Positions 1 through 46,818 of a stretch of 46,818 bases of DNA are shown here, one piece after another. The position numbers and the translations under genes were made by a program. The stretch lies in IMG/VR virus record IMGVR_UViG_3300029263_000817, positions 1 to 46,818 of that record. One strand, written 5' to 3'. The notes beneath the pieces are model-generated. The model did not search any database. It worked only from the letters and a program-made list of their open reading frames with translations, and was not told the DNA's origin. Source of the stretch: a virus. Every line of letters starts with the position of its first letter. Within the stretch, counting starts at the first letter, position 1.

Positions 1-3000
1 GTTGTATGAACATCAGCTAATGAAGTAATTGAAGACGTATTATCTAACTTCGTAGCAAGTGATGTTGTTACTGTTGTTGAGAATGCAGCATCATCTCCAA
101 GAGCTGCCGCTAATTCATTTAAGGTATTTAAAGTAGCCGGGGCAGATGCAACCAAAGCAGCAACACCTGAATCAATTAATGTTCCTATCCCGGATATGTT
201 ACCGGCATTAAGTGCCCCGCCAGTAGATTTATTTGTTAATGTTTGTACAATTATTTCATCAGAATCAGCAGCAGCTAATGTCAAAGTAATAGTATTTCCT
301 GCAGCTGTGTAGTCATCTGTTCTATTTAAACGAATACCATTCAAGAATACCTGATGATCACTATCATCAATCACAAGAGATTTGCCTACCGCATCATTAC
401 CTGTAAACGCAGTTTGACCTACACTAGCAATATATTTGTAATCTCTAAAGAGAGATTTGCCAAGTACTACTGTACCCAAAGTAGATGCAGCTACTCCAAT
501 ATTTGTTACTACTAAGTCATCATTAAGTGAAGCTGCAACATTAAGTGTTATTGTAGTTGTGCTACCTACCGTATAATCAGTACCTTTTAAGAGATGTAAA
601 CCATTTAAGTAAACTTGAACTCCATTAGCACTAATTACTAATGTTCCACCCGAAGTAGCCGTACCAGTAAATACTGTCTGACCCGCAGTTGCAGTAAATC
701 TGAAAGTTGAATACTCAGAAGTAAAGTTTCCGCCACCGCCACCGCCACTAGCTCTAGCTGAAACATATGCTGAGTCAATTAATCCTAGGATAGTCGAGCT
801 ATCAGCAGTTCCGCTTCCGCTTCTTGCCGCAATGTACGCACTATCAATAATTGCTTCAACTGCAGCTGAATCAGTTCCGGGTGATTGTCTTGCCTGAACA
901 TATGCTGAGTCAATAAGTAATGATCTTGATTGAACATATGCTGAGTCAATCATTCCAAGAGCACTAGCAGAATCGTATGTAGAAGCTCTTGCAGTAATAT
1001 ATGCTGAGTCAATCATTGCGCCTACAGCAGAAGAATCGATACCTGATGGAACGACTCTTGCTTGAACATATGCTGAATCAATAAGAATAGTTGCTTTATC
1101 TGAGTCTAATTTAGAACCAATTAATGCAGTGATAGTAGTTGAGAAGTTTGCATCATTTCCAAGTGCTACTGCAAATTCATTTAAAGTATCCATAGCAGCA
1201 GGTGCGCCATCAACTAAGTTATTGATAGCAGTTGTAATATCGGCACCTGATGCAAGATCTATCCAAGCACCGGCATGAGCATAATAAGCTTTACCTGTGC
1301 CATGCACGTGGGCAAACATACCGTGATAATCACCCGCAGCTGGAAGATCTGCCAAGTTTGAATATACATTAGAATAAAGGATCTTATTTGATCCCATATC
1401 CAAATCTTTTCCTGTGATATTGCTATCAACTCTAAGATCGGTATAATAAAGATTTGAATCTTCAGAAAGTAACTTAGTAGTTGCACCACTTAGATCAAGA
1501 GGTGTAGCAATACCAAGAGAATCTGTAGCTAAGAATGTACCGCCAGAATCTTTCAGTCTTAATCCACCAAGGTGAATTGTATTACCTTTCAGGTACAAAT
1601 CTCTCCAAGCAGATGTTGGGCTACCTAAGTCATATGTTTCATGAGCAGTTGGAAGAATAGTGTTAAATGATACATTAGTATTCTCAAGTGGTAACGCTAA
1701 CCAACTTCCGCCTAATGCTGCTCTAACTTTATTATCACTTGTGGTAGTAGCTACCATGCCTGGATAAGCTGAAGCATCTGGAAGTTGACCAGTTGTATTT
1801 GCTGTAGATCTATATGTAATTCCATATGCACCAAAGTCAATAGCTCTTGTACCGATGCCTGTAATAGGATTAATATGAGCCGAGTCAATCATTCCAGTTA
1901 CATAAGCACTATCGGCGATGTTTAACACATAAGCACTATCAGCAATAGATGTAATCCAGCCTGAATCGGCAATGGATAATACCCATGCGCTATCATATTT
2001 TGTATCAGTGATACTAAACACATAAGCACTATCAACTATTGAAGTTACATAAGCACTATCGGCAATATTCTTAATGTATGCGGAATCTATAATGTTTGTA
2101 ATATAGGCACTATCGGCAATATTCTTAATGTATGCACTATCAGCAATATTTGTGATGTATGCAGAATCAATGATATTTGTAATATAAGCAGAATCAATGA
2201 TGTTTGTAATATAGGCACTATCGGCAATGTTTGTAACATAAGCAGAATCGATAACATTCGTAATATAAGCTGAATCAATAATTGAAGTTACATAAGCACT
2301 GTCAGCAATTGAAAGGACATAATCAGAATCAATAATTGAAAACACATAAGCAGAATCAATGCCTGCAGCAATGATGTCATCTTTTTTGACTCTTAGGTTA
2401 ATAAAGTCTGAGTCTAAAACACCAGTTAATAGATCTGCACCATCAATTCTAAAACTTTTGCCAGCGCTTACATTGATATCTCCGGCAACATCTATTTGAT
2501 ACTGTGGTAGAGATACGCCAATACCAATATTCTGACCAACTTTCTGGTATATAATGCCAGCTAATGTTGCTTCAAATACCGATGATAATTGTAATGGAGC
2601 ACCGTTAATTGATAGGCTAAAGTTAGTACCAAATCCACCAATTTCTAGATTACCACCTACAAATGTGGGGCCACCAACTCTTAACGCATGTTGAAATCCT
2701 GAAGCAGTAGCAACACCCATTTTAAATGTAGATGCTGTTTCAGATGCATGACCAAAAAGATTTTTCTCAAAGGCAAAATTAGCAATTTTAGTATCTATAA
2801 GATCAGTAGCTTCTTGTGAATCTAAGAATAAATTTTGATCTATTAAATCATTAATATAAAGGGCATTAATAGTATTCTGATATGTTTCACCTTGGAGGAA
2901 TCCATAATTTTGTTGTCTTGCAAAGATATAATCAGAATCAAAGAATGCTGTTGCAGAATCTGGAGCAATATAGAATTGCGCAGTCTGGTGTGTAAGATAA

Positions 3001-6000
3001 ACTTGATTTCCTTGATTTGAATCAAGAATTCTGTCACCTTGCCAATATAATGATTGTACATTAAGACTACCCGCAACATCTAAATCATAACCTGGAGTTG
3101 TGGTTTTAATACCAACTCTTGGAGCAGTTGTATAAAGATAATTTGTAGTAGCATCATTATAGAAATACTGCGAAGCAGGCATAGATGTTCTATAATGAGC
3201 TGTGTTAATATGTGATTGTACATATGCAGCGTTAGCGTTTCCTCTAATCCATGCTTGGTTAGCAACATCATCTTGGATATAGTTATAAAGTCTTTTCCCT
3301 TGACGATAATAATCACCAGATCCATCCGTATTAATATTTCCTAAGACATCTAAGCTATATGATAAACCAACACTATTTTTGCCAATAGCCATATTGCCAT
3401 TCAGAATAGCAAGGGTATTAGCTGCTGTTACTGAGCCTCCGCCATTTCCTAATGATATACCAATTGAATTGGCACCACTTACTGTCATACCAGAACCTAT
3501 AGCAATAGCCGCAAGCCCGGTTGATATACTATTATTTCCAAGAACTATTGCACCAGCAGCAGCAGCGTTACTGCTATTACCAATTGCTACACCACCGTTA
3601 GTTGCTTGATTTCCAAAACCAAAGGCAAAAGATTTTGCAGTAGAAGTACTAGATCCAACTATGTTAGCATGGCCAAATCCGTATCCTTCAAATGATATAA
3701 CGTTATCTGAACCGAAGGCAAATCCATTATCTTCTACACTATTATTTCGTCCGTAAATATCACCGCCTCTAACAGTAGTGTTATTCGTACCATAAATGTT
3801 TCCGCCTCTTACTACAGAGTTTCCAGAACCAAATATATATCCACCACTACCATCTGCGCCACTACTGTGACCTAAGCCCGTATTAAACGAACCGTATACA
3901 TTTACGTTTCTATGTTGAGTATTATTATTACCAAAAATCGTGCTGCCTCTAATAACAGTATTTCCAAAACCTAGAACTTTTGAAGCTTTAGTGATATTGT
4001 TGTTGCTTGATCCAAGAATCTTAACGTTAAGATCAACAGTGTGATTAGAGAAACCAATGATTTCTGAAAATCTATTAATTGCGTTGTTGCTTGACCCGAT
4101 CACTGTTGATTTAGTGATATTTGTGTTGCTTTTGCCCATAACAACCGCCTGGGTTGAGATGCCAGTATTTCCCATACCTATGACAAACGCGCTAGACCCA
4201 GAAACCGAGTTACTTACACCAATTGCTACTGCATTTGAACCATTCGCAGTGTTAGTTTTACCAATTGATATTGAAGAACTACCACTTGCTGTTACATTTA
4301 AACCAATTGCAATGCTTCCATTTCCGTTAGCAATCGCGCCTAAACCTACACCAAGGGCACTATTTGATGCTGTTACATCTTTACCTAAAGATACACCATT
4401 GTTTGAAGCTGAACTGTTTAAGCCAACAATTACTGAGCTTGTACCAGCAGATGAAATATCTTTACCAATAACTACTGCAAACTGGCCAGCAGTCACGTCT
4501 GATCCGATTGAAACCGCTGATCTTCCAGAAGTTGCTTTATAACCAATTGCTACTGCATTTATATCACTTGCATTATTTGCAGTAGTAACTTCTCTACCGA
4601 TTGAAGTACCTGTTCCAACTGCTACATCTTTACCAATTCCAACGCCGCCATTTGGACTAGAGCCAGTTTGTCCGGTATTAGTAATAGTATGTCCAATTGA
4701 AACTGATCCGATTTTTTTGTTAGTGTTAGTAACATTAAAACCAATTGCTACACCTTCAGTTGCAGGGTTGTCGACATTGTAACCAATTGCCAATGCCTTA
4801 GTTGAATGCCCACCTGTTCCAGTATCTTTTGCGCCAGCAGCCGTGTACGCAACTTTACCTGCCTGAACATCATAACCAATAGCAGTTGAGTAATCAGTAG
4901 CTAACGCGTTATAACCGATACCTTGTGAGAAAAGACCAACTTCGTCGCTATCCCATTTTGCAATAGTACCATCAACATAACCTGCGCGGAATGCACCATA
5001 CTCTGGAATCCACATAAGTCTTCCGCCAGCACCAATTTGTCCGCCTGTGTTGCTCCGTGGAACTACGCCAAATTTAGGATGATTTGCTACGGCTGTTACA
5101 TTAGAACTAAGCAATAACATGTTGCCCGAGTCCATTGCAAATCTTGTAGTAGTATCGTATGTAGGATTAACGGTACCCTGTTGACCGATGATTACCGCAC
5201 CTTCTTCATCATAATAGATTTTTCTATTAGGTGATGTTCCAACACGATTCCATGGAGTAATAAGTCTAGTGCCAATATAAGTTGAATCGACAATTCTCAT
5301 AATATTGGAATCAAAAGATCTACCAACATACGGATCAGTTAGATTATATCCTTTAGCAGAATCGTATGACGCTGCATAATATGGACCATAATAAAACTCG
5401 GATGAATCTCCAACTTTTAAATTACCAGCAAGACCATCAGCACTATCCCAAACTTTTCCTCCGTTAGCGACAACCCAATCAGAATCTGCCCGAGCAGCCC
5501 ATTTTAAATTCATTGGAACATTAATATTAGCATACTGATTGACAGCATTCGTAACAGTTATACCTTTATTAAATGTTGCACTATCTTTGACTAAAAGTGA
5601 TTTGTTTATAGTTACATTGCCAATATCAAATTCAGTGCTACCCTTAACTGTAGTAGTACCAATAATATTTGTAGCACCAGTGAATGTTGATGGTCCAGTC
5701 TGAGTTAAGTTACCTGTTAAAGAGATTGGAGGAGAAGTAATATCATATTGGCCTTCAACAGTAAACCCACCCTTAACAATAAGGGACGCTGTGTTTTTCT
5801 TACTTCTTGTTACAACTTTAATTTGATCATTTAATTTGAAGCTACGGTTTGCTTCAGAATCAAAGATATTAACCTGTGTTGATGATGCCTCTTCCCACTG
5901 TTCGCCAGAACTATCAAGGAGTACATTATTTACATAAACTTCTGTAAGTCCATTATTAGTATAATTAAGAATCGAACGTATACCAGTAGTTAAAACCGAT

Positions 6001-9000
6001 CCATTGAAAAGTGTAGCACTATCTTTAAGTCTTAACGCTTGTAAAAGGTTGCCTTTAGTAGAAGTTACTGAATGTAAACCAATATTTTTAACATCAATAG
6101 AATGCGTTTTAACTAATGGTACTACGTTACTATCACCAATACTATCATGGCCTGGAATAGATGTTTCACGAACGGTGATTGCTGTACCGTTAGCCCAAGC
6201 CCAATCAGCAGCAGATTCACGAATATTTTGAGTTCCTGGTACCAATGTACCTTTTGTCAATTTTGTAGAATCATACCCAAGAGCCAGATTCAAGACATTT
6301 TTTGGAGTAACAAGAAACACTTCAGCATATTCAGAATCTAATCCAGGTGTTCCTGTTATAGTGATAGGCATGAAGGAATCGTTGTTAGCTAAGAGAAGAT
6401 TTTGGATGGTTGATTGTGGTACAATAGTTGAATTAAGATGTGTAACGAAATAGCTATCAGTAGTAAGATCTGAGAATAAGAATGTCCAATTCGAATCAGG
6501 TGTAATATCAAATCCAGATATTACACTCGCACCGCCAGCATTAAATCCGGAGTCAGCTCTTACATCGCCTCTAACATATAGTCTAGACCCACCAAAATTA
6601 ATAGGAGCACTATCTGCGCCAATTGCAACTTGAGTATCAGCATTATGTCCAGGACCACCGAAAAACAGTGTATTGCCAGAAGCGCTTCTTCTAAAATGTG
6701 AACTGTCATTAGCATGAGAAAGGATATATTCAGGACTAATAACACTTTTCATAAAGCTAGAATCAACGACTGATGCAATAACTGCAGAGTCAATATTCAT
6801 TCTATCTTTTACATAATCATTATTAACAATCTTAGAAATATATTCTTTTGTGGGCCATGCAACTAATTGCCCATCAGCAGCTGTTGTAACGATAGGTGTT
6901 TTGATACCATCGACCGATTGAGTATTTGCTGCAGCAATTGATGCTGGGTCAGAAATTAATGTGTTTAAAGCAGATGGTAAATCAATTCTAGTTCTACCAG
7001 TTACGTCTAATTTAAACTTATGGTAATCCGTTCCACTTATTGTTTCTTTATAATTAGCGTTTGTTGCATCAGCTTCTGCTAAGCTCTTATTAATAATAAC
7101 CGGATTCGTACCAAGACCAAGATTTGCTGCAGGTAAGTTATAGCTGCGAAGTGCTCCACCAGTAAAAGTCCAGAAGTTATCAACTGAAACCCGTGCTTGA
7201 ACATAAGCAGAGTCAAGAAGACTAAACATATTCGTTAATAGTCCGCCGCTGGGGCGAGTAACGTGACTATCAAAGCTTAATGGTCCAACTGTCCAATCTG
7301 TGCCGGCCGAGAAGTTGAAATGCAAGTCACCTTCGGTTGTTAGATCACCTGCAAGTGTTGTCGCACCTGCCACACTTAAAAGACCAGCAACTGCTAAATC
7401 AGGACTTGCTACTGCGACAACTGTTGCCGCAACTTTTTGGTATACTGACGCGCTAGTTAAGTTCGGTGTTCCTAAGTATGCTGATGACTGCAATGCTTGT
7501 GTTAAGCCTACATCAGTATATAAGTGAAAAGTACCAGGTGTAACTGGGTCGATGAAGTAAGTAACGCTATTGAAGACTTTAGCTGGGGTGAAGTTAACAT
7601 CCGCAAACCTAACAGCATCTCCAGCTACAAGGCCGTGCCCTGCTGCGATAACTGTTAAGTTTGTTGGAGGTGTAACATCAAAAGTAAATGTTGCAGGAGC
7701 AAGAACATTGAGAATTTCGTATCCGCCAAGAGGCGCCGATGAACTTACAACAATCGCGCCGCCCGGAACTGCCGCTACTGTACAAGCTCTATCAGTATAT
7801 AATTCAAATGTTGATCTTTTGCTACCAACTGCTCCAGCAACTAGCGTAATACTTTTTACAAAGAAGAAGTTATCATTAGCTTTAACATAGTTAAGAGCAG
7901 CGGCACCGGCTCCTGTTAATCCTTGAAATTTAACAGCGTCTCCTGTACCTGCACCGGCAGCTGCCGGTAACATGTGACCATTAGTTTCACTAAGATCGTT
8001 TACTTCTACTACAGGGGCACCGGATCCTGGATTCGATATTGTAAATGAAACTGCTTGACCAGCAGATGTTGTTGATAAATCACCCGATTGATATGCTTGG
8101 GTATTAAATACTGTTCCCGAACTTACTGCGGCAGCAGCAGCAGTAACCGTTACTGTTGCCTCATTACCACTTATATAATCTTTGATATGTTTTCCACCAA
8201 TATAAAGACTAGCACCGCTATCAATATTGACATCACCATGTACATCCAGGGTATAAGCTCTATTAAACCCTGTACTATACGTTGCTTTAGAAATAATTCC
8301 GCCATATGGTCTATTAGCAGTTTTACCAATCATTACATTAGTATTATTCAAGCCTTTATGGATATGGGCGCTATCAAGAAGATTAAGCCCAGAATCATTA
8401 AAGTTGAGTGGATTCATTATTACCACGCCGCGTGATAAACCGGTTGGAATAAATGTGTTACCACCTATAAATACTGTATTCTCTGAGACTCCACCGGTTC
8501 CGTCAGTATTGCCATATTGCCTGTTTCCACTGGCAGCTATATAGTGATGAGAATCTGACCAGCCCTTACCAATTATAATATTAGATTTAGAATTTACACC
8601 CGCAGTTTGATCTTGTACAAGGTAGTTATCTTTACCAATTATAATGTTGTCTTGAGTATTCGTATTGTTGCCTTTGATTATATTGGTTTTACCAATAATA
8701 GTATTCTGTTTGCCTGCGTATATTTCGTTGTCTGCACCAAATATGAAATTAGTTGAAGACTTCTTAGCTGCACTTAGCGGGCCTTGAGTAATATTAGAAA
8801 AACCTATTAATATATTCTCTTCAGTAAAACTATCACTAAGATTAGCTTTACCCATTAATACATTACCAGAACCATTACCCGATACTGTATTGTCTTTTCC
8901 TAATATTAAGTTATTATCACCTGTTTGTGTGTGGCCAACTTTACCAAGTTTATTAGACTTGCCTAACGCAAAGTTTTCTGTGCCGAGCGATGCAGAGTCT

Positions 9001-12000
9001 TGGACGTTTTGAATTCCGATGAAGTAGTTGTGATCTCTAATAATTATGTTTTCTTTACCGATAGCAACAGAACCATCACCAAGCTGTGTTGTCTCTACAA
9101 ATCTTCTATGTCGTGTTGAACCAACTTTATTTTTATCACCAAGAGAGATAGAGTTCTTACCTTTAGCGTATGGTTCCTCACCCATACCTATAGAGGTTAC
9201 GCCCAAATCAGAATTAAGATGTTCGCCTAAAGCTATTTTACCAGCTCTAAGAACACCAGATTTTGAGCTATATAAGAACATACTATTATATAAAGTACCG
9301 GCAGGGCCACCCGCTGAATCGAATATTGCAGAATCAGTAGCACTTGGTCCATAAAAATCAGAGAAAGATCCGTCTACTTGGATGTCGCCTCTGACAGATA
9401 GTGCGGCATTAGCATCAATTTTACCTATACCAATATTTCTTGGGGTCAACATAGTAATTTCACGGCCGCCATCAACGAATACATTAGCAGAAATCGGTGC
9501 CCCGCCTTCTGGATTTAGCTGCTGAATCTCTCCGCCGTATAGAATATTACCACCAACAAAGAGGTTACCTACTCCTTGAGAAATCGGATTAAACATATCT
9601 GATTCACGTCCAATTGAGACGTTACCACCTTGAATAGAAAAGAGTTCATCATCTTGAACAAAACCTGGAATGAATCTATCAGTATTGGTTAAATCTTGTC
9701 CAGCACCAGCAACTGGAGTTGTAGTTCTTAAGTTAAAATTAACACTACGGTTACCAGATGTAATACCTTTATTACCAATGCCTACCGAATTGTTGCCTGT
9801 CACTGTTTGATTTTGGCCAATAGCTGTTGCTCCGCCGCCCGAAACAGTATTGACCGAACCAATAGCAAATGCTAAAGTAGCATCTACAGTGTTTTGATAA
9901 CCAAAAACAAATGCAGCTTGGACGCTACCGCCTGCTGCACCAGCAGTATTCTCTTGGCCAATTATATGATTACCAAGACCGTCTCCAGCATTGTCTTTAC
10001 CAATTAAAACGTTTTGATTTGATAATCTAGAAACACCAGCTCTGTTATTTTTACCAAGAAGGACATTATCAGCTCCGCCGAATGCGTTCTTGTGTCCTAA
10101 TCCAACCGAATAAGTGGATGGGAATGAGGGTGATCCGTCAGAGTTTTCTGCACCAATAAGAACATTGAACAATGAATTGGCTTTAATTATTTTGTTTTTG
10201 GATCCAAGTGCAATACTATTAGGAGCGTCTGCTACAGAACTATCACCAACTGCAAATGCATTGAGACCTTTTGCTTTTGCATTTAAACCAAATGCTGTTG
10301 ATTGAAAACCAACATCCAACCAATTAAGCTCACCTACTGAAGAGAAATAACCTCCACGAGTAGCAGCTTTGCCAGGAATAAATGTAAACCTAGAACCAGA
10401 TGCACTGTCAGCAGTATCGGTTGTAGCTGCACTAACGCCAAACGCAGCATGTAAATTAGAGGTTAAAGAATACTCACCAGATCTAGTAATGTTGTACCCA
10501 GGATCAGCTGCACCATGCGGTGCGCCTGCGGCACGTTCGCCTTTTACTGCAAATACACCACCATGAACTTCAAATGCTTGCTTTGGTTTATCTGTACCAA
10601 TTCCTACACGTCCATAGTTACCAAATGGTTTAGTAGCACTAAGATCTCTAGTTGCATAATATGCATCATCATCAGCTTCTTTAGTAAATAGTCCACCACC
10701 AGTAAATGCTGCACCATTTTGCATAAGTGCGCCGGTGAAGTTAATAGTACCGTCTTTATGAACTTCAAATACCGAACTATCTTGAAGAGTTAAACCTCTA
10801 ATAAGAATCGATACGTCTGAATCATTTGCTACGCCTGGCCCGCCTGGGAATCTTCGAAGTTCTGCGCCACTGTCTTTACTCACATCACTTCTGAAATAGT
10901 TTATAGGTAAACTTGAAGAGAATGAATCTCCTTCAAGGCTAACAGTTATACCCTGAAAATCTCTTGGTTGAGATGAATCTTTAAAATACCAAACATTAGG
11001 ATCAACACCACGTAAAACTGGACGATCTTTATAAGATCCTACCTGGATCCCACTAGCATCTAGTTGACCAGTATTTTTATCAACAGTTACTCTATAGTAA
11101 CCTGAATCCTGGATGAGTTGTCTTGCTAAGAGTAAACCATTAGTATTACCACTATATTTATCGGTGCGGTCAGCATATAAGATCTCGCCGCCTTCAACGG
11201 AATCTAAATTTCCAGACACTAGCACAGATCCAGCAACTAAATCAGTTAGTCTGAGATTTTTAAATACAGCCGGTTCGTACGATACAACTTCACCGCCAGG
11301 CTTAATAGTAAGACCAAAATTTATACCACGAGTTTTACCAAACTGTAACCCAATTCCAGAATCATATGTAAAGTCTGAATCAGTGTGCAGTTGGCGATCA
11401 GCACCTAAAAACGCAACACCCTGTGGATTAAGCGCAGGAAATTCTAATCTATTAACTTTAAGATAGTCAACAAAACCAGAGTCAGCAGCAAAATACTTAA
11501 AATACGCTGAGTCAGCTTCTAAATCTTTATTCCATAAAAGCCGGTTTGTTTGCCAGTTATTACGAGTAGCATTCCATGTAATATTTGCACCGACTGGTCC
11601 ACCGATAGTAATACCTGCTCCAGAAGCAAATGCAGAGTCAGCAGCGGATTCTGCTAATAGAATATTAGTATCTTTAATTGTAACAGTCTGTGACTGAATA
11701 GATGTCATAACACCTTGGACGTTTAAATCACCAACGATATTAACTTTACCAGCTACATTTGAAAATGGGAATGGATCAATATTAATTGTACCAGGACCAC
11801 GATATTCTCCACTATGCGCAATGCCAAAACTATGATAAAAAGAATGACCACTATCAATCAATGCGCCATCGATATGTGCAATTGTTATGTGTGCACTATC
11901 AACGTCAAGCTGTGAGATATATGCACTATCAACATCAAGTCTTGAAATATAAGCTGAGTCTACATCGAGATCTACAATATGAGCACTATCAACATCAAGT

Positions 12001-12713
12001 CTTTGGATATGTGCTGAGTCTACAACAAGCTGGCTAATGTAAGCTGAGTCTACATCAAGCTGACTAATGTAAGCTGAGTCTACCATTAAACGAGAGATAT
12101 AAGCAGAGTCTACATCGAGTTGACTAATGTGGGATGAATCAGCTGTAAGTCTTGAAATGTGGGCTGAATCGACATCCAGTTGTCCGATATACGCACTATC
12201 AACGTCAAGCTGTGAGATATATGCGCTATCAACATAAAGTCTTGAAATGTATGCGCTATCAACATCTAAATCGAATATATAAGCAGAGTCAGATGTAAGT
12301 CTTGAAATATAAGCTGAGTCTACATCAAGATTCCAAATAAACGCACTGTCACCAGTAAGTCTTGAAATGTGGGCTGAATCAACATCTAAGTTTTGAATTT
12401 GTGCAGAGTCAGCAACTAATCCATGAATTAATTGATAATCTATTCCTCTTACAGAATCGAGTAATAAAAATTTGTTCCCTACAGCAACGCCAGGTGTACC
12501 TGAGGCCATTAGGGTTGTAAAGAATTCACCGCCAATTGGTGCAACTCTTGATGCCATTTGAGGAACAGTTGTAGAATCAACTGCCGGTCCAATACCGATA
12601 AATAATTTGCCCCCCGCTATACTATCTGCATACGAATATGCAAGTTCGCCAAGTGCTAAACTCGTTGGAGTCGGAATCGAGCCGGATCTTTTAATCTGGA
12701 TTATAGATGCCAT
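1..12713 (-). CDS. Giant repeat-rich tail fibre/adhesin protein (partial, C-terminus off window)
   Basis: One reading frame opens at the ATG at 12713 and is still open at base 1, giving at least 4,237 codons. I followed the frame by hand at both ends and at sample points near 5.3, 5.7, 6.5, 7.2, 8.1, 9.2, 10.0 and 11.2 kb, and it stayed coding. The N-terminus (MASIIQIKRSGSIP...) looks like a phage fibre attachment region. Next come about 18 ten-residue repeats of DSAYIS-L-V type (residues about 88-280), long mixed beta-rich stretches, two blocks of YadA-head-like repeats with NTxIG/GKDN motifs (about 810-1460 and 2600-3100), and a second DSAY array with a nine-residue period (about 3450-3610). 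Looser DSAYV-AR repeats and beta modules close the visible part. It is probably a trimeric host-contact fibre or whisker. A T4-type late box lies about 40 nt upstream. Family membership is inferred from repeats. Confidence 0.88.
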   Translation of the reverse strand, partial: MASIIQIKRSGSIPTPTSLALGELAYSYADSIAGGKLFIGIGPAVDSTTVPQMASRVAPIGGEFFTTLMASGTPGVAVGNKFLLLDSVRGIDYQLIHGLVADSAQIQNLDVDSAHISRLTGDSAFIWNLDVDSAYISRLTSDSAYIFDLDVDSAYISRLYVDSAYISQLDVDSAYIGQLDVDSAHISRLTADSSHISQLDVDSAYISRLMVDSAYISQLDVDSAYISQLVVDSAHIQRLDVDSAHIVDLDVDSAYISRLDVDSAYISQLDVDSAHITIAHIDGALIDSGHSFYHSFGIAHSGEYRGPGTINIDPFPFSNVAGKVNIVGDLNVQGVMTSIQSQTVTIKDTNILLAESAADSAFASGAGITIGGPVGANITWNATRNNWQTNRLLWNKDLEADSAYFKYFAADSGFVDYLKVNRLEFPALNPQGVAFLGADRQLHTDSDFTYDSGIGLQFGKTRGINFGLTIKPGGEVVSYEPAVFKNLRLTDLVAGSVLVSGNLDSVEGGEILYADRTDKYSGNTNGLLLARQLIQDSGYYRVTVDKNTGQLDASGIQVGSYKDRPVLRGVDPNVWYFKDSSQPRDFQGITVSLEGDSFSSSLPINYFRSDVSKDSGAELRRFPGGPGVANDSDVSILIRGLTLQDSSVFEVHKDGTINFTGALMQNGAAFTGGGLFTKEADDDAYYATRDLSATKPFGNYGRVGIGTDKPKQAFEVHGGVFAVKGERAAGAPHGAADPGYNITRSGEYSLTSNLHAAFGVSAATTDTADSASGSRFTFIPGKAATRGGYFSSVGELNWLDVGFQSTAFGLNAKAKGLNAFAVGDSSVADAPNSIALGSKNKIIKANSLFNVLIGAENSDGSPSFPSTYSVGLGHKNAFGGADNVLLGKNNRAGVSRLSNQNVLIGKDNAGDGLGNHIIGQENTAGAAGGSVQAAFVFGYQNTVDATLAFAIGSVNTVSGGGATAIGQNQTVTGNNSVGIGNKGITSGNRSVNFNLRTTTPVAGAGQDLTNTDRFIPGFVQDDELFSIQGGNVSIGRESDMFNPISQGVGNLFVGGNILYGGEIQQLNPEGGAPISANVFVDGGREITMLTPRNIGIGKIDANAALSVRGDIQVDGSFSDFYGPSATDSAIFDSAGGPAGTLYNSMFLYSSKSGVLRAGKIALGEHLNSDLGVTSIGMGEEPYAKGKNSISLGDKNKVGSTRHRRFVETTQLGDGSVAIGKENIIIRDHNYFIGIQNVQDSASLGTENFALGKSNKLGKVGHTQTGDNNLILGKDNTVSGNGSGNVLMGKANLSDSFTEENILIGFSNITQGPLSAAKKSSTNFIFGADNEIYAGKQNTIIGKTNIIKGNNTNTQDNIIIGKDNYLVQDQTAGVNSKSNIIIGKGWSDSHHYIAASGNRQYGNTDGTGGVSENTVFIGGNTFIPTGLSRGVVIMNPLNFNDSGLNLLDSAHIHKGLNNTNVMIGKTANRPYGGIISKATYSTGFNRAYTLDVHGDVNIDSGASLYIGGKHIKDYISGNEATVTVTAAAAAVSSGTVFNTQAYQSGDLSTTSAGQAVSFTISNPGSGAPVVEVNDLSETNGHMLPAAAGAGTGDAVKFQGLTGAGAAALNYVKANDNFFFVKSITLVAGAVGSKRSTFELYTDRACTVAAVPGGAIVVSSSAPLGGYEILNVLAPATFTFDVTPPTNLTVIAAGHGLVAGDAVRFADVNFTPAKVFNSVTYFIDPVTPGTFHLYTDVGLTQALQSSAYLGTPNLTSASVYQKVAATVVAVASPDLAVAGLLSVAGATTLAGDLTTEGDLHFNFSAGTDWTVGPLSFDSHVTRPSGGLLTNMFSLLDSAYVQARVSVDNFWTFTGGALRSYNLPAANLGLGTNPVIINKSLAEADATNANYKETISGTDYHKFKLDVTGRTRIDLPSALNTLISDPASIAAANTQSVDGIKTPIVTTAADGQLVAWPTKEYISKIVNNDYVKDRMNIDSAVIASVVDSSFMKSVISPEYILSHANDSSHFRRSASGNTLFFGGPGHNADTQVAIGADSAPINFGGSRLYVRGDVRADSGFNAGGASVISGFDITPDSNWTFLFSDLTTDSYFVTHLNSTIVPQSTIQNLLLANNDSFMPITITGTPGLDSEYAEVFLVTPKNVLNLALGYDSTKLTKGTLVPGTQNIRESAADWAWANGTAITVRETSIPGHDSIGDSNVVPLVKTHSIDVKNIGLHSVTSTKGNLLQALRLKDSATLFNGSVLTTGIRSILNYTNNGLTEVYVNNVLLDSSGEQWEEASSTQVNIFDSEANRSFKLNDQIKVVTRSKKNTASLIVKGGFTVEGQYDITSPPISLTGNLTQTGPSTFTGATNIIGTTTVKGSTEFDIGNVTINKSLLVKDSATFNKGITVTNAVNQYANINVPMNLKWAARADSDWVVANGGKVWDSADGLAGNLKVGDSSEFYYGPYYAASYDSAKGYNLTDPYVGRSFDSNIMRIVDSTYIGTRLITPWNRVGTSPNRKIYYDEEGAVIIGQQGTVNPTYDTTTRFAMDSGNMLLLSSNVTAVANHPKFGVVPRSNTGGQIGAGGRLMWIPEYGAFRAGYVDGTIAKWDSDEVGLFSQGIGYNALATDYSTAIGYDVQAGKVAYTAAGAKDTGTGGHSTKALAIGYNVDNPATEGVAIGFNVTNTNKKIGSVSIGHTITNTGQTGSSPNGGVGIGKDVAVGTGTSIGREVTTANNASDINAVAIGYKATSGRSAVSIGSDVTAGQFAVVIGKDISSAGTSSVIVGLNSSASNNGVSLGKDVTASNSALGVGLGAIANGNGSIAIGLNVTASGSSSISIGKTNTANGSNAVAIGVSNSVSGSSAFVIGMGNTGISTQAVVMGKSNTNITKSTVIGSSNNAINRFSEIIGFSNHTVDLNVKILGSSNNNITKASKVLGFGNTVIRGSTIFGNNNTQHRNVNVYGSFNTGLGHSSGADGSGGYIFGSGNSVVRGGNIYGTNNTTVRGGDIYGRNNSVEDNGFAFGSDNVISFEGYGFGHANIVGSSTSTAKSFAFGFGNQATNGGVAIGNSSNAAAAGAIVLGNNSISTGLAAIAIGSGMTVSGANSIGISLGNGGGSVTAANTLAILNGNMAIGKNSVGLSYSLDVLGNINTDGSGDYYRQGKRLYNYIQDDVANQAWIRGNANAAYVQSHINTAHYRTSMPASQYFYNDATTNYLYTTAPRVGIKTTTPGYDLDVAGSLNVQSLYWQGDRILDSNQGNQVYLTHQTAQFYIAPDSATAFFDSDYIFARQQNYGFLQGETYQNTINALYINDLIDQNLFLDSQEATDLIDTKIANFAFEKNLFGHASETASTFKMGVATASGFQHALRVGGPTFVGGNLEIGGFGTNFSLSINGAPLQLSSVFEATLAGIIYQKVGQNIGIGVSLPQYQIDVAGDINVSAGKSFRIDGADLLTGVLDSDFINLRVKKDDIIAAGIDSAYVFSIIDSDYVLSIADSAYVTSIIDSAYITNVIDSAYVTNIADSAYITNIIDSAYITNIIDSAYITNIADSAYIKNIADSAYITNIIDSAYIKNIADSAYVTSIVDSAYVFSITDTKYDSAWVLSIADSGWITSIADSAYVLNIADSAYVTGMIDSAHINPITGIGTRAIDFGAYGITYRSTANTTGQLPDASAYPGMVATTTSDNKVRAALGGSWLALPLENTNVSFNTILPTAHETYDLGSPTSAWRDLYLKGNTIHLGGLRLKDSGGTFLATDSLGIATPLDLSGATTKLLSEDSNLYYTDLRVDSNITGKDLDMGSNKILYSNVYSNLADLPAAGDYHGMFAHVHGTGKAYYAHAGAWIDLASGADITTAINNLVDGAPAAMDTLNEFAVALGNDANFSTTITALIGSKLDSDKATILIDSAYVQARVVPSGIDSSAVGAMIDSAYITARASTYDSASALGMIDSAYVQSRSLLIDSAYVQARQSPGTDSAAVEAIIDSAYIAARSGSGTADSSTILGLIDSAYVSARASGGGGGGNFTSEYSTFRFTATAGQTVFTGTATSGGTLVISANGVQVYLNGLHLLKGTDYTVGSTTTITLNVAASLNDDLVVTNIGVAASTLGTVVLGKSLFRDYKYIASVGQTAFTGNDAVGKSLVIDDSDHQVFLNGIRLNRTDDYTAAGNTITLTLAAADSDEIIVQTLTNKSTGGALNAGNISGIGTLIDSGVAALVASAPATLNTLNELAAALGDDAAFSTTVTTSLATKLDNTSSITSLADVHT
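745..1090 (-). repeat. Loose DSAYV-AR repeats
   Basis: Seven or so imperfect units read IDSAYVQAR, IDSAYITAR or IDSAYVSAR with variable linkers containing S/G/P. They follow the nonapeptide array in the same giant reading frame, and look like the same DSAY module spaced by short hinge sequences. Confidence 0.75.
1876..2370 (-). repeat. DSAY nonapeptide repeat array (27-bp period)
   Basis: About 18 in-frame units such as IDSAYITNI and ADSAYVTNI follow each other with a nine-residue (27-bp) step, interrupted once near 1985-2010. The core DSAY matches the N-terminal array of the same protein, but the period is one residue shorter and the flanking residues are T-N rather than S-R/Q-L. Confidence 0.88.
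3379..4900 (-). repeat. YadA-head-like beta repeats, block 2
   Basis: The giant fibre frame here reads as repeating units of 13-16 residues with an xAIGxxxxAxG or xVIGxxN pattern, for example SVSIGSDVTAG, AIAIGLNVTAS and STVIGSSNN. This pattern is typical of the left-handed beta-roll heads of trimeric adhesins such as YadA, and of some phage fibres. The assignment is from the repeat pattern only. Confidence 0.6.
8320..10300 (-). repeat. YadA-head-like beta repeats, block 1
   Basis: A second, more N-terminal block of the same kind: units such as NVLIGKDNAGDG, NIIIGKDN and AFAIGSVNTVSG recur every 13-16 residues through the giant fibre frame. Asn-rich positions next to IG turns resemble the Asn ladder seen in beta-roll adhesin heads. 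Confidence 0.6.
11877..12450 (-). repeat. DSAY decapeptide repeat array (30-bp period)
   Basis: About 18 in-frame repeats of 30 bp encode units such as DSAYISRLDV and DSAHISQLDV near the N-terminus of the giant fibre protein. The DSA core is nearly constant, while Y/H and R/Q alternate. There are no spacers, so this is a protein repeat and not CRISPR. Such regular short units suggest a rod or coiled segment in a trimeric fibre. Confidence 0.9.
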
Positions 12714-12753
12714 GAAATAAACAACCTATCTTTATGCTTCTTTATGTTTTAAC

Positions 12754-12761
12754 TATTTATA
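12754..12761 (-). promoter_or_regulatory. T4-type late promoter box for the giant fibre gene
   Basis: A perfect TATAAATA on the minus strand lies 40 nt upstream of the giant fibre ATG, at the end of the preceding small gene. This is the consensus late promoter of T4-like phages, which needs no -35 element. Confidence 0.75.
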
Positions 12762-12764
12762 TGT

Positions 12765-13001
12765 TTAAAAGGTGTCTCCACCATCAACAACTGCTTCTAC
12801 TATATGCTTTGTAGCTGTCCATCGATCTGTAGCGCTATTGTAAATGATCAAGGTTCCATCTGGAATACCTCCGGCACCAATAGCAGTATCACTCACATCA
12901 CGGAGGCTGTTTCTAATTTTAATTTCTTTGATAGCTGGAAGTGGTGTACCGACTTTGATGTTTTTAACGATAGTGCGGTTTGACGTAATTTTAATTGCCA
13001 T
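12765..13001 (-). CDS. Small fibre-associated structural protein
   Basis: A 78-aa protein placed between a 129-aa virion-type protein and the giant fibre. Its C-terminal half (GGIPDGTLIIYNSATDRW) is the kind of segment seen in phage fibre and adaptor proteins, where 'D-G-T-L-I-Y-N-S-T-D-R-W' precedes the fibre shaft. The start ATG at 13001 is preceded by AGGG that overlaps the TAG stop of the upstream gene, so the two are translationally linked. There are no cysteines and no signal or membrane segment. It may be a stand-alone version of a fibre N-terminal module; exact role unknown. Confidence 0.7.
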   Translation of the reverse strand: MAIKITSNRTIVKNIKVGTPLPAIKEIKIRNSLRDVSDTAIGAGGIPDGTLIIYNSATDRWTATKHIVEAVVDGGDTF

Positions 13002-13012
13002 TTTATTTTACC

Positions 13013-13402
13013 CTACGTTGTTACTTGAGGAGTGAGGGTTAGTTTACCCTCAAGTATTCTTTCAACAACCCCAAGACCTGTGGCACTGTCAGTTCCTTCT
13101 AATTCAACATCATACACATACCGCCCCGCTTTCATACGAGTGGTTTGAGCATTTGTTAGCGATAACTGTAATAGATTTTCTTGGTTTTGAGGATTGAATG
13201 CAGTGATACCAAAAAGTTCTGCAGAATCTGTAGAGTTATAACTCTTTTTGATTTTGCCTCTCATAATATAGTATGAACCAAACTGCCCTGCGTCAGAGTC
13301 CCAATTTATAAGAAGTTTTCTAGTGCCGTCTGGATTCATTAATTCTAATTGAATTACGATATCCGCACCCTGGTCAATTGCTAAATCTTCGTAATGTGCC
13401 AT
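13013..13402 (-). CDS. BppU-like N-terminal-domain virion protein
   Basis: A 129-aa protein whose pattern is typical of small phage tail/baseplate beta-sandwich proteins: an early 'IDQGADIVIQLEL' strand, a middle 'RGKIKKSY' strand, then 'LSLTNAQTTRMKAGRYVYDVEL' and a final 'RILEGKLTLTPQV'. The same order (IDQGS... RGQIR... TALKAGRYVYDLE... ILEG.VTVSPEV) is known from BppU-type N-terminal domains, which hold receptor-binding parts on baseplates. The gene is preceded by two late promoter boxes and leads into the giant fibre gene. Function as a fibre adaptor is inferred. Confidence 0.75.
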   Translation of the reverse strand: MAHYEDLAIDQGADIVIQLELMNPDGTRKLLINWDSDAGQFGSYYIMRGKIKKSYNSTDSAELFGITAFNPQNQENLLQLSLTNAQTTRMKAGRYVYDVELEGTDSATGLGVVERILEGKLTLTPQVTT

Positions 13403-13433
13403 GTATCCCGTTGCCTCTCAATTAGCTTTAAAC

Positions 13434-13441
13434 TATTTATA
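13434..13441 (-). promoter_or_regulatory. T4-type late promoter box (proximal)
   Basis: Perfect TATAAATA on the minus strand, 32 nt upstream of the ATG of the 129-aa virion protein gene and inside the only sizeable intergenic gap on this side of the cassette. Confidence 0.75.
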
Positions 13442-13486
13442 TTGTTTTATGCCAAATAAGTTTTGGAATAATATAAATGTTTAAAT

Positions 13487-13494
13487 TATTTATA
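13487..13494 (-). promoter_or_regulatory. T4-type late promoter box (distal)
   Basis: A second perfect TATAAATA on the minus strand, 53 bp further upstream in the same gap. Tandem boxes suggest strong late expression of the fibre block and separate it transcriptionally from the enzyme cassette. Confidence 0.65.
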
Positions 13495-13498
13495 CCTA

Positions 13499-13527
13499 TG
13501 TACAACTGTCAGTAACTATGGTATAAT
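13499..13527 (+). promoter_or_regulatory. Possible plus-strand sigma70-like promoter
   Basis: TGTACA, a 17-nt spacer and a perfect TATAAT point right, into the enzyme cassette and against its genes. The end of the spacer (AACTATGG) closely matches the spacer end of the minus-strand promoter at 25522-25550 (AACTGTGG). Downstream is a purine-rich GAGGAGGGGG but no ATG, so any product would be a non-coding antisense RNA. AT-rich DNA makes chance matches likely. Confidence 0.35.
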
Positions 13528-13559
13528 AAAGAGTAAGCTTTTGAGGAGGGGGATAGTAC

Positions 13560-14120
13560 CTAACTAATAAATATATCAACCGGAATAGCTAGTCTAAGAT
13601 TAGACTGATAGGTTTTTACTGAATGATACACAAATCCTGGCATAATTATTACTTCGCCTGTCTGAGGTGTATACTCAATAGGGTTAAACATTTCAGCTGT
13701 TTTACCAAAATAACCTCTGTTAGCATTTGCTCTTGGATCGTATGCTACTAGTTCTCCACCCTTATCTACTTCTTCAGCAAGTACATAAAACACTGCAGCA
13801 AATTGAGCTCCGGCATGATTATGAATATTCATTGAATATCCATTGCAAGATCCTGTTAACCAAGAACTAAATTGATAAGACATGTCATTTAGATCACTAT
13901 TAAATACTTCTTTAAAAAATTCTGAATATTTTTCTATAGCCAAATCTTTTAACAAAGGAATCTTATTCGTAAGTAAGCCACCATCGTATTCAGCCTGTGG
14001 TTTCATAACATTAGTATTAAGTAAAACCTCTTGAACTAATTCTTCACACTGATCTGAACTAATTTTAGTTCTATATATTGGTGTCGACCAGCACTGATTA
14101 ATACCAAATTTCAACATCAT
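13560..14120 (-). CDS. Phage-type putative 2OG-Fe(II) oxygenase (HxH variant)
   Basis: A 186-aa protein with the layout of the small 2OG-Fe(II) oxygenase family common in T4-like marine phages (PF13759-like). H100-N-H102 sits where HxD is usual, followed by FYVLAEEVDKGGELVAYDPR, then GEVIIMPGFVYHSV with H166, and R176 in LRLAIPVDIF for 2-oxoglutarate binding. These enzymes hydroxylate or desaturate substrates using Fe(II), O2 and 2OG. The substrate is unknown. It is the last gene of the enzyme cassette and overlaps the gene before it by 23 bp. AAGGA lies just before a double ATG, so the start may be 14120 or 14117. Family members also occur alone in phages, so membership of the modification system is uncertain. 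Confidence 0.8.
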   Translation of the reverse strand: MMLKFGINQCWSTPIYRTKISSDQCEELVQEVLLNTNVMKPQAEYDGGLLTNKIPLLKDLAIEKYSEFFKEVFNSDLNDMSYQFSSWLTGSCNGYSMNIHNHAGAQFAAVFYVLAEEVDKGGELVAYDPRANANRGYFGKTAEMFNPIEYTPQTGEVIIMPGFVYHSVKTYQSNLRLAIPVDIFIS

Positions 14121-14502
14121 AATATCCTTTTATGTCACCGACCATACCGTGAATTACCATCAACGGCCAATCTATATTGTTAAGTACTCTATCGTATATT
14201 TCTTTACTGTTTTCATATGTTTTAAAATGCGGATCATTACCGGCTAAAAGCATTGGATCATTTAACAGATCATAAAAGTCTTCGTTAAAATCTCTACTAA
14301 TCCAATAAGCATAACATATTGCTACAACATAGCTCTTAGCTGGATATAGCCATTCATCTACTTTCTCATTAAAGTGTAGAATAGCATTTTTAATAATGAC
14401 CTCTTGATTATCGTCAAAAACTATTTCTACTTTATTCAAATCATCTGTATGATCTTTATTTAATCTATGATAAACTTCTTGTTTAATCTTCCACTCTTGC
14501 AT
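14098..14502 (-). CDS. Uncharacterised cassette protein, 134 aa
   Basis: I do not recognise this protein. It has a run of aromatic residues (EWLYPAKSYVVAICYAYWISRDF) that could form one buried helix rather than a clear membrane segment. An acidic middle part and a C-terminal WPLMVIHGMVGDIKGYYDVEIWY follow. There is no cysteine pattern for metal or Fe-S binding beyond a single Cys. The ATG at 14502 overlaps the stop of the preceding gene as TAATG, so it is co-translated with the radical SAM genes upstream and with the oxygenase downstream. It may be an accessory or substrate-recognition factor; this rests on position only. Confidence 0.75.
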   Translation of the reverse strand: MQEWKIKQEVYHRLNKDHTDDLNKVEIVFDDNQEVIIKNAILHFNEKVDEWLYPAKSYVVAICYAYWISRDFNEDFYDLLNDPMLLAGNDPHFKTYENSKEIYDRVLNNIDWPLMVIHGMVGDIKGYYDVEIWY

Positions 14503-15242
14503 TAGCAATCATACTCCGATAATAATTGAACTTTATTTAAAAAATTGTAATAAGAACTTGTAATCTTATATTGGTTGTGGAAGAACACCTTTTTAGTTGT
14601 CTCCCAAAGATTTTTTTCTACTAATGGATAACCAAACGAAAATATAACTGCTTCATAATGTGTGTAACTTCTACGCATTTGAATGTTCCAAAACTTTGTT
14701 AGTTCCTCATCGGTGTACGGTTTATCTCTACGGTCTGTAATACTAGATTTTTCAAAGCTATTATCATCATATACTATATGCAATCTTATTCCATCTGCCC
14801 ACCACGGCAACTTTGTTGCTGGTCTTTCAACGGTATTAATTGAATTGTCGTACCAATGTATATTGCAATCTAATTTTGTAACTGCTTTTATGAAGTTAGT
14901 TTTTTGTTCTTTTGTATTAAAGACTACCCCTATATATCGGTATTTAGTATCACTGTGTCCTTGGCAACTAGTAAAGGTTAAATAGCCTTTATTATGTAGA
15001 GCTAACACTGCATCTTTTACACCACTTTCTAAATTGTTATCAATAATATTAGAATACTGACTAACGAAAGAACTAACGTGTTCGCCATGTTCGTCAACAA
15101 ATATCCACGTTCTCCCGTTAGAATTATATTTATTTCCTTTTTTAAACATAGCATAATGATGTCTATCCTCGGCCGTTTTTAATATAGGCAACTCTTCGGA
15201 TTGATATTGATACTCAACTTGTATTTCATATTGACTTTTCAT
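14502..15242 (-). CDS. Uncharacterised protein with SCQGH motif
   Basis: A 246-aa protein from the ATG at 15242, which overlaps the end of the preceding radical SAM gene by 17 bp. Around residues 80-100 it reads NKGYLTFTSCQGHSD followed by a strand YIGVVF. An 'SCxGH' motif after a 'GY-T' strand recurs in small phage and bacterial proteins of unknown role, and loosely recalls the SCSGR signature of Tyw3-type proteins. The rest is hydrophilic with many aromatic residues and no signal peptide. It could be an enzyme or binding partner in the cassette. I cannot assign a function. Confidence 0.75.
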   Translation of the reverse strand: MKSQYEIQVEYQYQSEELPILKTAEDRHHYAMFKKGNKYNSNGRTWIFVDEHGEHVSSFVSQYSNIIDNNLESGVKDAVLALHNKGYLTFTSCQGHSDTKYRYIGVVFNTKEQKTNFIKAVTKLDCNIHWYDNSINTVERPATKLPWWADGIRLHIVYDDNSFEKSSITDRRDKPYTDEELTKFWNIQMRRSYTHYEAVIFSFGYPLVEKNLWETTKKVFFHNQYKITSSYYNFLNKVQLLSEYDC

Positions 15243-16131
15243 GATACCAATCCAATAATCCCCTATATCCATTACAACTATTATCTAAATCTTTGACATA
15301 TCGATAATGCTCTGTTAAACAGTTTCCAAAATATGTACATGAAGCACATATAGGACTTATCATTTCTTCTTTTTCTTTGTTTGTCCAATCAATGTATTGT
15401 TCCCAAGAATCCAATTCAAGAAAGAATTCTTTATCCTCTCTATCAAATTCCAAGACGCCAAACTTTCCGTTAGGCGTGATATATATGTGATCATCTGAAA
15501 ATGCATTATATCGTCCTTTCATTGATTCTATAATTCTGTCTTCATTTACAAATTCAAACTTCATCTTGTCTTTTAACTTAAGCCACTTTATAACAAAATC
15601 TTCAAAATCTTTGTGGGTTACATTATGTGCATTTGCTTGATTAATTGAATACGGTTTAATTTCAACAGACGTAATTGACGAACACATATTCAACATATTA
15701 ATCATTTCAGATGCATCTTTTTCTAGCACCTTTGGAGAAGCTAAAACTAAAACTGCAATAGGCACAGTGCTCATTAACATGTTATTAAAGACAAGTTCTG
15801 ACTTTTCTCTTGCTTCAAAATCATATGATACAGAAAGATACACATCATCATCAAAGAAACCTGGATGCATCATAGAATAATTAGTATTGATGCTAATTTC
15901 ACCTGAATAATATTTTCTTATAATATCTTTAATGCCATAAAAATACGACTTTTTCATTGCACCAACTTCACCGCCATATAGGTCAATATGTTCTATATCT
16001 GGTACTTGAGATAACAACTCATCTAATTTATCAAATGAAATTTGTTTCTGATCACCAAGTTGCTTAGTAGATAGATAACAAAAATCACATCTAAAGTTAC
16101 AAAAATATGAAGGATTAACTGACACTATCAT
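15226..16131 (-). CDS. Radical SAM protein with short SPASM-like C-terminus
   Basis: A 301-aa protein. CNFRCDFC at residues 11-18 is the CxxxCxxC site that binds the catalytic [4Fe-4S] cluster and S-adenosylmethionine, and 'LYGGEVG' near residue 51 is the GGE-type SAM contact. Near the C-terminus C262-x2-C265-x5-C271 and C286 form a shortened SPASM/twitch set, likely holding one auxiliary cluster. Such proteins typically modify peptides. The gene follows a 2OG-Fe(II) oxygenase gene by 19 nt. The 301-aa length is short for SPASM enzymes (usually 350-450 aa), so its exact chemistry cannot be guessed. Confidence 0.9.
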   Translation of the reverse strand: MIVSVNPSYFCNFRCDFCYLSTKQLGDQKQISFDKLDELLSQVPDIEHIDLYGGEVGAMKKSYFYGIKDIIRKYYSGEISINTNYSMMHPGFFDDDVYLSVSYDFEAREKSELVFNNMLMSTVPIAVLVLASPKVLEKDASEMINMLNMCSSITSVEIKPYSINQANAHNVTHKDFEDFVIKWLKLKDKMKFEFVNEDRIIESMKGRYNAFSDDHIYITPNGKFGVLEFDREDKEFFLELDSWEQYIDWTNKEKEEMISPICASCTYFGNCLTEHYRYVKDLDNSCNGYRGLLDWYHEKSI

Positions 16132-16150
16132 TTTGTAGACCTAGGTAATT

Positions 16151-16684
16151 TCATAAAAGTTTAAAACCAAATCTAGCTGTATATCTTTCTATATTTTTCC
16201 AATCATAAGGCTCTATTTTATGTTCAACAGTTGGATTCAATTCATTAATAATTGCTAAATTTCCTTTCTTTGGATAGTAAAAGTATTCGTTATATTTATT
16301 TTTTACGCAAAGAGGACCAGTCTGTAATGTGTTAAAATAATATAGACAAATAAAATCTATGTCTTTATACATGCCATCAATATCATCACCACCAGTTTTG
16401 TCATAGTGGTATACAGTATTTCCATCATGTTGACCTTTATTTAATTTATGTTCAATCAACTCAACTGGTCCGAATTCAGGCTCAAGCAGTATGTTAGAAA
16501 TTATAGTTGCGGCATTAATTAGAATTGCATACTCAAATGGATAATTTTGCAATAGGAATTTCTTTGTTTGTACAAAATCATCTATAAGCCTTTCATCCTC
16601 AAATATATTAGTTTCTATATTGTCCATTAACTTAATAATATCTTTATTATTAACAACTATATGAAAATCATCTTTTAAATTCAT
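16151..16684 (-). CDS. 2OG-Fe(II) oxygenase-like protein C
   Basis: A 177-aa protein with H93-Y-D95, then FICLYYFN, a 'YYPKKGNLAIIN' turn, H155 in PTVEHKI and an arginine in RYTARFGF. This is the HxD...H...R order of prolyl-hydroxylase-type 2OG-Fe(II) oxygenases. It shares layout (HxD, hydrophobic YYxN, PKxGxL, EHK, R-x5-FxF) with the oxygenases at 17715-18209 and 18480-18986, so the three look like divergent copies. The ATG overlaps the stop of the upstream radical SAM gene (ATGA), suggesting a coupled radical SAM/oxygenase pair. Substrate unknown; a peptide in this cassette is the natural guess. Confidence 0.78.
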   Translation of the reverse strand: MNLKDDFHIVVNNKDIIKLMDNIETNIFEDERLIDDFVQTKKFLLQNYPFEYAILINAATIISNILLEPEFGPVELIEHKLNKGQHDGNTVYHYDKTGGDDIDGMYKDIDFICLYYFNTLQTGPLCVKNKYNEYFYYPKKGNLAIINELNPTVEHKIEPYDWKNIERYTARFGFKLL

Positions 16685-17715
16685 GCGTATTCTCTTATAT
16701 AAGGCGTGGGTTCTAGTTTTATATCGTTTGCTTTAATAATATCTAAAGCCAATGTCTTCATATGTTTACAATGATCTTCTACCATATTATGCTGTTTTAA
16801 ATCTTTAATAGTTTTTTTACATCCATTACAAATTTCAAACATTGGACAAGTGTAACATGCATTTTTTAAACTAAGCAAACTTAAATCTGTTGCAAGAGGA
16901 GTTGAAAACCCACCGCTCATTTCGTAATCAAAATCAATAGCCTTATCCAAATCATCACCAAACGCACCACACGAATAGTAGTCACCTTCAGGTTGAAGTG
17001 TTCGAATACCAGAATCGCACGTTCTTGTTTGTGGACATATAGTAGCTTCTCCTCTTAATCGTACCATCATTTGCTGTGTATTATGTTCCCAAGCACTTAA
17101 ACCAGCTTTCCATATTTCAACATAACGTTCATATATTTTTGATAACTGATAAGGCGCAGACTGAGAACCTGATGCCATAGCATAATTTACTTTACATACT
17201 ACATCCATTTTCTTTGCAAGTTCAACTGTCTTAATATGTGTATCTTCATTCTCTTCAACAATGACTGCTATGAATGAGGGTCTATACCCAACATGTTCGA
17301 GCACTGCATCTGAACACTTCCAAAAATCTTCTTCTGTAAATTCACTATAATCACCTTTTAATCTTCCACCACCATATTGAAATGATGTAGCTACACCAAC
17401 TCGAGGATGGTTAAAAAGTTCTTTCCATTTCATTGGTTTCATAAGAAACGGATATAAATTTGTTGTAAGTGATATTGATGCAGGCAGATCATGCTTATCA
17501 AGATACTCTATAATCTTCCAATAATAATTTGGCTTCATCATTAATGGATCACCACCATTAACAATAATTGTTTGAGTCTCTGGAAAACGTTTTAAAAACT
17601 TAAATATCTTATTTAGATCAAGAGTAGCAGTATTGTCTTCAAACGTAATTTTAGATGATGAACAAAACGAACATTTGAAATTACATAGTTCGGTTGGTTT
17701 AACAATCAAGTCCAT
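16681..17715 (-). CDS. Radical SAM/SPASM domain protein
   Basis: A 344-aa protein. C11, C15 and C18 form CNFKCSFC, and 'VNGGDP' near residue 52 is the SAM-binding GGD/E loop. The C-terminal part carries C227, C233 and C249, then C287-x2-C290-x5-C296-x2-C299 and C316. This is a full SPASM cysteine set for two auxiliary Fe-S clusters, as in peptide-modifying enzymes such as sactipeptide and quinohemoprotein maturases. It starts with a TAATG overlap after one oxygenase gene and ends with an ATGA overlap into the next. No RiPP-recognition (RRE) N-terminal domain is visible, since the protein begins directly with the barrel. Confidence 0.92.
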   Translation of the reverse strand: MDLIVKPTELCNFKCSFCSSSKITFEDNTATLDLNKIFKFLKRFPETQTIIVNGGDPLMMKPNYYWKIIEYLDKHDLPASISLTTNLYPFLMKPMKWKELFNHPRVGVATSFQYGGGRLKGDYSEFTEEDFWKCSDAVLEHVGYRPSFIAVIVEENEDTHIKTVELAKKMDVVCKVNYAMASGSQSAPYQLSKIYERYVEIWKAGLSAWEHNTQQMMVRLRGEATICPQTRTCDSGIRTLQPEGDYYSCGAFGDDLDKAIDFDYEMSGGFSTPLATDLSLLSLKNACYTCPMFEICNGCKKTIKDLKQHNMVEDHCKHMKTLALDIIKANDIKLEPTPYIREYA

Positions 17716-18209
17716 TACACATAAAAACCAAAATTACAAACTGCGCGATTTTCATTTGTGTAGTTGACTTTATGTTCAACATACAATTCTTGAGATCCCA
17801 TTAAGAGTAATCCCCTTTTAGGTTTTATTTTTCCAGTTTCTTCGCCATTAACTCTAAAACATATTTCTCCATTATTTATTACATCATTTAAGTAATACAT
17901 AAAAAATAAATTTGGGCCTTCGACTAAATCATTATGCCATTCCAAAGAATCAGTCTCAGTTGAACTCCATATATTATTATAACCTTTAGTTGAATTATTA
18001 AAATACTTATCAACGTAATTATCTTTTATATAATCATGAACTGGTCCCAAATCTATTTTTTCAGGCGGAGTATATACTCCGCTGCTGTCTAAGTTAGCAG
18101 TCCATGAACTAATATGAGGAACATCGCTTAATAAATGTAAGATCTCTTTATCATTAAAAATCTTATATCCAGACATTAATAGCTCTGGAACTAAAATACC
18201 AACATTCAT
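17715..18209 (-). CDS. 2OG-Fe(II) oxygenase-like protein B
   Basis: A 164-aa protein with H92-N-D94 in EWHNDLVEGPNLFFMYYLND, then GEICF, KPKRGLLLM, H146 in YVEHKV and R155 in NRAVCNFGF. These are the iron ligands and the 2OG-binding arginine of a small double-stranded beta-helix oxygenase, likely a hydroxylase. It is clearly related to the 168-aa oxygenase two genes upstream. The start ATG overlaps the stop of the small gene before it (ATGA). Reaction inferred from the family; substrate unknown. Confidence 0.82.
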   Translation of the reverse strand: MNVGILVPELLMSGYKIFNDKEILHLLSDVPHISSWTANLDSSGVYTPPEKIDLGPVHDYIKDNYVDKYFNNSTKGYNNIWSSTETDSLEWHNDLVEGPNLFFMYYLNDVINNGEICFRVNGEETGKIKPKRGLLLMGSQELYVEHKVNYTNENRAVCNFGFYV

Positions 18210-18505
18210 CCGTTTGGCCTATCATAACCATGTTTATTAATACACTCAACTGTATGCGGCGTTTCATCTATTGATTTAACACCATAGTGTTCTATTATTT
18301 CTCTATTACATTGTCTAATTTCTTCTTTTAACATATTTGAATATGGTTCAAGATTATCAATCATTTTCATATATTGTTCATACTTATCGTTATCATCCTC
18401 AAAATCATGCAATTTAGTAATCCAAAGATTGTACAATTCTGCTGTTAAATCTCTTTCTTTACAGAGAGTTTCTTTTTTATCAACTATTATTTGTATTAAA
18501 GTCAA
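18206..18505 (-). CDS. Small charged helical protein (start uncertain)
   Basis: A small, mostly helical, charged protein (LIQIIVDKKETLCKERDLTAE...) ending in TVECINKHGYDRPNG. The frame is open further upstream inside the oxygenase gene. I chose TTG at 18505 because GAAGGG lies 9 nt before it and this avoids a long overlap; 99 aa result. It is sandwiched between two oxygenase genes and coupled to the next one by an ATGA overlap. It could be a helper or coiled-coil linker. It is not recognised, and the start is a guess. Confidence 0.5.
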   Translation of the reverse strand: MTLIQIIVDKKETLCKERDLTAELYNLWITKLHDFEDDNDKYEQYMKMIDNLEPYSNMLKEEIRQCNREIIEHYGVKSIDETPHTVECINKHGYDRPNG

Positions 18506-18986
18506 ACGAACATACCCTTCGTTGTATTGAAGATTTGCCAGCCTTATGCCAAAATCCACGTATATTAGATACCATGAATAAATCACCTGCTTTTGGCTGA
18601 AACGAAATTGTTTCTGATTTATTCCATTTAAAATCTATATTGCCACCAGTCTCAGCAAATGTGTCGTCTAAATAATATAAGAAAAACACATCATATTTTT
18701 CAAACATGTCGGTGTGCCAACCCTGGTTATCTTTATCAACACCGTCCCATATTAAATATTTATTAAAAACGGCTTTTGGCCATTCTGGTAAAATGTATTT
18801 ATTGTATAAGTATTGACCAAACATATCAAGTTTAGTAGCAAGTAATGGATCAACATCTTGTTCACCATTATCTCTTGCTCTTTCTTCTGTGTTTAAAAGC
18901 TTAAAATTATCTGCTCCAATTAATGTCAACCCCTCAGCTTCTTGCAATTTAACATATCCCTTTGTGTGAATATCTTTTATATACAT
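18480..18986 (-). CDS. 2OG-Fe(II) oxygenase-like protein A
   Basis: A 168-aa protein with H91-T-D93 in GWHTDMFEKYDVFFLYYLDD, GGNIDF, an 'ISFQPKAGDLFMVSN' turn, H147 in GFWHKAG and R156/R157 before VCSFDF. This is a textbook HxD...H...R set for prolyl-4-hydroxylase-like enzymes. A strong GGAGGT sits 9 nt before the ATG at 18986, which overlaps the end of the B12-type radical SAM gene by 10 bp. It is probably a hydroxylase acting on the same substrate as its neighbours, but this is inferred from context. Confidence 0.85.
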   Translation of the reverse strand: MYIKDIHTKGYVKLQEAEGLTLIGADNFKLLNTEERARDNGEQDVDPLLATKLDMFGQYLYNKYILPEWPKAVFNKYLIWDGVDKDNQGWHTDMFEKYDVFFLYYLDDTFAETGGNIDFKWNKSETISFQPKAGDLFMVSNIRGFWHKAGKSSIQRRVCSFDFNTNNS

Positions 18987-20647
18987 ATTTTGCTTACCTC
19001 CGACATAATTATAATTTTATTTTTTTCTAAAAACTCATGTATAGTTTCAGTTCTAAATTTATCTCCTAATTGTCTTATGCTTTTTGGTGGTGAATTTGGA
19101 TTAAAAATATCTCTGATCTCATAGTATATATCATCCCAGTTATCTAACTCTATTATAATTCTGTATGCTTCTTTAGCAAAAACCGGAGGTGTTAAATTAT
19201 TTTCAAACGCTGGATAAAAATGTTGTAGTAAGTAATTACCTGCATTATTCATAAACCACATCTCATGCATTTCCTCAGTTGTAAATGAAAAGCATGACGC
19301 CATGGTTCTAAAATATGATCTTTTATCTTTATATAGTTCACTCCAACTATCAGTCCCTTGCTCATCTACAATATCAGTAAATACTTCTACTGTTCTAATA
19401 TCATGTTTAATTTTGTATTCTTGGGAATTAAGTCTAGAATCAGGTAAAAACATATAGTCATGCCGGTACGATCCAAAAGCTTGAAAGTTCCATATGTAAT
19501 CCATTTCTTTATAGAAATCATCTATTGTAGATCCGGGCATAGCTAAAATTAATTCTAATGATGGAATAGGAAAACCATTTTCGCTGCATCTTTTGTTAAT
19601 ATACTTACTTAATTCTAACTTATCTTCTGAATTCAAATCAACTCTTTCTGCCAATTTCATAGCAATATCAGAGCTGCTTTGAATTGATACCGTTGGAACA
19701 ATAGAAATCATTGAAGTCTCTTTCCACATATCATCGCCATCTTTTGAGTTAGGTGATCTTTGATCTGTGCCAACTACTTCAAACCATCTATCAATTAATC
19801 TTTTTCTTCTATCTAAATCCTTTGACTTCATAGTTGATATATCAGTTAGATTAAATCCTTTGTTCCAAGCATATGCAAATATTTCTATATCTCTATCTTC
19901 AAATGCACCAAAGTTTGCATCAGTTAAATATGCATCTCGATATCCGGCTTTGATCATAGCATCAATGTCTCGTTTTACAATACTTAAATCCTTTTTATAA
20001 ATTTTAGTATTAATACCTCCACCCCATTCGCAAAACACACATTTATAAGGACATCCTCTAGTTGTTTCAAGAATAATAAATGGCTCCATATTATTTTCTC
20101 GGGCGTATGAGAGAGCCTTTGTTAAATACTCAGAATGCTCTTCATATACAGAATAATCTTCTTTGCTAATATTATGAATATCACCAATACTAGATCTTAA
20201 CTCCCAAGAAATAGTTTTAGGATCCAGCCGGTCTTCAATGTATTGATCGATTAGATCTCTCATGAATATTTCACCTGGCTTAGTTGGCTGACATATATAA
20301 TCGTATTGAGTTCTATTTGCTAATAACTCAGGATCATTAGTTCCTATATGTGGCCCACCTAATACTAATAATTTTTCAGGATGTTTTTGTTTTATCTTAG
20401 AAGCCATCCCATCACAAATGACATAGTTCCAAGCATATGAAGAAAACATTATTACATCAGCAGATATTACCTGCTCAATTGCTTCATCAAACGATTGATA
20501 AGTATTCCATTTATAAGAAGATTCTAACCATTCTATTTGATCATTGTATTTTCCAAAATGCTTATAATAGCTTTGCGCTATTAAATAAGTCATATTATTG
20601 GCTAATGACCAATCAGCATGCGGTGGATTGATAAAGGCTATCTGCAT
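18977..20647 (-). CDS. B12-binding-type radical SAM protein
   Basis: A 556-aa protein from the ATG at 20647, preceded by AGAGA; an upstream in-frame extension to 20755 is unlikely. Residues 1-130 read as a cobalamin-binding-type Rossmann domain (MQIAFINPPHADW, VIMFSSYAWN, LLVLGGPHIGTND). The barrel follows with TTRGCPYKCVFCEW, the CxxxCxxC being at residues 199-206. This two-domain order is that of B12-dependent radical SAM enzymes, many of which methylate unactivated carbons in RiPPs and other natural products. The classic DxHxxG motif is absent, as in many of this class. The C-terminal about 200 residues are not assigned. It overlaps the upstream radical SAM gene by 35 bp. Confidence 0.9.
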   Translation of the reverse strand: MQIAFINPPHADWSLANNMTYLIAQSYYKHFGKYNDQIEWLESSYKWNTYQSFDEAIEQVISADVIMFSSYAWNYVICDGMASKIKQKHPEKLLVLGGPHIGTNDPELLANRTQYDYICQPTKPGEIFMRDLIDQYIEDRLDPKTISWELRSSIGDIHNISKEDYSVYEEHSEYLTKALSYARENNMEPFIILETTRGCPYKCVFCEWGGGINTKIYKKDLSIVKRDIDAMIKAGYRDAYLTDANFGAFEDRDIEIFAYAWNKGFNLTDISTMKSKDLDRRKRLIDRWFEVVGTDQRSPNSKDGDDMWKETSMISIVPTVSIQSSSDIAMKLAERVDLNSEDKLELSKYINKRCSENGFPIPSLELILAMPGSTIDDFYKEMDYIWNFQAFGSYRHDYMFLPDSRLNSQEYKIKHDIRTVEVFTDIVDEQGTDSWSELYKDKRSYFRTMASCFSFTTEEMHEMWFMNNAGNYLLQHFYPAFENNLTPPVFAKEAYRIIIELDNWDDIYYEIRDIFNPNSPPKSIRQLGDKFRTETIHEFLEKNKIIIMSEVSKICI

Positions 20648-21632
20648 ATTTAAAAGTCTCTTTAAAGACACATTCATCCATGTCTTGTTCAATGTGTTTA
20701 TAATCTTGTTTAATAAAACAACTAAATGGGCATCGAGCAAAATACTCACACTCAAAGCAATTATATTTAGTCATAAAGTTTTCAACTATTTTAGGCCCGC
20801 CAAGTTCTTCAGTTTGAGCTTCTTTTAAGAATACTGCTCCAGAACATCCAGTAGGAACCGATCCATCTGGCATTACGGTAAGAGAATTACCTCTTGTGCA
20901 AATCATTTTATTTTGCATTTTTTGATTAACGAAATGATCTACATTTAAACATTTAGAGTATTTAGATACAAGTAGTTTATTAAACTCAAAAAGAGTTCTT
21001 TCACTTGGCATTAATTTTCTTGAGTTTTTTACTGATGGCAAAAATGAATCAAAGTCACATGGATATGTATTATAAAGGTACGTGAATAAGTTATCGCCTC
21101 TTGTAATTTTTGCTATATTCTGTTTTGTAGCAACTAATGAAATCATTTCAATCTTATTTTTATATGTTCCAATATTTGAAACAAAAATATCATGTGCTTT
21201 AGGGGTAAATCTACCAGCTGGATCATAACTTACAGAGATAGTTAAATCATTATGTTCTAAAAAATCCATTACCATATCGGACTTTGTAAAGCATAAATTA
21301 GTTATAAAATTTATATGTACATCTGGTTCTGTTTGTGTTGTAATGGCATCAATAAAGTCTTGATATATTTCTAGGAAACCTTTATCTATCCATTCGTCTT
21401 GAAAGAGTTCTCCACCCATTAAATGTAATTTATAAGCCTGAGTTCTTCTATTATTGTTGATCCATTCTACAATCTGAGGAACTTTTGCCATGATAGAATC
21501 ACGGTCAGCGCCTTCTATTGAATTATGATCTTGAGGACAAAAGACACATTGAAGATTACAGTGCTCAAATAAACAGCATACAATCTCACCATAAGTTGTT
21601 ATTTTGTTTTCTAATATATCATATATAGACAT
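20613..21632 (-). CDS. Radical SAM/SPASM domain protein
   Basis: A 339-aa protein with CNLQCVFC at residues 25-32, GGELF near residue 73, C245 and C263, and a canonical SPASM motif C292-x2-C295-x5-C301-x3-C305 ending with C321. The enzyme should hold one SAM cluster and two auxiliary clusters. It follows the unknown 382-aa gene by one base and is the first radical SAM gene after the candidate substrate. A short N-terminal extension (about 17 residues) precedes the barrel, too short for an RRE. Peptide modification is inferred from family and neighbours. Confidence 0.92.
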   Translation of the reverse strand: MSIYDILENKITTYGEIVCCLFEHCNLQCVFCPQDHNSIEGADRDSIMAKVPQIVEWINNNRRTQAYKLHLMGGELFQDEWIDKGFLEIYQDFIDAITTQTEPDVHINFITNLCFTKSDMVMDFLEHNDLTISVSYDPAGRFTPKAHDIFVSNIGTYKNKIEMISLVATKQNIAKITRGDNLFTYLYNTYPCDFDSFLPSVKNSRKLMPSERTLFEFNKLLVSKYSKCLNVDHFVNQKMQNKMICTRGNSLTVMPDGSVPTGCSGAVFLKEAQTEELGGPKIVENFMTKYNCFECEYFARCPFSCFIKQDYKHIEQDMDECVFKETFKYADSLYQSTAC

Positions 21633-21633
21633 A

Positions 21634-22782
21634 TTACACTGTTATATATCTACTCAGAAAGGCTTTATCAGCACTAGATTTTGCATCCAATAAAGAATGT
21701 ATTAAATAATGGTTTACTGTTTCTAGTTCTAAAGAGAAAAATGAACCCGATTCATTATCATATGTAGATTCCATTTCAATAAGACTATCTAGTAAAGTAT
21801 CAGTAAATTCTCCAGTTATACATTCTATGAAATCTAATTTATTTACATCACTTTTTCCAGCATCATATAATTTAAATTGTGCCCAGCCATCAGCAATAAT
21901 TTGTGTAAATTTTCTAATTGTTACTAAATCTGAAGCTGAAATATTATCAAACAAAACGTTATTATTGCTTGAAGCCGCACTCATATATTTTGATTTCCAC
22001 ATATCATCTTTAATAAAAACTTGAGCGATGTCACTAGTATCATCTAAGATACTACTAATATTATCAAAATTATATGATGCACTTAACTTAAGTTTAGCTG
22101 AAAGTTTTTTAGTTAAGAAATGCTGAAAGAATACTTCTTTTAACTCAAGCAAATATTTTTCTAGATCTTTTTTTAATAATATTTTTATTACATTTTTTAG
22201 TTCTGCTTTTGTAGATTTATCATGTAAATAATTTGCAAATAAATGTTCTACACCAATCGTGCTAATATATTTTTTAACAAAAGTTTTTCGTTTGGTAGAT
22301 GACCCTGCTTGTACACTATCATAAATAGTATCAAAATTTGTTAATTTTAAAATTTCTTCAGCACCGCCGCCTGCGCCATTACCAGAAAAACGACCTCTAA
22401 AGAATACATTAAACTTAAATGCATGTGCTTGCAGAAGTGATTTAACAGAATCTTTAGTCGGTGTTTTTAGAATATGTTTATACCATGTTGACATTATAAA
22501 TTGCAATGAATCTTCATCACAATATATCATAACTCTTTTATTTGTAACATCACAGTGATCTGCTAATTTAGTAAATAAATCTATTGCAGTTGGATATGTT
22601 ACATCTTTTGATCCTAGTATTGCACTCCATTCTAATGAATATGATATAAGTTTACCTGAAGATATTCTTTGCAAATCTTCTAAAACATCTAATCCATGAT
22701 TTTGTGATACTACAATCCGATCATATCCCAAATCAATGATCTTATCTGTTGTTACATAAATCTTCTTAAACAGATGTATCAT
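21634..22782 (-). CDS. Uncharacterised cassette protein, 382 aa
   Basis: I do not recognise this protein. It starts MIHLFKKIYVTTDKIIDLGYDR with an alternating strand pattern and has a strand-like 'RVMIYCDEDSLQFIM'. A Gly-rich loop GNGAGGGAEE (about residues 134-143) follows, then a Lys/Leu-rich helical middle, ending in a helical C-terminal third. No signal peptide, membrane segment or clear metal motif is seen. It is coupled to the 215-aa gene by an ATGA overlap and comes two genes after the candidate substrate. That position is where leader-binding, export or scaffold proteins often sit in peptide-modification operons, but nothing in the sequence proves this. Confidence 0.8.
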   Translation of the reverse strand: MIHLFKKIYVTTDKIIDLGYDRIVVSQNHGLDVLEDLQRISSGKLISYSLEWSAILGSKDVTYPTAIDLFTKLADHCDVTNKRVMIYCDEDSLQFIMSTWYKHILKTPTKDSVKSLLQAHAFKFNVFFRGRFSGNGAGGGAEEILKLTNFDTIYDSVQAGSSTKRKTFVKKYISTIGVEHLFANYLHDKSTKAELKNVIKILLKKDLEKYLLELKEVFFQHFLTKKLSAKLKLSASYNFDNISSILDDTSDIAQVFIKDDMWKSKYMSAASSNNNVLFDNISASDLVTIRKFTQIIADGWAQFKLYDAGKSDVNKLDFIECITGEFTDTLLDSLIEMESTYDNESGSFFSLELETVNHYLIHSLLDAKSSADKAFLSRYITV

Positions 22783-23426
22783 AACTGTTCTCCTGTGGAA
22801 ATTGCGCTTGTTAGTAAAAACATTGGGTTATTAACATTCGCCCAATAGCTAAATAAATTATTTCCTTTAAACATATATTCATTAAAGTATGATGTATAAT
22901 ATGTTTTATGGTGTTCAATTACATTGGCATAAAATAAATAAAAGCTTTCATATTTTAGCAGATTTACAAAATTTATTCCAGTTAAATCTTTTGTGTCATC
23001 TTCTGGAAATGATTTAACATAATCTTTTAATTCATCGCATTCAATGGTGTACAAATTGTAAATTGAAAGTGAATCTAATTTCTTTGTCCAAGTAGTAAGT
23101 ATTTCAACGTTATCATCAATAAAATCTTTTTCTGTTAACTCACTAATACCTTTCATCTGTAATAATAAACTAATTACTCTTTCTTCAAGAATAGGAACAC
23201 TTATAATAAAATTAGCTAAAAGATATTCTCTAGTAAGATCATCAAAATCTTTCTGATTAGTAAAACCAATATTACATGGCAATTCTAGATTACTAAGATA
23301 TGTTAATAGTTTTGTTCCCTGCAATTGTGAATTATCATAATCAACCATGTAAAAAGTTTGATCATCTTCAAAATACAATTTCAAATCTTCAATACTAAAT
23401 GGTGCAGTAACATCAATAACTTTCAT
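22779..23426 (-). CDS. Uncharacterised cassette protein, 215 aa
   Basis: The start is the ATG at 23426, which overlaps the stop of the candidate substrate gene (ATGA). The preceding GAGAGGAAGAAG, a strong ribosome site, lies in the codons for the RGRR end of the substrate. The protein is acidic, rich in Leu, Tyr and Phe, and mostly helical in look, with no Cys motif. An N-terminal strand-helix (MKVIDVTAPFSIEDLKLYFEDD) and FYMVDYDN follow. Tight coupling to the substrate gene suggests a 1:1 partner such as a chaperone or recognition protein. This is inference; the family is unknown to me. Confidence 0.8.
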   Translation of the reverse strand: MKVIDVTAPFSIEDLKLYFEDDQTFYMVDYDNSQLQGTKLLTYLSNLELPCNIGFTNQKDFDDLTREYLLANFIISVPILEERVISLLLQMKGISELTEKDFIDDNVEILTTWTKKLDSLSIYNLYTIECDELKDYVKSFPEDDTKDLTGINFVNLLKYESFYLFYANVIEHHKTYYTSYFNEYMFKGNNLFSYWANVNNPMFLLTSAISTGEQL

Positions 23427-23986
23427 CTTCTTCCTCTCGAGCCGTGACAACTAGAATGGCAACTAGAATGGCAAATATTAATATTTACAGTAACAGTATT
23501 AGAAACTAAACTATTAAAACGGGTCCGTAAGTCTGTAAATTTAGATTCAAGCCCAGCTGAAGTAATTTGACTGCCAGAAGTTAAAGTAACTCCAGCTGCA
23601 GATAACGTTTGTATATAACTACTACTTAAATATGCTTTTTGTGTTTGATTAAAAATTTGTCCAGGATTAGCATATGTTCCATCATTACCACCAGGGCCTG
23701 TTACTGTTCGTATTGCATTTAAATTTCTAATTTGACTGTATGCTGCAGTTTCATTTTCAATTGCAGTATTAATAGTAGAAGCATCAATTGGATTTCCATT
23801 TATAGTAGATCCAGAAATTCCAATGCTTCGTCCAGAAGTCGTTCCACCAAAATAGCTTGTAGCAAATCCACTAAACGGAACTGAGTTGGTACCCCAAACA
23901 ATTCCGGAATTCGCAGTGGCCGGTGCATAATCTGCAAATCTATCTATTATATTCTGCGCATTAATTGGATTTGTTAATGTAGCCAT
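23423..23986 (-). CDS. Candidate modified substrate (RiPP-precursor-like) with CHSS-CHSS-CHGS-RGRR tail
   Basis: A 187-aa protein. Residues 1-170 are Ala/Thr/Ser/Asn-rich, with no cysteine and no histidine. They begin MATLTNPINAQNIIDRFADY and contain WGTNSVPF and Gly-rich turns, a style typical of phage virion proteins. Residues 172-187 then read CHSSCHSSCHGSRGRR, so all three Cys (172, 176, 180) and all three His (173, 177, 181) sit four residues apart in the tail. It lies inside a run of radical SAM and oxygenase genes, and has its own late promoter box 26 nt before the ATG. The tail recalls the His-Xaa-Ser repeats that radical SAM enzymes act on in the Hxs system, but the enzyme set is not clearly Hxs. 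It may instead be a metal-binding tip. Role inferred. Confidence 0.8.
   Translation of the reverse strand: MATLTNPINAQNIIDRFADYAPATANSGIVWGTNSVPFSGFATSYFGGTTSGRSIGISGSTINGNPIDASTINTAIENETAAYSQIRNLNAIRTVTGPGGNDGTYANPGQIFNQTQKAYLSSSYIQTLSAAGVTLTSGSQITSAGLESKFTDLRTRFNSLVSNTVTVNINICHSSCHSSCHGSRGRR
23438..23473 (-). repeat. Tandem 12-bp repeat coding CHSS units
   Basis: Two identical copies of TGCCATTCTAGT (23450-23473 read on the minus strand) are followed by a diverged third copy, TGTCACGGCTCG (23438-23449). They code the CHSS, CHSS and CHGS units at the end of the candidate substrate. Confidence 0.9.
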
Positions 23987-24011
23987 TTCATTCCTCTTTC
24001 GTTATATACTG

Positions 24012-24019
24012 TATTTATA
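24012..24019 (-). promoter_or_regulatory. T4-type late promoter box before the candidate substrate
   Basis: Perfect TATAAATA on the minus strand, overlapping the TAA stop of the upstream radical SAM gene and ending 26 nt before the ATG of the 187-aa protein. It is the only perfect late box I found inside the enzyme cassette. Confidence 0.72.
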
Positions 24020-25034
24020 CATGTTTTGCGAGTTCCTTCATTAAACTTTTTGGGGCGCCACAAATATCTCCATCCCATCCTAATTGATGGCAATCACCTC
24101 CACAGAATCTAGAAACCGGACATTGTAAACAATTGGGATTACGCATTTTTTCCTCTAATATAGTACGTATTCTTTTTGGACTTTTCAATAGGGTATTAAT
24201 AGAATCATCAAGACTTCCAAAAGCTTGTTCTGGTGCGCTGTTTGGACATCCAGCAATAGTTCCATCGCCATTTATAGTAAATAGTTTTTGTTCACAATCT
24301 CTACAAAACGTTCCACATGTAGTCATAGTCTTTTCAAACTTAGCATAGACATTTTCTAGAAAGTCATTTTCAAACCAATCTCGTGCGCCATGCTCTTCAC
24401 TTTGCATATGCATTTTTAAAAAGTATGCGTCGAGTTCTGCATTACTTGGAAAGATGTCCGATGCTTTTCTTGCACTACCGTTATTAGTTAGTCTTTCCAG
24501 TGAAACTTCTTGTACACCAAGTCTACGACACCATCTCAATAATGTTATAGGATCTTTAGCAAGCGTATCCTTTGTAAGACTAATAAACAAACGGATAGTA
24601 ACCCCATCAGCTAAAAGAGTTTTTACATTTTTATGCCAGAGATTGTATTGGTTTTTATTTTCAAATCTAATTTTACGATCCCATGATGTACCTAGTCTAT
24701 TATTAAGAGGACCTTTAATAAAATCCATATGCTGATCTTTTAATTTGAAAACTAAATTAGTTGTAGCACCCCATGTCATTTGATCCCATAGACCATCACA
24801 TGCGTCATACACTTTTCGCATCTGACCAACCGGAACTAAGAAAGGTTCACCGCCATGAAATTCCATATGAATAGAATCATGCGGTGATGGTTTTTCTTCA
24901 CGGAATCTTTGAATCCAGTCAATTAGTTTAGAAGGATTCCAATAAATCTTTTGTCCGCTTCTTCCACTTGTAAAACAATGTGCGCAGTTAAGCTGACATG
25001 TTTCTGTGGTCTTGAGATACATCAGCCAATTCAT
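24015..25034 (-). CDS. Radical SAM/SPASM domain protein
   Basis: A 339-aa protein with CQLNCAHC at residues 13-20, HGGEPFL near residue 60 (SAM contact), C240/C244/C247 and C263 around 'GDGTIAGC', then a perfect SPASM C302-x2-C305-x5-C311-x3-C315 and C325. The set is that of anaerobic sulfatase-maturase-like, peptide-modifying enzymes. It sits directly before the candidate substrate and overlaps the cupin gene by 47 bp. The ATG at 25034 is preceded by AGAGGA at about 11 nt; an alternative ATG is at 25022. Given its place next to the substrate it is the best candidate for the enzyme that acts on the CHSS tail, though this is inferred. Confidence 0.94.
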   Translation of the reverse strand: MNWLMYLKTTETCQLNCAHCFTSGRSGQKIYWNPSKLIDWIQRFREEKPSPHDSIHMEFHGGEPFLVPVGQMRKVYDACDGLWDQMTWGATTNLVFKLKDQHMDFIKGPLNNRLGTSWDRKIRFENKNQYNLWHKNVKTLLADGVTIRLFISLTKDTLAKDPITLLRWCRRLGVQEVSLERLTNNGSARKASDIFPSNAELDAYFLKMHMQSEEHGARDWFENDFLENVYAKFEKTMTTCGTFCRDCEQKLFTINGDGTIAGCPNSAPEQAFGSLDDSINTLLKSPKRIRTILEEKMRNPNCLQCPVSRFCGGDCHQLGWDGDICGAPKSLMKELAKHV

Positions 25035-25515
25035 TATTAATTTTATCCTCTGTGTAGTTTTCTAAACCAAAGCTTAGCGTTAACGCTTCATCTTCATTTA
25101 AAGCTTGATGAGGGGTGTTAGCTGGTATATGTATATATTCACCTGGGCGAATGATTACATGATTACTTTCAATTATTAAAGACTTAGATCCTTCACAGCA
25201 ATATATAACAACGTCATCCGGATCAGTGTGCATATCAAAAGAATACGAACCAGCATTTGCTAAAAACAAATGGCAAGTAACATGTGGACTATGTACTAAA
25301 TCTGTTTTTATTTTCCAACAATATTCATATATTTCTGAATTAAAATTTTCCATTCTTTCAATTTTGATAGAATGGTTTTCACTTTGAGCTTTACAGAAAT
25401 GTCTAAATCCAGTAACAAGATGTTCGCGACCTTGCATGTCAATGGCGTATACCATATTCTGTTCGTACATATGATTTGATGTAAGTGCAGAAACTATCCG
25501 AGATCTATTAATCAT
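24988..25515 (-). CDS. Cupin/JmjC-like Fe(II) oxygenase
   Basis: A 175-aa protein whose middle and C-terminal parts read SYSFDMHTDPDDVVIYCCEGSKSLIIESNHVII-RPGEYIHIPANTPHQAL. H96-x-D98 and H136 match the iron ligands of cupin_8/JmjC-type 2OG-Fe(II) hydroxylases, and the 'PGEYIHIPANTPHQA' turn is characteristic. Ribosomal-oxygenase relatives hydroxylate Arg or His in proteins. The protein is short, so an N-terminal substrate domain is missing or very small. It is the first gene of the cassette. The predicted transcription start of the sigma70-like promoter falls at or next to its ATG, so it may be translated leaderless or from the internal ATG at residue 16. Confidence 0.82.
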   Translation of the reverse strand: MINRSRIVSALTSNHMYEQNMVYAIDMQGREHLVTGFRHFCKAQSENHSIKIERMENFNSEIYEYCWKIKTDLVHSPHVTCHLFLANAGSYSFDMHTDPDDVVIYCCEGSKSLIIESNHVIIRPGEYIHIPANTPHQALNEDEALTLSFGLENYTEDKINNELADVSQDHRNMSA

Positions 25516-25521
25516 AATATA

Positions 25522-25550
25522 ATTATACCACAGTTTTGACTAAATGTAAA
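25522..25550 (-). promoter_or_regulatory. Sigma70-type extended -10 promoter at the head of the enzyme cassette
   Basis: On the minus strand TTTACA (25550-25545), a 17-nt spacer and a perfect TATAAT (25527-25522) with a TGG extension before the -10. It fills the only gap (42 nt) between the 571-aa fibre-like gene and the cupin gene. The match to host-type sigma70 promoters is 11 of 12 with ideal spacing. Predicted start is at about 25515. Confidence 0.75.
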
Positions 25551-25557
25551 CCGTTAT

Positions 25558-27273
25558 TTACACTTTTAACACACATTCTATCAATTTTTCTTCAGCTACA
25601 ACAGATGATTCTAATGCAATACCTACTATTGCATGTCCCGGAAATTCTCTACCTGCGCATCCATTATGATGAGCATATACTGGATCACCCTTATTAACAG
25701 CGCCAACTATTCTAACTGGAACGCGTCCTTTAAGAGCAAGTGCCTGACCATCTATACTTGCGTTCATCAAATATGCAGGATCAGCCGAAACTACACCCAT
25801 AGGAATACCATCACCAAGGCACCGTGTTGTTTCTTCAGTTTCACTTGATGATACCATCATTACAGTTCCAATTACATGCTCTTCACTTGTAGTATATTTT
25901 TCCGCAAGGTCAGCATAGTTTGCAGACGTTGCTCTACCAGCAAAAGTTCCTGCAGTAAGTGTATGTGTTGATGGATTATACATTAAGTGGCCGTTGTCTT
26001 GATCAATATAAGGCCTTTGATAAGCGCTGCCGTTATTATCACTAAACAATACTTGATAATTTACGTTATCATTTTTCTCATCTACATTAATATTATCAGC
26101 GTTGGTTGAATTAGATACATCACCACTTGCAAGAGTAACTACTCCGGCATTACTGATTGTACAATCACCACTTAACGTTGCTGCAGTAAAGCCAGCACCA
26201 TTACCGATTAAAATTTGTGCATTTCCTACAGCAATATCTGATGGTACGCCTGCCGTGCTTGCTGCTCTTACTTTAACTGTATTTCCTGCCATATTGGCAA
26301 GCTTAACATTTGTTACTTTACCGGCACTTATTTTATCAGTGGTAACTGCATTTGCCGCGAGCATATCCGCATATACTAATGTTTCTTCAACTTCACCTAC
26401 ACTTGTTCTACCAAGTACTCTATTTGCAGTTACTATATCTTGTATTTTTGTGTATGTGACTGCATCATTTGCTATTTTTGCAGTAGTTACATTAATGTCT
26501 TTGATATTATCAGTTTCTACTCCGTCAGTAGCAATCATAGCTGTTACGACTTGTACTTCTTCAATATCACCTGCTGTAGTTTTACCAAGTACTCTATTTG
26601 CAGTTACTATCTCTTGCATTCTAGCATACGTAACAGCGTCTTCTGCAATCATAAGTGTTTGAACCTGCAGGTCGGAAACAGATCCAGAATTTCCTCGTGC
26701 AACAACTCTATTTGCAGAAACTGTAAGGTTAGTTGGATCGGCTGCTGCTGCAGTTGCATTCACTTTAACAGTGTGTGCTGCCATATGAGAAAGCATGGCA
26801 TCCGTAATAGCTTCAGCAGAAATACTTAAACCATCTGCGTCTTGTGTTAAACCAGAACCAGCCGCAACTGAAAACGCACCTCCAGAATCAGTTACACTAT
26901 TTTTTCCGATACCGTTTCCGGCTGAATAATTTGTAGTTGCAGGTAATCCAAGACTAAATGTACCATCACCATCACTTTTAAGAAAAAATGCAGAGTTTGT
27001 GCTATCCCCCGTGACATTCATATTACGGAGAGATATAACCCCAGTTGCAATATGATGTTCTTTAATCTCATTAGAATCAATAAATCCTTGATTAAATGCA
27101 CGATTTAAAGCTTGTACAATATCAGAATCATGTCCAGTAAATCCCGAAGATCCGTCAGGAAAGCCAGTCTTTTGAAGATTATCTAAATCTCCAATTTGGT
27201 GCGCGATTGAATTGGTCTTGACGCGCCAACCGTTAATTGTATCACTTAGGTTTACAATAATTTCTCTAGCCAT
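25558..27273 (-). CDS. Tail-fibre-like structural protein with C-terminal ADLAEKY domain
   Basis: A 571-aa protein. The N-terminus (MAREIIVNLSDTINGWRVKTN) resembles fibre attachment regions of marine T4-like phages. The middle has about three related units of roughly 65 residues around VTANRVLG(K/R)T--G-VEE and DAVTYxxIQxI, typical of a fibre shaft. The last about 115 residues begin ADLAEKYTTSEEH, then TVMMVSSSETEETTRCLGDGIPMGVVSADPAYLMN and LKGRVPVRIVGAVNKGDPVYA. This is a beta domain seen at the end of many cyanophage tail-fibre-like proteins. The gene overlaps the 76-aa gene before it by 8 bp. The exact fibre role is inferred. Confidence 0.85.
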   Translation of the reverse strand: MAREIIVNLSDTINGWRVKTNSIAHQIGDLDNLQKTGFPDGSSGFTGHDSDIVQALNRAFNQGFIDSNEIKEHHIATGVISLRNMNVTGDSTNSAFFLKSDGDGTFSLGLPATTNYSAGNGIGKNSVTDSGGAFSVAAGSGLTQDADGLSISAEAITDAMLSHMAAHTVKVNATAAAADPTNLTVSANRVVARGNSGSVSDLQVQTLMIAEDAVTYARMQEIVTANRVLGKTTAGDIEEVQVVTAMIATDGVETDNIKDINVTTAKIANDAVTYTKIQDIVTANRVLGRTSVGEVEETLVYADMLAANAVTTDKISAGKVTNVKLANMAGNTVKVRAASTAGVPSDIAVGNAQILIGNGAGFTAATLSGDCTISNAGVVTLASGDVSNSTNADNINVDEKNDNVNYQVLFSDNNGSAYQRPYIDQDNGHLMYNPSTHTLTAGTFAGRATSANYADLAEKYTTSEEHVIGTVMMVSSSETEETTRCLGDGIPMGVVSADPAYLMNASIDGQALALKGRVPVRIVGAVNKGDPVYAHHNGCAGREFPGHAIVGIALESSVVAEEKLIECVLKV

Positions 27274-27496
27274 TTGATTCTACCATTTTCTTTGTTAATT
27301 CCAACAACATTTTTTTAATATCAGATACATCATTCTTCAATTCAATTAACTCTTCTTCTGCCACTTGCTCACGTTTCTTCTTTGCTCGTGCTTTCGTTAT
27401 TGTTTCATTATCAACATTTAAGATCGCGCCAGTTTTCATATCTTTTACTAGATTTGAATGGCCTTGAATCTTTACATAATTAATACCTGTTTTCAT
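27266..27496 (-). CDS. Small coiled-coil virion-region protein
   Basis: A 76-aa protein from the ATG at 27496, placed just after the TAA of the large structural gene; a TTG/ATG extension to 27514 would overlap it. The pattern MKTGINYVKIQGHSNLVKDMKTGAILNVD followed by a charged KKKREQ stretch and a heptad-like ELKNDVSDIKKMLLELTKKM is a known small protein type found next to structural genes in cyanophages. The C-terminal half should form a coiled coil. A role in fibre assembly or as a minor virion part is inferred. Confidence 0.78.
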   Translation of the reverse strand: MKTGINYVKIQGHSNLVKDMKTGAILNVDNETITKARAKKKREQVAEEELIELKNDVSDIKKMLLELTKKMVESNG

Positions 27497-27497
27497 A

Positions 27498-30400
27498 TTA
27501 TAATGCCAATGCAATCGCTCTTAAATCTGTAACTACTGGAACCTTTGAATTATTATTAGTTCTAAATACTAACTTCAATTGGAATGTGGTGAATGAAGAA
27601 GATTCTTCTATTAAATATTCGTGCTCTCTATAAACGTTTAAATCATCACTTGGACCTACTGGTTGTAACACTGTTTGAAGTGTCCAATTTATTTCTGACA
27701 AATCAGTATCATCGCTTTTCACTTTATAATATAGATCTACGAATGAGCCTGTTGGTCTATTTATCCCTAAGAATACTTTTAATCCGACCGCAGTATTTGC
27801 AAGAGTGACTGGCTTAGTAATATGTTTTGCTAATGCACTACCACTAAATGGTGTTGTTTCAGCTTGGTAATTAAATATTATATTGCCAGTTGTACCAGAA
27901 GCTACTGGGTTATCAATTTCATTTTTAGTAACTACTAATGACGCTCTTTGTAAGTCGATAATAGGTGAAACGAAATCTGATGTAGTTGTCATTGCAATCT
28001 TAATTGCACCAGTATCTGGACCACTACCACTGGTATAGTTTCCGGTCTCTATTGAAGTTCCTGTGCCACCAAGTCCACCTGCTGCTATTGGTGTATCTTC
28101 TTTTCCTGCGCAAGCAATTGTAATTGGGTTGGCATAATAATTCTTTTGATTTAAACCAATAGTAGTAAATCCTGCTGCTGGTACTTCGTATGCTGTTTCC
28201 AATGCAACATTGGATTGTCCACTATAGAATCTGCCAGTAGCTGTTAAGCCAGTATTTTCCGGTGTTAAATACTGTATGATTGGATATACTGTACTTCCAC
28301 TTACGTTGTATGTAGCTTTTACTGCTACTCCACCACCAGTCGCAGTAGTAACATTACCAGCAGTTGCACCGCTACAAGTAAATTTATATCCAGTTGGGTC
28401 TACATGAGTAATTACATGAATTGCATTTAATAAGCTAGCTGTTATTGCGCCGACTGTTTGAGCTGTACCATCTATATTAACTTTATCACCTACAATTAAA
28501 TTGTGGTTTTGATGTTTAACAAATACTACTGCTGACCCAGCAGTGGTTACAATAGGATCTTTTCCAAGTAGTTGAAGAGGTAAATCGTTATTATGGAAAT
28601 ATGCAATACCATCAGTTGCGGTATCAAACGCAGCTCTCTTTAATGTAAATTTCAGATCTTGCTTTTGTGAAGCTTCCCATGTAGTTCCGTTTTGCGATTT
28701 AAAGAACGATCCAAGAAATGGTTGAGCTACAATTTTTCTAATAGAAGAGTTTAACTCATTGTCTCCCATAAATGAAGTCCATGCTAAATAATCGGTATTA
28801 TCACAAAGAACTACGATAGCGTATTCAGTAAACCCGCTTAAATAAACTGGCTCATCAAAAGTAAATGTTGTTGCTGTCGCAGCAGTATCTGAAATATTAA
28901 CGGCCGACGGATTTAAATATTTTCTCGATCCAGGGACTATGGTATTAGAAGCAGGATAGCCATTTACCAGTGGTCTAAGTTCAATCCAAATCGGTAGTGT
29001 ACTTGATTTTGTTTTGAAGTATAAGTCTACTGATCTTGCATATATTCCTTCTTCAGTCGTAACATTAAATGATTGTGCTAATGGATCCGATTGTCTTCTA
29101 TCTACTGGCCGAGGTACTGGCCGTCGAACTGAAGATATTGTTGTACGACCGCTGGCTATTTCTCTTCTTTCACCGACAATAGTAAGATGTCTTGTTGAAA
29201 TAACATCTTCCTGCCAAGTTTGTATTACACCCGCCGCTGCAAAAGAAGCAAGAGCTTTTGAACCTGCTAATCCATTATTTGCTGGTGTTGGAATTGCACT
29301 TATATCTAATAATAAGAATTCTTTAGTTCCAGTGCCGAAGGTTAAAATGTCTGTTCCAGCAGGAGCTAATGTGTTGTGCGGAATTACAAATGATCCTGAC
29401 AAATAACCATTTACATCTGATGTTAAAATACTAGCATTGCTTGGATGTCCTGTCATATTATTAGGACTATGCAATTCGACTCTAGATTCATTAACCCGTG
29501 TAAATGATTCTGACTTTACCCAATCTGCAACGGATACCCCATCAAAAAATGCAAAGTGTTGCTGAGATGGTCTTAGGCCAACTGCTTCAAAGTAAATTTT
29601 TCTTGTTCTCATAAACGGTATAACCGCAACATCGATAACTTTATCGCTGCCCGGTACGACTGTACGAATTGTTTCAGAAGCTACTACTCTATTAACTACG
29701 TTTGTAGTTGACCAATCAAATCCGTTATTTATCCACCCGTTCGCCCTTGTAATCGTATTCGCACCGTTTGTAGTTTGCTCAGATCCATTTGCAACCTGTG
29801 AAGCTTCAAGAATATTAGAACCTTCAGCGTCTGTTCCTAACCAGCCCCACTCAGATTGATCGAATAATAACGCTTGGTCTAAATTCAATGCATCGCCACC
29901 ATCAATTACTTTAGCTTCAGCGCGATTAGCAACTTTCCATTCGTCTGATTGAGGTGATAACGTGATTGAACCTCTATAATCTGATATCATAAATGGATTA
30001 ACATTTTCAGTTCTTGATACTTTAGTATTCTCAAGGTATGTGACCATACCCGCTGAACCAGCTTTAAATTTTAAGTAAACAGTATCACCGATTAATTGTG
30101 TATTAGTTTGCTCTGAAGCCGTTGTTGAATATATCAAACCAATGTTTTCTTCAGTAAATCCTGGACGAACTTTCATTGCTTTAGGATCAATTGAAGCCCT
30201 GTACTCTACATTAAAAATGTCTGAAATGTATTGATTCTTAAAGTTATCAACTACAAATCCTGACTTAGTTCTATTATTACCTGCAGCATCCAAAACTTCT
30301 AGTGCGTTCGTATCAATTTCTAGTAAGCTTAACGTAACAGCCTCTTCAAGCAAATCAACACGCTTAGCAATTTTACCAATATCTTTCATGGTATAACCTT

Positions 30401-32951
30401 TGTTTTCCATGTATTTTGTTGATAAGTCACTTTTAGAAATTGTTCCACCATTTAATGAGGTTCTATATAACTCCAATGTCTTAGGAGGAATCTCAGGGAA
30501 TGTTGGTGTAAAGGAAGGTGTACCTTCAATATTTTGAATTTCGCCTGTTTGGCTAATAATAAGTCGGTCTTTCCGTGGAAGATAATACTCAACTTTACCA
30601 GAAATTGCGGTGTCGTTTTGTGGAAGTTCATGAATAGCTCCGCCACTTGCACCACCACTATTATTAAATGTGCCATCAGCTTTCTTTGCAGATCTAAAAT
30701 CTAAGACATCTCTTAAATTTACAATTGTTCCATCTTTCATAGTGTACGCTGGGATTATACCATAATCTGTAGAAGTTGCTGCTGGGTAAGAACTAACTGA
30801 GAAGAAGTTACCACCGCCGCCATGCTGATAATGTGTATATGTAATATAGATATCGCCAGTATGAGCTGCACCAGCTTTTTTAATTAATCTACCTAATGCG
30901 TAATGGTCATCTCTTTGTCCATTGTCAAATATGAATTGATCACTGATATCAGGACCAGCTGCTAAGTTAGAAGACCTAATGATTGGGATGGCAATAATAT
31001 CGTTATGTGCTAATACCCATACCTGATTTGCAACTTGTGCTAAAGCAGTTTGTGATGCAGAGACTGCACCTAAAGGACTTACTGAAATAAGATTTCCATC
31101 CGTATCAACACCCTTAGTTGCAACTGTTTTTGTTCTACTAGATGATTCCTGTGAGACTGTGTCGACTACGTATGCCAATAGCTCAACTGGTTTTCCATCT
31201 GTGTTAGCAGTAATAGTGACTGTGACAGATGAAGTATTTAAGCCGGCAACGCTGAACCCGCTGGGTGCTACTATTGCACCTTTATGCATAAGAATCCAGT
31301 CATTTTGATTAGTAAAATCACCGCCACCGGATGCGAATGTTATAGTTGAACCCGATATGTTTCCTGAGAATTTACGCTGAACCGTGAAGGTTACATTGGA
31401 AACTGCTTTAGGTCTAGTTCTAGGAAGTTGGAAGAATAAGTTTTTATCACTAGCATCAATGATTTGTGCAACTGGTGTTGCTGCAGTGTTTAATCTTAAA
31501 GTCGAAAAATTAGTAGTTGACGCTGTTGCACTAATTGTCTTAACTGCTCTAAAGCTACCCGATGTCATAACCAAATCAAAAATAAAGTATCTGTAATCCG
31601 CACCGATAGCATCAACATGTCTAACTCTACATGTTCCAACCTTAGTGGTATTACCATTCGGTGTAACGTTATTATGCAGATCCATTAGAGGGTATGATGT
31701 TCTACCATTACCTCCTGTTGTACTTCCTGGAAGAGCTGTGACGCTTCCAGCAGTATTCGCACCAACGGGTGGGCTGCCACTTCCTTGAATAATAATATAG
31801 TTACCGTATTCAATACCAAGTGAGGTAGTAGGTAATTGCGCAGTAGTAAGACTACCCTTATTTGTGGTCAATGCCTTATTAACAGTAATATCAGTTCCAA
31901 GAGGTGTTCTAACTCTAAAACCATTTATATATGCTTTGCCTGGACTAAACGCTGCAGTCAGTGTTGTAGTGTCAGCATCTTTCAATGTCATATAAAACGG
32001 ATCAACTACATAGTCACCAGATTCTTCTGCTGTTCTTTTTGCAACTAAATCATTTATCTTATTGTATTGGTTCGATCCAGTAGCTTGCTCTACAATAACG
32101 GTGTCAACAATATTAGCAACATACACAAATGTGCTGGTTGTAAAATCATCTTGACTTTTCGCTATTTTTAATGTGATTCTATATCGGTCAGCACCAGGCG
32201 CAGCTAAGTTTGGAAACGCGCCTTGGTTGTCGAATAGAGTAGTATCATCACTTGCTGTAACAATATCTTCTGTTACTTTAAATCCGACTTGACCAGTATA
32301 TGAACTAGTATATCTTGAAACTATAATTGACTGAGCTGGTGAAAAACAGAACATACCTTGAGTAAAGAAATCACCTTCAGAAATTGATACTCTTACACCG
32401 TTCCCCATTGCCCTATTGGCAGAATTATCTACCAATTGAACCTGATAAGTTGAACCAGCATATGTAATAGTTTCACCTATTTTAAATTTAACAGAAGTTG
32501 TGCCCGACGCGTTCAATGCATTGGATTCAGACTTTCCTCTATAAACCACATAAAGTGTAGGTGGATTATTTACGATGTCTGCCGTGATACCATGTTCAAC
32601 GGTAATGACTTCAGCTTTAACTTTACTTTCTGATCCTTCAAAAATAGCTCCAGGAACAATAGTAGTAGGGAATTGATTTGATACACCTGAACCTAGATCA
32701 CCTGGAAATATTTTTACATACTGAATATTTTTATTTAATGTAACACCGCCTGGATTAACCATTGCTCCATCTTTAAAGATATTACGAGCAAATCTCTCAA
32801 TATCCTTTTGAATAATGGTTTGTGACTGAGTTAATTCTCTTGCCTGTAAAGCTCTACGAGGATTAAAAAGAATCCTTTTGAACCCGGCACTGTCAGCAAA
32901 GTCATCTTTATAAGTAGAACTCATTAGATCTCTTGAAAAGGTAGTTGTCAT
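27498..32951 (-). CDS. Large virion structural protein (DUF4815-type, gp10 position)
   Basis: A 1,817-aa protein. The first about 70 residues (MTTTFSRDLMSSTYKDDFAD..., RRALQARELTQSQTI, IERFARNIFKDGAMVNPGG) are the signature start of the DUF4815/'VrlC-like' structural proteins of marine T4-like phages. The rest is a long chain of beta-rich modules (for example RRPVPRPVDRRQSDPLAQSF near the middle and LVFRTNNNSKVPVVTDLRAIALAL at the end). It follows gp8 by 14 nt, where T4 has gp9/gp10. It probably links the baseplate wedge to fibres. Cysteines are scarce, fitting a structural role. Confidence 0.85.
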   Translation of the reverse strand: MTTTFSRDLMSSTYKDDFADSAGFKRILFNPRRALQARELTQSQTIIQKDIERFARNIFKDGAMVNPGGVTLNKNIQYVKIFPGDLGSGVSNQFPTTIVPGAIFEGSESKVKAEVITVEHGITADIVNNPPTLYVVYRGKSESNALNASGTTSVKFKIGETITYAGSTYQVQLVDNSANRAMGNGVRVSISEGDFFTQGMFCFSPAQSIIVSRYTSSYTGQVGFKVTEDIVTASDDTTLFDNQGAFPNLAAPGADRYRITLKIAKSQDDFTTSTFVYVANIVDTVIVEQATGSNQYNKINDLVAKRTAEESGDYVVDPFYMTLKDADTTTLTAAFSPGKAYINGFRVRTPLGTDITVNKALTTNKGSLTTAQLPTTSLGIEYGNYIIIQGSGSPPVGANTAGSVTALPGSTTGGNGRTSYPLMDLHNNVTPNGNTTKVGTCRVRHVDAIGADYRYFIFDLVMTSGSFRAVKTISATASTTNFSTLRLNTAATPVAQIIDASDKNLFFQLPRTRPKAVSNVTFTVQRKFSGNISGSTITFASGGGDFTNQNDWILMHKGAIVAPSGFSVAGLNTSSVTVTITANTDGKPVELLAYVVDTVSQESSSRTKTVATKGVDTDGNLISVSPLGAVSASQTALAQVANQVWVLAHNDIIAIPIIRSSNLAAGPDISDQFIFDNGQRDDHYALGRLIKKAGAAHTGDIYITYTHYQHGGGGNFFSVSSYPAATSTDYGIIPAYTMKDGTIVNLRDVLDFRSAKKADGTFNNSGGASGGAIHELPQNDTAISGKVEYYLPRKDRLIISQTGEIQNIEGTPSFTPTFPEIPPKTLELYRTSLNGGTISKSDLSTKYMENKGYTMKDIGKIAKRVDLLEEAVTLSLLEIDTNALEVLDAAGNNRTKSGFVVDNFKNQYISDIFNVEYRASIDPKAMKVRPGFTEENIGLIYSTTASEQTNTQLIGDTVYLKFKAGSAGMVTYLENTKVSRTENVNPFMISDYRGSITLSPQSDEWKVANRAEAKVIDGGDALNLDQALLFDQSEWGWLGTDAEGSNILEASQVANGSEQTTNGANTITRANGWINNGFDWSTTNVVNRVVASETIRTVVPGSDKVIDVAVIPFMRTRKIYFEAVGLRPSQQHFAFFDGVSVADWVKSESFTRVNESRVELHSPNNMTGHPSNASILTSDVNGYLSGSFVIPHNTLAPAGTDILTFGTGTKEFLLLDISAIPTPANNGLAGSKALASFAAAGVIQTWQEDVISTRHLTIVGERREIASGRTTISSVRRPVPRPVDRRQSDPLAQSFNVTTEEGIYARSVDLYFKTKSSTLPIWIELRPLVNGYPASNTIVPGSRKYLNPSAVNISDTAATATTFTFDEPVYLSGFTEYAIVVLCDNTDYLAWTSFMGDNELNSSIRKIVAQPFLGSFFKSQNGTTWEASQKQDLKFTLKRAAFDTATDGIAYFHNNDLPLQLLGKDPIVTTAGSAVVFVKHQNHNLIVGDKVNIDGTAQTVGAITASLLNAIHVITHVDPTGYKFTCSGATAGNVTTATGGGVAVKATYNVSGSTVYPIIQYLTPENTGLTATGRFYSGQSNVALETAYEVPAAGFTTIGLNQKNYYANPITIACAGKEDTPIAAGGLGGTGTSIETGNYTSGSGPDTGAIKIAMTTTSDFVSPIIDLQRASLVVTKNEIDNPVASGTTGNIIFNYQAETTPFSGSALAKHITKPVTLANTAVGLKVFLGINRPTGSFVDLYYKVKSDDTDLSEINWTLQTVLQPVGPSDDLNVYREHEYLIEESSSFTTFQLKLVFRTNNNSKVPVVTDLRAIALAL

Positions 32952-32965
32952 ATTATTACTCTACT

Positions 32966-34396
32966 CTATAGTTGGATGATGACTTTAATGTCTTCGGACT
33001 GATTAGCTGATCTTACTACAGCATTTCTATTATCTAGATATAGTATATCACCGCTAATTCTATTTATCTCACCAGGATTGGACGCAGTTAGGACTGTTCC
33101 TGTACCAGTTCCATCTATTTCTGTGAGTGCTTCTCCGTCAACTAATTGTTTATATCCAGTTTCAACTGATTGATGGTAGAATATTCTAGTGCCATCAGCA
33201 ACAGTAGAATCTACGTTATCAATAAATGCCCGAGCGTTTGAAGTAACACCTTGAACTGTTTTATCTTTAGAAAACGCAACAGTATATGATGATAATTTCA
33301 TATTCCGCATGCCTATACCAGTAATTTCATTAAATAGTCCAAGTGAATCATGTACTTGTGGATTCTTAATTAGTGCAATTTGTCTAAAGTCTTGGTCAGT
33401 TATGAAATCTGTATCAGTATCTAAAATTTTGCTTCTAAACATTAGTGCATCCGATTTAAGATCACGTCTAGGATCAAAACCAAATCCTGGCTTTGGGCCA
33501 ACAACTGGTCGTGCTAGTGCACTGTCACCTGCATCACCCGAAACACCACTTTTTACAATAACAGCTTCTGCAAAATTATAACTATCTAAATAGTTCAATG
33601 TATTATTTAATCCATTAGTTGTAATAGAAGTAACTGTCCCAGCGGCTGAATCAATAGTGGCCCGCAATCTTAGCACGGCTGAATCACCGAAAGTAAGTTC
33701 TCCATCGCCTCTAACTACGATACTTGGTATAGCGTTTGCAGCGGATCCAGTGCCTTTACCATATGATCCATTACCGCCATGTTTCATTACAAACGTAGTA
33801 ATTCTTCCACCCACTGCCGCACCCTGAACTGCAAACTGTTTAAGCTCGATGCCAGTAGAATTAGAATCAGTTGTCTCTTGTCTATGCACAGGCATAAACT
33901 GTGATGTTAAAAAGTAGTTGGCTTTAAGTGCACTGAGCGTATAAAGGAATTTCCATATATAACCATCACCTGTTCTGAACGGTTCAAGATTAGATGATGC
34001 TGGCTTAACTAAAGATGGCTGTGCAACACCTTGTTTATTTTTACCAGTTCTTAAACAAATGTATACGCCATAATTATCGGTTAAAACATAATAGCGTCTG
34101 CCGTTACTTAAATTGCCTGATCTTAAATCGTCCCACTGTGGGTATATTGTACCATATGCCCAATCTTGCCGCGGTACAACGAAGCTTGCTGCTTCCACTT
34201 TCTTAACTGATTGTAATCTTTCTTTAAAGTCTGTTTCATCAAACTTTGAGTTTATCGGGCTTTTGACAGCGTCGTTGCTATCCCATTGTTCTGATCTAGC
34301 TAAACCAATATAATATTTGCTATTAGCCGCGTTATAATCAGCCAATAGCGCTTCAAGAACATTGAATTTTAGATCATCCGTGACGATAGCTACCAT
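32966..34396 (-). CDS. gp8: Baseplate wedge protein gp8
   Basis: A 476-aa protein that keeps the T4 gp8 landmarks in order: YYIGLARSEQWDSND (T4 FITFGRSEPWSSNE), VVPRQDWAYGTIYP (VIPRRDWGDTRYP), GDGYIWKFLYTL (GDGYVWEYLFEI), DFRQIALIKNP (FRQISIITNP) and SGDILYLDNRNAV...EDIKVIIQL (SGEMIYMENRPPI...EEINILFTF). T4 gp8 is 334 aa; the extra length lies between the middle and the C-terminus as an inserted region. It forms a dimer in each wedge and bridges gp10 and gp7 arms. The ATG has AGGAAAG about 7 nt upstream, and a late promoter box is 66 nt upstream. Confidence 0.93.
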   Translation of the reverse strand: MVAIVTDDLKFNVLEALLADYNAANSKYYIGLARSEQWDSNDAVKSPINSKFDETDFKERLQSVKKVEAASFVVPRQDWAYGTIYPQWDDLRSGNLSNGRRYYVLTDNYGVYICLRTGKNKQGVAQPSLVKPASSNLEPFRTGDGYIWKFLYTLSALKANYFLTSQFMPVHRQETTDSNSTGIELKQFAVQGAAVGGRITTFVMKHGGNGSYGKGTGSAANAIPSIVVRGDGELTFGDSAVLRLRATIDSAAGTVTSITTNGLNNTLNYLDSYNFAEAVIVKSGVSGDAGDSALARPVVGPKPGFGFDPRRDLKSDALMFRSKILDTDTDFITDQDFRQIALIKNPQVHDSLGLFNEITGIGMRNMKLSSYTVAFSKDKTVQGVTSNARAFIDNVDSTVADGTRIFYHQSVETGYKQLVDGEALTEIDGTGTGTVLTASNPGEINRISGDILYLDNRNAVVRSANQSEDIKVIIQL

Positions 34397-34461
34397 GTTT
34401 TCTTTCCTATCTTAATATATGTTCAAATTGTAATATCAAAAATATTAAATTCCTTTGACTA

Positions 34462-34469
34462 TATTTATA
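34462..34469 (-). promoter_or_regulatory. T4-type late promoter box before gp8
   Basis: Perfect TATAAATA on the minus strand in the 85-nt gap between the gp7-position gene and gp8, 66 nt before the gp8 ATG. It would drive gp8, the DUF4815 protein and the fibre-like gene. Confidence 0.75.
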
Positions 34470-34481
34470 CAGTTTTTAACG

Positions 34482-35642
34482 CTATACTATAATATCTGAA
34501 TCATAAAGTGGATATTGTTGTGTCATGTCAGAATCAGCCGCAAAATGACCTGCACCAAGTTCTGCATAAGCAAGGGAGGTTGTGATGACTGATGGATATG
34601 GTGTTTTCAGATAATCTGGATTATCACCGGTTCCTGAATAGAATGATGGATATGTTCCATAGTATCCATAAGAATCTGCACCGATATGTGTAGGTGCGTC
34701 ATCCACACGAATTAGTGTTGCACTATCTGTAGTAGTATTCCAAATTTGTCGAGTCTGTGAAGCCCAATCATATATACTAGATCTTGCAGCATGTAAAACA
34801 GCAATAGTTTGATTTAAATAAGCATCTTCTGAAAAGGGTCTTACATGCATTCTTACATTGTAATTAACCCCGTTATATGGCATAGTTGACAACGCAGTAA
34901 TATCTACTAACTGACGTGTATCTTCTACTGGGCGCGTACCGATTGAATCATATAAAAAGTTCTGTGATATAGATGCGGTGCTTGAGATGAAAAATTGATT
35001 TAAATTATCGAATACTACAGAAGCTGGAGGAATAGAAAACATTTTACCAGGTGATTGAATAACAACTTCACAACCTAAATGGAAGCCAGCTGGGTGAACA
35101 AACTTCTTATAAAGATGTTCCCAGTCATTCATTGCAAGATCAATTCTAACTAAGTGTGATAGCTGTTGGTAAATTGCACCGTCTTGCAAAACCTTTTGTG
35201 CATCTACACCAATTTCAGATCCAGAATCATTTAAATAAAACAAATCTTTCTTTGGATAATGCATCTCAACATCTGTTAAATAGAATGCCCTGAAAAACCC
35301 TTCAGCTGAATACTTAGAACCCTTTACTCTATAAAATTTAGCAAAGTTGCGAATTACTTCTCTAGGATTCGAGAATATTGATACACCAACACCTTGGCCG
35401 AACTCAACTAACATTCGCTCTAACTGTGTTAATAAATTATCTTCTGCATCTCTACACGTATATAAATCTTGAATCAATTCGCCGAAATTACCATCATTAT
35501 CTAAAAAGTCATAATAATATTCTAAAAATTTTATTAAGGTTGGATACTCTCCACCAAAATATTCAGGTAACACTTCTTTAACTACCGATCGGTGTGTATT
35601 GATTGGTAACCTATTAAAATCTTTAAGCGTTTTTACTGACAT
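34482..35642 (-). CDS. Baseplate/virion structural protein at the gp7 position
   Basis: A 386-aa protein between gp6 and gp8. The N-terminal half (LPEYFGGEYPTLIKFLEYYYDFLDNDGNFGELIQDLYTCRD..., LVEFGQGVG..., REVIRNFAKFYRVKGSKYSAEGFFRAFY) is a conserved pattern of virion structural proteins of marine T4-like phages. It resembles wedge proteins that pack against gp6. It is much shorter than T4 gp7 (about 1,030 aa). Late in the chain QKVLQDGAIYQQLSHLVRID and WEHLYKKFVHPAGFHLG follow. The wedge role is inferred from position and pattern. Confidence 0.8.
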   Translation of the reverse strand: MSVKTLKDFNRLPINTHRSVVKEVLPEYFGGEYPTLIKFLEYYYDFLDNDGNFGELIQDLYTCRDAEDNLLTQLERMLVEFGQGVGVSIFSNPREVIRNFAKFYRVKGSKYSAEGFFRAFYLTDVEMHYPKKDLFYLNDSGSEIGVDAQKVLQDGAIYQQLSHLVRIDLAMNDWEHLYKKFVHPAGFHLGCEVVIQSPGKMFSIPPASVVFDNLNQFFISSTASISQNFLYDSIGTRPVEDTRQLVDITALSTMPYNGVNYNVRMHVRPFSEDAYLNQTIAVLHAARSSIYDWASQTRQIWNTTTDSATLIRVDDAPTHIGADSYGYYGTYPSFYSGTGDNPDYLKTPYPSVITTSLAYAELGAGHFAADSDMTQQYPLYDSDIIV

Positions 35643-35646
35643 GTTA

Positions 35647-37491
35647 TTAGCCCAACACTACATTAGTATTTTGATAATCGATCTTGACACCGACCTGCAG
35701 TGACGCGGTATCAACTGCAAGCGTATAATTTCTTAAAGGTTTCACCGCACTTTGATCTTCTGGTATCACGGTGAATTTAATATTTGTAGATCCATCCATT
35801 ATAGATCTTGGTATAAATCCGTCTAATTGAACTAAACCACTTCTAGGGAAGTACGTTCCAATGTTGTCTACTATTACTGCGTTATTTGCATCAACAACTT
35901 GTAGCATAGTTGTTGATAATTTATTTCTAACTCGTGCAATTCTGTTAGTATCACCGTATGTGAATGTGCTTGATTCTACTGCATAGAAAACATCATCAGG
36001 TGATTCTATTCTAACCGGAAAATGTATCTTATATGTATGAAGAACATTCAACAATGGAGTTAAATCGGTTATTAATTTAACGTCAAGTCTTGATGATAAA
36101 ATAGATGTATCATATGCATCTATTTCTGTTAATAATGCAGACCTTCTGAATGTTTTACCGAAGCCTAATAGTTCAGTTGCAAAGTGAGTTCTTATAAGTT
36201 CTTTTAATCTATTTTCAATATTGCCTGACTTAAGACCAGTAAGATTTGGATCCCAATTAACATTAAGCTCTAGATTAAATCTAATGCTAATCGGTTCAAT
36301 AAATTTTGTACCAATAGCCATTACACTTAGATTATTAATATAATTATTTTCAATATTTGCTTTCAGTTGAATCTTTTCATCAACAGTAACAGTGTCAGCA
36401 AATTGCAAACTAATGTATACTTTACCATAGTCAACTGGTAAATTGTCCTGACTGCCCCATGCTGAAACTGCTGTTATAGTTGGGAAGTTAGCTTTAATCA
36501 TTGATTCATAATCAAGTGCAGTAACTAATCTTTGTTGAGTAGCAAACGCTGCAGGAGCAAGTTGTTTAATAGTATCAACTGATTGTAACCCAGCTCCACT
36601 GATAGACTTAGTGAGCTTAACGATATTAGGTGCGTATGAAACGCCGTTAATTGATATTACACCGCTTGTAGTAAATATTTGACCGCCATTAGCTTTAGCA
36701 CCAGATGTGGAAAGATATTCAACTACTATTTTCATTCCAGCTGAAGGTGATTGACCAAACGATACACCGTCACCGAAGTTTAATTCATATGAACCATTAG
36801 GAGTTTCTCTTATTGTATAATACGACGATTTTTTATCGACTGTGATTGCCTGATTCAATGGTGTGTATACATCGTGATCAGTGGAAGATGCGCTTTTAAA
36901 TACTTTTACAGTTACGGTTTTTGTATCAATATTAGGGTCGGGGATAATATACACTTGTCTGTCGGTAGTCTCTCCAACAAAAAATGTTTTATTAGTAGAC
37001 CTACCTTCATATGCAATTATTTCTTTTTTACCTAAACCATCTTGAAATGTGTATAATCCTGATGAATCTACAACACCAGTATATGTTTGCCTAGTTTGAA
37101 ATGTAAATGTGTTACCATCAATAGTTGTATTAAAACTAAATCCTATTGGTAGTATAACTGATGTCGGTCTGACTTCAACACCTGATAGGTTTGCTGTAAG
37201 TTTTAAAGTAACTTTGGCAGTAGTCTTTGATGCAACATCTAAGCCAAGCATTTCTGCATGGGATACAACTGATGAACGTAGTTGTGCTGTTTCCAAAAAT
37301 GATTCATTCAATGCAAAGTTAGCAATAAGACCATTATAGTGCGTGTTATATGCAAGGACATCCAATATGTTATCAAGCCCAGACCCGTCAAAATCATAAT
37401 CAGTAAATTCGGGTTTAGCTTTAAGATATGTCTTTAATGACGACTTAATCGTCTCAAAGTCAAGCTGTGTCGATGTAATATTTGTTGCCAT
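35647..37491 (-). CDS. gp6: Baseplate wedge protein gp6
   Basis: A 614-aa protein, close to T4 gp6 in length (660 aa). The N-terminus contains the highly characteristic YDFDGSGLDNILDVLAYN-THYNGLIANFALNESFLETA region, followed by SSVVSHAEMLGLD. The middle (GIVLPIGF-type strands) and the C-terminal half carry the gpJ-like core PAAFATQQRLVTALDYE with 'NFPTITAVSAWGSQ'. In T4, gp6 dimers form the iris ring that holds the wedges together. It abuts gp25 with no gap and is followed by the gp7-position gene. Confidence 0.95.
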   Translation of the reverse strand: MATNITSTQLDFETIKSSLKTYLKAKPEFTDYDFDGSGLDNILDVLAYNTHYNGLIANFALNESFLETAQLRSSVVSHAEMLGLDVASKTTAKVTLKLTANLSGVEVRPTSVILPIGFSFNTTIDGNTFTFQTRQTYTGVVDSSGLYTFQDGLGKKEIIAYEGRSTNKTFFVGETTDRQVYIIPDPNIDTKTVTVKVFKSASSTDHDVYTPLNQAITVDKKSSYYTIRETPNGSYELNFGDGVSFGQSPSAGMKIVVEYLSTSGAKANGGQIFTTSGVISINGVSYAPNIVKLTKSISGAGLQSVDTIKQLAPAAFATQQRLVTALDYESMIKANFPTITAVSAWGSQDNLPVDYGKVYISLQFADTVTVDEKIQLKANIENNYINNLSVMAIGTKFIEPISIRFNLELNVNWDPNLTGLKSGNIENRLKELIRTHFATELLGFGKTFRRSALLTEIDAYDTSILSSRLDVKLITDLTPLLNVLHTYKIHFPVRIESPDDVFYAVESSTFTYGDTNRIARVRNKLSTTMLQVVDANNAVIVDNIGTYFPRSGLVQLDGFIPRSIMDGSTNIKFTVIPEDQSAVKPLRNYTLAVDTASLQVGVKIDYQNTNVVLG

Positions 37492-37935
37492 TTATCTTAA
37501 CCTTGCTACTGATGTTTCTATGACGTCTTTAATGCCGGTTGTCACAATCTTATATTCTATTCTACATTTTATATCATTTCGATCAGGTGTAACTACAGTT
37601 TGAACACTTAAAATCTTTGCCCTAGGTTCCCAATTTTCTATAGCATTCTCAATAGCGTTTGATATGTCATCTTCTAGTAAATCATCTGCTAATTCAAATA
37701 AAAGCCCCGATAAATCACAACCAAACGTATGATTAAATGGTTTTTCAAATTTGTTAGTCATTAATATATTTTTCACAGATTGTTTAACAGCTGCAGCATC
37801 TTCTTTTTTAAAAACATCACCGCTAGTCTTTATGCCAAACAATAGGTTGATGTCTTTACTCAACCTCATACCTGAAGTGATAATACTCGGAACTTGTAAG
37901 TTACCGTCTTGAGTTGAAAAAGCTTGTGTTACCAT
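37492..37935 (-). CDS. gp25: Baseplate wedge protein gp25
   Basis: A 147-aa protein (T4 gp25 is 132 aa). DINLLFGIKTSGDVFKKEDAAAVKQSVKNILMTNKFEKPFNHTFGCDLSGLLFEL and the later ENWEPRAKILSVQTVVTPDRNDI...IEYKI are the classic gp25/gpW-type lysozyme-like wedge fold (catalytic residues absent, structural only). It carries the EPR core motif 'WEPR', which starts sheath polymerisation in this family. A late promoter box lies 25 nt upstream of the ATG. Confidence 0.95.
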   Translation of the reverse strand: MVTQAFSTQDGNLQVPSIITSGMRLSKDINLLFGIKTSGDVFKKEDAAAVKQSVKNILMTNKFEKPFNHTFGCDLSGLLFELADDLLEDDISNAIENAIENWEPRAKILSVQTVVTPDRNDIKCRIEYKIVTTGIKDVIETSVARLR

Positions 37936-37959
37936 TTTTTTATTCTCTGTTGTTTCTTC

Positions 37960-37967
37960 TATTTATA
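37960..37967 (-). promoter_or_regulatory. T4-type late promoter box before gp25
   Basis: Perfect TATAAATA on the minus strand, 25 nt upstream of the gp25 ATG in the short gap after the needle gene. Confidence 0.75.
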
Positions 37968-37971
37968 CATT

Positions 37972-40905
37972 TTATCGAGGGATTGGAGACCACTTATGCG
38001 AACCACCCTGCAACCGTTTGGCTATTTCAGGATCTCCATTTTCAATTGATGTATAGAAATCGTGGCCGTGGATGTGAGATGACCAGACTTGATATTGGGT
38101 AGGTCCCCAGGCATCAGATCTTGTACCAAACGCAGCAAATTCATCATCCGAAGCTTCTTGATCATAGTATGTTACATAAGATCCTGTTGGAAAATTACCA
38201 GTGTCCACTCCAGCTTGAAGATCAATTAAGTTTGAAAAAGTACCATGTGGTAAAGATGTTTTTGCTTTTGCTTCTTTTAATTCAACTTTACTTTCATCAG
38301 TTTCATAAACGTTTTCATCTAATGGATTTGAATAAGCACCACCATCACCTGTACGAGCAGAAAATAAGCTAGAATCTTTATACATGGCAAAATTACCACC
38401 CCAACCTAAACCCCAACGTGCAGCTATATCCTCAATACCGTCTGGTAGATCGTGTTTTTTATTTGAGTCTTTTTTATTAGTATCTTCATTTATATTTATA
38501 GCCATACCTGAAGCATTAGGCGCCCATTCATTATTACCATGTTGAATAGGTGTAGATGTTCTAATTTTATTATATCCAACAATACTTCTTATTTTATAAT
38601 TATAATCGTATTCTAATTCATTAATAAACCCTTGGAAATTATTCCAAAGTGGACCAGCAACCTTTATAATATAACCACGCTTTGTTTTTATTTCTTTAAA
38701 TCCTGATTTGTCTATAAGAGGTTCACCCGAAGCGTCTTGTGTAACTGGTTTAGATGTATCCATTATTTCAACTAAATCTTTAGATGATTGTGTCTTCCCA
38801 TTAAATGATGTCATTATTTTCATATCGAAAGTAGCTTTATAACTCTCAGGCATTTCTGGCATGACAACAGCGATACTAGTAAACATCTTGTCATTATCTT
38901 CATTATCTTTATCACCTGACATAGTGTCATAAGAAAGAATCAGTAAATGATAATGCGCCATGTCTTTTAAATAACATGCTAAGTCAAAAGTAACATCATT
39001 ATCACGCTTGCCAGTGGCAGTGCTTATCACGGTATATATGACTTGACGACCTATCTGTGAACGTGAATATCTATGGTTTACTGGGGCAGGCTTCTCTGTT
39101 TTAGATGGAATGACAACACCCTTAAGAACATTTAAGTGATAGCCTTTCATAAATGGTGCAGACCGTGCAATATTAATAATTCTTGTTTGTGCTACTAAAT
39201 TTCGTGCAATCCTTCTTCGCTCTTCATTATTCAAACCTTCCATTGTATCATTTTCAGTGAAGAACTTTGCAAGAGGCAAGCCTTTACCGATTAATGTTCC
39301 AATTCTAATTTTACTTATTTTATTAGGATTATATTTAGCTTCTGGTATTAGGAATTTTGTTCTAGTTTTGGCAGCAGATGTTGATGGTTTAAATCTAACG
39401 TTACTACTTGCCGCATCATGTCTTCCTATACTAGATCCACCTAACCTGGATTGTGGGTCAGCACCAATAACTCTACCGATATGCGGAGGTGATTTATTTA
39501 CATATGAAGATGATAACACACCATCTTTGATTTGTTCTTGTACAAATTCTTGATTACTTTCATTATTAGGATTACCCAATTTAAACCTACATTCATTAAC
39601 TGAGAGAGGTCTATCAGTAACACCGCCAGTAGTAACTTCCTTGTTTAAATAGTTATACGCACCATCATCTTGGTCAACTACAACTTGTTGAATCATATAT
39701 GCAGACTTAGTAATAAGTGTTGAAATGAAGTCTGCAGTAGGCAAATCGCGTTTGGGCTCACCTTCAGCTGATGGACCTCTAGCAATATTCACTGCAGTCG
39801 CATCTACAGCATCTGCCGTAGTATTATTATTTGTAAATCCAGCCGCACTGCCTGTTGACGGACCAACATTTGCAGTATCAGCAGAAATTGCTTGATCAGC
39901 CATTCCAGTTAAGTCACCATGGAAAGTCGTTGCATGCATAGATGTTGAATTAATTCTTGTTCCAGTTATTGTTTGTGAATTTAAAGTATCAGTAGCATAC
40001 ATACTTTTTGAAGTAACAGTATCAACTGCCGTGATAGAATGTCCAGTGTACATATTATAATTAAACATCACCATATTTTCACCGCCAATAACTCCTACAT
40101 CACCAGTAAGTGCTAATTCCGGTGCAGCTATTACAATGCTTCGTGATGTCATTGAAGTAGCTACTTCAGATGTAATTGATAATTCTTTACCAAAGTTTAA
40201 ATCAGCTTCACCTCTAACTATAAGTCCATATGTATTTTTAACAGATTCTTTAAAATTTCCTAAGTATGTATGAGTCACATCTTTTAATACGGTCACACTT
40301 TTTACTTTTTGAACTGTCTCTGCCATCATTCCAATAATACGTTTAGTATATGAACCAAACACATTAACAATCCAATGACCTGCAATTTTCATGCTATAGT
40401 CACCACCAACCTCTAAATTAAAATCACCACCAACTTTTAAATTCAGATCACCCGCATATGACAAAGTTCCGTTACCTTCAACAACCATATGGCTATTACC
40501 TGAAACAATATCAACACGTGTATCTCTTGAATTAATAACAATAGAACCATCAGGTTTCATTTCTATGCCAGAGCCAGATGCATGCTTTAATAGTATCCTA
40601 GGACCGGCCGCAGTATCATCATATATAATTACATGTCCACTTGCAGTTTCTTTTACTTGTGCTTTTTGATATTCACTTGGAGTTTCATGATACATATTAA
40701 AACTTTGATCAGCAACTGCTGCATCAACTTCCAAGTTATGAATTGCTGCACCTTTTGCAGATTTATTGAAACCCGACTGAAAAAAGTATTCTGCTTTAGG
40801 ATGCTCTCCTGTTTGATCTGCAAACGCATCATTAGCTTTACCAGCTTCTGAAGTATCAAGACCTGCTGATTTTAAATATTCTAATTGATTATTAATTAAA
40901 CTCAT
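37972..40905 (-). CDS. Baseplate spike/needle protein with degenerate M15 peptidase-like domain
   Basis: A 977-aa protein. I chose the ATG at 40905 because GGAGGAG lies 7 nt before it. Residues about 90-290 have gp5/VgrG-like beta strands (YAGDLNLKVGGDFNLEVGGD, DGSIVINSRD), fitting a trimeric needle. The stretch about 740-850 matches the VanY/M15_4 peptidase layout: YNYKIRSIVGYN, then NASGMAININ and LPDGIEDIAARWGLGWGGNF...KDSSLF. All three expected zinc ligands are replaced (His to N797, Asp to N804, His to L847), so catalysis is unlikely. In the last 100 residues WSSHIHGHDF is a His cluster that could bind metal. It follows the amidase gene with a 1-nt gap. Confidence 0.8.
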   Translation of the reverse strand: MSLINNQLEYLKSAGLDTSEAGKANDAFADQTGEHPKAEYFFQSGFNKSAKGAAIHNLEVDAAVADQSFNMYHETPSEYQKAQVKETASGHVIIYDDTAAGPRILLKHASGSGIEMKPDGSIVINSRDTRVDIVSGNSHMVVEGNGTLSYAGDLNLKVGGDFNLEVGGDYSMKIAGHWIVNVFGSYTKRIIGMMAETVQKVKSVTVLKDVTHTYLGNFKESVKNTYGLIVRGEADLNFGKELSITSEVATSMTSRSIVIAAPELALTGDVGVIGGENMVMFNYNMYTGHSITAVDTVTSKSMYATDTLNSQTITGTRINSTSMHATTFHGDLTGMADQAISADTANVGPSTGSAAGFTNNNTTADAVDATAVNIARGPSAEGEPKRDLPTADFISTLITKSAYMIQQVVVDQDDGAYNYLNKEVTTGGVTDRPLSVNECRFKLGNPNNESNQEFVQEQIKDGVLSSSYVNKSPPHIGRVIGADPQSRLGGSSIGRHDAASSNVRFKPSTSAAKTRTKFLIPEAKYNPNKISKIRIGTLIGKGLPLAKFFTENDTMEGLNNEERRRIARNLVAQTRIINIARSAPFMKGYHLNVLKGVVIPSKTEKPAPVNHRYSRSQIGRQVIYTVISTATGKRDNDVTFDLACYLKDMAHYHLLILSYDTMSGDKDNEDNDKMFTSIAVVMPEMPESYKATFDMKIMTSFNGKTQSSKDLVEIMDTSKPVTQDASGEPLIDKSGFKEIKTKRGYIIKVAGPLWNNFQGFINELEYDYNYKIRSIVGYNKIRTSTPIQHGNNEWAPNASGMAININEDTNKKDSNKKHDLPDGIEDIAARWGLGWGGNFAMYKDSSLFSARTGDGGAYSNPLDENVYETDESKVELKEAKAKTSLPHGTFSNLIDLQAGVDTGNFPTGSYVTYYDQEASDDEFAAFGTRSDAWGPTQYQVWSSHIHGHDFYTSIENGDPEIAKRLQGGSHKWSPIPR

Positions 40906-40906
40906 A

Positions 40907-43141
40907 TCAATCTCCTCCTCCGGCATACGGTGTTCCGTCGTATTCGGATCCGTCAGTTTCTCGTACTAATGTAAATATACTATATCTGTTTACATCATCA
41001 CCGTTCTGCAATCCAGTTGTGCGATCATCGTGTATGTCTGGAGTCCAGGCACGATTTATTTGACCAGTAACTTTAATACGAAGTATGCGTGCAGGATCTT
41101 TTTCGTCTAATACGGATGCATCAATAATAATATCGCCTTCTTTAAAATATCTATCGTGATTAAAATTAATCCCATCAATCAATAACATTTGTGCTTCATT
41201 TTTATTATTAACTGTAAAGGCGGGTTGTGGTCCGATTTCACTGGCTACGATTGCTGGCATGGGTAATGCTGATACCGTACTAGCCTCGGCCTTTGGTACT
41301 ACAACATCTTTCTCTGGTTTATTCAAAGCATCACTGCCAGTTGTTACTGCGTTTACAGTGACAAGACTTTCAGTACCGATTTCAGCTTCTGCACCGGTTT
41401 TATGGTTTATTTTATTAAAATTATTTTTTACATATTCAGACACGTCAAACCCTGGATCGATTGCCCATTCTTCTTCTACATCTTGATGCCCGAATGCTAA
41501 TCCACCTTCAAATGCTGTATAGTACGCTGTCATAAATATTTTAAAGCTATTATGTTGAGCAGATGTAAAGTTTTCAGATCCATAAGTAAGTGTTGCATTT
41601 TCTTGTTCAGTAATGAAATTATTAATTCCTCCAATAAACACTAAACCAATACTGTTTGCATTATGCCCTTTTGCATGTTGACCTGCAATTGCAACAGGTC
41701 TTCCTCTTTCTATATCACCATTTCTCTTAATGATATAATGATAGGCACAACCCGCTAAGTTTAACTTATTACTTTCATGATGCAAATCAATTGCACCAAC
41801 ATGAGGTTGATCTTTAAAATGACCTGAATAATGCACAATTACTGAAGTGATATCTCTATCAACATTTGCAAGCTCAGATAACAATTCACCAGCGCTATTA
41901 ACTCTTGCAAACATATATCCTGCACCTTTTACATTAGGTGTCCTAGCTTCATCAATAAGAGTATTTGCACCATCCCAATCAGCAGTAACAGTATCTACAT
42001 CTATTACAGCTGAAGAAGCTGTCTGACCATCACCTTGAATATTATCACTTAATGATGTTGTTACTCCGCTTATTGTATTAATTAGTTCTGCACTTGGTAA
42101 TCCAAAAACTTCTTGTACAGCAACACCTATTGCTGCTGAGCTTGTAACAAATTTTGTACCAGCCAGATCTGGATGTTTTGCGGTTGTGTTATTACCAATT
42201 GCATTTGCTCTACTTTGTCTAACTGCAGCTTGTTGAATTGTTTCAACTGCTTTGTTTGAATTCTCGTTTTTAATATCAAATAGAACGGTTGCAGCATCAC
42301 CCACTTCTAACAAATTATGAGTGACTTCATTTACTCTTGACTCAATGTGGTTTTCAACCGTTAGCTTTACATCTTGCAAATATCCTAAAGGATTTGCTAA
42401 TGTTTCATCTATCTTAGCAACCATATTTAATGATTTATTTGCTTCAGCTATTTTTCCATACACTTCTCTATTAATAACACTGCCTAATCCACCTAAGCCA
42501 TTTGTAAGTTTTCCTACTTGATAATCTAATTTGCCAAGTTCTGGAAAAGACCCTGTTATGTCAAGCCCTAATTTTGCGACGGCAGTTTCTAAATTTGCGA
42601 CAGAAGCTAAAGAATTTTTAAGAGTTGCACTTAAGCCAGTAGGTACTAAATCTTTCATAACAAGATTGAAATCTGGCAGTGTACCAGTAAGAGTTTTTAT
42701 GTTTGATTGTATTGATTCAGGTGTACCTGCAAGAACCGATGCTTTTCTCCTACCATTTGCAAATGCAGTAGTCGCACCTTTTGGCGTAATCTTACTTCCA
42801 TCTGCAGTAGTAATCTCAGCACTACCTGAAACTTGTGCTATTAATACTTTTTGTGCAGCTGTTAATGTTGGAGCCATCAGCGCACCTTGACCTGGAATAT
42901 TTTCTGTAAGTGTAACAAGTGGTGCAGCAACTGGCAATGTTGCAATAGATCCTACGGGTATTTCAATCACTTGATTAACTGTTTTTACACCATTTAATGA
43001 TTGACCGACAGGCCCACCAAATGCACTAAATTTTAGACCAGTCATAGCTGAAGCGGCCGTGTCTAATGAATTTGTTAAATTACTAATATTCAATGTATCG
43101 GTGATATTAGCTAGCTTTTCATTTAACTGCTCGATTCTCAT
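40907..43141 (-). CDS. Baseplate-associated amidase-domain protein
   Basis: A 744-aa protein. The first about 420 residues are Ala/Val/Thr-rich with helical stretches, and look structural. Residues about 430-570 form an N-acetylmuramoyl-L-alanine amidase (Amidase_2/PGRP) domain: VIVHYSG with H437, GCAYHYIIKRNGDIERGRP, AGQHAKGHNANSIGLVFIGG, and GHQDVEEEWAIDPGFD with H552 and D562. These match the zinc ligands of AmpD/T7 lysozyme (H, H, D/C). The lysine two residues before the third ligand in AmpD is Ala560 here, so activity is open. The domain would cut the amide bond between MurNAc and the peptide stem during DNA entry. The C-terminal 170 residues carry a separate beta region (about 650-744). 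Confidence 0.85.
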   Translation of the reverse strand: MRIEQLNEKLANITDTLNISNLTNSLDTAASAMTGLKFSAFGGPVGQSLNGVKTVNQVIEIPVGSIATLPVAAPLVTLTENIPGQGALMAPTLTAAQKVLIAQVSGSAEITTADGSKITPKGATTAFANGRRKASVLAGTPESIQSNIKTLTGTLPDFNLVMKDLVPTGLSATLKNSLASVANLETAVAKLGLDITGSFPELGKLDYQVGKLTNGLGGLGSVINREVYGKIAEANKSLNMVAKIDETLANPLGYLQDVKLTVENHIESRVNEVTHNLLEVGDAATVLFDIKNENSNKAVETIQQAAVRQSRANAIGNNTTAKHPDLAGTKFVTSSAAIGVAVQEVFGLPSAELINTISGVTTSLSDNIQGDGQTASSAVIDVDTVTADWDGANTLIDEARTPNVKGAGYMFARVNSAGELLSELANVDRDITSVIVHYSGHFKDQPHVGAIDLHHESNKLNLAGCAYHYIIKRNGDIERGRPVAIAGQHAKGHNANSIGLVFIGGINNFITEQENATLTYGSENFTSAQHNSFKIFMTAYYTAFEGGLAFGHQDVEEEWAIDPGFDVSEYVKNNFNKINHKTGAEAEIGTESLVTVNAVTTGSDALNKPEKDVVVPKAEASTVSALPMPAIVASEIGPQPAFTVNNKNEAQMLLIDGINFNHDRYFKEGDIIIDASVLDEKDPARILRIKVTGQINRAWTPDIHDDRTTGLQNGDDVNRYSIFTLVRETDGSEYDGTPYAGGGD

Positions 43142-43153
43142 TTATATTTTCCC

Positions 43154-44257
43154 TTAATGACTCAAGTAACCGCTAGTGCCAAGAACATATTTGTTATAAT
43201 AACCCTTCGCAGCATTGATTCTTTCTTCTAAACTTTTTGATTTGCGGTATGGTTTAGTCGCGCCTAATGCTGTGCAATATACCTCATTATTAGCATTCAT
43301 CATCGGAGCTGGTGCACTACCTTTCCAATTGAATCTACCGTTCTGTGGTCGTTCATAATATCTACATACAATATAAGCAGCATCCGCAGGATTACTTACC
43401 TTTGATAACTTAGAACCAGTGCTTGATTCTTTATGATTTAATTCCCATATAACCCATTTACATTGTGTTGATAATGCTCTCCAACTTAAACCATTACGTT
43501 CTGCCCATGGTACTATACCGGATCCAGGATATGAAGCAGATTGCCATCTATCATTTCTCCATTGTGCTAAACCAAATGCAGGCATTCCTCTATCATTTGC
43601 ATTTACTGCTTCGTTCCACGGCCCACCTATATACACATCAAACTGTGAACTTCTACTAGCATTTGGTCCAGATTCATATCTGAAATTTCCCATTAAACCA
43701 CATACAGCCGCTCCAGATAAACCACCTTCAAGTAATGAGTTGTATATTTTTTCTTCAATGTCTGTCCCAGGCATATTAAGGGCATCTGTTAAAATAGTCT
43801 CATCATGCATGAATTCTTGGTTTCCAACAATCTTGCCGGTAACATCTTCATTGTCTAGCCCGCCTGCAACAAAACTTCCAGTAATTCCTCCATAACTTTT
43901 AAATGATGAACCACTACTTGGATCGGTTTGTTGAATCATTGAAGGTATTTGAGTTGTAACAATTGATCCTATTATAAGAGGTGTTTGCGAATTCTTTCCA
44001 TCTAAAAACATACCATACACAAATGCATTATCACTTAGTTGAGGCACTTCACCGATACCTGATACCCCAGGTTCAGTTGCAGGTATTACACATTGTGCCC
44101 AAGGCAAATCTTCATTTGAAATTTTTGCGTTGTCATCATGGATTCCAAAGATTCTTACTTTGTATCTGCCCATAGCTGCTGGATCACCACCTGTAATAAC
44201 TCTTCCTAAGAAAAATCTAGGATCATCGCCCCAATATTTTTGGTTTATGCTTTTCAT
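43154..44257 (-). CDS. gp5: Baseplate hub gp5-like: OB-fold plus tail lysozyme domain
   Basis: A 367-aa protein. Residues about 13-100 are the gp5 N-terminal OB-fold (RFFLGRVITGGDPAAMGRYKVRIFGIHDD, LPWAQCVIPATEPGVSGIGE, NAFVYGMFLDGKNSQTPLIIGSI). Residues about 165-360 look like the phage tail lysozyme fold (PF18013 type): EEKIYNSLLEGGLSGAAVCGLMGNFRYESG with likely catalytic E195, then AFGLAQWRNDRW and a long C-terminal helical part (KGYYNKYVLGTSG). It joins the hub to the spike and degrades peptidoglycan. T4 gp5 has a different lysozyme inserted, and its beta-helix in the same chain; here the needle is a separate gene. Confidence 0.9.
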   Translation of the reverse strand: MKSINQKYWGDDPRFFLGRVITGGDPAAMGRYKVRIFGIHDDNAKISNEDLPWAQCVIPATEPGVSGIGEVPQLSDNAFVYGMFLDGKNSQTPLIIGSIVTTQIPSMIQQTDPSSGSSFKSYGGITGSFVAGGLDNEDVTGKIVGNQEFMHDETILTDALNMPGTDIEEKIYNSLLEGGLSGAAVCGLMGNFRYESGPNASRSSQFDVYIGGPWNEAVNANDRGMPAFGLAQWRNDRWQSASYPGSGIVPWAERNGLSWRALSTQCKWVIWELNHKESSTGSKLSKVSNPADAAYIVCRYYERPQNGRFNWKGSAPAPMMNANNEVYCTALGATKPYRKSKSLEERINAAKGYYNKYVLGTSGYLSH

Positions 44258-45697
44258 TTATCTTCTCTCAGTCGCAAGTTTTGTTAAAAGTAATGATGTA
44301 GTGAAACCTGTATCACCTTTTGCAAATGTATGAGCAGCTTCATAAACTAACCAATGGCCTGATTTCTTAATATCTATTTTCTGACCTTCTGATACTTCTG
44401 GACCTAAATGTTGGCCTCTATTATATAATACATTAATTTTGTTACCAATAGAAAGGTTTGCATCTTTAGCAATGAAATTACGTCCAGGAACTGTAATTTT
44501 TAAACTTGATTTCTTTAAATAGTTTCTTAGACATCTAGCAGTTATTTTAGTTTGATGAGCACGTGGTTCGACCATTTCATCATATCCTCTATTGCCATCA
44601 TCAGTCTCAGTTGAACTCATTGTTTTAGAAGTTGTAATAGATGTATAAGTGTTAGACATAAAATTGCCTATTCTTCTGCCGTCAAATGTAAGATTAGGAT
44701 CATACACTACAGTGTCTTTAGATCGATCAAATATATTCACATCAAATAAATGTTGGAACATGTCTTCAGGATCATGGTCAACTCGTTGTGTTTGTCCAGT
44801 ATAAGTATCTATAAAGTTATAACTACATGGTCCTAAACCGTGAGCACTATATTCCATTTGATTCTCACCACTAACAAGTTCAGAAGCTAATATCAAAAAA
44901 GACTTACGTTCATCGGTGACAGTCTGTCCGTGAGTAGCAAGAGTGTATGAATGGGTGTATGGCATTAGTGTATCATTAATTGCTGGACCAGTCAACATTG
45001 ATTCTAAATCTAAAAATCTGATTCTATCATCGCCCATAGATGCAAATATAAAGTATGGCAATCCAGTTGCAGATATGCATCTATCACATAACCATTTTAC
45101 TGCATGTAATGGTGACATATTTGGAATATTCAATTTTAAATTTCCATCAAAGTATGGCGGCTTTGTTTTATCATGTAGCAACTCATTGGATAAAAGATAG
45201 TTATTCGCTGATGACTTTCTATCAAGTGTTGACAGTATAGATTCAATGACATTAGTAATTGAGCTTTTAAATGTAGTCTCTGATCCTTTATGCCCAATTA
45301 TTTTTTTAAATGTTCTATTCAAGGAAGTGACTTGTGATTGATAATATCTTTCTTCAACTAATCGGAAAGATATTGTTTCATTTGTATCATTCGACTTTAC
45401 AGATGAAAGAATCTTATGTGTCATAAAATGTTTTATTATCGGTGTAGCATTATCCGAAGTTTGAAGCTTAATAGTCCACCTTTCAGTTCCTTGAAAGTTC
45501 ATAGCATCCAACAAACCCACATTATCTAGAATTATAATCTTAGCTGTCAGATATGGATTCTCTAAACTTTCAAAGATTTGTAATTCCATAGTCACTTGTG
45601 AAAGTTCATATCCGGATTCATTATAATCTTTCCACCTATCTGCAGTGACTATAACTGAGCCTAGGGTATACTGTTCTGGATCTACTGGAGAGTTCAT
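44258..45697 (-). CDS. Baseplate hub protein, gp27-like
   Basis: A 479-aa protein between gp53 and the gp5-like gene. The pattern is that of hub proteins of the gp27/gpD type: early strands VTMELQIFESLENPYLTAKIIILDNVGLLD, the RTFKKIIG...SITNVIESILS helix, NMSPLHAVKWLCDRC, and a C-terminal LSIGNKINVLYN...KSGHWLVYEAAHTFAKGDTGFTTSLLLTK that resembles the final barrel of gpD-type hubs. It would form the trimeric ring between tube end and spike. Adjacency to the gp5-like gene by one base supports this. T4 gp27 is 391 aa and its gene is elsewhere; here it lies with gp5. Confidence 0.8.
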   Translation of the reverse strand: MNSPVDPEQYTLGSVIVTADRWKDYNESGYELSQVTMELQIFESLENPYLTAKIIILDNVGLLDAMNFQGTERWTIKLQTSDNATPIIKHFMTHKILSSVKSNDTNETISFRLVEERYYQSQVTSLNRTFKKIIGHKGSETTFKSSITNVIESILSTLDRKSSANNYLLSNELLHDKTKPPYFDGNLKLNIPNMSPLHAVKWLCDRCISATGLPYFIFASMGDDRIRFLDLESMLTGPAINDTLMPYTHSYTLATHGQTVTDERKSFLILASELVSGENQMEYSAHGLGPCSYNFIDTYTGQTQRVDHDPEDMFQHLFDVNIFDRSKDTVVYDPNLTFDGRRIGNFMSNTYTSITTSKTMSSTETDDGNRGYDEMVEPRAHQTKITARCLRNYLKKSSLKITVPGRNFIAKDANLSIGNKINVLYNRGQHLGPEVSEGQKIDIKKSGHWLVYEAAHTFAKGDTGFTTSLLLTKLATERR

Positions 45698-45699
45698 TT

Positions 45700-46533
45700 T
45701 TAACCGCCCATTAAACTATTAAAAGTATTAAAGACTAAATCAACACGATCAGCTCTTAACACTTTTATAATTTTTAATTTATTATTCTGTTCTTCAACAG
45801 TATCAAAGTGGGTCTTCTCTACAATAAATGCACTTTGAGTTTCAATAGCTGGATCAATATCCACCCACTCTCCCGCGGCGTTTTCATAATGATGTGCACT
45901 TAAAAACTCTGATGATGATGACTTTAATATAGCGTGTTCATACACAGTAACGCCTTCATATGCTACTGTTGGATTAGGATCTAATAATGCTGCAGGGTTT
46001 TCTGTTACTCTATTAAAATAAACTACTTCACCATTTTGCCAACTGCCACTAGATCCACTAATAATTATTTGTCCTAAATCTAAATCTTTTCTAATAACTG
46101 TTCCTGTTGCACCTGATGTTAGACCTTGCAATCTAGATCCAACTTTAAATGTTTGTATAATGTTCTGGACAGGGTCTGTGTGACCTACATGGCCAGTACC
46201 ACTTCCATCAGTTCTGAAAACTAATGTAGTGTGTGGATATGAGTCTTTAACTTGTTGTACCAATTCAGCATAACTTAATGGCCACCCTTGTCTTCTTATA
46301 TGTTCGTTCATTAAATACAATGTCCAATAATATTTTTGGTCACCGTAAAGCTTTGCTGATAACACATCTGGTCTATCACCATCAATGATATTATAATTTA
46401 AATATGATTGCTCGTCAAGCTTAAATTTATCTACTACATTTGCATATGAGCTTAAGGCTGGAAAGACTGATACTTTATTATCAGCATCTCCAAATAAGTA
46501 GTAAGTGCGTGGAAAATTACTGAAATATGACAT
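45700..46533 (-). CDS. gp53: Baseplate wedge protein gp53
   Basis: A 277-aa protein. FPALSSYANVVDKF..., YLNYNIIDGDRPDVLSAKLYGDQKYYWTLYLMNEHIRRQGWPLSYAEL is the gp53 signature (LysM-like wedge core, T4: PEELANAIYGNPQLYWVLLMCND). The T4 protein is 196 aa; the extra about 80 residues lie in a Gly/Ser-rich beta insert at about residues 110-180. Its C-terminus (LKIIKVLRADRVDLVFNTFNSLMGG) parallels the T4 end (LRQIKIIAKSDINSFMNDL). The ATG overlaps the stop of the preceding tube-cap gene as TAATG. Confidence 0.93.
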   Translation of the reverse strand: MSYFSNFPRTYYLFGDADNKVSVFPALSSYANVVDKFKLDEQSYLNYNIIDGDRPDVLSAKLYGDQKYYWTLYLMNEHIRRQGWPLSYAELVQQVKDSYPHTTLVFRTDGSGTGHVGHTDPVQNIIQTFKVGSRLQGLTSGATGTVIRKDLDLGQIIISGSSGSWQNGEVVYFNRVTENPAALLDPNPTVAYEGVTVYEHAILKSSSSEFLSAHHYENAAGEWVDIDPAIETQSAFIVEKTHFDTVEEQNNKLKIIKVLRADRVDLVFNTFNSLMGG

Positions 46534-46818
46534 TAGAATCCTTCCTGTACGTCTTGTTTAGACAACAGTTCATTCTCTTTAAACTGCAACTGGATATCTA
46601 CTTCTTGCCAAAAACCACCTTCGTAAAATGATTGCTGAACTTGATTAAAATTAGAGCTAACGGATCTTAAATAACACGGTTTCAATTTAATCCATTTTGC
46701 TTTTTGACCTTCACTGGTATCAGCAAACCCTGATTTTGTATAATGCATACTAATGTCTATTTCATTTGGAAACTTATACGCGATAGCTAAAGGATCACCC
46801 AACGCGCCAATATCAGCA
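46533..46818 (-). CDS. gp48/gp54-like tube-cap protein, C-terminal part (partial)
   Basis: The frame is open through the window edge (reading ADIGALGDPLAIAYKFPNEIDISMHYTKSGF), so only about the last 95 residues are seen. The end (KPCYLRSVSSNFNQVQQSFYEGGFWQEVDIQLQFKENELLSKQDVQEGF) has the 'Y-K-W/Y-L-K-x-V-x2-N..., V-x-L-x-F-x-E-x-E-L-L' pattern of T4-like gp48 tube-cap C-termini, which sit under the tail tube. In T4-like marine phages such a gene lies next to gp53. gp54 is the alternative. The other 16 bases past the TTG at 46802 are still in frame. Confidence 0.65.
   Translation of the reverse strand, partial: ADIGALGDPLAIAYKFPNEIDISMHYTKSGFADTSEGQKAKWIKLKPCYLRSVSSNFNQVQQSFYEGGFWQEVDIQLQFKENELLSKQDVQEGF

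Follow-up and report, generated by a model that had tools for sequence, protein, structure and literature searches.

Genes and layout of the cassette

The window analysed here is the whole 46,818-nucleotide stretch of IMG/VR virus record IMGVR_UViG_3300029263_000817. It carries a cassette of radical SAM, oxygenase and cupin genes inside a T4-like baseplate/tail-fibre block, with a GC content of 27-32% against 34-43% in the surroundings. The fibre gene, the cassette genes and the C-terminal motif, all on the minus strand, are listed here from the upstream end.

25558..27273, minus: FIB, tail-fibre-type protein, 571 aa, upstream of the cassette (phrog_19602 tail fiber, 1e-8)
24988..25515, minus: Cup, cupin/JmjC_2-like, HTD...H, directly upstream of rA (PF08007 1e-9, PF07883 2e-9)
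24015..25034, minus: rA, radical SAM/SPASM, directly upstream of the tail gene (phrog_1802 3e-60; TIGR04085; alignment)
23423..23986, minus: TAIL, 187 aa, putative substrate, variable body (conserved tail; folded-body prediction)
23426..23473, minus: C-terminal 16-mer of TAIL, CHSSCHSSCHGSRGRR, residues 172-187, putative modification site (three C-H-x-S units and RxRR)
22779..23426, minus: X, function-unknown family phrog_20767, directly after the tail gene (kept in 56/56 full-flank loci)
21634..22782, minus: Y, 382 aa, without known family (no Pfam/NCBIfam match; 50/56 loci)
20613..21632, minus: rB, radical SAM/SPASM-like, full-looking Cys set (phrog_1802 1e-29; Cys set)
18977..20647, minus: rC, B12-binding radical SAM, relative of KedN5-like methyltransferases (NF033712 1e-27, below cut-off; PF02310, PF04055)
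18480..18986, minus: 2OG-Fe(II) oxygenase a (PF13640 8e-5; HTD...H...R)
18206..18586, minus: u126, small protein without known family (homologues by inspection in loci L175 and L176)
17715..18209, minus: 2OG-Fe(II) oxygenase b, Ob (PF13640 0.0015; HND...H...R)
16681..17715, minus: rD, radical SAM/SPASM, full SPASM Cys set (phrog_1802 3e-56; nearest NCBIfam model DynA, 4e-14, far below cut-off)
16151..16684, minus: putative 2OG oxygenase c, Oc (HYD...H...R residues only; no Pfam 2OG match)
15226..16131, minus: rE, short radical SAM, partial C-terminal Cys set (phrog_1802 2e-30; PF04055; Cys positions)
14502..15272, minus: u256, without known family (ORF; no Pfam match)
14098..14508, minus: u136, small, without known family, recurring in the system in phages and Bdellovibrionota
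13560..14120, minus: 2OG-Fe(II) oxygenase d (PF13759 3e-9; phrog_81)

The first-pass annotation had listed five radical SAM proteins, four 2OG oxygenases, one cupin/JmjC-like protein, five proteins without known family and one 187-aa protein with a Cys/His-rich tail, and this inventory was borne out. Cys sets and profiles identified rA and rD as full SPASM proteins, rB as full-looking, rE as short and rC as B12-type. The active-site residues of the oxygenases were HxD...H...R in three and HNH...H...R in one; Oc was assigned by its HYD...H...R residues alone because no Pfam 2OG model matched it, while the others had Pfam matches as well. The overlapping junctions claimed for the cassette were also recovered, with measured spacings from -4 to +1 nt (-4 at X/Y, u126/Ob and rD/Oc, -1 at Ob/rD, +1 at Y/rB). 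For X and rC we preferred the ATG starts at 23426 (215 aa) and 20647 (556 aa) over the TTG codons, the ORF of rC spanning 18977-20755.

The Cys set of rA comprised CxxxCxxC and eight further Cys that were invariant in the alignment, and its SPASM region scored 35 bits against TIGR04085 (cut-off 27), with DynA/anSME/PapB/HxsB-like relatives. DynA was the nearest NCBIfam model for both rA and rD (E 1e-11 to 1e-14), at about one tenth of the cut-off score. Against every cyclophane maturase family the enzymes fell far short of the curated cut-offs (GrrM, AmcB, YhhB, XyeB and FxsB gave 30 bits or less where 310-450 are required), an observation that stands against the explanation we favour. HxsB and HxsC were likewise below their curated cut-offs (37.6 of 370 and 28.9 of 267.9 bits), and TAIL, X and Y matched no NCBIfam model, those of HxsA and HxsD included. 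The AF2 model of X was confident (pLDDT 95), and its best PDB comparison, at Z 3.4, was uninformative; the alignment of X offered no segment of sufficient conservation for an IMG/VR query.

A conserved C-terminal motif on divergent proteins

TAIL ends in a 16-mer of the pattern (CHxS)3-RxRR. Among 49 tail proteins with a mean column identity of 24%, C172, H173, C176, H177, C180, H181, R184, R186 and R187 were invariant. The body of TAIL was predicted to be folded (pLDDT 85) and the final 16 residues to be disordered; tail-bearing proteins were 120-310 aa long, with folded bodies of 110-290 aa. Given the divergent body and the short tail, tblastn with the full protein found no match in named phages, and relatives were reached via rA instead. 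With Foldseek the body had no match in the PDB; in BFVD it matched the tail-bearing proteins already identified and three proteins of Myoviridae sp. ctijX18.

A pattern search of IMG/VR found the 16-mer on unrelated protein bodies among the matches listed, and in every one of these a stop codon stood at +16, although the DNA pattern imposed no stop. As the query itself fixes the C, H and S positions, R13 and R15, invariance was judged on loci found through rA or X. Among 44 pattern matches in genome contigs the majority were fortuitous or lay away from a C-terminus, and 12 loci proved real. Overall, the consensus consisted of H-x-[S/N] units, usually three of C-H-x-[S/N] with x variable, followed by [S/A]-R-x-R-R. 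The tail and the gene order were shared by at least dozens of divergent phages, indicating that the cassette is not a chance assembly.

The tail gene accompanies the enzymes in viruses and Bdellovibrionota

When viral loci were searched by radical SAM A alone, the tail gene was the next gene after rA in all 74 with downstream room, bearing CHxS tails in 60 and CHxN units in 14. X and three to five radical SAM genes were present in every one of the 56 full-flank loci, a cupin gene directly upstream of rA in 54, the fibre gene in 54 and Y in 50; the C-terminal domain of FIB (~130 aa) accompanied almost every copy of the system. Exactly the same seven of 50,697 named phage records held rA, X and rD, and the tail was seen in all five of these loci that were examined. 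X was absent from plasmids.

X also occurred in 15 of 291 Bdellovibrionota genomes, with a tail gene in all 15. The expectation that the set would co-occur with a tailed neighbour thus held throughout, and no relative of rA or X with enough flank lacked one in the 74 viral loci and 15 genomes. The description of the cassette as phage-borne was correct in that phages carry it but too narrow, since it also resides in Bdellovibrionota chromosomes; a phage-only system was ruled out by a contig that bears, besides the operon, ribosomal protein S20 and other genes of the housekeeping kind.

Variant tails in Bdellovibrionota kept H-x-[S/N] and RxRR, with varying Cys content and repeat number. One natural tail, at locus L279, consists purely of HxS repeats. 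A variant at locus L277 retained a single H-x-N unit (CHSNCYTPPPKSRSRR), and the FIB domain matched 184-209-aa Bdellovibrionota proteins weakly (E about 1e-3); both observations count against our preferred explanation. In Bdellovibrionota u126 was found too, after rB-rC-2OG. In six loci the operon adjoined a pseudopilin that carries a fused S74 chaperone of phage-fibre type (S74 E 8e-13 to 8e-17), these S74-bearing neighbours having pseudopilin N-termini (N_methyl).

Proposed function and alternatives

As the radical-chemistry operon, set next to a fibre or pilus gene in numerous large phages and in some Bdellovibrio-type predators, always came with a tailed protein, the enzymes very probably remodel the tail, which we regard with considerable confidence as their substrate. 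The cassette is probably devoted to the post-translational maturation of a single protein in a device that attaches to bacteria; the tail protein is likely to belong to that virion or pilus device. Whether the tail itself acts in adhesion we judge an evenly balanced matter.

A further reading, offered more tentatively, is that in a hitherto undescribed system common to T4-like/jumbo phages and predatory Bdellovibrionota a bank of radical SAM enzymes converts the C-terminus of a fibre-tip or pilus-tip protein into a stiff His/Ser(Asn)/Cys tip with multiple crosslinks, which would grip or breach the bacterial envelope. In the main explanation, TAIL would be made as a folded protein beside the tail-fibre gene in phages, or beside the S74-chaperone pseudopilin in the predators. 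The SPASM enzymes, rA first and then rB, rD and rE, would act on the flexible 16-residue tail, with X and Y as possible recognition or scaffold partners, and the cupin/JmjC-like protein, the 2OG oxygenases and the B12 radical SAM enzyme may introduce hydroxyl or methyl groups in variable fashion. Once stiffened, the tail would contact the target cell surface. Up to ten radical SAM genes occur per system, a number that seems excessive for a tail of three units and speaks against this explanation.

The core reaction could be a crosslink at i,i+2, joining either His to the Ser/Asn beta carbon or Ser/Asn to the His that follows. Among possible chemistries this one appears most likely: along the tail His takes turns with Ser or Asn, the x position is unconstrained, Ser and Asn replace each other, and His crosslinks of this kind are made by known SPASM enzymes; by analogy with those enzymes we propose it at somewhat less than even odds. 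HaaB and YhhB bond the C2 atom of His to the i+2 beta carbon, MscB forms its link between Phe and the Ser beta carbon, and DynA is among the few His-crosslinking enzymes (PMC11002830).

Fibre and spike tips are known to hold metal, and the three Cys and three His of each tail could instead ligate Zn, Fe or Cu at a fibre or spike end, the radical SAM enzymes merely adjusting the ligands. Copper-binding modified ribosomal peptides with His crosslinks are reported to exist (PMC10206099). However, the ligand count varies (one to four His, up to three Cys) while the poor ligands S/N and RxRR are retained, and a plain metal site would not need three to five radical SAM enzymes, so we consider a metal-binding tip unlikely.

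The target had been suggested to be either a virion protein or a peptide released in the infected cell. One conserved C-terminal core beside radical SAM/SPASM enzymes would suit the precursor of an antibacterial or signalling RiPP cut from its body, but neither a leader-type precursor nor, in Pfam, NCBIfam and PHROG profiles, a peptidase or transporter family was recognised in the cassette, although a host enzyme might do the cutting. Moreover, RxRR is always the protein's own C-terminus, and a folded body of 110-290 aa is far from a leader peptide. In phage Atu_ph07, the virion-proteome cluster 'CDS 170-215' begins exactly at the tail gene, gp170 (YP_009611835.1; PMC6102473). Because of these features and the folded 120-310-aa carrier, a virion or surface protein fits better, and a released peptide is quite improbable.

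Least probable of all is that the enzymes make a small molecule or modify a host surface sugar, nucleotide or tRNA beside a tail protein that is a mere neighbour: phage radical SAM genes do have other roles, as in the CP220 module, and PADLOC gave pVip matches, but these were weak hits through radical SAM core motifs (at most 30 bits; viperin NF038283 at most 26 bits, cut-off 180), and the tail is always adjacent in phages and chromosomes, its motif invariant on unrelated bodies.

To our knowledge, radical SAM maturation has not been described for any virion protein of a phage, and we found no description of a phage radical SAM/RiPP virion modification in the literature outside subscription papers. 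If crosslinking of an attachment tip is correct, the cassette would provide the first known example of a virion protein matured by radical SAM enzymes, in a system that viruses and bacterial predators have exchanged and with an attachment machine that both would possess. The radical SAM, 2OG and cupin genes that are a common feature in marine and jumbo phages would then be parts of attachment machines rather than auxiliary metabolic genes or hypotheticals, which would open another way to study how victims are recognised or breached by phages and predators. The 16-residue tail offers a directly testable substrate for enzymes with likely new crosslinking chemistry, and natural variants (one to four units, S or N, with or without Cys) are at hand for enzymology.

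Comparison with known systems

A set of several radical SAM genes had been thought new to phages. This did not hold as stated, for Campylobacter phage CP220 has 11 radical SAM proteins, and CP220/CPt10 carry a module of several such genes of unknown function (PMC2853527). That module, unlike the cassette, sits with sugar transferases and an amidinotransferase. The make-up described here remained distinct, CP220 being ruled out as a carrier of the same system for the scanned stretches, which lacked tails, X, Y, the cupin and any homologue of rC. Radical SAM cassettes also lie beside tail fibres in the Pelagimyophage host-recognition cluster as variable content; the accessible text treats them as mere gene content, proposing no substrate or function (PMC7029224).

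In Bdellovibrio mosaic adhesive trimer (MAT) fibres, predatory bacteria contact their prey by means of phage-fibre parts that bear S74 chaperones, and the part of that report open to view describes no radical SAM maturation or Cys/His tail (PMC10769870). The S74 domain is common to both, but here it is borne by a type IV pseudopilin in six loci, and the Bdellovibrionota neighbours have N_methyl pseudopilin N-termini, whereas MAT proteins have a conserved beta-rich domain after a signal peptide.

Of the maturases of dynobactin and darobactin (DynA, DarE), DynA is the nearest model for rA and rD, although the substrates differ. The Hxs system (HxsA, B, C and D; Haft and Basu) resembles the cassette in its His-Xaa-Ser repeats, matched most closely by the pure HxS tail, and in having more than one radical SAM enzyme; it differs in that the cassette has no HxsA/HxsD match, Cys before most His, an RxRR end and carriage by phages. 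Triceptide systems (XncB, OscB, MscB, HaaB, YhhB) likewise employ SPASM radical SAM enzymes, as rA is by the TIGR04085 cut-off. Their repeated aromatic-x-x units with a free middle residue parallel H-x-[S/N], and His- and Ser/Asn-motifs are known among them (PMC11002830); these systems, however, have peptide precursors with leaders and usually one radical SAM enzyme, while the candidate here is a folded virion or surface protein with the motif at its very C-terminus. The cassette shares with canonical RiPP systems a ribosomal precursor whose conserved core lies beside modifying enzymes, an arrangement found in 74 of 74 viral loci and 15 of 15 genomes.

Composition of the cassette

The window, a complete IMG/VR record of 46,818 bases, is a T4-like phage baseplate and tail-fibre block (baseplate wedge, hub/lysozyme and tail fibre proteins). 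The first-pass annotation had described a set of radical SAM and oxygenase genes in this block, and open reading frames, family searches and residue inspection agreed with that make-up:

13560-25515, minus strand: one cupin/JmjC_2-like protein
13560-25515, minus strand: five radical SAM proteins
13560-25515, minus strand: four 2OG-type oxygenases (16151-16684 by HYD...H...R residues only)
13560-25515, minus strand: five proteins of no recognised family
13560-25515, minus strand: one 187-aa protein (TAIL) with the C-terminal end CHSSCHSSCHGSRGRR

The GC content of the cassette (27-32%) was below that of the flanking DNA. An open-ended 4237-aa open reading frame (3-12713), running off the record edge, adjoins its 3' end.

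Co-occurrence of the tail motif and the radical SAM proteins

A degenerate nucleotide pattern representing the tail (residues 172-187 of TAIL) matched at least 120 stretches in IMG/VR. The pattern imposes no stop codon, and in all but two of the 153 motif-bearing open reading frames among the matches listed, the first Cys and the stop were exactly 16 residues apart; one exception was a chance open reading frame and the other was truncated by a contig end. Among these listed matches, the protein bodies spanned ~110-290 aa and tandem pairs were frequent. Mean column identity was 24% across 49 aligned tail proteins, with C172, H173, S175, C176, H177, S179, C180, H181, R184, R186 and R187 invariant. 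Because the pattern query itself fixes many of these positions, we performed an independent test with the radical SAM protein rA alone.

This search found 360 relatives in IMG/VR, of which the best 80 loci were taken. In six of the 80 the contig ended within 310 nt of rA; a tail gene lay just downstream of rA in all of the others (74/74 viral loci). These 74 tails contained CHxS units (60) or at least one CHxN unit (14); C, H and R13/R15/R16 were constant, position 4 of the units held S or N, apart from two cases of A, and x varied freely. Among the 56 long-flank loci from the best 80 of 360, X and the tail gene were present in 56/56, Y in 50/56, and the cupin (directly upstream of rA) and a fibre gene in 54/56 each. 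Four to five radical SAM genes occurred in 55 of these loci and three in the other, and at least one oxygenase in 55/56.

Conversely, 27 tail-bearing viral records lacked rA in the fetched stretch; 19 encoded full-length rA elsewhere on the record, and several of the remaining eight were short fragments. One of the remainder, viral locus L069, encoded other radical SAM proteins, of the CxxxCxGC type. L069 (5361-12884) has a second architecture, with a fibre gene and two tandem tail genes followed by several radical SAM genes, together with X and Y, also seen in L007, L018, L027, L039, L067 and L118. Its radical SAM proteins, of this same CxxxCxGC type, are barely detected by Pfam and number up to ~10 genes per system.

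Distribution in named phages and bacteria

A tblastn search of 50,697 named phage records with rA matched seven: Agrobacterium phage Atu_ph07 (two records), Sinorhizobium phage Phosso, Burkholderia phages SURPRISE13, FLC6 and FLC8, and Pseudomonas phage pPa_SNUABM_DT01. Searches with X and rD returned the identical seven records. In all five named-phage loci read, cupin and rA were followed by a gene with a CHxSCHxSCHx[S/A]RxRR end and a divergent body. In Burkholderia jumbo phages, two dihydrofolate-reductase-annotated genes are inserted within the cassette (L004 21406-22583; L005 21319-22532).

The system occurs outside phages too. A tail scan of 84,980 prokaryote genomes yielded 12 real tail loci, several of them in Bdellovibrionota, where one shares its contig with ribosomal protein S20 and further housekeeping genes. 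X was present in 15 of 291 Bdellovibrionota genomes, with a nearby tail gene in 15/15. Their natural tail variants (CHTNCHGSCHGARGRR, CHNSCHSACHNSRGRR, CHSACHDNCHSSRGRR, CHSNCHSNCHGSRGRR, CHSNHCSHSNHGSRGRR, CHGNFPPPCHGSRGRR, CHTNVPTPPPCHASRGRR, CHSNCYTPPPKSRSRR and CHSSHSSHSSHSSRGRR) all contain one or more C-H-x-[S/N/A] units and end in [S/A]-R-x-R-R, and Cys is dispensable in some units. The Bdellovibrionota tail protein at L279 4310-4918, ending in CHSSHSSHSSHSSRGRR, has only His-x-Ser repeats and one Cys, and is the tail nearest to the His-Xaa-Ser idea.

The sub-order rB-rC-2OG-u126 is common to the window and the Bdellovibrionota loci L175 and L176. In the rA tree, bacterial sequences formed a cluster apart from nearly all phage ones; the viral contig L095 fell inside it, and the tree gives no transfer direction. 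L095 may be either a phage sharing the system by exchange with Bdellovibrionota or a misclassified bacterial fragment. L095 (8092-9679) and L016 are both IMG/VR contigs.

Neighbouring genes and the virion

A tail-fibre gene adjoins the system in phages. In six Bdellovibrionota loci its neighbour is a type IV pseudopilin that carries a Peptidase_S74 domain, a chaperone of phage fibres:

L175 6655-7692: S74 pseudopilin-like
L176 629-1921: S74 pseudopilin-like
L275 11132-12325: S74 pseudopilin-like
L276 284-1525: S74 pseudopilin-like
L280 13956-15143: S74 pseudopilin-like
L281 13683-14783: S74 pseudopilin-like

N_methyl scored above cut-off in four of the six, was weak in L276 and was not reported in L175. 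A 184-209-aa protein also adjoins the system in these loci, and two of these proteins weakly matched the C-domain of the phage fibre protein FIB (E ~1e-3). The pseudopilins would apparently form a pilus tip assembled from phage fibre parts. Bdellovibrio is known to make contact with prey through phage-like fibres bearing S74 (PMC10769870).

For Atu_ph07 virions, an ESI-MS/MS study placed most virion proteins in clusters 'CDS 31-76, CDS 170-215, and CDS 284-329' (PMC6102473). The numbering of the record matches that of the paper (gp198 portal, gp181 baseplate) and the tail protein is gp170, so that the second cluster, given as a range of genes, starts exactly at the tail protein.

Proposed mechanism

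In alignment, rA has CxxxCxxC and eight further invariant Cys, a full SPASM set. Among the solved structures nearest to it are those of anaerobic sulfatase maturases and of other radical SAM proteins. Triceptide-class SPASM enzymes link an aromatic residue with the beta carbon of the residue at i+2: for HaaB and YhhB the aromatic partner is His, and MscB joins Phe and Ser (PMC11002830). Through the whole tail repeat, H alternates with S/N at i,i+2 spacing, with x free and S and N interchangeable, which is the footprint expected of triceptide-type crosslinking. By this analogy, the SPASM enzymes may form putative His-Ser/Asn i,i+2 crosslinks in the tail. X and Y match no recognised family; that they are so constantly present beside the tail suggests that they could be recognition or scaffold partners, and the JmjC_2 match of the cupin, together with the 2OG and B12 proteins, suggests that these might variably hydroxylate and methylate it. 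AlphaFold predicted order in the TAIL body (mean pLDDT 85) and disorder in the tail (51-58), as would be expected of an accessible putative substrate. The predicted fold of three Myoviridae sp. ctijX18 proteins (A0A8S5USJ8, A0A8S5USJ7 and A0A8S5USV2; BFVD; 504-660 aa) resembles the TAIL body.

Comparison with known systems

Campylobacter phage CP220 (FN667788.1; L282-L284) has radical SAM genes whose neighbours encode an amidinotransferase and sugar transferases; this multi-radical-SAM phage module is distinct from the cassette. Scores of the cassette proteins were far below the curated cut-off of every known peptide-maturase family, and in literature searches of open papers, jumbo-phage papers merely list such genes (PMC8066314). 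With caution, we regard this as a new type of system, whose chemistry is predicted.

Follow-up and report, generated by a model that had tools for sequence, protein, structure and literature searches.

The window analysed here, a stretch of 46,818 nucleotides comprising positions 1 to 46,818 of the IMG/VR virus record IMGVR_UViG_3300029263_000817, encodes on its minus strand the central spike protein, or needle, of an uncultured T4-like phage group, together with an adjoining amidase gene and a gene that combines an OB domain with a lysozyme domain. The features are listed below, with needle residues given in 984-aa numbering and counts referring to the aligned sequences (rows) described later.

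43154..44257, minus strand: separate gene carrying a gp5 OB domain and a Phage_lysozyme2 domain (Pfam, E 3.6e-6 and 1.8e-25)
40907..43141, minus strand: protein with an Amidase_2 domain, adjoining the needle (Pfam Amidase_2, E 3.5e-7; ligands kept)
37972..40926, minus strand: gene of the needle, a gp5C-type spike protein of 984 or 977 aa (open reading frame; phrog_430, PDB and Pfam matches)
39790..40728, minus strand: gp5C-like region of the needle with the beta-helix repeats, residues 67-379 (phrog_430 match)
38743..39399, minus strand: D2, residues 510-728, a possible second LAS/Hedgehog-fold domain without ligands (weak structure matches; family survey)
38323..38715, minus strand: pseudo-M15 domain of the Ply500/VanY type, residues 738-868 (Pfam, profile, fold and alignment)
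38515..38517, minus strand: Asn804, in place of the first zinc His (Asn in 15/15 needle rows, His in 45/45 others)
38494..38496, minus strand: Asn811, in place of the zinc Asp (Asn in 15/15 needle rows, Asp in 45/45 others)
38374..38376, minus strand: Asp851, a catalytic-type acid that is kept (Asp in 60/60 rows; role from PMC5778951)
38365..38367, minus strand: Leu854, in place of the second zinc His (Leu in 15/15 needle rows, His in 45/45 others)
37975..38322, minus strand: variable C-terminal tail of the needle, residues 869-984 (alignment and dN/dS)

Counted from its first ATG the needle open reading frame specifies 984 aa; counted from the second Met, where orthologues begin, it specifies 977 aa. 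Residues 67-379 match phrog_430 with an E-value of 1.3e-24, a PDB search returned T4 gp5 chains, and Gp5_C and Gp5_trimer_C were weak Pfam matches; an NCBIfam “slp” match fell far under its cut-off and was ignored. Like T4 gp5, which combines baseplate hub, tail lysozyme and gp5C needle, the protein contains a gp5C beta-helix part and is encoded in a baseplate neighbourhood with gp53, gp25 and gp6. In contrast to T4 gp5, the OB fold and lysozyme are absent from the needle chain and occupy a gene of their own, with the amidase gene in between, and the needle extends into D2, the pseudo-M15 domain and a variable tail. The functions of T4 gp5 are in effect spread over the OB and lysozyme gene, the amidase gene and the needle gene (window 37972-44257), and relatives long enough to tell conserve the order gp53 - tail protein - OB plus lysozyme2 - amidase - needle - gp25 - gp6. 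No PAAR tip protein was found on the contigs scanned, and since these are themselves partial this proves nothing. No isolate with the needle-plus-M15 arrangement was found among 50,697 phage records; judged by gp6, the closest isolates are phage C48C1, HTVC008M and Melnitz, and a search around their gp6 genes did not find the pseudo-M15 domain of the window.

The amidase open reading frame lies directly upstream of the needle and overlaps it by 20 bases (40907-40926). An earlier note on this DNA had placed two active-looking hydrolases beside the spike, and at the level of sequence both are there: the adjacent Amidase_2 protein, whose His/His/Asp zinc ligands are retained in the clade with the altered M15 domain, and the Phage_lysozyme2 protein that follows it. 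The position two before the last amidase ligand, which is a catalytic Lys in AmpD-type amidases, is not Lys in the window protein (40907-43141) and varies within the group.

The note had also recognised the frame of an M15_4/VanY peptidase in the needle, with a comparison of the predicted structure to M15 folds as its proposed check, and this reading is borne out by Pfam, profile, alignment and predicted structure. Pfam recognises Peptidase_M15_4 at residues 798-852 (E=0.0038, under the gathering score), and a profile of homologues, built from phages, viral contigs and bacterial genomes, matches the L-Ala-D-Glu peptidase Ply500 (2vo9) at E=4e-6. An AlphaFold2 model of residues 736-870 (pLDDT 87, pTM 0.84) has 2vo9 as its top PDB match in Foldseek (prob 0.98, with an E-value of 0.009 that is weak alone), followed by LysB4 and VanXYc. 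All 50 of the 50 matches listed by VIA are LAS-fold proteins (LdcB, Ply500, VanXY, VanX, ChiX and Hedgehog), the best having a Z of 7.7 and an rmsd of 3.5 over 110 residues, a middling score taken alone, and in a viral structure library the domain matched a phage D-Ala-D-Ala carboxypeptidase (E 1.5e-12, TM 0.81). The profile, fold and viral-library matches rule out a chance Pfam match; the predicted fold is that of M15 and not an unrelated one, and the fold together with the homologous motif frame places the needle domain in the M15/LAS superfamily.

The window domain is 27-44% identical to 45 homologues with intact ligands. It shares its fold, its catalytic-type Asp and the motif frame GGY...SxHxxGxAxDIN...GLGWGGxW...KDxxHF with Ply500 (2vo9), LysB4 (6akv) and tape-measure M15 domains such as those of a Synechococcus phage S-H38 tape-measure-like protein and of Rhizobium phages. 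It differs from them in two respects: every needle orthologue has other residues for all three zinc ligands and for the Met beside the last of them, and the domain is located on a gp5-type spike rather than on an endolysin or tape measure.

The window needle has WAPNASGMAININ in place of SxHxxGxAxDIN and KDSSLF in place of KDxxHF. Our survey covered 15 needle rows (9 distinct sequences, 46-97% identical), namely the window and 14 from other viral contigs, and the 45 representative homologues, which come from other proteins, several of them tape-measure proteins. The proposal that Asn, Asn and Leu stand where His, Asp and His bind zinc proved exact, with the 45-homologue alignment fixing the replacements at Asn804, Asn811 and Leu854: N/N/L is present in all 15 needle rows and H/D/H in all 45 others, a division that excludes chance. 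Every needle orthologue on another viral contig that is long enough to reach the region carries the domain with N/N/L, and where relatives have intact ligands, these occupy the same three positions rather than others, and lie in other proteins. A tree calculated without the ligand columns placed the 15 N/N/L rows on one side of a single branch (support 100/95). Fourteen positions are invariant inside each group, of which only 804, 811, 853 and 854 (the three ligands and a neighbour) differ between the groups, and Asn813, Trp842, Gly843, Asp851 and Phe855 are invariant in all distinct sequences, 9 dead and 45 intact. Asp851, three residues before the last ligand position, occupies the place of the catalytic acid. 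No invariant His or Cys is present in the alignment of the nine distinct dead sequences, and Glu772, Asp826 and Asp851 are their only invariant acids; a relocated classical zinc site is therefore not visible, and we reject this reading. A separately assembled contig (L001) has 7 base differences from the window over 4 kb and encodes an identical protein over the shared part, which makes a sequencing artefact unlikely; together with the 14 other orthologue rows it rules out sequencing error or a private mutation.

Estimates of dN/dS in the pseudo-M15 domain range from 0.09 to 0.22 (pairs with dS of ~0.1-1.3), similar to those of the beta-helix and D2 and below those of the variable tail. Leu854 is encoded by four different codons across the needle rows, so it is the amino acid itself that is held. 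Judged from these comparisons of sequence, the domain is a fixed pseudo-peptidase under purifying selection. The zinc of LAS peptidases is bound by His, Asp and His; losing the zinc or the acid abolishes or cripples activity (PMC5778951, PMC4087270). With its three zinc ligands gone the needle domain cannot hold a water-activating zinc and, from this established chemistry, should not cleave. It is almost certainly a catalytically dead yet conserved module, and the “dead M15 peptidase” of the earlier note is strongly supported by the fold, the homology, the clade-wide loss of ligands, the lack of relocated His or Cys and the purifying selection.

The three zinc-holding residues were lost long ago, yet evolution has left the disabled domain intact, so that its present role is probably one of binding or docking and not of cutting. 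Positions 804, 811, 851, 853, 854 and 855 of the former active site are all invariant while only 48/131 domain positions are, from which we infer continued use of the cleft: the old substrate cleft would still bind something, although these residues could alternatively be conserved for folding. The trimeric beta-helix spike would display three copies of the domain, as the T4 precedent suggests (PMC3004832), and the spike might hold or position itself on peptidoglycan, with the cutting left to the virion lysozyme and amidase encoded beside it. Such a grip is plausible, and peptidoglycan is the target that we favour, with protein docking or amidase regulation as the main rival. We hold the naming of peptidoglycan as the ligand to be tentative, somewhat short of an even call, and the whole statement, that of a dead spike domain with a wall-binding role next to cutting neighbours, to be very nearly balanced between true and false.

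Two features of the domain suggest that the peptide pocket is not simply preserved. In LdcB the Ser of the SxH motif is strictly conserved and helps to recognise terminal D-Ala (PMC4087270); this position is Ser in 42/45 intact sequences, Thr in 8/9 distinct dead sequences and Ala in the window. Furthermore, the loop after GGY, the expected site of a substrate-binding Arg, has been rebuilt by insertion in the needle domain; the alignment of this loop is ambiguous, and a claim that the Arg had been lost was dropped. Also against the wall-binding reading, phages of a sister lineage, the L134 group, have the needle, D2 and amidase without the M15 domain, so that the function of the domain is dispensable there.

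The altered Ser and rebuilt loop would suit a new partner, as expected if the dead domain is a docking or regulatory module whose old cleft holds a virion protein, for example the amidase, and controls its activity until contact with the wall. The amidase gene, overlapping the needle gene and conserved beside it, with its ligands kept in the dead-M15 clade, is well placed for this; degenerate LytM/M23 domains of EnvC and NlpD act in such a manner on bacterial amidases (PMC9662197), and in trimeric T4 gp5 with gp5C the lysozyme has only ~10% activity (PMC3004832). However, the L134 group pairs an amidase with a needle that has no M15 domain at all, and on balance we consider docking or regulation a real possibility but an unlikely one. 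It is more doubtful still that the domain is a structural piece only, one that caps, spaces or stiffens the spike end with a cleft that has no ligand. Purifying selection on the domain is indeed like that on neighbouring spike parts, and a capping role is possible where no PAAR tip protein was found on the (partial) contigs, but the invariance of all six former active-site positions, set against the much lower proportion over the domain as a whole, argues for more than a spacer. Very improbable is a peptidase that still works, either with metal bound in a different way or with no metal at all: every row retains the catalytic-type Asp851, but the dead clade has no invariant His or Cys and just the three invariant acids, the homologue ChiX has its catalytic centre at the zinc site (PMC5778951) and LdcB is inactive with EDTA (PMC4087270). 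Functionless decay, for which one might cite the related lineage that has no M15 domain, has a negligible probability and is rejected by the low dN/dS, the open frames and the fixation of the same three replacements down to 46% domain identity.

Needles of the L134 group match that of the window up to ~residue 494; D2 is encoded there by a gene of its own, with no M15 domain after it. Both a gain in the window lineage and a loss in the L134 group are compatible with this arrangement, gain being the simpler since intact homologues occur mostly in other proteins. A second sister lineage, represented by contigs L179 and L180, has a needle with 28% identity over residues 30-721 that ends in a different M15 domain, one with an intact motif (SWHNWASAIDV...GHF) and of the kind that the OB protein of phage Melnitz carries. 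The amidase of this lineage is without two of its ligands (His to Gln and Asp to Ser), with FGQSDL...GSPGF for FGHNDI...DPGF. At L179 969-1523 and 1655-4207, and likewise in L180, an intact needle-tip M15 domain and a ligand-less amidase form a mirror image of the window, a reciprocal pattern that is based on these two near-identical contigs. In Methylophilales phage Melnitz-3 (L141 4364-5404) a protein annotated as “OB domain protein” has an M15-type domain with an apparently intact motif at the place of the lysozyme of T4 gp5. The L179/L180 and Melnitz domains resemble that of the window in being M15-type domains carried by spike or hub proteins in related marine T4-like phages; they differ from it in their intact ligand motif and in belonging to another M15 subfamily with marginal similarity only.

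The region of the needle that precedes the pseudo-M15 domain is possibly another LAS-superfamily domain that lacks ligands. The model of D2 is of low confidence (pLDDT 60); its VIA list is dominated by Hedgehog N-domains with Z up to 5.8, and Foldseek ranks LysB4 and VanX first at a non-significant E of 0.16. No sequence-profile match was obtained by hhalign to the M15 profile, by hmmsearch of PDB sequences or in Pfam, and no intact ligand set was seen by eye among aligned D2 family members; with profile comparisons negative, we do not claim D2 as a proven M15 domain. D2 is also found as a stand-alone gene of ~200 aa in the related viral contigs L134 and L144-L172. A more speculative proposal, which we think has a slim chance of being correct, is that D2 and the pseudo-M15 domain, as two ligand-less LAS-fold domains in succession at the spike end, form a sensing or regulatory head that would bind peptidoglycan or the virion amidase and gate the amidase at the wall, a viral counterpart of EnvC/NlpD to which L179/L180 would be the mirror-image solution.

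Pseudo-enzymes with wall-hydrolase folds are already known. The degenerate LytM/M23 domains of EnvC, NlpD and Csd2 and the N-domains of Hedgehog similarly keep a peptidase fold for a non-catalytic role, but these are M23 or Hedgehog rather than M15_4 domains and act as cellular regulators, partners or signals, whereas the window domain is on a virion spike. Among the papers searched, none described an M15 domain without ligands on a phage spike, let alone a fixed one, which is not proof of absence. The usual expectation for a wall-hydrolase domain on a phage spike is that it cuts. Here the zinc site has been lost throughout a clade, at exactly the same residues, and selection maintains the loss, which suggests that such a scaffold can be retained on a puncturing device for binding or control instead. 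With ~130 residues and intact and dead versions up to 44% identical, the domain offers a natural comparison for the study of non-catalytic roles on contractile spikes. On a practical level, annotators should be cautious of treating every M15 match in a baseplate gene as an active lysin.

Beyond the pseudo-M15 domain, the final ~115 residues of the needle (window 37975-38322, minus strand) diverge strongly among relatives, with dN/dS from 0.27 to ~1.1, and this variable tail is perhaps host-facing or fast-evolving.
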